This document shows, piece by piece, positions 1-64,000 of a stretch of 64,000 nt of DNA (position 1 is the stretch's first letter; each line of letters opens with the position of its first letter). The DNA is from Selaginella tamariscina (Eukaryota > Streptophyta > Lycopodiopsida > Selaginellales > Selaginellaceae), in NCBI GenBank assembly GCA_003024785.1, contig PUQB01000302.1, positions 159,001 through 223,000 on the forward strand, written 5' to 3'. Both the position numbers and the translations under genes were made by a program. The notes under the pieces were generated by a model. The model was not told the origin of the DNA and made no database searches. It saw only the letters and a list, made by a program, of their open reading frames with translations.

Positions 1-3000
1 TGAGCAGCATGTCTACGATGGTGTCGTGTTCCTCAGCTATCCCCTTGAGATCTAATCTGTTGTAGATAGTCACCGCCTCCTTGACTCAATCAAAGGCTTC
101 AATGAGGTCGTCAAAGGCTGAGGATGCCCATAGCTCGTTTGCATGGAAGTGGAGATAAGTACCTATGAGCGGGTCTCTACTTCTTTGTTGCCAGACTCTA
201 GTCCTGCTAGTGCATGTGATGAGTTAGGAGGCAATTTAGGGCCTACAAAAAGAGGGATTGCTGGGATGGACATTGTTGCGCAGGGCTTCCACTCCTTCTT
301 AGTTAGATTTCTAAACCTTGGTGGTCTCTGCTTCGAGGATTCCTTCTCCCTTGGCCTCTTCCATGATGACTCTGCCCTTTGTGTTGCTTCCCCTTGTATG
401 TCCGACTCATCTTGGCTTGTCCTCCTTCTCTTATGTGCTCCAGAGTGGCCATCTTGAGCTACTCTAGTAGGGGATCTGGGACCCAGCTGGCTAGCCATGT
501 GACTATGATGCCGATGTGTTTGACCATGTGTCCGCCCAATACCCCTCCTAATGTTGTTAATGCCACATGTTAGTACGGGTATCATATAATGCTTGAGGCA
601 GTCCACAAGTTCACTTTGGTTCCTTCCTAGGCACAACACAAGGCCTTCACTAACCTTGTGGCGATCCTCCTCTATGTTCAGCCCATTAGTAGGAAGGCGA
701 CAAGCGCTAGGAACCTCTACTCCTTCCTACAAACTGAGTTTTGACAAGGATATCTCATCCTTTCCCTCGGAGAATGACTTGTACATGGGGTTCGAAAGGT
801 TGTCTAACGACCACCTGCCCCCTGAAAGCTGTGGAAGGCCGTTGCCAACTCGTTGATGCCCACATGGTACAATGCACTCCCCCCAAGACAGAACCAAATC
901 CTGGACTGCCAAGTCTTGTTGATCTCCAGCTATGTAGTCTCGATAAACTGCCTAGCCATGGCAGTGAATCTTGGTTCTTCGACCCGTCCCCAAGGAAGAT
1001 TGAGAAAGCCGAGTAGCCTCATCTTCTCTTTGACTTGTCGTACTTCAAGCAGCTCCACCAACTCCTTGAATCTAGAGTTGGGAAAGATGAGCTTGGCCAT
1101 CCTCTCCTGCCTGTCATATGTACCTTGACTTCTCCAAGAAATACTGGCATGTTGTGCTCTGTCCAATCCATGGCCATGGCATCTAGAGGAGAGAGAAGAG
1201 AGACTATACCTGCTTGGGCCTGAGGGAGAAATGTAAACCCTTTGGCTCCTTCCGTCGTCCTTTTATGGGTGGTGTTGTGTGGTAGTCTAATGACATCATC
1301 TAAAATGACTGGCGCATCTATCCCTGTGGCTTGATTGTGCAATGATGGCACTACTAGCCATCAATGCCTTTGTGGTATGTGCCTCATGCGTGTGGTCCAC
1401 CCTCATGGATTGTGTGACCCTATGAGTTGGCCACTTGTGTGGTTCTAGAAGGTTGGCTTTCTCGGTGGTCGTACACTGCTTCCATTTGCCCTGCCTTGCT
1501 GTCAATCACCCCTCTATCTAGTGCTCTTCCTACCGTTACTTTGTTGTGTTGGGGTATCTTGTTCAGGGTTTTGACTAGGTGGATGTACAACTTAAGGTGG
1601 TTCCGTTGACCTTCTACCTTAATGGTTGTTCATTGATGCCCAACAACACCATTTTGTTGTTGAAGACTTCAAGGACCTCATATGGTCCTTTCCATCCTGG
1701 CTTGAATTTGCCCTTCTCGAGTTCCTACATCTTCTTGTACCACCAAACCCATTGCAATGGTTCGTACCTCCGGAGTTTTCTTCTCTTGTCTCTCTCACAT
1801 TTGACTTATTATTGGCGGGTCTTTCTAACCAATTGCGCCACAAACCGCTCTTCATTGAGCTGTTCTAGTTGTTTTAGCTATCTCTAGGTAACCACTAGTT
1901 CTTCCATGATCTTGTTCTCTAGGCTCATTTATAAGCTGAGGTTCGTTATCCTCAAGATGGTCACTAGTGTCTTGTTTGTGGACTTGGTCTGTTCATTCCC
2001 TTGTGAGTAATAAGCTGTTAACGTGCGGTGCTTGATGACAAACGTGCTGACAACCTTGCGAACTATTTTGCTGATGAAGTAACTACCTTGGTTCGATATT
2101 AGCTCTAGCGAATGACTGAACCTTGTCAAGATGTTTCCATAGATGAACTTTGATGTTTGCCTCGTTGTTGTCTCTCTGAGCGCCTTCATTTCTACCCACT
2201 TCGTGGCGTAATCTATTGTCACCACAATGTACCTAGAGTGTGTCATGTGAGCCTTCAGATTGATTAAGCTTACGAAGTCTAGGCCCCACTTCTCAAACAC
2301 TGCCATTCCAACTGATGGGTGGTACTCCATGCCTTGGTTAGTTGTTGGTCGGCCGATTTGTTGACAGTCACTACAGCTCCTCACTGCCCTGTTGGCATCT
2401 TGGAAGATCATGGGCTACTATAGTCTTGTCTATAGGATCTTCCTGGTTGTTTTCTCCCTCTCAAAGTGTCAAGCACTAGGTCTTGCATGTGCTGTGGCGA
2501 GGATCTCGGGTATTTCCCACACTAGGAGACATCTCCTGAGGATGTCATCTCTCCCCACTTATAGAGTTGATCCCTAATCATTTGGAACAGTAGGCACTTT
2601 TGGATGAGGCTTTGCATGTGGTTAGTAGGCATCCCTAAAAGTTTGTCGAGTCTGTTGATGATGTAACATCGTATCAATTGTTGCCACTCTAGAATCTTGA
2701 TGTTTGTAGTTGGTCCGGTGGTTTGTGGTGTGTCACACTGTTCCATACATAGTTTGAAGAGGTCAGCATTTGGTATGTCGAGTAGTAGTGCAACCTCGTG
2801 ATGTTCGCTGCTAGGTATCCTAGATAGGAGGTCCTATGACACATGTAGCTTACCTGCCTTATGGATCATGGTGAAGTCAAAATCTTGCAATAGGAGGATC
2901 CACTTCTCTAGTCTTCTGGTGAGATAAGGTTTGTTAATGAGGTAAAATAGGGCATGATGATCCACAATTAGCACGAAGTGGTTATTCAAGAGATAGTGGC

Positions 3001-5750
3001 GAAACTTTGAGACTCCGTAGATCACTGCCAAACACTCATTGTTTGTTGTAGAATAGTTGTGCACAGTTGGTGTCATGAGCCAGCTTCCTTACGCTATGGG
3101 TCGTAGCATTTACTCTCTGTCTTTGTAGGATAGAACCACGCCTGCTGCTACGTTGGAAATGTTTGTCTGCAAGTGGAATTGTCGATTTTAGTCCAATGGG
3201 ATGAGGATGGATGCCTCCACCAATTGGCACTTGATGTCTTTGAAAGTGGCATGTTGGTCGGTAGTCCATTCATACAACGCCTCCTTCACGAGTAGTTCGG
3301 TTATTGGTTGGGCCCTATTAGCATACTACCTAATGAACTTGTGGTAGAAGCATGCCTTCCCTAAAAATTGTCAGAGCTCAATAATATTCTGGGGGTGTGG
3401 CATCTCGCACCAATCTCGGGTCTACGGTGATGCCCTCCTTGGATATGATGTGTCCTAGTAGCTTCCATGCGGTCTTGCCAAACACACATTTTGATGGGTT
3501 AAGAGATATTTCATACTCCTAGCAACGCTAAAAGTCTGTGAGGTTGTCTAGGAATACTCGTTGGACCAACCTCTAGAATGTGGTTGGGGCATTGCAAAGG
3601 CTGGCATGACCTTGAAGGTGTACGCTCCCAATCTATGATGAACATAGTCTTGGCTTGGTCTTCCGCCTTGATCATGACTTGGTTATACCGCTGAAGCTGT
3701 CCATGAACAAGTACATCTTGTGTCCTGTTACATCCTTTAGGATGGCCTCGGTGAACAGATGGGGAACGGGTCCTTCTCCATGGCCATGTTCAACCATCGG
3801 TAGTCTATGCAAATTTTTAGTTGTCCATCCTTCTTTAGCACGATGATGATTGGCGATACCCACTCCGAGTTTTCGATAGAGTACATAAAGTTGCTTTCAG
3901 CCACTTGTCAATTTCTTACTTGGCCTTCCAGGTGTAGTTCAGGTTGATGCGGTACTCTTACTGGCGATTGGGCCTCGTGTTGGGCTTCAGCTTGATCATG
4001 TGTTAACATAACTCTGGCGGTACTCCCCAGGTCATGATACATCTAGATGAACACCTCTCTGTGGTTGTGGAGGTAGTTGGTGATCCATTCCCTTAGCTCT
4101 AGGCTTACGTGGGCATTGACCTACAATAGTCATGGCTCCTCGTCTGTACATATGTTTACTTGTGTTATCGCTGCCTTGGGGGTAATGTTCCACTCGTATG
4201 TGGGCTTGTTGCAGTACTCCTTGTGAATGGGTGGAGCGACGTGTCTCAATTCCTTCCACAGTATGGGTCACTTCAGAACTTGCACTTCTGAGGCTTCCAT
4301 CTTGGCCTCCATCCTGGTCACCTGGTATGCAGTGGCAATCTCCCGTACCTCATGGCAAAGGTCTACATCTCCTATGAGGAACAAGTTCAGTAGGCAAGCA
4401 AGGATGGCTACTTCTTTGTCATTGTTGAGCCCTTCGCTCCAGTTTGGCATATTGTATTCTTGTGGTTGGGACTTTGAAGATGGTGCTCGGACTTGCTCTA
4501 CTATCATGAATATGAGTCTCTTTGGTGGGGAAGCTTACCTGATGATACTCCCAGTCATGCTGCACCTTTGCACCCATGAGCCATGGACAACCCAGAAGTA
4601 GGTCGACCCCCCTTTGAGTGCATGTTGAGGATGACAATGTTGATTAGGAACTTGGCGCTTTGAATCTTGATTTCTACCTTCCTTATGATGCCCTTGGGTG
4701 TCACCTTGGCTTGGTTCGCCATATGTACGAGGAAGGGTGAGAGCTCCGGGAGTGATATTCCCAACTTTTGGTGGAGGTCAACGAACATGATGTTCATGCC
4801 CGAGCGTCTATCCACGACGATGTTGCAGATAGTGCGGCCCGCCACTTGGATTGATATGGCCGCATGTCATTCACAAAGTCCACAACTTTTGTTGCAACCC
4901 TTAGTGGGTCTATAGTTGATCCATGTAGCTCTAGGGTGAGGACTCCATATAGACTGGGGGATAGGCGGAGTAACTTGCCTATGGTCACTGATACTTGGAT
5001 TTCTCGTATTTTGCCTACAAGGCTCTCATGGATTTCCATCATTCCTCCCATTGCTTGGCCCTAAGCAAGTCTTATTTGTTCTGTAGGCCTCCACCTTAGT
5101 GCACTTCCTCGCCCATTGTCCCAACTTAGGGGCTCTACCGCTACCTCCTCCTCACTGGACTCCCATCGTCCTCGTTCTTTAGGTCGATTGGTTGGCTCGC
5201 CTCTTTTGCCTATCGAACTTGCGACCTCGTGATTGCTCTACATGGTAGCTTCGGCAATACCACCACTACATGATTGGCTTGTGACACCAAAGCCGGTGTA
5301 GAGGGAGATGGTCGGGCCTTCTACGCCTTTGTGGTTCCCAATACGTGTGTCTCTAGTATGGGCTTGATCATTGAGATTCAAGAGCAACGGTAGACCAACT
5401 CCTAGCATTTGGGTCGTCTATCACTGTTGTCATACCATTTCTCAATTTGTGTGTGTCATCCTTGCGCAATCTTCTCTGTATCATTCCAATTTTGTCAAAT
5501 GTATCCGGAGGAGACCTATCACTATTGTCGTACCTAGGCCAATAAGGATGTCACTCTCGGGATCGCGACCAACAGTTGTGCTCCCCCGACTGCAACCTTC
5601 TATGGGGATGGTCATTCCTGTCGGTCATGTGCCATTGACCCCTCTAGTTGTCCGTGTCTACCTTCGGATTCCTCTCAACTGTTATTGTGGCTACCTAGGG
5701 AAGGGTCTTGCTCATGAGCTCGGTCAGCTTGTAACCTATTTTTCATAGTC
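1..5750 (-). mobile_element. Degenerate Ty3/gypsy LTR retrotransposon (fossil)
   Basis: Read on the minus strand, translated pieces appear in the order expected of a Ty3/gypsy pol. A retropepsin-like stretch lies near 4555-4845, reverse transcriptase near 3672-3863 and RNase H near 2834-3076, where the motif EKWILLLQDFDFTMIHKAGK is visible. The integrase core lies near 1929-2411 (RSCSDCQQIGRPT, then WGLDFVSLINL and VTIDYATKWVEMKAL). An integrase C-terminal GPYEV-like stretch lies near 1619-1900. The part from 1 to about 1560 lies 3' of pol and contains protein-like segments I cannot assign. I see no LTR at either end, and the left end may lie outside the window. The element is clearly broken many times and looks old. 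It is more decayed than the two chromoviruses at the right end of the window. Confidence 0.85.
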
Positions 5751-7020
5751 ACTACTATAGGGTGTTTCATGCTGCTGAAAACCTTTTTAAAGTTGTAACA
5801 ATGAAGCATGAGCATGTTGCCAACTTGTAAGTTGAAATATGCTCATGTATGAGGTGGCAAAAGTCAAGTATTCCATGTGCTCATGCTGTACCATGTATCT
5901 TATACAATAGGGAACAAGTGCAAGCTTACACTTACATGTTCTACCATCTTCAAGCGTATTATGCAACTTATGAAGGGATTATTACTCACGTGCCACACCG
6001 AGTAAAGCATGAGGAAGAAGAGAGGGATATGTTACCCCATCTAAGTCTTGCATGCATGGATGGCTCAAAAAGTGATGTATTCGCTTGTCAATAAATAAGG
6101 AAGAAAATGGGGAGATTCGTTGCTCGCGATGTTGTATGTTGGACACAATCAAAAGACCTATAGGAGTGCTATCTAATAAGAGTGGTTGTGTACTTGTGTT
6201 TTTGTGTATTTTATAAGAAAATTAAAAAAAGGAAAATTTATAACTTCATGGGCATTTTTATAAATATTTGTTAATGATTGTCTGCCTAAGGCACATTTTT
6301 GTAATTTTTAAAATTATAGGGGCATTTTTGTAATTACTCAAAGCCTTAGGGGTATTTTGGAATAATATATTATATGTATCTATTTAATGAAATATAAAAA
6401 AAAAATATATGAGTATGTTGCGGGGTATTATATTGAATATAAAATGCACTAGGGGATGAGGGATATGTTGAGAATCCCACATCAACAATGGTGGATTGCT
6501 TCAACAAGTCTTCAAACCAATAGTTAAGGATGCAAAACCTTCTGGAAGTAGCCTGCTCCCTCAACAAAATGGCCTGGGCAATGTTGACTTTGATGACCTT
6601 TTAAGAAACCCTAGTATATGTATGTGCATTTATGTATATATACATATCTATACATGAAGAGCGGGTACTTCATTATTTTTATTCTTAATAATGGAGTAAA
6701 TGTGCCTTGCATATGCATACCTTGGTCAAAACTCTATTTCATGTGGTGACTTTGGACGCGACCACATGGAATACTTTGCTGAAAAATTTTAAAGTTGAAG
6801 GCCCCTCTAAGAAGTTAAATAACGTTGTATCTATGGCACATGAGTATCGTCTTGCAAATCACATGATTATTCTAACAAATGGCAATGGGACACAAAATCT
6901 TGTATTATTGTATTATATATGTTTTGGCAACCATAGAAAATTATATATTAAGCCAAATAATGTTGGCTTTTATCTATTAACAGTACCTTTCAATTGATTG
7001 CATTTACTTTTGAGTAGATT
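5751..7020. other. Spacer with no supported gene
   Basis: This AT-rich stretch between the gypsy fossil and a solo LTR has no coding signal I can support. A 96-codon open frame at 6707-6997 contains TTWNTLLKNF, which faintly recalls a PPR repeat, but there is no second repeat and no gene context. From about 6230 to 6365 there are short near-repeats of 'ggcatttttgtaatt'. Confidence 0.5.
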
Positions 7021-7025
7021 CCAAA

Positions 7026-8683
7026 TGTCAGAGTTTTAATCCAAAGGGCCAACACATGGCTGCCAGGTGGCCATTCGGCGTCATCACCTTGTGTGGGCAA
7101 CGCTAAGTTTCCCAAAACAACCCCAACGACCCCTAGGGTTAGACTCTAATGCCCAAGTGGATAGGAGACTTTAGGATTTAGCCTAAGTCTCCCTAGAATG
7201 TCTACCCCAAAACCCTTGAGGGATAACTTAGGGTCTTGCCCTAGAAGACCTAGACAGGCTCAATGCCCTAACCCCCATCAAGGAGACGTGTGTTCCACAC
7301 ATACCCCTGAGAGCTAAGGCATCGTCACTTACCCCTTGAGGAATCACCCTCATGGGAGTACAACCCCTTTAGGGCGACAAGGGGTACCCTGAACCACGAC
7401 TAACCCCTAAGGGTTTGAGTGGCCAAGTATACCCTAGACCTAGGGCTAGTACTTAGTGAGGACATGAGTGTTTTGCTAAGCAAACTCCCTAAGGCTAGGT
7501 TTGGGATAACCCTAAGCACATGACCTTGCGAGTGCCTACGAAAGGGCTTCTGCTAATGAGCTTAGGTTGTTCAACCCTGGATTCCAAGGAGAACACTCCC
7601 CTAGCCAAGTGTGCCAAAGCACACCTAGTTACAAGACCTAACCTCCCTTGAGCGGATGCCCAAGGCTTAGCACCCTAGTGCAAGCACAAGCATGCCTGTT
7701 GCTAGAGTATCCAACCCCTTGGCGACAAACCCATGACACAACCCCAAAGGGCGTGCCTGGGCTTTGTATGTGACGTTTAGCCCAGTGTCACATCTCCATG
7801 TGACACTGCCTTCCATGATGTGGGCTATCATGCCATAGCCCTTAGATTCAAGAGTTGCACCAAGTACCACAAACGTGGCTCCTAAATGCCAACTCTAGAA
7901 CCCCTCAATGAACCCTCAGGAACCAAGTAACGTGAACCTGTCAAACAAGATCCCACGCCCACAGTTGGACAAGGACACGGATGTGCCTTGCTTGGCCGTG
8001 AGTGCTACACCTAGCTTGACGTGGAGGAGGAGGCTGGAGACAAGCCTCAACCTCTGCCTCTTGGAACGTGCATTCCGACAAGACCTCCCAGGCATGGATT
8101 CGCCAACGTTAAGGGTAAGCTACCCCGAAGGTGGGACGTACCCCTGGCATCTGGAAGTTAGGGCGGCACAACAGAGGGTTGTGCCTTGACGACACAAGCT
8201 AGAGCTTGCACCGGGAGAAGAGTAACGAGCTCAGTCATGAACCCAGGAACCCTCACTCCTATATACTACCTTATTTATGTGACAGAGGCCCCCCCCCCTG
8301 TTTTCCTGTTTACATAAGTGGGCTAGCACTGAAATCTCATTCCCAGAGGGAATATACTTGGTGAGTTATCCATCGACCCCTAAACCCTAACCTGTCAAAC
8401 CTAGGGGTATTTCTAAGCATATCCGACACGCCGAACTCACCAGAACTAACCATTAACCCAACCGGGACACGGAAAAAAGAGGGTAAGAGTTTTCTAGAAG
8501 GTAAGTGCTACCTTCGCTTAGAGTTTCTCGCAATATCTAAGGACAGCGGCCGGACTACCCCTAAACACCTAAGTGCACTAAGCGGGGCTGTTTCTCACTA
8601 CATCTAGGGCTTGTCAACATAGTACAATAGGTAACAACAGTCAACGTCCAAAGTAAAGAGGAGTCATAGTAAAAACTATGACA
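7026..8683. mobile_element. Solo LTR (1.66 kb) with 5-bp target duplication
   Basis: The segment starts TGTCAGAG and ends ACTATGACA, the usual TG...CA form of an LTR. It is flanked by a perfect 5-bp duplication, CCAAA, at 7021-7025 and 8684-8688. It is much more GC-rich than its surroundings and holds no coding frame of retrotransposon type. Related sequences recur at 29990-31983, at 56445-56600 and, with its own target duplication, at 57612-63908, so this is a dispersed LTR family. The last 20 bases form a small hairpin (GTCATAG / CTATGAC), and a C-tract lies near 8288. A solo LTR normally arises by recombination between the two LTRs of a full element. The perfect TSD suggests moderate age. 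The parent family cannot be named from this window. Confidence 0.85.
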
Positions 8684-8688
8684 CCAAA

Positions 8689-9545
8689 GGAGGAGGCACA
8701 ACATATGGAAGTTGATTCTTACAATCTTCATGTATGTCATACAAATGTACACATGGCGCACACACACACACACAAGCACCTATTGATGCATATATAATAA
8801 TATGTATGTAGTATATGTATGTATATATGTGTGTGTGTATCTATATAAATATGAGTATATACATGTATATATGTATAGATATCTATATATGTACATATCT
8901 CGATGAGAAGTCAATGTCTAACATGGATATAAAAATTTTCTTGTTCAAATATCAGATATTTGAAAACTGGCCCTATGCAGAAGCCAAGTGTCTCTTAAGG
9001 AAGCCTATAGTGATGTGGACGAGGAGGTTCTTGAGCTGAAGTTATCTCCCCTGATGGGGTACACACACAATATTGGCATTAATGTACATTAATATTTTTA
9101 AAGTATGTACACCTATATACACACATATATACTATATATATAGATATATAATAAATATGTATATGTGTGTATGTATATATATGTTTGGAGATTTAGATTG
9201 TCAAGGTAATAGTTGCAGTTGCAATGAAGTTACAAAAGTTAAGACAATTAAAGGGTTAAAGGATATCTTGATTTGTAATTATGAAATAAAAATATTTTAG
9301 TATTTATTAATTCAAAATTATGAAATAAATTTTTTCTTCTGTAAAAATGATTGTGTATGAAATTACTCTAATTAAATGTTAGGCATAAAAATTACTTCAA
9401 AACTAGGGTAACTAAATAACTCTAGTTTGGGTCCTTTTCTTAAAACAAATGTTTATATTATTCCCTAGTTTTTATGGTTAATGGAAGGAAAAATTAAGGG
9501 GTTTTCACTTCTTAATGGTTGAGTCCACGATAATTCACTACCAAA
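8689..9545. repeat. Microsatellite-rich AT spacer
   Basis: A (CA)n run at about 8759-8775 is followed by mixed TATG/TATA repeats to about 8900, and a second TATA/TGTG-rich patch lies at 9105-9185. Open frames here are simple-sequence translations. No gene is seen. Confidence 0.75.
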
Positions 9546-9549
9546 TGTA

Positions 9550-10560
9550 ATGAGCCATCCTTCATTTTGATAAAAAAGATAAGTGTACTAATTAGGCTTT
9601 GAGTGCTAAATGAATATGTTGGAAAGGTTCTTCTCGATGTATGCCTATAAAACCTCAAGCTCTGCTTGAAAGACCGTAAATTGGTTCTCAATTAGGGTTG
9701 AACATCTTTCATCAAGTCAACATGACAATCGTATGGTCAATGTTCCAAAAGCTTACTAGCCTTGACCTTGTCAATTACATCAGCAAATTCATTGTACTTA
9801 GTTGGTAACTAGATTAAACTTACTCGAGCATCAAAAACTTATAAAGAATTCCATTTACCCTTTTGGATGAATTTGTTTAATTGCAAGGACTCCAAAGTTG
9901 AGTCTAGAGAGTTGGAAACCTTTACCTCCTTTGGCAAACTAAAACATCGCTTGCGTCAATCAATGGTCAGATTATGCATTTCAAACCATGGTGTACTAAG
10001 GATAATTATATACTCAGAACTACTAATCATGCGAATGAAATCCTACAAGACATATCTCTCAAAGTCACCTAGATGGGCTCAGACTCCTCAACAATATCAC
10101 ATGTTGCCACATGTCGGGAATTCATGACAAAGACATGAACTTGGTATAGGAGCTTCTTCAAGGAAATGAAGTGCTGACATACAAAGGTGCATTCCATGAA
10201 CAAAGTGTTGGCTCCAAAGTCAAACTTGGTTAATGCTACAACTTTGTGACACCTTGCCATGCAAGCTCAACTTGCGTCGTGAAGAACTTACCAACTTGAG
10301 AGGACGAGACAAACTTATTTATAGGGACTAATTTGGATGGACTATGATGGGTTAAGGACTCACAGTGCCTTGGCTTGTTCAAGTAGTTGATTGCAATATG
10401 ATTAAGACCACCATAATAAAGACATAAACCATTGACTATGAAATCCTGCATGACCTTTCTGGTGGACTAACCTTATGTTCCCATGGTGTTGTAGAGGAAG
10501 CCGAACTTGAAGATTGCCTTGTAATAATTGTCATGTGAGTTCAGCCACTTGATGCACCAG
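9550..10560 (-). mobile_element. Ty3/gypsy gag-protease relic (fossil)
   Basis: On the minus strand, 10236-10451 translates to a CCHC-zinc-knuckle-like stretch (CLYYGGLNHIAINYL). 10069-10260 gives a retropepsin-like stretch (DFGANTLFMECTFVCQHFI, close to the D-S/T-G-A-N active-site region). About 9850-10040 gives LSTPWFEMHNLTIDWRKR, which matches the conserved protease C-terminal G/S-x-P-W...H-N-P-x-I-D-W segment of plant Ty3/gypsy elements. There are no LTRs and no pol. It is broken and old, and it appears to be a different lineage from the element at 1-5750. Confidence 0.7.
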
Positions 10561-11440
10561 CTTTTGACCCTCCTGATCTTGACATTCCTTAACTCATTCT
10601 TTTCCGCCATCAACTGTTGATTTTCGCTTATTAGCTATTGGTTCTCTTCCTTCACACAAACATTTCAACTCTGAAAGCATGCATGTTTAATCTTGTTGAG
10701 TGATTGCTGCCATTATCCTAACATGACTGAAACACAATTAACACGAAGGGAATTCCAATTCAAACTGTCATAGCCAAAGCCATAACAAAGTATTAACAAA
10801 ATCTTTTAGTAAAATGCAAGTTGTAACTAAAATGGGCATGGCTATAGTCCCATTTCCTAATAATTAGCAATTTTAGCTATTTAATTAGCATTTTCTAATA
10901 TTAAAGGAATATTCTTTAGAATATATGTTTGAAAAGAGAATATTCTATTTTGTATTCTACCCTTTAATAAATTATAGCATTCATTGAACAAAAATTAATA
11001 ACATTATAAAAGTAGAATGTATTAAATTATATAATATATTGCCTAATATAACAATTAAGGAAGAGCATAAGAGGTACATTATATAAATATTGATGTTGTT
11101 ATTAAAATATTAATATTTAAATATAACATTATTAATTAAAAATTTGTAGTAGTAATAATATATATATAAAATCCTATAATAATATAGTCAATCTTCCATA
11201 TCATTTTTTAAATTTATATAGTTAAGTATACAATTTGGTACTATTATTAAAGAGTTTATAATAATTATGAATATTAAATATATGATATTTTATAATTTTG
11301 TAATTGCTTTAAGCTTCAGAAAACATACATTCCCTTGCAGTTTTGTTAATCGTGACTTTATCAACGCTTCTTGACATCCACCCATATCGAATGGATTTAA
11401 CATTTATAAAACATGCTGGGTCTTTTTGATTGGGAGACCA
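10561..11440. other. AT-rich spacer
   Basis: Strongly AT-rich sequence with GGAATATTC-type words (for example 10905-10950) that recur at 15736-16300 and near 25190. No gene, RNA gene or element is recognised. Confidence 0.6.
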
Positions 11441-11448
11441 TGTTTTCT

Positions 11449-14440
11449 CTAGGCATCCATTATATCTTTCGCTCTCCTTCTCGTGTCGCCTTTTTTGTGG
11501 TTTGAACCATGCAACCTTAACAATACTTTTTTTGTGATTACTTCAGGTGTGTCGATAATTTGACCCATCCAAATAGGCTGATTATATGACGCATCTGGAG
11601 TAATGAGAACCATCATTAGTTTTTGAAGATCCTTGCAGCAATCAAAGTATGCTTTAGGTTTTTGGTTCCTTTGTCCAACAAAGTGTGGGGTTTGCACTTC
11701 CACATCACTACTGGCTTCTATGTCGTCTGTGCTCAGTGATGTCATTTCAATCTCCTCTCGCCACCTTGTTTTAGGCCAAAAGGGTGTTGCAATTCTGTAC
11801 TTGTGACAGTAGGCCCTTCCAACTCTCGAACAACAGTCTCCCAATAGTTGACCACATGCTTATATAGTTCTGAGTAACCAGTTGCCTTATCAGAATTCTT
11901 TGGCATCGATTTTTGAACCCATGCCACATATTTTTTGATGCCATCAATAATAACCTCTTGTTCCTTGAGCTGGGCACTCAATGGAATAGGGTCTGGTTGT
12001 CCTTCTGGGAGAAGTGGCTTTCCATCCTCTCCACTTTTGAAGAGCATTAAGCCCTCTTTCGGTAACCACTCCTGCTCTGATGGCCGTAACTTGTACTGCA
12101 TAATAGGTATACCATCTCGTATGGAGAAAAAGAATTGTAGCGGCACAAGGTGACCAACTAAAGAATCACTCCCTTCTTTTATATACTCCTTGAGAAATTT
12201 TTTGAAGTCTGGCACCTCAGTCACAAGCAAAGCACAACTTTTTTTGGAGATGCAATTTTCAAAAAGATTCATCATATGCGGTAAGGTAAGTGCACTTGTC
12301 CTTTTTGTAGAGTTGGAGACCTTGCTGAAGAACGCATCAATATCTTCATGAGTGTGACCAACCATAAGGAAACTGAGCGTGATTGTTTCAAACACACCTT
12401 TGGCAACAAGCATTGACAAGTATGCTAGCACATATCTAGAAAATAAAAGTAAGTATGAGCTTGAGAAACCCTTAAGTAAAATGATTTACCTATTTTTGTT
12501 CTCGCCTGCACAATTATCCATCTGTAAAAGCAAATGACGAGGAAGCTTATTTGATGTTGAGGACACATGTACACTATTTGAGCTAGATCCCTCCACTGAA
12601 CCTGAACTCTCAACAGGGCCATCTGTTTTTTGTGCAGGTTGCTGACAATGCCTCTCATATTCCCAAGTAGCCTCAAGTGCAGACGTGTTCATGAGAGCAT
12701 TATGTAAAGGTTGAAGGTGTTGTTTCTTCACTTTGAGATCACTGATAGGACTTGTCTGTGAGTGGGCTTCAAGGTTTCTGAAACACATGGCTAACGACCC
12801 AATAGTGAAATTGGAGTCGCTAGACCAATGTGGAAGTGAAAAGTGTCCATATGACTCACAACCGTGTCCATGTGTTAGCACACCTGTCAATGAAATCGGA
12901 AGTTTCATGACATTTCCAAGGCACTTTGGTGTTGCAAAGAGCTTTGGAATGCTGGTCTTTGAATGATCCATCTTGTCATGGATCAAGCACAGGTACTCTG
13001 ATGGGCGTGACACAGAAAGCATGCGGTGTGCATAGTACTGAGACCGGCAAGTTTGTTGTGCAATCATGTGGGCCTCCATCTTCCTTTGAATGGTAGTGAT
13101 CTCCACCAAGGTTTTTGCACAAGCCTCTGCAGCCTTCAATGATGTACAAGTGTCACACTTAGAAAAGCTAGAGTGTTTTGCAATCTCCACATCCTTAAAA
13201 TGAGTATTCCATATGTTGTTGAAGGTACCAGTGCAGATTGCTTGGAGCCCCATCAAACTGAGGCACTTGTTCACATGTTCACACAGTTTCAATTGAGTGT
13301 AGATTGAAGGTAAAACCTTGAGATTTTCCCTGACCCCTGCATTTGTGGTTCGGCATTTGTGAGGCATCCTGTCTGCATTTGCTTCCACAAAAGCCTTGAG
13401 TATCTCTATGGCTGCCATGATGTGAGAGCGGGTTTTGACCAAGCGAGTGTTCCCATGAACTGAGGTTCGCGCTCCATCTAGCCACTCATCCCTCCGACGG
13501 TAGAACGTGGTCTTTGGGATCCCGTATATACTGTACCAAGCTTTGAAGCAGATGGCCACCTTATTAAATACCATGGATGTACTCTGATAACCTGTGTCCG
13601 AGGCCATTCCATCAATACACCCAGTTAGTGCAGCATATACAAACTCATGCCTTTGCTTTTGGGTGAGCATACGAAAGACATGTCTACATTGGGTAATTTC
13701 ATTCCGGTCTGCCATCTGACAACACTTCTTCTTGCAACAGTCAATCGTGGAAATGCTCGTAACACTTTCGGAAGATGTAGGATCCATCTTTACCCTCTTG
13801 CTGAAACTTGCAGGGGAAGATCTACAACCCATGAATCGCCTTTTTCTTACAATAGGACCAATGCAAGGAACCTCTTCAAATATGAGTTGTTCTTCCGGGT
13901 TGTTATTATTGAAATCCAACCCAGAATATGTTGAACCATCTTGCCGTCTTAATTCAGATGTTCGCCACCTCACGAGGGATCCAGGATACAATGTGCCATT
14001 AGGTGAAACCTCTGTCACAAAACTACACCCACGAAGTCGGACCCTAGTTTCTCTTCTGACACTGCTTCCATTGGATTTATAGCTGTGATGATGCCTCTTC
14101 CGACTTCAATCTCACGAAGAAAGAGAATCACCTCATCCATCACAGCAGGCAAGCCATCATCTGGTAAACTCGTGCTACTATTTGTTTGTGACTCTGCATA
14201 TTCTGTGTCAGCCTTGACTTCATCCAAATTCCACAATACAGGAGAACCCTCCTCAAATTCCATTCCCAGAACCTCAACATGCTTGTAAATGGTGTTCACC
14301 CATACGTACACACAAGATCCTTGGGCAATATTGTGACATGATGCATTATTATCTCGAACTTCCACAGTTCCAGTGCCAACTATCTCGTTGTTCCGAAGAA
14401 GACATACTTTATCTCCAGTATTAAACATATTGTCCTGCAC
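11449..14440 (-). CDS. DUF7869-type RNase H-fold protein with two N-terminal beta modules
   Basis: Three minus-strand blocks form one gene. Block 1 (14440 to about 14030) holds two tandem copies of a small module: GDKVCLLRNNEIVGTG... and then MDEVILFLREIEVGRG. This resembles the DUF8039-like domain seen in plant transposon proteins. Block 2 (about 14030-12490) carries a Cys-rich stretch, the helix-turn-helix-like GIPKTTFYRRRDEW, then HDKMDHSKTSIP and LLLQMDNCAGENKNR. Block 3 (12435-11449) continues YVLAYLSMLV, FLMVGHTHEDIDAFFSKVS. The pattern D-KMD..., MDN-C-ENKNR..., GHTHEDID is what I recall for DUF7869, a domain with DDE/RNase H-like spacing of acidic residues. Blocks 2 and 3 join cleanly across a 54-nt GT-AG intron (12436-12489). 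Single-base frame shifts seem to exist near 14030 (GSDFVG into CSFVTEV) and near 11780 (TELQHPF into WPKTRWREE, at a T tract). A splice acceptor (GTGCAG) at the 5' end suggests an upstream exon. It could be a transposase or a host gene derived from one. Confidence 0.65.
12436..12489 (-). other. 54-nt GT-AG intron in the DUF7869-type gene
   Basis: On the minus strand the exon ends AACAAAAATAG and the intron begins GTAAAT and ends TTTTCTAG. The next exon begins ATATGTGCTAGC, giving ENKNR-YVLAYL in frame. The joined sequence is the conserved core of the domain, so the splice is well supported. At 54 nt it is near the lower limit for plant introns. Confidence 0.8.
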
Positions 14441-14582
14441 ATAAATAATTGTATTATTTATGATATCTGTTTATGCAATATTTCTAAGAAATCTGAATTA
14501 CGGTTACTTAATAATATGCATATGCAATAATACATAATTATGTTTAGAGATAATATCTCATGTTTGATTAATACAACTGATG

Positions 14583-15052
14583 GGCGGGATTAATCCCGCC
14601 CACGAATCCCTCCGACGAGGAACGGTCGGCGGGATTAATCCCGCCGCCGACTCAACCCCTTCGGAGAGAGTCGGCGGGATTAATCCCGCCCACAATTCTT
14701 ACGACGGGGAATGGGTGGCGGGATTAAACCCGCACATAACTCTCTCCAAAACTATGATTTCAAAGAGATCTCGGGATAAATCCTGTCCCCAAATCCTTAA
14801 AACAGGGATGTGGTGGCGAGATTAATCCCGCCACCCCTTCCCTGCCTCCTAAAATGGTTGGCGGGATTAATCCCGCCGACAACTCTTTCTAATAAATTCT
14901 GGTAACTCTTCATCAGTTGAGAAGGTTATCGGCGGGATTAATCCCGCCACTCTTTTTCAGTGGCGGAGAAGCATTGCCCGAGAGATGGTGGCGGGATTAA
15001 TCCCGCCACCTCTTCGAAGAGGCGAAAAAGAAATGGCCGGATTAATCCCGCC
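14583..15052. repeat. Palindrome array 1 (GGCGGGATTAATCCCGCC)
   Basis: About ten copies of an 18-bp perfect palindrome lie in 470 bp. Exact copies start at 14583, 14628, 14673, 14860, 14931 and 14990. Diverged copies start near 14717, 14772, 14815 and 15035. Start-to-start spacing is mostly 43-45 bp, with longer gaps around 14815-14990, so the sites keep a rough register while the 27-bp spacers differ in sequence. One spacer is itself palindromic (CCTCTTCGAAGAGG, 15009-15022). The array begins about 140 bp from the 5' end of the minus-strand DUF7869-type gene, in promoter position. Open frames crossing it are by-products of the repeat. Confidence 0.95.
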
Positions 15053-15735
15053 GCCCCGGTTAACCTAGAATATTAAGTTAAAAGGATATTTAAACGGGAT
15101 AAATCCCTAACGGAATATATTATAATCCTAATGCATTCCTAAACCCCTAAATTGTAATTTTAAGAGAGAATGTAAGAGAGTGAATCTTTATAAGTATTTT
15201 TAAATTTGTTTATAATACTTACTTGTAAACAGCACTGAAGGCGCCGTGCTTTCCTATAAAGAATAGCACCCAATTTAATCTCGCTCCTGAGATGATCACT
15301 ATGAAGAAAAAAGAAGATCTAAAGAGTGAAAAATACAGAAATGAAGAAACCCTTGCCGGAGAAAGAACCAGATCTGAATTTGAGTGGGAAATTAAATGCA
15401 TTTTCAAATTTACATGTCAGACCGACAATACATATGTCAGAAATTCAAATTTTTTAAAAAGAACAGAAAATAAAATTTAAGATGAGTTGACACAAATATC
15501 CGACACTCTCCAGTTCCAATGAGTATTTTAAAATTGCATTTAATGTTATTCAAGTGATTCAAGCTGTTTAATATTACGAAATTTTAGACTATATTCTACA
15601 TTCTTAGTATTCAAGTATATTTATATTATATATATATATATAAATATATACTTATACAATAAATAAATTGATATATTATTATGTATCATTTAAAATATAT
15701 TCATAGTCTGTTTATTATTATTATTTTCTTAATTA
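15053..15735. other. AT-rich spacer after array 1
   Basis: No gene is supported. It holds a short GC-poor tail, an A-rich stretch at 15290-15480 and a TATA run near 15630. Short frames here show no recognisable domain. Confidence 0.55.
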
Positions 15736-16300
15736 CTCGAGTATTTAGTTTTCATTTCCTAGTATCAATGGGATATTCTTTAATATTTTATTAATATTTG
15801 AAGAATATTCTAATATTAAACCTGATTATCATAATTAAATTAGTCTTGTTCTTAATTATTGCAGTAATTATTCTACATTTGTATATATTAATGGGATTTT
15901 CTCAATTAATTTGTTATTATTTCAAGAATATTCATGTGTTAAACCTTATTATCAATATTAAATTAATACACACTATGAACATATTTTAAATACATAATAA
16001 TACATTTATCTAATATATTAGTCATATATAGTTTAATAAATATATATTAATATCATTTCCTTAATTACTTGAGTAATTAATCTTCTTTATATTAATGGGA
16101 TATTCTTTATTATTTTCTTATTATTCCAAGAATATTCCAATATTAAACATGATTATGATAATTAATTTAGTTAATTATTTGAGTACTTAATTTACATTTG
16201 TATATATTAATGGGATTTTCTCAATTAATTTCTTATTATTTCAAGAATATTTCAATGTTAAACCTTTTTATCAATATTAAATTAATATATATTATTAAAA
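15736..16300. repeat. Four tandem AT-rich ~110-bp duplications
   Basis: Four related blocks start near 15736, 15850, 16065 and 16175. Each contains 'aatgggat(a/t)ttct', then a TTATTA-rich stretch, 'caagaatatt', 'attaaac' and 'attaaatta'. They differ by point changes and small gaps, so they are old tandem duplications. The AAGAATATTC core is close to the palindromic word GGAATATTCC seen elsewhere in the window. No coding capacity is seen. Confidence 0.75.
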
Positions 16301-16631
16301 CTATATGGCTATATATTAGATAAAATCATATATTATTATGTATAATTTAAAATATGTTCATAGTGTGTTTATTAATATTATTTTCTTAATTATTCGATGT
16401 TTGTTTTGCACACATATATAAACACAATCATAAATTTACACACGCATTACAAGAACTTACAAAAACACATATGCACACACATGCACAACCCTAAACCAAA
16501 CTGAAGAAATATGTTGCTTCTTTATTGAAAACATCATGTTCAACGCATGTATGATATATGTACTCAATCTGTGTGTATGTAACACATTGAATTTACATGT
16601 GTAATATTTATATTAAGCTTGTTGGGAGCAA

Positions 16632-17205
16632 ACCCTAAACCCTAAACCCTGTGTATACATGTGTGTACAAAAATAATTTTTCAACACTCTCTCTTCACAC
16701 CATGCATGATCCATCCTAAACCCTAAACCCTAAACCCTAATATGTAACACAATGAATTTACTCATGTAATATGTATGTATGTCTGTGTGTATACACGTGT
16801 GCATGTATATATGTGTACTCTGTATGTATATATGTGTACTTTCTGTCTTCTCTCATACATACACACCATGCATGATCCATGTTAATATGTACTGTCTCTC
16901 TTCTCTCAAACATACACACCATGCATGATCTATAATATGTACTCGGTCTCTCAATATTATGTACTAATATGTATGTATGTCTGTGTGTATAATACACACC
17001 ATGCATGATCCATAATATGTACTGTCTCTCTTCTCTCATATACTATGTATGTATATCTGTGTATAATATGTGTAAGTATATATGTGTACTAATATATGCA
17101 ATGTGTACAAAAATAATTTTTCAACACTCTCTCTTCTCTCATACATACACACCATGCATGATCCATCCTAAATCCAAAACCCTAAACCCTAAACCCTAAA
17201 CCCAT
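16632..17205. repeat. Interstitial telomere-type repeats within a local tandem repeat
   Basis: CCCTAAA runs occur at about 16632-16650, 16715-16740 and 17176-17203. This is the Arabidopsis-type telomere unit. They are embedded in longer repeated blocks that also contain 'acactctctctt', 'catacacaccatgcatgatcc' and TATGTGTA tracts (compare 16675-16740 with 17115-17203). TTTAGGG-like words also appear on the other strand at 17415-17535. Short interstitial runs like these are common in plant genomes and do not show that a chromosome end is near. Confidence 0.85.
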
Positions 17206-17579
17206 GTAATATGTATATGTCTGTGTGTATACACGTGTGTATGTATATATTATGTGTATTAATATATGCAATGTGTATGTATGTATTGATACACATGAAA
17301 CTTTAACACTCTCATGGACACACACATGTTAAATCCCTGCATGATTTATATTTTTGGGGTGTATGTGATACACCCACGCACACGCACGCGCTAATAATAT
17401 AATGAAAGAATATTCGTTTAGGGCGAATCTATATTTTATTCTTTTTAGGGTTTAAGTATATTCTCAGAAGGAATATTCTATTAGGGTTAATATATATATT
17501 TAATTCCTTTAGGGTTTAGGTATATTCTTAGGGTTTCAAGAGGCGGCGGCTGTGAAATCGGCGGCGGCGGCTGTGCACA

Positions 17580-17590
17580 CAGGTGAGATC

Positions 17591-17621
<31 letters not shown>

Positions 17622-17887
17622 ATATGTATAGGAGTGTGCGTATAAATTTATTTATTAGTTTTATCTCTCGCACACACACGCACACTCCTGTGTATGTATA
17701 TGTGTGTGTGGGTGTGTGTTTGTTTATCTGTATGATTTTATTTGTTTCGCTCACACACGCATACACACGATATACATATACACATATATATATATACCTA
17801 TATACATATATACATACATATATTATGTGTACCAGTATCTGTAAATTTTTTTTATTGATCTATCTCTCCCACACACACGCACACTGC

Positions 17888-17966
<79 letters not shown>

Positions 17967-18600
17967 CAATGCATATTAACAAAGTATACAACACTAGTTT
18001 ATATATATGCTTATATATTCATATGGGTTATATATCTATATACACACATATATATATGTGTGTGTGTTTATCTGTATAATTTTATTTATTTATTAGTTTT
18101 ATCTCTCGCACACACACGCACACTCCTGTGTATGTATATGTGTGTGTGTGTGTGTTGTTTATCTGTATGATTTTATTTGTTTCGCTCACACACGCATACA
18201 CACAATATACATATACACATATATATATACCTATATACATATATACATACATACAACACTAGTTTATATATATGCTTATATATTCACAGACTCTCTCTCT
18301 TTCTCTATGGATTATATATCTATATACACACATATATATGTGTGTGTTTATCTGTATAATTTTATTTATTTATTAGTTTTATCTTTCGCACACACACGCA
18401 CACTCCTGTGTATATATATGTGTGTGTGTGTGTTTGTTTATCTGTATGATTTTATTTGTTTCGCTCACACGCATACACACGATATACATATACACACATA
18501 TATATACCTATGTACACACATATATTATGTGTACCAGTACTGTATAATTTTATTTATTTATCTATCTCTTGCACACACACGTACACTCCTATACATACAT

Positions 18601-18649
<49 letters not shown>

Positions 18650-18716
18650 TATATATATGTGTGTGTTTTTATCTGTATAATTTTTTTATTTATTAATTTT
18701 ATCTCTCGCACACACG
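17580..18716. repeat. Compound microsatellite with higher-order repeat
   Basis: Mixed (TG)n, (CA)n and (TA)n tracts are organised into a longer unit. The phrase 'tttattagttttatctctcgcacacacacgcacactcctgtg' style of segment recurs at about 17648, 18090, 18372 and 18690, each followed by TG-rich, then 'gtttatctgtatgattttat', then CA/TA-rich sequence. Unit lengths are roughly 280-440 bp. The longest pure run is (CA)n(TA)n at 17889-17966. The long plus-strand frames here translate only simple sequence and are not genes. Confidence 0.9.
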
Positions 18717-18731
18717 CTAAGCCCCTCGAGC

Positions 18732-20204
18732 GGCGGGATTAATCCCGCCGCTATAGGTTTATGGCCTCGGCGGCGGGATTAATCCCGCCGCTATATGGTT
18801 GGGGCCATGGCGGCGGGATTAATCCCGCCGCTCACCCATGCCCTGCGCGGAATGCGGCGGGATTTATCTCGCCGGCAATGGCCTGTGTGAAGGCCCTAAT
18901 GGGCGGGATTAATCCCGCCGGATTCCGCGCAGGGCATTTACAGGGGATGGGCGGCGGGATTAATCCCGCCGCTCATGAGGCTAACCGAAGAGCCTGCATG
19001 AAAGATCCTGCACGGAAGGCTAACCGAAGAGCCTGCATGACATGTCCTGCGCGTAAGGCGGCGGGATTAATCCCGCCGCCCAGGGAATTCACGCAGGACA
19101 TGAACGGCGGGATTAATCCGGCCCCACGCTCATGCCCTTCGCGGAGGGCGGCGGGATTAATCCCGCCGCTCAGGCACTTCCGCAGGATATAAGCGGCGGG
19201 ATTAATCCCGCCCCACCCATCCCTGTTCAAAATGCCGCAGCCAATATATATGTGTGAGCGCATGATTTACGAGAGGGCGGCGGGATTAGTCTCTCCGAAC
19301 CTTCATTACCCGGTGGCGGGATTAATCCCGCCACCCTTCTTTTTTTCCTCCATTGGTATGTTGAATCAATCCCGACTAACTCTGTCTGAGACGGAGAAGG
19401 TTTACAAAATACCAATGGAGGGAACTGAGAAGGGTGGTGGGATTAATTTCACCATCCCTTACATGGTGGGCGGGATTAATCCCGCCGCGTACGCATGCCC
19501 TGCGCGGAATCGGGCGGGATTTATCCCGCCGCCATTGGCCTGCCTGAAGGGCCTAGGCGGCGGGATTAATCCCGCAAGATTTCGCACAGGGCATTGGCGT
19601 TCGGCGGGATTAATCCCGCCGACTAAGGCCTGAGTGAAGGGCCTGGGAGCGGGATTAATCCGCCGGACGCATTCCCTGCGCGGAATCGGGCGGGATTTAT
19701 CCCGCCGCCATTGGCCTGAAGTGCCTAGGCGGCGGGATTAATCCCGCCCGATTCCGCGCAGGGAATTGGCGTCCGGCGGGATTAATCCCGCCGCATAGGG
19801 ACCGAGTGAAGGCCCTGGGCGGCGGGATTAATCCCGCCGAGTCTTCAATGCCTGTTGGAGGAATGAATCCCGCCACCCTTCCTTTTTTCTCCATTGGTGA
19901 GTCGGACCAATCCTAAACGTTTCTGTCTGAGACGTAGAAGGTTTTCAACATACCAATGGAGAGAATTGGGAAGGGTGGGGAAATTCATTTAACCATCACT
20001 TACATGGTGGGCGAGATTAATCCCGCCCCCTTTCTGGAGTCACTGAAGGGGTGTGAGAAATAAATCCTGCCCAGTTCTCTCTGAGACCGAGAAGGGTGGC
20101 AAGATTAATTCCGCACTCCCGTTCAAGGCCTCCAGAAAGGTGGCGAGATTAATCCCGCCCACTCTTTCAGGAGGCATTGAAGGGGTGGCGAGATTAATCC
20201 CGCC
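18732..20204. repeat. Palindrome array 2 (GGCGGGATTAATCCCGCC), with nested inverted repeats
   Basis: About 25 copies of the array 1 palindrome lie in 1.5 kb. Exact copies start at 18732, 18772, 18812, 18902, 18953, 19060, 19150, 19195, 19315, 19469, 19603, 19731, 19775 and 19821. Diverged copies include 18856, 19106, 19279, 19436, 19513, 19559, 19688, 20010, 20142 and 20187. Many are extended by GC on both sides. The spacers also pair: ATGCCCTGCGCGGAAT (18838-18853) is the reverse complement of 18922-18937, with a GGCC...GGCC hairpin at the exact centre. Similar pairs occur at 19495-19510/19579-19594, 19671-19686/19751-19766 and 19041-19056/19088-19102. The array ends about 340 bp upstream of the ParB-like gene and decays toward that end. 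Confidence 0.95.
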
Positions 20205-20547
20205 GCACCTTCCATGTGAATATATATGTGTATTAGTATATATAAGTTGCATATCTCATTTTATTTACTTTTATCATCTTATCATAATATTTCGAGTAAA
20301 AGCTAGGAATCTATGTAAAACTGTCCAGAGCTCACATTTGTGGTGGTTCTAAAACGAAATGTTATCTTTCTTTTGCACTAACACAAATGTGAGCTTCGGA
20401 CAGTTAATTACGTCTACTTCTCTCTGTGTATTATTTTTGTATATTCGGGTTTATACAAGTGTGTGTGCGTTTTTATATAATTTGTATTCATAGTGTATTA
20501 TTTTGCAGAAGGACGATTTGATCAAACAAGGAGATCGAGTCATTAGT

Positions 20548-23500
20548 ATGGAGTCGTCGTCAAATTCTGGGTAAGAATTAAAATAAAATCTGTTATACTC
20601 GGATACTTGAACTAATCATTTTTGTATTCAGATGTGGAATTGAGGTGACATTAAAGACAAGAGCAGGAGAAGAGATGGGCAGGGGGATTCTGGAATCAAC
20701 TTGGCCATATTTTAAGATAAATGGGAAGCGCATTGGAGCAACCATGGCTGCTGTCAAATTAACCTCTGTCACATCTCATGGACAAGCAAAACAATGGAAA
20801 GTAGATTCGCTAGTCAAGCACCCGAAAGCAGGCTGCGAACCCAGATTGGACGATTCTCGACACATATGCCTTGTTCCATCCAATGTCACGTTCTCGGATC
20901 CAGAGGTCGTCAGTTACAACATTAATTTCGGGTGGTTTTGTCGACTTGTGGATAATGACGTTCACGTGTTCACTAATGATGTTGACCTTGGAGTTCTTCT
21001 TCAACTCAACGAAAGCCCATCTATGGAGGGGATCCATCTGGATGTCTACTTCGAAAATCTTCAGACTCATCGAGTAGGTGTATTGTCAGGAGATATTGCT
21101 TCACAATACAGAAAATCAGCAAGTGAAGCAATCTTCCCTCTTCACATTGAAGAAGAACACAGCGACATCATAATGGAGATTGAGAGGGTGGCTCGGTCTC
21201 AGGTTCTCTACAGATCACGTTCAATTTGCTTAGGGAGCTTTGGGAGCTGGAAGAGTGTACCGAGAACACTAGAACAGCTGCAGTCGGGGATCACACATGT
21301 TGATTCGGATCGCAAAAGAAAATCATCAATCGTTTTGTCAGCTGCACCTGTGGCATCTCATGCTGCAATAAGTCACAAGGAAATGATGTTGGATGATAAG
21401 ATTTATCCTTGTAGGGTTAAATATTGCAGCGTCAACCCAAACTTCAATTACAGGCCACTCAACCAGGAACGTGTAGCTGAGCTCATGGAGAAGATGAAGG
21501 ACGACAATTCTTATACCGTTCCACATAATGCTGTTTTGTGTCCATACTATGAAAGAAGGAAGGGCGCTGACAAAGTCTGGATCACAACACCAGAACAACT
21601 CATGAAGATTCAGACGGAGAATAAAAAATCTATCAAGTACTACATCATTAGTGGCCAGCACACAATAACGGCAGCCCAACGACTTCTCGAGGAACACAAC
21701 AAAGGAACGATGGCAACAAAACTTTCCGAGCATACCCGTGAGAAGCTGACAAAAAGATCGGCGTTTTTAGCTAAGCCGAATCTCACAATCGAGCAGTACC
21801 ATAAGTTATCGGCGGAATGGGACGCTGCCGACACCAACCACTACAACAGCAAAATATGGGAGAAGTTTAAACACACACGCGAGCCGTGTGGGAATCTCTT
21901 CAGCGACCACAAAGAGCTACCGCAGGGAATACACAATCTGCGGAATACCGGGTAAGCAAATTGTTTGGGCGGGATTTATCTCGCCGGTATATTAATCTGT
22001 CTTTTTCCTCAGAGAGTTGAAGAAATTGCAGCAGTTGATTTTGCCCAGGTGGGCGGGAAGGAAACATCCTTTCTGATGATGTTGATTTCTTGCCCCGAAG
22101 ATAAGATCTTTGCCAAATGGTTGGGGATTATGGAATCCTTTTCAAAAGGAACACTGAAGAAGAAGCAGACAAGTGAAGGGGAGCCCTCAGAAAAGTCTGC
22201 AAAGAAACCCAGTAAGACGCCGAAGGCTAAGTCTGTTCAATCTACAAAGGATGTAGACAACGATTTCAAGCTCACATGGTTGAAGCCTTTAAATGGAACA
22301 ACGATGGAGGAGATGGAAGTCTTGGCTGATTTGGTGATCGATGGCAAACTACAAATTAATAACAGCAGCCCAACCTCTCCTTTTCATCTCAAGGCAATGG
22401 AGTTGAAGACGGTCAGGCATTTCAAGGAGTGGTTGGGAATACACTGCCACAAACTGGGTTGGACCTCGACTTCAACATATGAAGAGGTCAGCAAATATTT
22501 GCATGTGACGAACGATGATATGCTTGTCGAATGGGTGAACCAATCGGAAGATCTGGGCAAGAATCTATTGCACGCCAACGCCAAAAAGGAGAACATTGGG
22601 ATGACGCCTTCTCTTATGGCAGTCCTTCAGCAGCGGAGAACCGAATTGAACCTTATAAAGGAGGATGCTACAAATCACGACAAGCCCTACAGATGTTTGT
22701 TGTTAGATTCGGAGACTTTATGGGGTAACATCACTGCTTGTAGGAAACCGTTTCAATTGTTCGTGATGGATCGGCGGGTGTCAAAAAATCTTTCGACAGA
22801 TAGGGCACTAGAGGATCTGGTGGAGAAACTTAGCCGTGCAAGCATATACATAGAAGGTATTTATTATTGAATTCATGCTTGCGCTCTTCACTGATACCTA
22901 CTTTTTCAGGTATTTATTTCTTGATTCTTGCTCATGTCACCGATACTTTTGCCTTCGCCTTCGCCAAGAAGAATAGACATCGTTGGACAGGATTTTATAT
23001 GAACGATGCTAATCCCAAGTGCATTGATACCGTTGTTCACTTGGTTGTTAGGAATGCGCCAAACAATTTCAAGCTTCCAAATGACTGGCCAGGCATCTGT
23101 TTGCACTCCAACGGCCCTGAACCTCCATCCGATACACCGATAGGTATGAGTGACGTATTCGAATGTACGTTATCCAAACATTACAAGTCAAGCGGCACGG
23201 AGCATCGTCAACTTGATTAGGGGTCCTCACAGTGATGCGTGGGTTTTTGACTACTGCACTAGGGGGTCCGTCTTGAAGGAGTGTTACCTTCGGCATACAT
23301 GTGTGTTTGCCGTTGAAAAGGATAAGACCATGGTTGAGGACCTGAACAAGTGGATAGATTGGGTCTCAACTGAGTACCCCAACGATTCCATAAAGGCGTA
23401 TTTGAGAAAGTTCCCTCCAGATAAGTGCGATAGCTCTGAAGGTGAATCTGGTTCAATCTCGGAGTCTGAGAACGAACTTCAATCAGATATTAGACCGGAA

Positions 23501-23653
23501 GTTATCTCGAGGAGTACAGAACATTCGCACACTCCAGGACCCATGGAAACATCAATAGAAGATGCAGAAGATCTTGAACCATCTCACAAGCGGCTTAGAC
23601 CTTCTTCGCCTCACTCAGAAGGTAATAGCGAAGAAGAATTGATAATGAATTGA
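20548..23653 (+). CDS. ParB/sulfiredoxin-like and DNA-methyltransferase-like fusion protein
   Basis: The chosen start is ATG 20548 (MESSSNSG). Exons are 20548-20570, 20632-21951, 22015-22856 and 22910-23653, joined by GT-AG introns of 61, 63 and 53 nt that keep frame. The N-terminus (EMGRGILESTWPYF...IGATMAAVKLTSV) resembles the second module of the divergent DUF7869-type gene. The middle has ParB-like boxes: PLNQERVAELMEKM followed by PHNAVLCPYY, then YYIISGQHTITAAQRLLEE, like the G-x-H/R-R-x-x-A box of the ParB/Srx fold. A Lys/Ser-rich linker follows. The C-terminus RYPNITSQAARSIVNLI...WVFDYCTRGSVLKE...VFAVEKD recalls the target-LI and D-x-F-x-G-x-G SAM-binding region of beta-class DNA methylases. 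However, the GxG is changed and the DPPY site is not visible (LFVMDRRV lies where it might be), so it is probably inactive. The tail is acidic and serine-rich. The last exon needs a frame change near 23150. AATAAA follows at about 23726. Functions are inferred from motifs only. Confidence 0.6.
21952..22014 (+). other. 63-nt intron containing one array palindrome
   Basis: The donor GTAAGC follows ACCGG, and the acceptor is the second AG of TCAGAG. Using it keeps the frame (NLRNTG into VEEIAAVDF). The intron holds GGCGGGATTTATCTCGCC (21968-21985), identical to the variant unit at 18856-18873 in array 2. It is the only copy I found outside the two arrays. The palindrome takes up nearly a third of the intron. 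Confidence 0.8.
22857..22909 (+). other. 53-nt intron flanked by a direct repeat
   Basis: The intron begins GTATTTATTATTG and ends CTTTTTCAG, and the downstream exon begins GTATTTATTTC. The ten bases GGTATTTATT occur across both splice sites (22856-22865 and 22909-22918). Splicing gives SIYIEG-IYFLILAHV in frame. A direct repeat across both junctions is what intron gain by a short duplication, or by insertion with target duplication, would leave. Confidence 0.75.
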
Positions 23654-23925
23654 TAGAGTGACGAATAGTTGTAAATGAGTGTAACATAAGGCATTTTTGT
23701 ATATTTCTTTTATATTTGTACAGAAAATAAATTCTCAAGGATTAATGAAGCTTTTAGTTCAAACATGGGTCACACATTAACAAGGTAAATAATATACCTT
23801 GATAATTTTAAGGTCAGCTAATTATCATTTTGCAGATGTAATGAAATAATTGAGAACATGGATTTTCAGCATTGCATGAGGTAAGAGAGGGGTTTGGCGA
23901 CAATTATCTTGTGCCACATGTCAGA

Positions 23926-25091
23926 ATGACAGAGTTCATGCAGGAAATGGATAATAATGCAGCTCAAAACATCGTTACCATGGGGGCCACTTCATCATCA
24001 TTTTTATTGGCTTCAATTCCGAAATCAATTTCTTCAGCGCATGCAATATCTGAATCTTGTAAGGATGATGTACAATTAAATGATGAAGGGATAGGCAACG
24101 AGATAGTGGCAACGGATAAATGTGAAAGGGAGCAAACAAGTGATTTGCAAAGTATTCAAGAGGCAACGCTATCTCATGTTACTCATGGCCATATTGTGTT
24201 GTTGGATGTCAATGGTGTTCTGCTTCATCGACAAAGGCCCCAGGATAGAAAAAAGAAATCAAACAAGGAGATTTCATTCCTTGTCATGGTAAATTTCGAT
24301 ATGATATTATTTTTCGTCCAGGGTTGGATCGTCTCTTTCAAAAGCTTAAGGAGATGGGTGCGCTTGTGGGGATTTGGTCATGCATGCAGATTCATAACTT
24401 AACACCGCTGTTGAATTTACTTAAGAAACATTGTAGTGTTGCAGAAGAGGTGATTCGTAAAGATTGGATTTTTGACCAGCGAATGTGTCATAAACCTCTC
24501 GAATTTCACAATATAAGAAAGGAAAGCAAGCCATACTTCTTCAAGAATGAAAGAATAATTGGGACTCATGGGGAGATCAGTCGCTTAAGGATAATGAAGA
24601 ACGCACAGATGTTAGTAGTAGACGACTCTCCTCAGAAGGCTATGCTCAACCAAAACATTGCTTGTATTCATCCAATCACTTTCGATCCATATTCTGATAC
24701 CGATATCATGGATGAGCTAGTGAACTACTTGGATACGTGCCTCAGAAAGAAGAATCTCGAAAATTTTTGTGAGCAGTATCCACCGTATCATACATTTCCT
24801 GAAGCTTTTCTTTCTCGTGATATTGAATTTTATAAAATGAAGGATAGCAACCGGGCGCTTTATAATATTATTCTTAAGGAACGTCAGTTTTTAGATGAGC
24901 CTTTATGCAGACCTTCTCTTATCACATCTTATGTATTAACAAGGATGGCAACTCCCAATTGCATTCGTGAGAGTGTTAAGTGGTGGCAACAACATCAAGA
25001 TATTGACCAAAATGATTTGATTAATCCGGAGAGTGATGATTTAGACAAAATGAAAAGATTTCTTTGTATGATAGAAAGAAAGTATTTATAA
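23926..25091 (+). CDS. FCP1/NIF-like HAD-superfamily phosphatase
   Basis: The start at ATG 23926 (MTEFMQEMDNN) is tentative, because the frame is open upstream to 23872 and a splice acceptor (TTTTCAG) lies at 23869. HAD motif I reads HIVLLDVNGVLLHR, where the usual second Asp is Asn. D-x-N-G-x-L is common in plant NLI-interacting-factor-type phosphatases. The segment FRYDIIFRPGLDRLFQKLKE then GIWSCMQIHNL matches the R-P...W-S motif II region. LVVDDSPQKAMLNQN is motif III. A C-terminal helical region follows. Motif I and the RPGLD segment lie in different frames, and the change falls at or near the A6 tract around 24250. This is either a real frame shift or a consensus error. The family dephosphorylates phospho-Ser/Thr, classically on the RNA polymerase II tail. 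The role here is unknown. It lies 270 bp downstream of the ParB-like gene on the same strand. Confidence 0.65.
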
Positions 25092-26917
25092 AAAATTAAC
25101 ATGTTGATAAGAAAATGATTTCATTTGTAATTATGTTTGATAGTATTTCTTCATTATTGTAAACTATTTTTAGAATAATATGAATATTCTAAGATATTTT
25201 AGGAATATTCCTTACTAAGTAAGGTTATTGAAGGATTAATTAATTAATTAATTAATATTTAAGGCTTAATTACATATTAATTAAATGATTAATTAATAAT
25301 TAAAACTTAAGTATTAATTAGTAATTTATTTTATATTCCCATTTTCACGTATCATGCCCACTTTAGTTACAACGTGCCATTAAGTATTAATTAGTATTAT
25401 AAGAAATGAGCTAACAACATTAGAATATTGAACCCTATCTCTAGCCTTATCACTAGTTATAGATTTGAATTTGCACCTCTGATTCCAAATCAGAAACTAG
25501 ACCATCGATCACATATCTAAATTTGAACCTTTAGTTTTATATTTGAATCTGATTAGACTATGAATTTGAATCGCCTCATGATCCTGAATATCCAAAGGAT
25601 TATTCTGTTGGCATACCAACATCATCATCAATATGGTATATTCTAATGGTTCATGACACTTATTGATTTCGTCAAATAAGAATTTAATCACAAAGCTAAT
25701 CTCATATCAACAAGTCTCATTAAGTAAGGATTAGCCTATTCACTTTTACAAGCTTATCTCATATTAACATGTCAATTAAGTTAACTTTTACAATTGATCT
25801 TGTTATAACTAGGTTTCATCAATTAAGGATTATACAAATTCATCCTTGATGGAAATTGAACTATGATCACTTTCAATACTGAATATTATCTCTCTCCCCT
25901 AGAACTAATTCGTATTACTTTGTTTACTTAATTGAATGATGCATACAAAACCCTTGTATTACCTAATCAGGTATCATAATATATATGAGCAACTCTTATT
26001 AGGTAAGAACCACAACATAGGAGCTCACCATAAAGTGCTAGACAAAGATGCTATGGCTCAAGAATGTAGTCAAAATTAATTTTGATATATAGTTGATGGT
26101 TAAATATTTATTAATGTCAAAAATTACCATAGGACGGAGTTTATGACTAAGGGAAGGTGATCAACAATTGAAGATTGACCATGCATTAGCGTTAAAAGAA
26201 CAACATGGATTAAGCACATTATGACCCTAGTCATAGTAGTGATGATTGTCAATCATCATGAGGATGGCATAAGCAATGATTTACATGATGGTACCTCAAG
26301 ACCTTAGTAATTCAAATGTTAAGTATGAATTTGCATAGTTCATTAGCTTACTAATTAATACCCATTGTTCTAACTCAACTTTTGCACAAACATATCCATA
26401 CTTTGACTACTTCAAAGTTTTTTCTATGCTTGATCGACACTTGAGTTCTAAGAGTAAAGGTTGATATGAATAGTGAGCATGAGATCCTACAGGGTAGTTG
26501 GTACAACATCATAAAATATATATTTTTTAAATATATAAAATAAAAATTCATAGTATTTAATTCCAAAACATATTGAATTAAACATTAATATAATATAGTT
26601 ATTTACAATCTAATTATGTAGTTTAATAACATTTTATATTTAATTTATTTCATTCCAATTTGTTATGTTTATTTTATTTTATTCCAATTCATTACAATTT
26701 GTTATGTATGTATTATTATTATCATTGTATTTTATTTCAAATTCCAACACAAATATATAAAAATAATAATTTCATTAAAATCTAAATAAAGTGAATAATA
26801 TTTGGATTCACTTAATTAAGTTATATATTAATCATTTTTTAGAAATTATACAAAGCTTTTTAAATAATTTTGTTTCATATGTAATTACTTTTTATTTTTA
26901 AAGTTTTGTTAATAACG

Positions 26918-26965
<48 letters not shown>

Positions 26966-27159
26966 ATATATATAACGCTTAAGGGCGTTGTTAAGTAATA
27001 AAATTTAATGGAAGTGAGTAGTGCGAAAATCTGTCACCCCATCAAACTTGCCTAGTAGGGGTGTGTGCGGAAACGCCCGTAGTTTCATATGGACATAAAT
27101 CTGTAATCATCAAATCACGGCGTGCCTAAAATCCAGCCCTAGCGGCTAGGTTAGGGTTT
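25092..27159. other. AT-rich spacer
   Basis: No gene is supported over 2 kb. Visible items are a (TTAA)n-type run near 25230, GAATATTC words near 25190 and a pure (TA)n run at 26919-26962. The last 150 bases become more GC-rich and include 'tagggttaggtt'-type words just before the next gene, so this part is the likely promoter and 5' leader. Confidence 0.6.
26919..26962. repeat. (TA)n microsatellite
   Basis: An uninterrupted TA run of about 22 units in the spacer upstream of the NTPase gene. Confidence 0.9.
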
Positions 27160-27167
27160 TTGTGTGT

Positions 27168-29391
27168 GATGGAGGTTTTGAAGTCGGTCGCCCGTGTCTC
27201 AGAGCACCGCGTTCTTCAATGGCCAATGGATCAGGACCAGGATGCAGTCGATTACGGCGAGATCCTCTTGAATCTTCTTTTTTCAGCTGGATTACGGCTG
27301 CTCATTTGCGCGCATCATGCCCTTGCTCATGCCCTTGCTTGAAATGGTTTCAGGTAAGCTGGGCCCAGAGTTGTTTCAGCAGCAGGAGTCGGAGGGATGT
27401 GATCGCCTGGTGGCATATTTGGAGGGCTTAATGCCGGTTACGGATGCGAAGCCTATACTGCAGATCCAGCAGGATGTTGTGGATTGGGAAGAAGCATTTT
27501 TTATGGAAGCTGGAAGTGCAAGTGCACCAACACCAACACCGCATCTGCTCTCAAAGCTGGATGGTTATGCTGGACAGTGGGATGGAGGGGTTACTTGGCT
27601 GGCTCCATTCACAGCTGTTGTGCAAAGCAGTGGATGGGGAAAGTCACGAGCTATTTGTGACCTTCGTAAGCACGGGATCTTCGTGGTCTACTGTTCCTTT
27701 ATGAAGCCGGAATACACGGGTTTTCCTTGCAGAAGTGAAGTGGCAAAGTGTTTTTGATGCGGGAATAACCCAGCACGTGGTCTGTGCTTATCTAAAGGCC
27801 TGCTTGGAGGTGTTGATCGACAGTGATATGTCAGCGGAGCAGTGGCTGCAATGCCAGATACGTCGGAACGTGAAAAACATAGTTGGCGAAGCCATCTTGG
27901 AGCGTTACAGGACAGTGCTGCCAGAGATGTTGGGGAAGACCGATATGGAACTCCGACAGTCTCTACTACAGGTAGTCCAGAAGCTCCATAAGAATAAGAG
28001 AGAGTCGCTGAGACAGAACGGCAAGCTAAAGGTGCTGTTTACGTTTGACGAGGGTAAGGGGTTGAAAGACTTGCACACAACATTTCCAGTCTTCTGCAAG
28101 GCTATGAGCCACTTGCCAGTAGGGTGCGGGCTCTTCGTGGTTTTTGCGGACACGAATGCATCAGTCGTGAATTTTACTCCACACCGTGACCTAGACCCCA
28201 CCGGAAGAGTCCGTAAGCATGGCCAGAGGCTCTTTGATCCTATCCATTTGATAGGAAAGGCGGACCTATTTGCTCCTGACACGACACCATGGAGATCTGG
28301 CAAGAAGGGCGATCTCGTTCCCGAGAGTATGTTCATGCACGGAAGACCGCTGTGGGGTGTGCATTTGTTAAAGAGCAAGGGGGAAGCGAAGGAGGTCCAT
28401 TTGAAAGAGCTTGTTAGGTTCGCTACCTGGAAGCTGCTGGGCGAGAAGAGCGTGCAGCTGTCCGAGGGGCTTACCAAGCAGGATGCCGCTGCCGTTTTCA
28501 TGGCCTGTATTGGACCCGAGGTTTTGTCGTGGTCCTATTTGGCGCAAGACCTTGTTGCTGGCCACATGGCTACCTGCATTGCCACGACGGATGAGAGGCA
28601 GCGGGTCCTTATGCTGGGTATGAGTGAAGCAGTTTTGGGGAGGCGGCTGCATTTATTCTCCATCAGCTGGGCTTCCTAGTACGTGCACTGGGGTTCTTGG
28701 TCGAGCTTGTCACTGAGGGGCTGGTTTTGGAAGGAGCACGAGGCGAGCTTGTGGTGAGGATGGTGTTGCTGCTGTGCATGCACAAGTGTGCAAGCAGAAG
28801 CAGAGCGATGTCCTTCTACACTGGCTGTGTGACACTTCGGGAGTTTCTGGGGACGATGTTTGGGGAAGGCTGGAAGGCCAGCAACTGCAGCTCAGAGCAC
28901 CTTGATGCTGTCACATGCTTCAACCACTTCGTTCCGCTGTGTAGTGGTGTTGAACTCACCAAGCAAAGGCTGTGGGGGTTCCTCACTGCAATATTGTATC
29001 CACGTGGGGAGTTTGCCTCCGACATAGGAATCCCTTGGGTTCAGTTCGATGCCCAAGGCAAAGTGGTGGACGTTGGCGTTTTCGAGGTCCAGGTTAAGAA
29101 TCGTCTGTGGCTCGCAACGGGACAAGCATCTGACGCCTGGAACAAGTTGAAGAAGCGCGGCAGAAGAAATGGTTCCCAGTCAACCTATAGTTGTCCTGAA
29201 CTTGGGTGGTGATGAGTGCCTTCTGGATCAAGAGCAAACTTCTTTTGGTATTTCACAGGAAATGTATCCATTTTTATACAAGGTGGTTGTGCAGTCTCTG
29301 GTGAAGGTGTTGAAGGCAGAGACAAGTTTTCGAGCTTACATGCCCCAGGAAGAAGTGAAGCTCGTCAAAGCAATGGCGGTTCTCTCTTTGT
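27168..29391 (+). pseudogene. Crinkler-type P-loop NTPase/nuclease gene (fossil)
   Basis: The region is clearly coding and GC-richer than its flanks. Parts in order are: an N-terminal region from the ATG at 27168; a P-loop-like stretch (AVVQSSGWGKSR, about 27610-27650) followed by FVVYCSF; a Walker B-like stretch (VLFTFDEGKGL, about 28040) with FVVFADTNASVVNF after it; and a C-terminal stretch (VGVFEVQVKNR, about 29070-29105) that looks like the ExK of a PD-(D/E)xK nuclease fold. This order resembles the P-loop NTPase plus restriction-endonuclease-like proteins that belong to, or lie near, the Crinkler effector class. Those are known from oomycetes, fungi and scattered other eukaryotes, some of them linked to transposons. 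The coding sense is spread over about four frames. Some joins may be introns and others breaks, so I treat it as a probable fossil. It lies 2.1 kb downstream of the FCP1-like gene on the same strand. Confidence 0.55.
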
Positions 29392-29419
29392 AAGAGCTCT
29401 TGGGTTTGGAAGTGTTTAA

Positions 29420-29989
29420 CTGCATGGACTGTGCATCGGACAAGTTTACATTACATGTTTATAATTAAACGTTACAAGATATATATTCGTTACGGTGTAA
29501 TTATAAAGTTTTAGTGAAAGTCACTTCTAATATACGGGTTACGTTAGATACGGAGGATCGTTGACCACTCGATAGTTATGTATTGTATGTTCGATAGTTA
29601 TGTATTTTAAGTGATAATAATCTATATTATGTTGTTAAAACATACTTGGTGTACCACCCATGTCCCTCACGTTTGTTAGGTATGTCCCTTACAATTACTT
29701 ATTCTTATCATTTGTAATTCTACTATATTAGAAACAAACACACACATTTAACGGGGCATGCATCTTTACTCAGTATGTGAGCATAGTTTGTGCATCAAGT
29801 TAAATGTATGTGAAGATTTAAGTTTCTAAAAGAATTTTAAGGGAAGGATTATAGGATTTACACTTGGTGACCTACTTTAACAACACACCAAGTGTAACTT
29901 TTGACTTGAGATAAGTTTTCTAACAAATCTTCATAATCATATAGAAAATTAATAACATTGCTACAAATAAAACGTGGGTATAAACAATG
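29420..29989. other. AT-rich spacer
   Basis: 3' flank of the NTPase gene. The phrase 'cttggtgtaccaccc' near 29646 and 'acttggtgacctac...acaccaagtgtaac' at 29860-29900 form short inverted repeats (CACTTGG / CCAAGTG). No gene is seen. Confidence 0.5.
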
Positions 29990-31983
29990 TTAATCTTTAA
30001 TACAACTTTGAGAGTTTGGCTCGTATACTTAAGTAGGCATAAAACTTAGGTCCTCTTAAGATAATTACCATCATGGCCACCTAAGAAGATAACCTAAGCA
30101 GACTCTAAGATCTTACCCCATAAAACTTAATAGACTTATGACAAAGCATGACTTACCCCTTGAGGAATCACTCTCACTTGAGAGTACAACCACTTTAAGG
30201 TGACGAGAGGTACCATGACCTACGACAAACTCTTAATGTGAGACCAAATTATACCTTAGACCCATGGTTATTACTTAGTGTCGACACAAGTGTATGCCTA
30301 GTGTTGCATTAAGCAAACCCCTAATATTAAGTTTGAAGAACCTTAAGCATGTGACCATGTGAGTGACTAACAAAAGGCTTTTTTCTAACTTCTAGACATA
30401 TTTACACACTTTCATGATGAACACCCTTAGCCAAGAGCACATTTGAATATGAAACTTAACCTTTCTTGAGAAATGCCCATTTTGATGCTAACATGTTTGT
30501 TAAGACATTCAACCCTTGGCATTGAACTCATGACACAACCGCAAAGGTTGTGCCTTGGCCATTACTAGAGTGTCATCCACTCTAGTGTAACATGTTCATA
30601 TGACCCCATTTCCAAATGTAAATTACCTCAGACTTAAGAGTTACACATGGTGTTATGAACATGGCTTGTAGATGTCAGCCTTAGAACCCCTCTTTGTAAA
30701 CCTCTAAAAATATTGTAAAGACACCCCTCTACCAAAATCTCACACTCAAAGTTGAACAAGGGCAATCACAATCTTTAAATTGTGAGTTAGGATGCATGTC
30801 TTACTTAGTTACGAGTGTTATTTAATTTGATGTAAAGAAGAAGGTTAGAGACAAGCCTCAACCTTTGGATTATGAAACATGTGCTTTGATAAAACCTCCT
30901 AAGCATGAATTTTCTTACAATAAGGGTTGGACAACTCTTAATGTGTGACATACCCATGTGCACAATATGGGTTGTGCTTTAACAACACAAGCATAAGCTT
31001 GAAAAATAATGGGCTTTCTTTTGAACACCAAAACTTTCACTACATATACCATACTTTATTTATGTTACTCTCTTTTTTATTTTGTGTACATGGGCTAACA
31101 CTCCCAATGTTTAATGAGTTATAACTTTAATTATTAGAATCTGGTAAAGTAACCTTTGTTAAGAACTCATCTTTTAGGAACTTACTCCCACAATTGGCCA
31201 AGCCCACAGACAATGCTCGCCTTGTGAGGTAGGGTGCATGGGTTAGACAAGCTACAAATATCATTCCTAGTTTGATGTGGATGAAGCATTCAAAGTAAGG
31301 CCTCAACCATTTAATTTATACTCGCGGAACGTCAAGTTGAGCAATGGCTTCCAGGCTTGGAGCAGGTTATCAAGTTAGTTAACTCCTTAGATGTAATGTA
31401 CTTGGTCTTAAGGGTCAATGTTAAGGTAGGCTAACCTAAAGGTGGAACGTACCCCTATCATATGAAAGTTGAGGCGGCACAACAAAGTGACGACACAAAT
31501 TTAGGTTGCACCAATAGGAGAATAACGAGCTCTCTCTTGAACCCAAGAACTTTCATTACATAAACCTTATCTTATTTATTTGATATACCCCCCTTCCCCC
31601 TTATTTTCCTATTTGAGTAAGTAGGCTGGCACGAAATGTTAACCTTAATGTTTTACATTTAGACTTTTAAACCTTATCTCTACCTCCTACTGCTAAACCC
31701 CTACTCAAGAGGGGTTAAACCTATATACGACATGTCGAACTCATCAAAACTAATTAGTAATGCAACTGGAACACAAAAAATGAAGATAAAGTTTTTTAAA
31801 TAGAGGTGCTAGCTTCGCTTAGAGTTTCTTACAAGTACCTAACAACACTTGACCAGACTATTACTAAATACCTAAGTGCATTAAGCATGCCTACGTTTTA
31901 ACACCTAGAGCTTGTCAACATAGTTTGATAAGTAACAAAAATTAACGTTCAAAGTAAAGAAAGTCATAATAAAAATTATGACA
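29990..31983. mobile_element. Decayed LTR copies of the 7026-8683 family
   Basis: The segment from about 29990 to 31100 follows the order of the solo LTR at 7026-8683, for example 'cttaccccttgaggaatcac' at 30156 against 7328, and 'acaagcctcaacc' at 30850 against 8040. From about 31180 to 31983 a second, better-kept partial copy follows. It shares 'ggcggcacaac', 'ggttgcacc' and the terminal hairpin 'gtcataataaaaattatgaca' type with the LTRs at 8683 and 63908. These are two partial, tandem or nested copies. I could not fix the left boundary or a target duplication. They are more diverged and more AT-rich than the copy at 7026, and so older. Confidence 0.75.
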
Positions 31984-34300
31984 GTCTTTATGGTATGTTG
32001 TGTTATAGATTTGCATTCCTTTTGTGGTGTGTTGTATTATTAATTCTTGAGTCTAATATATATGTGATATTGTTGATTATGCATCTTTGTGATGTAAAAT
32101 ATTTAGTAAAATAAAAAAGAAGGAAACTATACAAAACTTCAAAAAGTTTTGAAAAACCTTGACATATTTATAAGACAAGTTGAGAAGTATGGGTCACTAG
32201 TTATATGATGCTCTTCAAATTGCTTAACTTCATTAATGAATTATTCATAATTATTAAATTTATTATCAGTTAAAAAAGAAGTTGGATGTTATTTTGTTAA
32301 TGAATATACATACTACTCTTTTATTATGGATATATTGTTTGAAGTAATTAAAGATCCTGAAGTAATTAAAGATCTTGAAGATTCTTGTATTATATTATGA
32401 TACAAAGGAAAATTTATTTATTTATTTATTTATTTTTCATGTGAAAAGGGGTAGAATGTACTAAATGTTAGGGATGCAACATAATTCCATCCTTGGTGTC
32501 AAGGACCACATCAAGAATATGTTAGAAGGTATGCCCTTAACATCGAAGACCAAGGATCTCTACCCTTGTGGTAGTACTCATTTCTAGAGTGAAAGCTATA
32601 TATCATGTATATCAACTATCTTATAATGTTTAATAAGGCACTTAACATGTCTAAACTTAAGCAATACATCGCAAATACTCATCACTCTCTTCTTCTTCTT
32701 TATGAATTTCTCCTCTTTTGTTGCTTCCACATAAGCTGCCTTCAAAAGGATTATTGAAATGATTTACAAGGCATTTGACGAAGCAGTACTACTAAGAACA
32801 TCTGGTTGGTTTTAAAAAGATAAGTGAAAAATCCTTTAAATAAAGAATAAAGTTGTGGTAAGGAAGAAGAAGTTAAGAAAAAAAAGTTAAGTGATAATCA
32901 TAAGCAAGACAAAGAGACTTCTAGTTGATAATCATAAATGGGAGAAGAATGTTTGAACAATGATTAAGACAAAGAAAATAGAGAAGAAAGAAATTGCAAA
33001 AACAAATTATTTAACAAGATAATGCACAAGCAAAGAAGCTTGAAGCTCAGAAATATTAGAAAAATCTATCCTTGATTGTCATTCAACATGTCCTATGTGA
33101 GGATTGAGAAGAGGTAGAGTTTAGCTCTAGTAAATAATGTATTCAACCTACACCTAAAAGTTTTGAATAATATATTGATATGTTTTCATATTCAAAATAT
33201 ATTTATTCTCACTTTTATCATATATTTATTCAAAAGTTTATTCTAAGAAGTGAGAGTGAGAACATATATTTTAAACTTTTAATATTGAAATACATGAAGT
33301 TTTCAAGAGTAAATATAGTTTCTAAATTTACTAATGTAAATATTACAAATTTCAAGGGTATATATATTATTTATTTTACATAAGATATTTTCACAATAGT
33401 TATCTTTAAAATATTAGAATAAGTTATTGTAATATATTATTAGTTAATTTAACTATAAATTAGTGTATTTTTAAATGAAATTTTAATTGAATTTTATCAA
33501 TTTATTTCCTTTAGAAACAAGTTTTTGACCTTTTCAACACAAAACTCCTTCATATATTACAGAAACATTATATATATTTACTTATGTATACCCCTTCATT
33601 CCATGTTTAAAACTTCAATTCATTTGAGTCGAGTATATAATTCTTTAATATTTAAATAAACATATAATTTATATATAAATTTGATGCAAGAATCCTAAAC
33701 CAAGATAATAAAAAGAACTTGTATTTCTAATGTTTATACACACATGCTTAAATTAGTTAATGAATATTATATTATATATTATTCTTTCTTTTATACATGT
33801 ATTTCCACAATGACATTAAGCTCTTGTTGTTACTAGTTAACTCATGCTATTGATATATTCTTATGTAATTAGGGTTTCTAATATTATAAAGACCAATCTT
33901 TATTTGAGCTTATATAAGTAAAAGATATGTTTTATTAGTTTTAAAAGATATGTTTTTATTAGTTTAAATGTTATACATTAATCTCACTTTTTTCTTTTCT
34001 AAAAAAAATGATGTGCTACTACTAAGATATTATTTGTTTTACTAATTGACATAGCAATATTAAATATTAAATGCATTAGATCCAATGTGTTATGAACTTT
34101 TTTAGTACATTAAGGTTACATTTTTGACATGTATTTTAACAAAAGTAAATGTCAAACATGTTAATTAGTCATCAAGCTTATAATTTATGAGTTTCATGTC
34201 TTTTTTTATGCAAGGATGTATGAACAATGTGATCAAGATAAGCCATCAATCCTTCATTACTCATCCAAGCATTCTCTTGAACTTGCATGTTGAAACCTGA
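31984..34300. other. AT-rich spacer
   Basis: Over 2.3 kb I see no gene, RNA gene or terminal repeat. Purine-rich stretches at 32860-33010 and a TTTA run near 32420 are the only notable compositions. Confidence 0.55.
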
Positions 34301-34301
34301 C

Positions 34302-34880
34302 TTAGTGTACTCTAGCCAAACTATTAATCACTATTGTGATGGTTATAACTACATATGGAACCTTTACAAATACATGCTTGCTTGCCTTGCTAGAGATAAT
34401 TTTATAGTCTTTATCTTTTATTAATACTAATATACTGGTCTCATCAACATTGAGAATATGTGAAAAAGGATATTGACGTTCTTCGAGTTGTTGTTGCCAT
34501 CTAAGTAAAATGACTATTAGTGTAATAGTAAATGCTTTAACTGTCTCAAGTGGTTGTGGTGCATGGAGACTCAAGTTAGAATGTCAAGCCTTGAAGTTTC
34601 TTCATTAGTTGAGACTTACTTTGCATGGACAACTCTTTAGAATAGCTAACTTAATAACACTCTTAAGTGGCATCTCCAATGTGATGCCCAACCACAAGCC
34701 TAATGTTTGACAAGCCAATAAGCTCACAACTTTTTCTTCAATGGTGAACAACATATGAGCACCATCCTTTGTCATTTTAGAACGTTTGTGATAAATGTAC
34801 ATTTCAATTATTTTGGAATAACATGAGTTAATATGTCTTCCTATGTAGCTTCAATAACTTTCTTTATGTCATCTTTATTC
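34302..34880 (-). mobile_element. pogo/Tc1-mariner-like transposase relic
   Basis: Minus-strand 34302-34574 gives RWQQQLEERQYPFSHILNVDETSI, matching the start of the DDE catalytic domain of pogo/Tigger/Jerky transposases, where the first catalytic Asp lies in N-x-D-E-T. Minus-strand 34605-34802 gives FTIEEKVVSLLACQTLGLWLGITLEM, like the segment between the DNA-binding and DDE domains (E-E-x-x-L...G). The two lie in the expected order but in different frames. The second and third acidic catalytic residues were not found. No terminal inverted repeat was seen. It is a truncated, inactive copy. Confidence 0.6.
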
Positions 34881-35646
34881 TAAGCCCAACATTGTGGGCA
34901 TTTGCAACATTATCTTGATGAGCATTAGTATCTACATGAGCATCTTTTGAAGCATTTGCAAACTAAGGAACATCTTCACCTTGATAGCATTTATACATAT
35001 AATGAATTGATGAGGAAATTAACACATTGAGGAAAAGGTTTTCTTCTTCCTCCCAAGTTTGGTTTTCCAATTGTAATGCCATGCGCTTGATAAAATCTTC
35101 GAATATGTTATGCTGTAAGAAAATGTGTTGAAAATGTATATTAAAAGTTAAAAAAAATATTCTTTTTTAATGTACATAAATTGGAGTTAATCAACTTACC
35201 TTTGTAATAATTTCTTAAATACAAAATCAAATTTAGTTTTTAAATAAACTATAATAATAACTTATTTAAGAGAAATTTTGGACATTAATTTAAGCAAAGC
35301 CTTTCGCAATTGATTTAAATGAAGCCATAATTTAATTGTGTGACACTAAAAATGATTTAAACAAGAATATGTTTTTGAGTACAATTAAATGTAATTAGCT
35401 TGAATACTTGATTATATGACATAATAGTTTCTTTTAATTTTATAAAATACATTACTGATCAAGCATATGTAAAACAAATAATAATTTGATTTTAACATTT
35501 TATCATTGAAAATATTAAATATTCAATAGCTAATCATTTGAAGTTAAATTCATTTATATGTGATAGTATATTCATTTACATATGAGTAGCATATATACTA
35601 CTCTAAAAGTAATTAAGTCTTTCATAAACACATGTACAATTGAGCT
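34881..35646. other. AT-rich spacer left of the Harbinger element
   Basis: No coding signal beyond the possible decayed start of the pogo-like relic. The spacer runs up to the TAA target site at 35647. Confidence 0.5.
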
Positions 35647-35649
35647 TAA

Positions 35650-35672
35650 GGCCAATTCACACCACACATTAA
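35650..35672. repeat. Left TIR of the PIF/Harbinger element
   Basis: GGCCAATTCACACCACACAT... pairs with the right end at 38791-38813. It is preceded by the target TAA. Confidence 0.9.
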
Positions 35673-36213
35673 GTTGTGAACATTACATTAGATATTATTA
35701 GCTTAATGTTATTAGTTAATGTCATTAATCTTCACACCAGCATTAGTTAATCACACACATTAAAGAATTTTAGTTAATGTAACTACTTAATTTAATGTAA
35801 TGTAAATGACTTCACACTGTATTACATTAGAGTATTAACATATATGTGTCTTCATATATGTTTACATTAACTTTATATAAAGCTCAAATTTTTGTATTAT
35901 GTTTACACTCAGTTACAAGGTAATTTGAGGAGTTTTTCACGTACAATATCTCCTCCTTGTTCATTATGTTGTACTCTATCCTCATCTTCTTACAATGGGT
36001 TCAGCTTTCGGCAAATCTAACTCGTGCAGTTCTTCATCAACATCTGCATCGCCAATTCAATGAGATAGTTATGCAGCAAGCATGCATAAACAATATCAGG
36101 AACAATGTCAGGTTGCATTCGGATCTTTGAGCCAAGTATTTGGAACTTTCCTGCACAAAAACCAATTAGAATTCACGTTCGAATGTTTTTTCATACCTTT
36201 TAAAAGTCCAAAA

Positions 36214-37028
36214 CTACACTCCACGATCTGACGAGCTTTTGAAAGCTCGTTGTTGGAAGAACTTCTTGAGGACTGAAAGGTTTGTTGACCGTCGAAAAGG
36301 CACCATAATCGCTGGGCTGCAAGGGTAGCCTTTGTCTCCGAGAAGATATGGCTTCAAGCTGTATCCGAGAAGCTCAAAAACAGGTCGCTGAAGTATCTCC
36401 TCTGCTGCTACACTGGTAAAAACCCGAGTTCCTCCAAACTCGAGCGTCGTGAACGGATCCTGGCCAGCCACAACAGATGTCCAAAAACCTTTTCTTACTA
36501 TCTACGATAGCCTGAAGTGCAACGCTATAACGGTGATGCTTGTAGTAAACTTCACCATGATCTCGAGGCTTTTCAACTTCGATCGAGTTCCATCGATGCA
36601 GCCAGCTACATTTGGTAGTTGTGTAAGGTCTTGAAAACCTTGTATGATCACTCTCAACTCTTGAGCAGAAGCTGGAAACTGATAACTTCACCAAGAATGT
36701 TGATGATAGCATTGCACGTCTCGTTGACGATCTCTATTGCTGTACTCTCACCTATCCCGAACCTCTCAGAGATGGAAAGGTACTTTGATCCATGTCTCAG
36801 CTTGTACAGTGTGCATGCAAGTCGAATGCGAACTGGAATAGCGCTTCTGTAATGTGTATCTTGCTTCACAACAACATTGTTGAGACGAAGTACCAGGTTG
36901 TCGAACGTTTGCTTCTTGAGGCCAAAGTTCTTCTTCCACCTATGATCGTCGTAAATCATCTCGACAAACTTGTCAAACCAGACAGTCGACCGTGGTTTAA
37001 CCCACCAAACCCGATGAACCTCTGGCAT
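36214..37028 (-). CDS. PIF/Harbinger DDE transposase
   Basis: The transposase cuts and joins the element's DNA through a DDE triad. The N-terminal part (WFDKFVEMIYDDHRWKKNF...FDNLVLRLN) and the helix-turn-helix-like SISERFGIGESTAIEIV are typical of plant ALP1/HARBI1-like proteins. LPNVAGCIDGTR (first Asp) is visible near 36600. EKPRDHGEVYYKHHRYSVALQAIVD and WPGSVHDARVW (second Asp) follow. LLGDKGYPCSPAIMVPFR lies near 36300, and a final acidic residue is expected beyond it. The segment between ISF and IEVEKP lies in another frame, implying two compensating single-base shifts near 36685 and 36585. The copy is therefore either dead or affected by consensus errors. The second gene of the element lies 260 bp upstream on the same strand. 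Confidence 0.8.
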
Positions 37029-37288
37029 AGCCGCTGAAACAACTAAAGCATTCGAGTGAAATCGTTGAAGTACTTGTTCCTGTGTTGTCTCGTCAACTTC
37101 AGTGATCTCTCGTAGGAAACGCTTCCTTTTCCTACTCTCGTTCTGTATTCTTCTTCTAAACTCAAGCTTTGTTTATGCAAGTTGATCCACGTAGTAGAAG
37201 GATAACAAGCAACACTTGGAGCATGTCCATTGCTTAACTCAAGAACCTTGGAAACAAAACAAGATCTTATTAATAACAGCATTACAAG

Positions 37289-38315
37289 CTAGTTTTCATG
37301 AGATGCTTGCTTTGCAATTGCAGCAGCTAGAGTGTTGTTCATCTGGCTGTTAGAGGCTCGCTCCATCTCAAGCCGTTCGGCTTCAAGTCTGATGAACTCG
37401 GCATGTCGAGTTCGTTCCATCTCCAACAAGTCTGCATGGCGTTTGCTCCTATTCTCCTCTGCTTGCAACATCTTCAAGTATGAAACGTTCCCTTCCTTGA
37501 AAGCTTCAGCCAAACCAGTTTGAGATGAAGAGTCGCTCTTTCTCGCCTTCCTCTTGAGCCGACCTGTAGAACCAGGCACACGATCTCCAGGGACCCGATC
37601 TTCAGCTACTGTTTCACTTCGGTCTGAGCTCGGAGACATAGCTGCATCTGTAGTTGCACCGCCCGTAGTTGCACCACCCAGCTGTAGCTGCTCCACCCAT
37701 GGCCATAGCTGCACTCGTAGATGCACCACCGGAACTAGCAGCTTGTCCACTGGAACCACTTGCAACACTACTATCTCGAAGCTTGGCTGGTGTGATGTTT
37801 GGTTTCTCTGAAGCAAGTCATCGAGTTCGTCAAACGCCTCCTTCTCTATGAAGCCAAGATGTTGAGCTGTTCTCTCTTTGGGAGTCATGAGGAAGTAGTT
37901 TGAGCATCCGGTTGTTGCATCATAAGCCTTGACAGCTTTGTAAGTTGTTGTCAAGTTCACCCACTTTGTCTTGCACTTGTCACCATCACGTTCAAACCGA
38001 GCTGACGTAGAGAAGCCGAGATCCTATCCCATTTCTCCTTAGCTGAACCATCTTCGCACGATCAACACAGCCATCGTAGTAGCCAAACTCTGTAGCTTTC
38101 GCTCTGATCAAAGTCATAACCTCGTCATGGCTCCAATTGGCCTGCCTATCTCGAGCGTTTTTGCCAGCTACTCTAAGACCCAAATGAGAAGCCGAAGAGT
38201 TGACATTCAGGCCGAATTGAGAAGTTGAAGAGCGAATGCACTCCTCTACAGTGGTGATTGCAAGCTCGTCTGCTGGCAGTAGTTCCCCCAGCTGTTCCTC
38301 TGAAAGGGAATGCAT
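37289..38315 (-). CDS. Harbinger Myb/SANT-like (trihelix) DNA-binding protein
   Basis: This is the second protein of PIF/Harbinger elements, which helps the transposase enter the nucleus and find the ends. Minus-strand 38315-37992 contains RQANWSHDEVMTLIRAKATEF, a trihelix/Myb-like start. 37960-37289 begins VNLTTTYKAVKAYDATTGCSNYF (the rest of the trihelix, W...Y-K-x-V-x-D/AYN), then LMTPKERTAQHLGFIEKEAFDELDDLL. After a Ser/Thr-rich linker it ends in a long charged coiled coil (EENRSKRHADLLEMERTRHA...). The two blocks are in different frames, joined by a short intron or a shift near 37985. The coiled-coil end suggests dimerisation. Confidence 0.75.
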
Positions 38316-38423
38316 CTATATGCTCATCTATCTACAATGTAGGAGGAGCTTACCTTGTAGTCGCTTGTTTGGAGCTCTCGCCATTTCCACGGCCTAATCT
38401 TGTCCTTGAGTAATAGGAAATAG

Positions 38424-38531
<108 letters not shown>

Positions 38532-38790
38532 TAGTGAGGGCAATGGACCGGATCACTGCAAAAAAGCATCGATGATCGTCTCGGAGTCGATCCAAAACAA
38601 CCCAAAAAGCCGTTCATAATGTAAATCCTAATGCCTTAGCATTAAGTTAATGCCAAGAAATCTTGCATTAAGTTAATGCCAAATTTTATAAAGAAAACAT
38701 TAACTGAACATTATCTTTTAATTTAATTTTTGACTAGTGTGAATAGATTTGCATTAGCAAACGACATTACATTATCTTTTCAAAAATATT

Positions 38791-38813
38791 TAATGTGTGG
38801 TGTGAATCGGCCG
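38791..38813. repeat. Right TIR of the PIF/Harbinger element
   Basis: Its reverse complement reads GGCCGATTCACACCACACAT, one base different from the left end. It is followed by G and then TAA, so the boundary is certain to within one base. Confidence 0.9.
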
Positions 38814-38817
38814 TAAA

Positions 38818-39340
38818 TATACTTTTGATTAAAATGTATATATTTTAAGTTTGTAAAATCTTTTTTATATATTATTTGTGAATGTCTGTACCGATCGAAA
38901 TTGTGATGAAGCAAAAGTGTGATCGAATATTATACATACATACATACATATAATATAATATATATATTATATCATATCAGAAGTTTAGAAGAGTTTCATT
39001 TTTCTAAAATTAAATATTTGAAATTTTAAGGCTTCCCATATATCTAAGTCTTCGTCTAGATATTCCAATTTTTACTATTAAAATTTCTTAATTAAAATTT
39101 AACTTTAAAACGAAAATCTCAAGTTAAAATGTATTCTTAAAAAGTTAACAAGGCCTAGTTAATTAAGGATATTCATATTGAACGACTTGTATTTTAAATT
39201 TAGTTTATACATATGTTCAAAATATATAGGTTTTGAGAAGCTTAGAATTATAATTAATTAAGTTACACATAAAAGATAGGGTTTTTTAAAATTGTGACCT
39301 AATATATTGGGGTTTAGGGTTTATGTGTAAACAGATATGG
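38818..39340. other. AT-rich spacer upstream of the PPR gene
   Basis: It contains a TACA/TATA patch near 38935-38970 and two 'ggtttagggttta' words at 39309-39350, just upstream of the coding start. Words like TTTAGGG near plant transcription starts are known as telo-boxes and are often found in promoters of translation-related and organelle-related genes. Their role here is inferred. Confidence 0.5.
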
Positions 39341-39394
39341 TTTAGGGTTTATGCGGGAAGAGTATGATCGGCAGGACACGGCCGATTTCCAGGT

Positions 39395-45473
<6,079 letters not shown>

Positions 45474-45862
45474 AAGGTAAACTTTATATGTATACACACA
45501 CACACACATATATAGGTCTGTGTGTGCGTGTGTATTTATCTATTTTGCTATAGTATTTAAAACATAACAAAACGTACCGTATGTCGTTGTTCATAATTAA
45601 AGCACTGCCATGCTGTCTGATATGATGTCATATTTGTAATGTCCACCCGGATTAGGCCCTCTGTCTCTCTCTCTCTCTCTCTCTCTCATTATTTATGATC
45701 AGAGATTAACCACTTAAACATGAGATAGCACTCTGATGTTAAAAAGATAGAGAATCCACTTATTGTAGTGTATATTTGTTAGATCAAACCCCAGTTACTG
45801 AAGATTTATCATTTGAAGTTTTGAAACACTAGTTCTAAATGTATCTCACACCTTGTGTGTGT

Positions 45863-45914
<52 letters not shown>

Positions 45915-46613
45915 GTGTGTGTTATATTAACACAAACAAGAGAAAATGATGAGTTCATAGATAGATTATACAAGGAAAAACAAGGATTAATATCCCATTA
46001 TTCTTATACTCTGCGTCTTCCAACAATAACAACAGACACCCACTAGTATTACCAGTAGCGCCAGGATTGGTATAGGAATGATCAAGTAATTGAAATGCAT
46101 CTTGCCTTGCTACTGTATAAACACTCCTCTTGATATTAGATACACCAATTTACAATATATATTATAAATACACAGGAATATTTTAATATTTTTAGACATA
46201 TTTTAACAAATGAATATGTATGCTCCTTAACGTTACATATACCTACGTTTTAAATTTAAAAGACATATTTGTTTTAGTTTAGCAGGGATTCCTTGGCATG
46301 TGGGCTCGTAAAGTTAACACCACTCTCGAGACAACGTGTGGTACATAGCGTGCGTGCGTGTGCGTGTGTGTGGTGTGTGTGTGTGTGTGTGGGTGGGGGG
46401 GGACCATTAGAAAGTGAAAGCCACTTTCTTTACTTAAAGCAAAGCATCTTATATGTTAAGTGACACGTACGCACACACATATACACACATACACACACTC
46501 TTATATACTTTAAGTGTATATCAGTGTAATACTTATATTTCCTGTCCAATAAATGGAGCAGAATCCAATGATTACTGTAGATACTTTTCTTAAAGCAACG
46601 AATATAACTAAGA

Positions 46614-46647
<34 letters not shown>

Positions 46648-49600
46648 TGTATGTATTACTTCATATTTTACATTTTACTAAATATATAGATTTGTACTGT
46701 ATATGAGGTAGGATTTACAAGTCCACGTTTATATGTATTTTATTTATATATTCAGTATTATGTATATTGCTGATTATACATATATTTTAAACTATTGTTA
46801 AAAACTAGTTGCATATATATAAATTTCTTTGATTAATCAAGTATCTTTTTTTTTTTTATAGCTGTGAATGTAAAACTTTAGAGTAGGGAGTGAATTAATA
46901 TAGTTTACTTTCAAGTCTTTACATATAAATGTTTCAATAATCATATTAGGTGATTATAATAAAATAGCATTATTTTGGAGATATAAATATTATTACATAT
47001 TTATATTCCATTATATTAATAATTATTAAAAATATAAAAATAAATATATTATAATCATATTTTAAACTATTGTTATCTAATAGTTAATATATTAAATATA
47101 GTTAAATAATAAAGCTCCCCATTATATATATATATTATATATATTATATATATATATATATAATCTTTCTTTCTTAGTGCTATAAGTTCTTTCTAGAGAA
47201 ATATAACAGTTCAAATGTAAGTAAAGTATCGGATTAAAATGTTAATATTGAACATGTATTATTTTAATTTTAAATTTGAAACAAAATTGTTGGGAGTTGG
47301 ACATTTCAATATTATCATCTTTTATTTTAACAATATATTTTATTTTTTCTTCACTTTACGTTTTTTAAAATTTTATTCCATGTTTTATTTTTAATCTATA
47401 TGTTGTTACTTTGACAATGTATTTTTAATTTTTATATTTATTTATTTCATTCACTCTTAATTTTTACAATGTTATTTTGAATATATAATTTATATATCTC
47501 ATAGTAAGAATGACATAATCTTAGTTACAAATATAAGATGTGGTCAAGCAAAATCATGTTAATAATATATGGATGTGAATTTATAAGATTCAAATATTAT
47601 TGAGAATAAAAATTATATATATATATATATAAAATAATATATGATGTTAATAAGTTAAAGAAAACCAAAATTGTTTTTAAAGTAATATTAAATAGATTAA
47701 AAATAAGAGATGGAATAAAAAAATATTAAAATTGACACACTACATAATTATTAAGTTATATTTTATTAATAAATTAACTTTTATGGGTTTAATAAGTGTC
47801 TAGGTTTTAAATTTTAATAATGAAAAACATTAAAGAAAACTACAAAGATGACTTAAAAGAAAAAAACATCGTAAGGTTTTAATATAGTTTTTAATATTAA
47901 ATTTGTATTTAGATAATTAAGAATTATGTCTTACTATACAAGGAAAGTTTGGATTTTATAAGCTTCTCAACCATGTCTAACTTTAAAAATATATAATAAT
48001 AGTGAAACTTAAAATGTCATGTAAAATAAATATTAAAATTTTAACTTAATATTCATGAAGTAAAGGTTTAAATGTTTCTGTGTAAATACAATGGTACATT
48101 ATATGATATACATATCGAATATCTTAAGATATATCCTTTAGTATATTTTATAACATATGTGTAAAAGAATATTCTTTAGTGTTTTCGTGGATGTTAATTG
48201 ACAATTAACTAAAATTAAATGTAAAAGAATAAAACTTTGATTTCACTTGTTAATTGTTTATATGTTTTAAATTATGGAGTAGACCAAATAAATCAAAGAT
48301 TGATTTAAGAAATTTTAAGAAAAATAAATAATAGTTGAAATGGATAAAGAAATATATAAAAAAAGTAGTCTCTTGATTTTATAATAGAAAAATTATTTTA
48401 AAAAGGGCATTTTTTGCTATCCATTTAAGAATTAAAACAATCTATATTAAAATTTGATTTTGATTTTTGAAGTTTTAATTTATGCCTCAAGCTTTAAAGA
48501 TATGTCGTTTATGTGTACTATATATAAAAACAACATAAAATATTTCTATGATAAACATTTCCCATTCTTGAATAATAATAAAATTAAATAATTAAATTTA
48601 AATGTTATAAAGAAAACAAGAAACAAATGCATTTATTATTATGGGTTTTAATTCTATTCATACGCATGCTTTAAAAACTCATTAAAACTTTAAACAACAT
48701 AAAATTGTTATTGTATAAATGAAGAATAGATAAAATTTAAATTCAAAAAGAAAATGTTACATGTTATCTCCAATTATATAATATAATAAAGTAAGAAGTC
48801 ATTACAATTATGACATAATTATCTTTTGTGGTAAAAACACAATAAATTGTTTGAAGATTTATGTAAATATTTGATGTTATATGAAATGCCTAACATGTTA
48901 AATGCTTTTAATTATGATACATATATGACTAGAAAAATATATCTTGAGTTTTTTAAAGCAATTAAACATGTTTTATAAAAATATTTTCTTTAAGAACTAA
49001 TACAAAGCCCCAATTCCTTATTATGGTTAATAATAATACATATAGACAAAAACAAAATTATATGATTAAATATAATGTTATTATGGACTTGTGAAAGATA
49101 TGAGTTTGAAAAGGAATACATGGTGAGTGTAATAATATATAGGGCTAGCATTATGGTTGGCCGAAAAATTGGCTTAGTTAGAAGAATTAAAAAGAATGTT
49201 CCCATATTTCATGTTTGGCATATAGAAAAAATTTAATTATTAGTCAAACTAATGATGAGTTTCTAAAGTAGTTGCTTTGAACAAATTATGTAGATAAATA
49301 TATCCACATAAATATATGTTTGGATATATGTTTTTGTGACAAAGTTAAAATTATTGAAAAAAAAGTAAGCTTACCATCCATGTAAGTGTTACAAAATCCA
49401 TAATGTTATCGGGTGACAAGTAGTTGAAAGGATGATAAAATAATGTATACTTTATTAATATATTTACAAATGCATGTCTATTTTATATGAGGTGGTAATT
49501 GAAATTTCAATTCAATTCTATATACATCTACTAAAATGTGTTATGTGAGTTAAATATCCTAAATCAATACTTCTAGTTTGATTTAATGGATATTTTTAAT

Positions 49601-50222
49601 GTTGGAAGCTATATAGATTTGACTATTATAAATCATCGTAGAAAATTTAAAAGGTGCATAATTATGGATGAGAAGTATATATTGAAATTTCTTTTTTCTA
49701 TAAGGAATGATGTTTTAAATTTCTTGATATAAGTGAAGATATCATGTCCACAAACTAAAAGTAGTGAGGAGCTTCATGTAAATAATTATGAAATAAGTTT
49801 GTTGAGTAGATAGTTTAAAATATTTAATCAAGATGAAAGTGATATTCGAATCAATGTTACCAGGTATTTTAGCTTAATAGCATTACCTTGAGTTTATGTT
49901 GGAGTTAAAAAATATTACAAAAGGTTGAATTATTACCTTATTTGCAAGAACTTTTAAAAACTTTTGTGTATTTTATGAGAAGTTACTTGAACAAAAGTTT
50001 TAAAAATACCATGAGAAATTGTCGCATAACTTTAATAAGAATATTTTCTCTTATCATTTTCTAGATCATATTTAGTCTCAACAATGTAGATTGGGTTCAC
50101 TATACATAAGACTTATTTTCTAATATATGTGACATTCTTTTATGATATTGGAGCCATGCCTAACTTATGTTATAACTTGATTTTTTATTTTTATATAATA
50201 TTGTGTGTCTATCTTTAGTAAG
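45474..50222. other. Long AT-rich spacer with microsatellites
   Basis: Nothing codes here that I can support over 4.7 kb. Microsatellites are (TG)n(AG)n at 45853-45913, TG-rich with a G-run at 46350-46402, (TA)n at 46612-46640 and TA-rich at 47122-47162. The remainder is strongly AT-rich with stop codons in all frames. The 71-codon frame at 48990-49205 has no recognisable domain. Confidence 0.65.
45853..45913. repeat. (GT)n(GA)n microsatellite
   Basis: GT units run into GA units, about 380 bases past the PPR stop codon. Confidence 0.9.
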
Positions 50223-50227
50223 GTGAG

Positions 50228-50683
50228 TGTCAAGCCACGATTCAGGAATAAGGAAGTGAGCAGGATTCTGAGAATAAAGAAGCTTGACTTAGAAGCAGAA
50301 CAAGGAGTAGGACAGGAGCAGGACAGGAACTAGAACCAGGAACAAGACAAGAGCAAGAAGCAAGGAGCAAGAAAGACAAGAAGAAGACAAGACAAGATTG
50401 ATCGTAGAAAGACTGGTTTGATAGTAACTGATTGTACAACAATTAGGTCGGAGCTTTTATCTCACAACTCCAAGCTAATCTGGTCATGAGCTAAAAATAG
50501 TGACCCTTATCCTCTAGGCATATCTATGTATATCTATAGGCATATCCTAGGTATATTATAGCATATCCTGTAGGAATATCCTGTAGGTATATCCTGTAGG
50601 AATATCCTGCAGCATATCCTTAGGTATATCCTTATAGGCATATCCTGTAACCTATATCCTGCATCCTGTATCGGGTCGTGACA
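50228..50683 (-). repeat. LTR of chromovirus B (3' LTR in element orientation)
   Basis: 456 bp, TG...CA. Near its right half it contains about nine tandem copies of a 13-bp unit (ATATCCTGTAGGA type). Confidence 0.9.
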
Positions 50684-53600
50684 CACCTCCTCCCTAAGGA
50701 CGAGTTCCACGAGTCTTGGACCTGGTTTAGCAGGATAACGCCGATGGAAGCAGCAACTTTGGAAGAAGCATGGAGTAAGTTGGATGCAGGTTCCCAAGTG
50801 CGATCGGTAGGCAAATAACCTTTCCAATCCACCAAGTATTGAAGTTGGCGGCGATGAAGACGAGAATCAAGGATGGCTGCAACTTCGTACTCAGGTTCAC
50901 CATCAATGACCACAGGAGGGGGAGGAGAAGAAGCACGACCAGGAAGAGAAGAAGGATGATACGGCTCCAACAAAGAGGTGTGAAACACAGGATGAAGTTT
51001 CACCGTAGATGGTAACTCGAGTCGGAAAGCTACAGGATTGACCTCAGGCAATCCTGTAAGGGCCCAATCGTTGAAAATCCAACTTAGAAGAAGGCCTGTT
51101 GGTGCGAATATGCCACGAAGAAGCCACACGAGATCACCAATCTTGTATGCAGGTGCCGGTTGACGATGAGCATCAGCATGTGCGCTTGTACCGTTCCTGT
51201 GCCTGCTGAAGATGAACCCGGAGATCCTCATGTACCTGACGAAGATGCTAGACGATCCTGTACTGCAGGAGCGGAAGAAGGAGAAGCAGGAGGAGCAAAG
51301 TCAAAACGTGGATGGTAGCCTGTAAGAGCAAAGAAAGGTGTCTGGCCTGTAGATGCGTGAACGGAGTTGTTGTAGGCAAACTCCGCCATTGGAAGAAGGT
51401 CCAACCAGTTGTCTGTTGGTAACTGATGAAGCAGCAAGATATTGCTCCAAGGTCTGAATTGTGCGTTCTGACTGCCCATCAGTTTGTGGATGGTATCCTG
51501 AAGAAAGGTCCGCTTTAACCTGTAGACTCCGGAGAAGTTCTCGCCAAAACTTGGACATGAATTGTGGGCCTCGATCAGAAACAATGCTCTCAGGAAGACC
51601 ATGGTGTCGGAATACTTGCGGATCACCAACTCAGGTTGTCTGGCCTGTAGCAGTCTTGTGACATGGTAGGAAATGAGCCTGTTTGGTGAAACGGTCAACC
51701 ACCACAAGAACTGCATCAAATCCACGAGGAGGAAGATCTGTGAGGAAATCCATAGAAATGGATCTCCAAGGAGCAGAAGGAACAGGAAGAGGACGAAGAA
51801 GACCAGAGGGTGTGACGAGGCATCTTCGACCTATTGCAGGTGTCACAACTCCGTACAAACTTGTCCACAAAACCTCGCAACCCAGGCCACCAATAGTTGC
51901 GAGTCACCAACTCAACTGTCTTGGCCACACCAAAATGTCCTGTAGCCGGGTATCATGACAATCCTGTACCACACGAGTCCTGCAAACACCAACAGGAACG
52001 TACAGGAGACCTTCCCGGTACAGGAGTCCATCCTGTATGGCAAACAACTTGTAGTCTGTACGGGAACTGGAGGAAGAGGAACTTGCGATGTCAGGACTAA
52101 TGTGTGAAAACATTCCTTGCCAAGTCGTCTGTAGCCAACTGCAAACGGATGTCCTGTAGGAGTGTGAATCTGCTGGAGCCTGATGAACTTGTAGTGCTGC
52201 AAGCCGAAGTCGATCAGGACCCAACAACACTTGCTTTTGACAGTCATATGCAGGATCGCCCGGGGTCGTGCAAGGTAAGAGCGCCTAGACAATGCATCCG
52301 CCTTGCCATTTGAAAACCAGGCCTGTAGATGATGACGAAATCAAAACGTGATAGGAACTCCGCCCACCTAGCCTGTCGCCGACTGAGAACTCGAGCCGTT
52401 TGAAAATACTCCAGGTTCTTGTGATCCGTAAGAACTTGTACAGGATGCGCAGCACCTTCCAGGAAATGCCGCCACTCCTCGAACGAATCCACAATGGCCT
52501 TGAGTTCCTTGTCATGAATCTCGTAATTGATCTCGCCGAAAGGAACTTACGAGAGTGAAAAGCTACAGGATGAAGCAACTTGTCTTCTCCAACTTGTGAT
52601 AGACAGATCCTACTGCAAAATCCGAGGCATCTGCTTCAACGAAGAAGGGACGAGAAGGATCAGGATGTGCTAAAATCGGAGCTGTCGTGAAGGCGTCCTT
52701 GAGTGTTGTGAATGCATGTTCCGCCTTGTCGGACCAAGAGAACACTCCTGTGCGCTTGGTGAGTTCCGTGAGTGGAAGTACACGCTTGGAGAAGTCCTGT
52801 ATGAAACGCCTGTAGAAGTTTGCAAAGCCAAGGAAACATTGTACGTCTCGTACAGACTTGGGCCTCTCCCACTCCGTGATAGTCTTCACCTTGTGCATGT
52901 CCATGGAAACGCCAGCAGGAGAGACGATGTAGCCCAAGAACTCCACAGTATCCCTATCGAAGAAACACTTCTCCAACTTCGCATACAGGCCATGCTCGGA
53001 AGCCTCTGTAGGACTAGTCGTACATGCTTGTCATGAGCCGCTGGTCCTTGGAGAAAATCAAAATGTCATCGAGGTAGATTACCACAAACTGGTCCAAGAA
53101 GTCACGAAAGATGTCGTTCACCATGTGTTGGAACACGGCTGGGGCATTGGTAAGTCCGAAAGGCATCACCGTGTACTCGAAGTGTCCATACCTTGTACGA
53201 AAGGCAGTCTTCCACTCATCGCCTGGACGAATCCGTACAAGATTGTAAGCCCCTCGTAAGTCGATCTTCGTGAACACCTTTGCTCCTTGCAGCCGATCGA
53301 GAAGTTCCGGGATCAATGGCAACGGGTACCGATTCCGAATGGTGACTTGATTCAAACCTCTGTAGTCCACAACCAAACGTAAACTCCCATCTTTCTTCTT
53401 GACAAAGAAGATAGGTGCTCCTGCAGGGGACTTTGAGTGACGAATGAAGCCGGATGCCAAGTTTTCCTCGATGTACTGACGAAGAACCTCCAATTCTGTA
53501 GGTGACAGTGCATAAATCGGTCCGAACGGTGGAGTCTTTCCTTCCACAAGATCGATAGGACAGTTAGGACCTGTGAACAGGAAGAACTGCAGCCTTGTGC

Positions 53601-55714
53601 TTGTCAAAAACGTCCTGAAAGGAGTGATACTTGGATGGCAGGAAGAAGGAGGAGAAGAAGAAGGAACAGGAGAAGGAGATTGAAAAACAGGGAGTCAGAT
53701 ACAGGAAAGGTAGAAGAGGACGTAGGAGTTACTTGAAGGCAAAAAGATGAAAAGGAGCAGGATCAGTGGCAAGTTCATGCATGGTAGTGGTAAGAACTCG
53801 GAGAGGAGAAGGAGGGAGCTGTGATTGAAAAAGAGGAAGGATCTTGGGGGTGGAACAGAAGAAGAGTAATGAAAAGAGGCAGGATTGGGAGAAACATGTG
53901 TGGATGTTGACAAGTGTACAGGATTGGAAGAATCCTGTACAGAAGTCCGTGGATGCACAGGAGTGAGGAGAGCCTGTGAGTGTGCTGACGAACCAATAGG
54001 AGGTGGATCCTGTTGAGGAGGAACCTTCGACACTGATACAGGATTGGAAGAACCCTGTACAGGAATCCGCAAACTTACAGGAGTGGAGAGAGCCTGCGGA
54101 TGTGCTGAGGAACTGACATGAGGTGAATCCTGTCGAGGAGGAGTCTTCAACACTGATACAGGAACAGGCACGGTCAATCCTGTAGCTTGTACTGCCTCAG
54201 ACACTAAGGATGTATCCTGCACAAGGAAGGTACAGGATTGATCCTGTTGCCGAGAGGAAAACGTGAGCGTCCTAGACCTCCAGTCGATCTGAGGATTTGC
54301 AACAACGAACCATGGCATGCCCAAAATGATGGGAGTCGACCGAGTCTTGATCAAGTTGAAGGAAATCGAACAGTTGAATGGCCATGACTGCAAGAGAGAG
54401 GTTTGGTAGCATGGGTAACTGCGCCAGAAGCAATCAGACGACCATCGGCCACCTCTACAGGAACTGCACGCTTCAACTTCACCACCGGAATGCCATGTTG
54501 AGTTGCAAAAGTGTCATCCATGAAGCATGCATTTGCACCAGTGTCTAACAGGGCAAACTCCTTGAGCTCTCGATTATTAGATGAATGTGTACAGGAAACT
54601 TGAGTGATGGAATGGTATGAGCAGCACCAATGGAGCCTGCACCTACGTCCAACTTCGTGGCTCCTAGACGAAGTGAACATTGAAGTTTTCCGACTGAACT
54701 TCAGCTTCAACTTCACGCGTCTTGAACTTCCTGGCTTTAATAGGACATTCGCCGCCTTGTGTCCTGCTTCACCACAATACAAACATAGATTCTCACTGCG
54801 ACGTTGCTTCTCAGCAGGAAAGTGAGCCACGCTTGTATTTCTCAACCTCCATAGGAACTCCAGAAGGTGTCGCAGGAGTATGTACCACAGCTGCAGGATT
54901 GGTTTGCAGGAACTGCTGACGGATTTTTCCTGACGCTCGAACAAGCGGTTGTCGCAGCGAACGGCCTGTTGCATGATCTCCGCTAATGTTTGGGCATCCG
55001 GTAACGTAAGGAGAAGGTCCTTCACGTCATCCCTCAACCCAAAACGGAAGTGTTCAATCAATGCAGTCTCGTCCCATGGAATGTTCGTGCAAAGTTGCTG
55101 AAATTCGGATGCATAAAGGAAGCTGGTCGAGATCCTTGTGTGAGCTTTCGTAACTTCGTGCATGCGAACGGTACTTATCGGATCTCCAAAGCAAGCTTCA
55201 AAGGCAGCCACGAAACCTTCAAAGTCTTCCATCAATGGGTCGTCACGCTCCAGCAAAGGGGCAACCCAAGCCCGTGGAGATCCAACTAGTAGGGATGCCA
55301 AAAGGCCAACCTTTTGTGCATCAGTCGAGTAGCGGCGTGGTTGCATGCGGATCAAAAGCCTATCTGATTCAGGAACCCTTGGAAATCGGCACGATTGCCA
55401 TTGAACTTTTCTGGCATGCTGATCTTCGGCTCCGAAAAAGTGTTCGATGGAGAGGAAACCACGATGCTTGAGAGAGAGCCTGCGCAGCAGCCTTGGAGGA
55501 TGCATCAGCAGCTGCATGTGCCGTTGGTGGAACCTTGCAGATCTGTGACCACTTGGCGCAAAGTGGCCAGCTCATGAAGCAATATTTGGTGCTCGCGTTG
55601 AAATTGCTCAAAATCCCATGATCTATGAAAGAAAAAAGGAGGAAAACGAAGGAGAAGAATCAAGGAAAAAAAAGTAGCTGAAATCGAAAGCTATGAAAGC
55701 AGTTACTATCAAAC

Positions 55715-56216
55715 TGTCAAGCCACGATCCAGGAACAAGGAAGTGAGCAGGATTCCAGAACAAGGAAGCTTGACTCAGAAGCAGGACAAGGAGCAGGAAG
55801 GAGCAGGAAGGAATAGGAACCAGGAACAAGACAAGAGCAAGGAGGCAAGGAGCAAGACAAGACAAGATTGATCGTAGAAAGACTGGTGTTGATAGTAACT
55901 GATTGTACAACAATTAGGTCGGAGCTTTTATACTCACAACTCCAAGCTAATCTGGTCATGAGTCTAATCTGGTCATGAGCTAAAAATAGTGACCCTTATC
56001 CTCTAGGCATATCCTATAGTATATCCTATAGGCATATCCTATAGGAATATCCTATAGGTATATCCTGTAGGAATATCCTGTAGGTATATCCTATAGGCAT
56101 ATCCTGTAGGAATATCCTATAGGTATATCCTGTAGGAATATCTACAGGCATATCCTATAGGTATATCCTATAGGCATATCTGTAATCCGTATTGCATCCT
56201 GTATCAGGTTGTGACA
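55715..56216 (-). repeat. LTR of chromovirus B (5' LTR in element orientation)
   Basis: 502 bp, TG...CA. It is longer than its partner mainly because it holds more copies of the 13-bp unit. Confidence 0.9.
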
Positions 56217-56221
56217 GTGAG

Positions 56222-57429
56222 TAGCAAAAAATTGGCCTTGGTCGTGCTTCAAGGCATGACTACTTTTGCAATAAGCAAGGATTCTTTGTATAGGCTAAGA
56301 AAATGGCTTGAAGTTCTCAAGCTTGATTGTGTGTTAGAAGTTGTTGATCCTTCAAAGCAAGTTCGTACATGAATTGGCAAAGTTGCAAACAATGGAAAGG
56401 GCCAAAGGGGACTTTGTTAATGAAGATGCAATAAGAATTAACACCCTAATGCAAACACAAGCACGCATGTTTTGTTAAAGTATTAAACCCCTCAACATTA
56501 ATTGTTAAAGTTTTTAAACCCAAGGGCTAACACATAACAACATGTGGCTGTTAAATAGCCATTCATCGTTAATATTTTGTATGAACAACGCTAAGTCTTA
56601 CAAGACAACCATTAGCAAGAGCTTTTGCAACTTAAGAATCGATTGAGGCAGAAGAAAATAAAGGACAAAGCCAAGATCATTATTCCCTCTAAACTAGAGA
56701 TGTGATCTTGATGAGGTATGCAATCTTTATGCTTGTGAAATTTAGATTTATCTTGTGAATCACTATGCAGTGCTAACTACATCAAAAGCTAATATGATAA
56801 AAATCACAATCATTACAAGAAGATGAAGTTCTATGTCGGGATAGTTTCGAAGATCTCCTTACTAAGCTCATGAAACACTAGGATGCACTTGAAAAAAAAC
56901 TCAATTGACTCTTTTAAAGCTCATAAGATCATGGCTATTTGAAAATGTTTTTAATGATAAAGTTTTTACTTAAATTGTCATTGTTGTTCGGGTGACCACT
57001 ACATTCTTTGAATACATCAAAATGTTACTTCACTTTGAACTCACACAACACGAATTTCTTATAAAAAAAACTCAAGATCAATGACATTAGTTCCTAAAGT
57101 AGAAAAGCAATAAATTGATGCAATGTGGATTGTTGGTGACTCTTGAGAGATGTAATAGAAGAGAAGGTAGTCATTGATAAGGTAGTGTATGCACCAGTGG
57201 CTAGGTTTCTTGAATTGGGAACGAATGGGACACATAAGCATGGATGAGACCAAAGAGGAGAGGTAAATAATGGCTTTGTTTTTTCCTCACACTAACAATT
57301 AATTCAAGATGTGAGAGGCATTTTGATGAAGAATAAAAAGATTTTTCAAAATTTGTATTCAATAATGGAATCAATGAGTCAAAGTTGGAATGACTGCCTC
57401 TTAGATATGTATATAGTGGTGATGTTGAA
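56222..57429. other. Spacer with an LTR-family fragment
   Basis: 56445-56600 matches two parts of the solo LTR at 7026-8683. 'caccctaatgcaaacacaagc' resembles the LTR interior near 7670, and then 'tgttaaagtttttaaaccc' to 'acaacgctaagtc' resembles the LTR start at 7026-7110. It is therefore a rearranged or nested remnant. The remainder may be decayed upstream parts of the copia relic that follows, but I cannot confirm this. Confidence 0.5.
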
Positions 57430-57611
57430 AATCAAGTCAGTCGTAGGATTCCCCTTTTGAAGAATGCCTCATTTATTCCTCATTTGATGAAGAACTTAGT
57501 CTTAGTGGTAAAAGTAATGAATATTGGATTGAATGTAAACTTTACCTTAAAGAAATGCAAGGCTACTTTACATGGAAAAACACTTTTTTGTTACTTTGTG
57601 AGTTTGGAACT
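57430..57611 (+). mobile_element. Ty1/copia gag-pre-integrase relic (fossil)
   Basis: The plus strand reads LKNASFIPHLMKNLVLVVKV, then MNIGLNVNF and CKATLHGK. This matches the conserved L-x-N-V-L-Y-V-P-x-L-x-x-N-L-L-S-V segment just before the integrase of Ty1/copia elements. It stops at 57611, where a solo LTR begins. The sequence after 63913 is the other side of that insertion. It is a small broken remnant. Confidence 0.65.
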
Positions 57612-58429
57612 TGTCAGAGTTTTTACCTGGTGCCACAAAGGCGGCTTGCCAGGTGTCAACCTTGGAATCCCCTCTCTGGAAACCCCATGGAATTTGGTAA
57701 AATAACCCGTATTAGGAACCCAAGCCCTAGGAACTTAAACCCCTAGCTGACTAAGTTCACGAACGAGACTCACCTTGTGAATCAGGATACACTGACTAGC
57801 CGAGCTTTAGGTGTCGTTCCTAGCTTGGCGTGGTTGAGGTAGCCGGAGCAAGGCCTCAACCACTAGTTTTGCGGAACGTGAGCTCGGGCTATGCCTTTGA
57901 GCTTGCGAGCAGGTTTTCGGACCAAGGAATCTGACTAACTCCTTGGAAGTGACGTGCCCCTATCTCAAAGGCAAGATCCTGCCAACGATAAGGATAATCT
58001 AACCCTAGAGTGGGTTGTACCCTATTGTGTGGAAGTTTGGGCGGCACCTTGACGACACAAGCTTAGCTTGCACCGGTAGGAGGTTAACAAGCTCTCTTTT
58101 GAACCCAGGAAGCCTCACTACAATACTCTACCTTATTTATGTGACGGACACCCCCCCCCTCTGTTTACCTAAATGAGTAAGTGGGCTGGCACGGAAATGC
58201 CAGCCCTTAGAGAAAATGGTTGTCCTAACCTAACCATAAACCTAACCCTAGGGGGGGGGTATTAGGGCGTGGGGTTAGGGAAACCCTAGGGTTAGGTCAA
58301 CCCTAGGGTGTCCTAACCCTTTTTGACAAGCTATATTTAACGAAAAACCTATCTTTGCAACGTCAAACTGGGGGAGAGTTTTTTAGAGGGTAAGTACTAC
58401 CTTCGCCTAGAGTTTCTCGAGGTACCTAG

Positions 58430-58800
58430 TGTCAAGCCACGACCTAAGAGCAAGATAACAACAAGAAGGCTTGACTTAAGAACAAGGCAAGAGCAAGGAA
58501 CAAGACAAGAATGATCGTAGAATGACTGGTGTTGATAGTAACTGATTGTACAATAATTAGGTCGGAGCTTTTATGCTCACAACTCCAAGCTAATCTGGTC
58601 ATGAGTCTAATATGGTTATGAGCTAAAATAATGACCCTTATCCTTTAAGCATATCCTGTAGTATCCTATAGGCATATCCTATAGGAATATCCTGTAAGTA
58701 TATCCTGTAGGAATATCCTGTAGGTATATCCTATAGGCATATCCTGTAGGAATATCCTGTAAGTATATCCTATAGGCATATCTTGTATCCGATTGTGACA
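58430..58800 (-). repeat. LTR of chromovirus C (3' LTR in element orientation)
   Basis: 371 bp, TG...CA, with tandem 13-bp units at about 58655-58790. Confidence 0.9.
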
Positions 58801-61245
58801 GCACCTCCTCCCTAGGACGAGTTCCACGAGTCTTGGGACCTGGTTTAGCAGGATAACGCCGATGGAAAGCAGCAACTTTGAAGAAACATGGAGTAAGTTG
58901 GATGCAGGTTCCCAAGTGCGATCAGTAGGCAAATAACCTTTCCAATCCACCAAGTATTGAAGTTGGTAGCGATGAAGACGAGAATCAAGGATGGCTACAA
59001 CTTCATATTCAGGTTCATCGTCAATGACCACAGGAGGGGGAGGAGAAGAAGCACGACCAAGAAGAGAAGAAGGATGATACGGCTCCAACAAAGAAGTGTG
59101 AAACACAGGATGAAATTTCACCGTAGATGGTAACTCGAGTCGAAAAAGCTACAGGATTGACCTCAACCGCAATTTTGTAAGGGCCCAATCATTGAAATCC
59201 AACTTAGAAGAAGGTTTGTTGGTGCGAATATACGACGAAGAAGCCACACAGATCACCAATCTTGTATGTAGGTGCCGGTTGACAATGAGCATCAACATAA
59301 TGCTTGTACCGTTCCTGTGCCTGCTGAAGAAGAACCCGGAGATCCTGTACCTAACGAAGATGCTGGAGACGATCCTGTACTGCAGGAGCAGAAGAAGGAG
59401 AAGCAGGAAGAGCAAAGTCAAAACGTGGATGGTAGCCTGTAAGAGCAAAGAAAGGTGTCTAACCTGTAAATGCGTGAACGGAGTTGTTGTAGGCAAACTC
59501 CGCCATTGGAAGAAGGTCCAACTAGTTGTCCTATTGGTAACTAATGAAGCAACGAAGATATTGCTCCAAGGTCTAAATCATGCGTTCTGATTGCCCATCA
59601 GTTGTGGATGGTATCCTGAAGAAAGGTCCGCTTTAACCTGTAGACTCCGGAGAAGTTCTTGCCAAAACTTGGACATGAATTGTGGGCCTCGATCAGAAAC
59701 AATGCTCTCAGGAAGACCATGATGTCGGAATACTTCGCGGATCACCAACTCAGCAGTTGTCTGGCCTGTAGCAGTCTTGTGACATGGTAGGAAATGAGCT
59801 GTTTGGTGAAACGTCAACCACCACAAGAACTGCATCAAATCCACGAGAAGGAGGAAGATCTGTGAGGAAATCCATAGAAATGGATCTTCAAGGAGCAGAA
59901 GGAACAGGAAGAGGACGAAGAAGACCAGAGGGCGCATGACGAGGCATCTTTGACCTATTGCAGGTGTCACAACTCCGTACAAATTTGTCCATAAAACCTC
60001 GCAACCCATGCCACCAATAGTTGCGAGTCACCAACTCAATTGTCTTGGCCACACCAAAATGTCATGTAGCCGGGGTATCATGACAATCCTGTACCACACG
60101 AGTCCTGCAAACACCAACAGGAACATACAGAAGACCTTCCCGATACAGGAGTCTGTCCTGTATGGTAAACAACTTGTAGTCTGTACGGGAACTGGAGGAA
60201 GAGGAACTTGCGATGTCAGGACTAATGTGTGAAAACACATTCCTTGCCAAGTCGTTTGTAGCCAACTGCAAACGGATGTCCTGTAGGAGTGTGGAATCTG
60301 CTGGAGCCTGATGAACTTGTAGTGCTGCAAGCCGAAGTTGATCAGGACCCAACAACACTTGCTTTTGACAGTCATATGCAGGATCGCCTGGGGTTGGTGC
60401 AAGGTAAGAGCGCCTAGACAATGCATCTGCCTTGCCATTTCGAAAACCAGGCCTGTAGATGATGACGAAATCAAAACGTGATAGGAACTCCGCCACCTAG
60501 CCTGTCGCCGACTGAGAACTCGAGCCGTTTGAAAATACTCCAAGTTCTTGTGATCCGTAAGAACTTGTACAGGATGCAGCACCTTCCAGGAAATGCCACC
60601 ACTCCTCGAACGAATCCACAATGGCCTTGAGTTCCTTGTCATGAATCTCGTAATTGATCTCCGCCGAAAGGAACTTACGAGAGTGAAAAGCTACAGGATG
60701 AAGCAACTTATCTTCTCCAACTTGTGATAGAACAGATCCTACTGCAAAATCCGAGGCATCTGCTTCAACGAAGAAGGGACGAGAAGGATCAGGATGTGCT
60801 AAAATCGGAGCTGTCGTGAAGATGTCTTGAGTGTTGTGAATGCATGTTCCCTTGTCGGACCAAGAAAACACTCCTGTGCGCTTGGTGAGTTCCGTGAGTG
60901 GAAGTACACGCTTGAGAAGTCCTGTATGAAACGCATGTAGAAGTTTGCAAAGCCAAGGAAACATTGTACATCTTGTACAGACTTGGGCCTCTCCCACTCC
61001 GCGATAATCTTCACCTTGTGCATGTCCATGGAAACGCCAGCAGGAGAGACGATGTAGCCCAAGAACTCCACAGTATCCCTGTCGAAAAAACACTTCTCCA
61101 ACTTCGCATACAGGCCATGCTCGCGAAGCCTCTATAAGACTATTCGTACATGCTTGTCATGAGCCGCCTGGTCCTTAGAAAATCAAAATGTCATCGAGGT
61201 AGATTATCACAAACTGGTCCAAGAAGTCATGAAAGATGTCGTTCA

Positions 61246-61335
<90 letters not shown>

Positions 61336-63382
61336 TCACTCATCGCCTGGATGAATCCGTACAAGATTGTAAGCCCCTCATAAGTCAATCTTCGTGAACA
61401 CTTTGCTCCTTGCAACCGATCGAGAAGTTCCGGGATCAATGGCAACGGGTACCGGTTTGAATGGTGACTTGATTCAAACCTCTGTAGTCCACAACCAAAT
61501 GTAAACTCCCATCTTTCTTCTTGACAAAGAAGATAGGTGCTCCTGCAGGGACTTTGAGTGACGAATGAAGCCGGATGCCAAGTTTTCCTCGATGTACTGA
61601 CGAAGAACCTCCAATTCTGTAGGTGACAGTGCATAAATCGGTCCGAACGTGGAGTCTTTCCTTCCACAAGATCGATAGGACAGTCGTAGACCTGTGAACA
61701 GGAAGAACTGCAGCCTTGTGCTTGTCAAAAACGTTCTGAAAGGAGTGATACTTGGATGGTAGGGAAGAAGGAGGAGGAGAAGGAACAGGAGAAGAAGATT
61801 GAAAAACAGGGGAATCAGATACAGGAAAGGTAGAAGAGGACGTAGAGTTACTTGAAAGGCAAAAAGATGAAAAGGAGCAAGATCAGTGGCAAGTTCATGC
61901 ATGGTAGTGGTAAGAACTCGAAGAGGAGGAGGGAGCTGTGATTGAAAAAGAGGAAGGATCTTGGGGGGTGGAACAGAAGAAAAGTAATGAAAAGAGGCAG
62001 AATTGGGAGAAACATGTGTGGATGTTGACAAATGTACAGGATTGAAAGAATCTTGTACAGAAGTCAGTGGATACACAGGAGTGAGGAGAACTTGTGAGTG
62101 TGCTGATGAACCAATAGGAGGTGGATCTTGTCGAGGAGGAGTCTTCAACACTGATATAGGAATAGGCACGGTCAATCCTGTAGCTTGTACTGCCTCAGAC
62201 ACTAAGGATGTATTCTGCACACAGGAAGGTACAAGATTGATCCTGGTTGCCGGAGAGGAAAATGTGAACGTCCTAGACCTCCAGTTGATGTGAGGATTTA
62301 CAACAACGAACCATGGCATGCCCAAAATGATGGGAGTCGACCGAGTCTTGATCAAGTTGAAGGAAATTGAAACAGTTGAATGCGCCATGACTGCAAGAGA
62401 GAGGTTTGGTAGCATGGGTAACTGCACCAGAAGCAATCAGACGACCATCGGCCACCTCTACAGGAACTGCACGCTTCAACTTCACCATCGAAATGCCATG
62501 TTAAGTTGCAAAAGTGTCATCCATGAAGCATGCATTTGCACCAGTGTCTAACAGGGAAAACTCTTTGAGCTCTCGATTATTGAGATGAATGTGTACAGGA
62601 AAACTTGAGTGATGGAATGGTATGAGCAGCACCAATGGAGCCTGCACCTACGTCCAACTTCGTGGCTCCTAAACGAAGTGAACATTGAAGTTTTCCGACT
62701 GAACTTCAGCTTCAACTTCACGCGTCTTGAACTTCCTGGCTTTAATAGGACATTCCGTTGCATAAACGGAAGCTGGTCGAGATCCTTGTGTGAACTTTCG
62801 TAACTTCGTGCATGCGGAACGGTAATTATCGAGATCTCCAAAGCAAGCTTCAAAGGCAGCCACAAAACCTTCAAAGTCTTCCATCAATGGGTTGTCACGT
62901 TCCAGCAAAGGGGCAACCCAAGCCCATGGAGATCCAAGTAGTAGGGATGCCAAAAGGCCAACCTTTGTGCATTAGTTGAGTAGCGGCGTGGTTGCATGCG
63001 GATCAAAAGCCTAATCTGATTTAAGAACCCTTGGAAATCGGCACGATTGCCATTAAACTTTTCTGGCATGCTAATCTTCAGCTCCGAAGAGGTGTTCGAT
63101 GTAGAGGAAATCACGAATGCTTGAGAGAGCCTGTGCAGCAGCCTTGGAGGATGCATCAGCAGCTGCATGCGCCGCGTTGGTGGAACCTTGCAGATCTGTG
63201 ACCACTTGGCGCAAAGTGGCTAGCTCATGAAGCAATATTTGGTGCTCGCGTTGAATTTGCTCAAAATCGGCCATGATCTACGAAAGAAAGAAAGAAAAAA
63301 AAAGGAGAAAAACAAAGGAGAAGAATCAAGGAAAAAAAAGTAGCTGAAAATCGAAAAGCTATGAAAGCAATTACTATCAAAC

Positions 63383-63759
63383 TGTTAAGCCACGACTTAA
63401 GAGCAAGATAACAACAAAAGGCTTGACTCAAGAACAAGGCAAGAGCAAGGAACAAGACAAGAATGATTGTAGAATGACTGGTGTTAATAGTAACTGATTG
63501 TACAATAATTAGGTCGGAGCTTTTTATACTCACAACTCCAAGCTAAGTCTAATATGGTTATGAGCTAAAAATAGTGACCCTTATCCTTTAAGCATATCCT
63601 ATAGTATATCCTATAGGCATATCCTATAGGAATATCTTGTAGGTATATCCTATAGGAATATCCTATAGGTATATCCTATAGGCATATCCTGTAGGAATAT
63701 CCTATAAGTATATCCTATAGGCATATCCTGTAACTCGTATCCTGTATCCGGTCGTGACA
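63383..63759 (-). repeat. LTR of chromovirus C (5' LTR in element orientation)
   Basis: 377 bp, TG...CA, with tandem 13-bp units at about 63590-63730. Confidence 0.9.
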
Positions 63760-63913
63760 CATAGTGACAGTCGACCGGACTACCCCTAAACACCTAAGTG
63801 CACTAAGCGGGGCTGTTTCTCACTATAACTAGGGTTCGCCACACAACTCGGTAGGTAACAACAATCAAACCCCAAAGTAAAGGGTCGAGTCATAGTAAAA
63901 TTATGACAGAACT

Positions 63914-64000
63914 TGTATGAGCTTCTCTCTTTCTACATCAAAATATTTGATTAGAACTCAACAAATGTTCCTCATGCCTGCATGTATCACAATGAACGCA
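63914..64000. other. Right flank of the nested insertion
   Basis: This sequence follows the GAACT duplication and should continue the copia relic at 57430-57611. It is too short to show a domain. Confidence 0.5.

Follow-up and report, generated by a model that had tools for sequence, protein, structure and literature searches.

What are two arrays of one short palindrome doing on the 5' sides of two divergent genes in Selaginella tamariscina? The window, the whole 64,000-base stretch analysed here, contains the 18-bp sequence GGCGGGATTAATCCCGCC, a perfect inverted repeat that includes GGATTA/TAATCC, 20 times exactly and 14 more times at up to 3 mismatches (34 in total), which agrees with the roughly 20 exact and 15 altered copies in two clusters described in an earlier note on this DNA. 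Among 100 dinucleotide-preserving shuffles of the window the mean number of matches was 0.00 and the largest 0. The sites are placed as follows:

14583..15052, no strand assigned: palindrome array A, 9 sites at up to 3 mismatches, 6 of them exact
18732..20204, no strand assigned: palindrome array B, 24 sites at up to 3 mismatches, 14 of them exact
21968..21985, plus strand: lone palindrome variant GGCGGGATTTATCTCGCC, 2 mismatches, within a predicted 61-nt intron of gene B (21952-22012)

Gene A has its predicted start codon (minus strand, 14428-14426) some 155 bp away from the nearest site of array A, and gene B its own (plus strand, 20548) some 344 bp away from the nearest site of array B, close to the 140 and 340 bp first estimated. 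The lone site falls beyond the range 14583..20204 to which the motif had originally been assigned.

Genome-wide, the exact palindrome occurs 27,128 times in 300.7 Mb, and a reversed-sequence control gave 0. An abundant satellite with no link to these gene families had been named as the case that would speak against a maintained binding site; the motif is abundant, and it is linked to the two genes. One abundant cut-and-paste-type DNA transposon contains the two arrays as well as the two genes, and its window copy has these limits:

10814..25380, no strand assigned: whole DNA transposon copy, 14.6 kb, delimited by blastn homology limits, terminal repeats and target-site duplications (TSDs)
10814..10840, plus strand: left terminal inverted repeat ATGCAAGTTGTAACTAAAATGGGCATG
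25353..25380, minus strand: right terminal inverted repeat, with one additional base near the outer end in the window copy
10810..10813, plus strand: left target-site copy TAAA; its right counterpart, 25381-25384, is TAAG, and the duplication is hence imperfect in the window copy

By blastn, the left homology edge lay at 10812-10815 in nine genome copies and the right edge at 25375-25385 in four, with two more ending at 25259 and 25272. The ends start with ATGCA, and the inverted-end core has 3,965 genome occurrences at up to 1 mismatch. Terminal inverted repeats and a duplication of fixed length, the marks of a cut-and-paste DNA transposon, were thus both found: of 16 other end pairs, 8 had an exact 4-bp TSD, compared with 4 of 240 in a cross-pair control. 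A stand-alone satellite is unsupported, as 101 of 101 exact palindromes lay within 300 bp of element-homologous DNA in nine regions that had been picked for holding the motif, a sample in which DNA far from the element is hardly represented. The arrays accompany the same two genes because a single transposon carries them all; the proposed association of clusters with DUF7869 and ParB-like genes therefore stands for these two genes, and not for the promoters of a host gene family. Telomere-like CCTAAAC/TTTAGGG units were also seen.

In a Pfam-type profile scan of seven element fragments, only DUF7869 and NIF matched above cut-off. The coding features of the window copy are:

11309..14428, minus strand: gene A, DUF7869 protein, likely DDE transposase, predicted intron 12489-12436
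20548..23653, plus strand: gene B, orphan protein, predicted exons 20548-20570, 20632-21951, 22013-22856 and 22910 on
24249..25091, plus strand: NLI-interacting-factor/FCP1-like phosphatase domain (PF03031), E 3e-9, 37.2 bits at a cut-off of 21.8

Gene A, whose end was placed by comparison with other copies, matches DUF7869 (PF25273) in two exon frames with 95.4 and 47.9 bits at a cut-off of 26 (E-values 4.4e-27 and 1.6e-12). Its frame in the window copy has breaks in the intervals 14105-14018 and 11859-11745 and again after 11452. An alignment and a structural model place acidic residues at the canonical DDE positions of an RNase H order of strands and helices, and from these the protein looks like the transposase of the element. 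Comparison of the predicted structure with transposases gave a middling structural Z, and Foldseek returned no match to the model at E <= 0.001; in the VIA fold-comparison list transposases came first, followed by Argonaute and other RNase H-type chains. Named relatives occur in Physcomitrium, Riccia, molluscs, corals and sea urchins. Pfam labels the family "unknown function", the transposase reading comes from the alignment and model described here, and no paper was found under the term DUF7869 in one open-access library. In comparisons of copies, dN was well under dS in exon 1, and exon 2 gave no clear sign of purifying selection.

The gene B product had been called ParB-like, a resemblance that amounts to a local motif spotted by eye; searches of Pfam, PHROGs, NCBIfam, PDB sequences and 5.8 billion proteins gave nothing significant for it. 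No homolog was found, and the three profile collections showed no recognised DNA-binding domain. Sub-threshold rows (PH_BUD3_C at E 0.036, a pantoate ligase chain at E 0.39) are taken as chance, and a single-sequence structural model of a piece of the protein was poor (pLDDT 45.5). A by-eye reading of exon 4 as methyltransferase-like was also unsupported in Pfam, PHROGs and NCBIfam. In comparisons of copies of the gene, dN was well under dS, with dN/dS of 0.21-0.27 in exon 2 and a dN of 0.012-0.019 for a dS of 0.093-0.122 in exon 3 (frame from 22013); in the window copy the frame is broken near 21887 and within exon 4. The PF03031 region, which may be the final exon of gene B or belong to a third gene, gave no clear signal of purifying selection in the same kind of comparison.

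The position of the palindromes within the element follows its predicted gene structure:

14435..15222, minus strand: predicted 5'-UTR intron of gene A, holding array A, donor GTAAGT, acceptor TGTGCAG
15223..17582, no strand assigned: interval between, and including, both predicted first exons, likely divergent promoters
17583..20508, plus strand: predicted 5'-UTR intron of gene B, holding array B, donor GTGAG, acceptor TTTTGCAG

The splice motifs of the gene A intron were found in 6 of 6 aligned copies, with 9-18 palindromes between them in all ten copies compared; those of the gene B intron are present in six aligned copies, and palindromes lie between them in 9 of 10, the tenth having no detectable donor. 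The interval 15223..17582 contains zero palindromes at up to 3 mismatches, and the lone site in the short gene B intron is present once per copy in 10 of 10. In the ten copies, which are full or nearly so, the three predicted introns contain 325 of 346 palindromes; the other 21 belong to one copy (C46) in which the intron B donor was not found, and fall between its intron A and its intron B acceptor, where intron B should lie. By sequence comparison, then, the palindromes keep to non-coding stretches with conserved splice-like signals at their edges, and from these signals we infer splicing. The elements carry 26-46 palindromes each, with 9-18 in array A and 11-27 in array B where it is bounded. 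The spacers differ; of 312 spacings under 200 bp in the ten copies, 217 measure 40-46 bp, including 123 of 44-45 bp.

Substitution rates indicate that the palindrome itself is maintained, as had been proposed. Between subfamilies, palindrome columns differ by 3.6-4.8% and spacers by 9.7-10.8%, in a test that skipped gap columns and omitted 18721-19459 of array B, which is largely without a counterpart in the other subfamily. Palindromes thus vary about 2-3 times less than the tested spacers interleaved with them, and the gap persists when A/T and G/C positions are taken separately; in the comparison of array B with one copy (c1_1) the difference was weak (0.043 against 0.061). Information is 1.10-1.92 bits per base within the 18 bp and falls sharply to at most 0.42 bit in the flanks. 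Among 155 flank-distinct sites, mismatches at half-positions 1-9 numbered 58, 19, 51, 47, 35, 12, 7, 4 and 19 of 310. The sites were gathered by similarity to the consensus, a procedure that favours conserved ones, and they are not independent because the copies share history. The GATTAATC core is the least variable part, with A7 and T8 the most constrained bases. Symmetric double changes stood out chiefly at position 4 (11, with 2.9 expected, five of them one repeated sequence); position 3 had 4, with 1.4 expected. The ratio of observed to expected CpG was 0.39 in gene A and 0.74 in the gene B region; the arrays themselves had 1.0-1.1 and their spacers 0.6-0.8. Array units could also be kept alike by tandem duplication and conversion. 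A role as a hairpin or RNA structure is disfavoured, since its loop would consist of bases (positions 7-9 and their partners) that rank with the most constrained.

The explanation that we hold to be slightly more likely than not is that the arrays are internal cis-regulatory sites, at which a dimeric protein binds and controls transcription of both genes, most likely to counter silencing. A sequence-specific dimer would bind the palindrome, most strictly at the core, at the tens of sites that each element carries, almost all of which lie in the divergent genes' first introns; its likeliest purpose would be to keep genes A and B expressed despite host silencing. The regulator is probably encoded by the element; as gene A likely encodes the transposase, the gene B protein would be the foremost candidate. 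Here we infer the binding, the identity of the protein and the anti-silencing purpose from the arrangement and constraint of the sites.

On the best reading, the arrays would work like those of the VANC/VANDAL anti-silencing system in an unrelated transposon. VANDAL is a Mutator-type element, and a profile scan of the seven fragments found no Mutator-type transposase at E <= 0.1. In Arabidopsis, VANDAL21 and VANC form an anti-silencing system (PMC5735166, PMC10398659), and the VANC target repeats are described as tandem and variable in number between copies (PMC5735166). The VANDAL motif has 9 bases, YAGTATTAY, and its arrays keep to one orientation. As far as those accounts go, in both systems a DNA transposon has short motifs packed densely into its non-coding sequence, within introns and upstream of its genes, as tandem repeats of changing number. 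They differ in that the Selaginella element has an 18-bp palindrome, a DUF7869 protein and a 4-bp TSD, and no VANC-like protein was recognised in it.

Alternatively, a host transcription factor might drive the element genes in certain cells, with the arrays acting as intronic enhancers built of a host motif such as the homeodomain-type site TAATCC/GGATTA or an E2F-type site. That the palindrome is a perfect inverted repeat containing the TAATCC/GGATTA hexamer, that each gene has an array in its predicted first intron and that gene B has no recognised DNA-binding domain are consistent with such a factor, which we nevertheless consider unlikely, given that every sampled exact site was in or next to the element, in a sample that hardly reached DNA away from it. 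An E2F core, GCGGGA/TCCCGC, which the half-sites had been thought to resemble, would need G4 and G5, and these vary most among positions 4-9; E2F is thus not favoured, an argument that is not decisive because methylation decay could partly account for G>A changes at these two bases.

It is quite improbable that the arrays serve transposition instead of transcription, as sites for a transposase or accessory protein. The motif is element-specific and the DUF7869 protein resembles a transposase, but the sites are central, with none under 3 kb from either end in the window copy. The parallel would be CACTA/En-Spm elements, in which subterminal repeats are recognised by the element-encoded TNPA and of which a soybean member made a three-base duplication (PMC2613891). 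A repeated element-specific motif is common to both, as that report describes CACTA; membership in CACTA/En-Spm fails on the central arrays, the ATGCA ends and the 4-bp TSD, a 3-bp TSD having been found in 1 of 16 end pairs. We give equally little credence to arrays without function, spread by slippage and conversion in a neutral part of the transposon and amplified by transposition: unequal site numbers between copies and a central region that in large part diverges faster than the genes would fit, but the slower change of palindromes than of spacers, the uneven mismatches over half-positions and the CpG ratios of arrays, spacers and genes argue against it.

Returning to internal regulatory sites under an element-encoded factor, a fuller scenario can be offered tentatively, as one we think possible but doubtful. 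A plant-lineage group of DNA transposons, with a DUF7869 protein as DDE transposase, may have evolved its own anti-silencing or self-activation independently of VANDAL, with the orphan gene B protein binding tens of first-intron palindromes per element, some 27,000 sites genome-wide, and possibly acting on RNA polymerase II through the NIF/FCP1-like domain. Fungal DNA transposons carry TET/JBP dioxygenase genes that are thought to be anti-silencing (PMC12730594). An additional gene thought to counter silencing would be shared with those elements, as described there, whereas here the extra gene is an orphan plus a NIF/FCP1-like phosphatase domain, and the profile scan of the fragments found no match to the TET/JBP family.

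The palindrome system is ready for tests, as its 18-bp site is defined, its copies are many and two proteins are candidates. The gene A analysis suggests a transposase function for DUF7869, a Pfam domain of unknown function in plants and invertebrates. If the arrays bind an element-encoded factor, a system of the VANC kind would have evolved a second time, independently and in a different type of transposon, and would test whether self-regulation through motif arrays is a general solution for transposons.

Within the window the palindrome GGCGGGATTAATCCCGCC was found as 20 exact copies plus 14 within 3 mismatches (34 sites, vs none at ≤3 mismatches in shuffled sequence), in agreement with the earlier note, which had claimed about 20 exact and 15 altered copies in two clusters. 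These clusters are array A, with 9 sites at 14583-15052, and array B, with 24 sites at 18732-20204 (≤3 mismatches); one further site lies outside both, at 21968-21985. Genome-wide (300.7 Mb, 1,391 contigs) the exact palindrome occurs 27,128 times, and its reversed control is absent. Among 100 genome matches listed, exact palindromes were clustered, often in window-like cluster pairs about 3-4 kb apart, and the regions around these matches were retrieved and compared with the window.

Homology to the window began at 10812-10815 in 9 copies from these regions and ended at 25375-25385 in 4, with earlier limits, 25259 and 25272, in 2 more. An imperfect inverted repeat, ATGCANGTTGTAACTAAARTGGGCATG, marks both ends of the element; at ≤1 mismatch its 21-base core has 2,021 and 1,944 genome matches on the two strands, and a control gave none. 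An exact 4-bp target-site duplication was present in 8 of 16 facing-end pairs about 14-15 kb apart and absent in the other 8, vs 4/240 in a cross-pair control. The shared homology limits, inverted ends and target-site duplications show that both arrays and both genes are parts of a single DNA transposon, about 14.6 kb long, with these genes:

11309-14428, minus strand: gene A, encoding a DUF7869 protein, likely a DDE transposase
20548-20570, 20632-21951, 22013-22856 and 22910 onward, plus strand: predicted exons of gene B, in the right part of the element

Beyond the window, all 101 exact palindromes in nine regions of one contig (C1) picked for holding the motif were ≤300 bp from element-homologous DNA, and both arrays were also present in three further copies, from contigs C14, C46 and C65, which were picked by element ends. 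The earlier note had set an abundant satellite against a motif linked to the two gene families; the palindrome is abundant, and in the sampled regions the link nevertheless holds, as arrays and genes share one transposon. An upper guess is about 2,000 element copies, nearly a tenth of the genome, if every end were paired, a count that includes solo ends. Two copies at C1:897000-936999 are flanked on the left by the same sequence, which points to a probable duplication of this stretch once the element had inserted. A diverged relative was also seen at C1:2053000-2062999 (positions 1337-6137), in which two pieces of gene B show 77-81% identity; its left end is as in the element, but adjoins gene B pieces in opposite orientation, and its palindrome variants, such as GGCCGGATTAATCCGGCC, are altered in both halves.

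Gene B exon 2 matched the genome at 89-100% identity (96 matches scored of 6,802 first-look candidates). Between subfamilies, its dN/dS was 0.21-0.27, and exon 3 had dN of 0.012-0.019 and dS of 0.093-0.122; judged from these sequence comparisons, gene B is under selection between subfamilies. For its protein, family libraries gave no significant match, and within the reach of the search none of 5.8 billion proteins was a homolog at E ≤ 0.001, the query containing about 20 shifted residues; one of the homolog searches used exon 2 alone. By eye, a stretch of exon 4 (23150-23653) looks like the SAM-binding motif of a methyltransferase, a reading unsupported by any profile library searched. Downstream lies a NIF/FCP1-like phosphatase domain (E 3e-9), which may belong to gene B or to a third gene, in a region with no clear selection signal in the subfamily comparison.

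Elsewhere in the window, resemblances to other elements and proteins were judged by eye. Stretches at 50508-64000 resemble Ty3/gypsy retrotransposons and hold arrays of a 13-bp unit, TATCCTATAGGCA / TATCCTGTAGGCA (50508-50649, 55997-56180, 58639-58787 and 63582-63729), a second case of an array within a mobile element. Two minus-strand open frames at 36654-38023 look like the HARBI1-type transposase and Myb/SANT-like partner of a PIF/Harbinger element, and plus-strand open frames at 27272-29212, with no Pfam hits, look like a P-loop, Crinkler-type protein.

Splice-like signals kept in six aligned copies predict one 5'-UTR intron per gene and a 61-nt intron within gene B. Across ten full or nearly full copies, including the two at C1:897000-936999 that are likely one duplicated insertion, 325 of 346 sites (≤3 mismatches) are bounded by such signals; the remaining 21 all belong to the C46 copy, where they lie between the gene A intron and the acceptor of the gene B intron, the donor of which was not found at ≤1 mismatch. 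No sites fell in coding parts or near element ends in the ten copies, and in the nine copies whose donor was located the stretch separating the two predicted first exons held none either. The site-bearing introns are themselves predictions and may be mere upstream regions.

The claim that the palindrome seems maintained while spacers vary was supported: between subfamilies, 13/365, 12/323 and 19/394 palindrome columns differed in three comparisons, vs 88/818, 68/704 and 81/818 spacer columns, a ratio that is somewhat flattering because divergence was capped by the criterion for a site, a match at ≤3 mismatches in at least one of the two copies. The test covered 14570-15060 and 19460-20210, with gap columns uncounted; 18721-19459 was excluded because much of it is without counterpart in the other subfamily. 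The gap persists at A/T and G/C positions taken apart, and the weakest per-array contrast was array B vs copy c1_1 (palindrome 10/232, spacer 30/493). Against the window's two nearest copies the counts were small, 1/393 and 3/392 in palindromes and 17/837 and 15/844 in spacers. A profile of 351 sites (≤5 mismatches; window plus nine regions), reduced to 267 distinct contexts, gave 1.10-1.92 bits per position inside the palindrome and ≤0.42 in ten flanking positions; mismatches at half-positions 1-9 were 80, 30, 68, 93, 57, 20, 8, 5 and 31 of 534, the core GATTAATC being strictest. The arrays had an observed/expected CpG ratio of 1.0-1.1 and the spacers within them one of 0.6-0.8; the ratio was 0.74 for the gene B region and 0.39 for gene A.

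According to published accounts, CACTA elements have subterminal repeats bound by TNPA (PMC2613891), whereas the element here has no subterminal sites. VANC proteins of Arabidopsis VANDAL transposons are described there as binding short motifs arrayed in introns or upstream regions, motifs that spread by tandem repeat formation and at which VANC binding lifts silencing (PMC5735166, PMC10398659). The element has the same kind of array anatomy but differs in transposase type, target duplication and motif; we therefore class it as neither a VANDAL nor a CACTA element, but as a DNA transposon of the DUF7869 kind that carries VANC-like arrays. The individual parts are of known kinds, and literature searches with narrow terms or limited to best-ranked entries found no prior description of their combination or of DUF7869 as a transposase. 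A repeated, symmetric, internally graded motif near both gene starts fits the binding sites of a dimeric regulator, which the palindromes most likely are; we infer that such a protein, probably element-encoded, would bind them in intron-like DNA beside the starts of both genes and may counter silencing.
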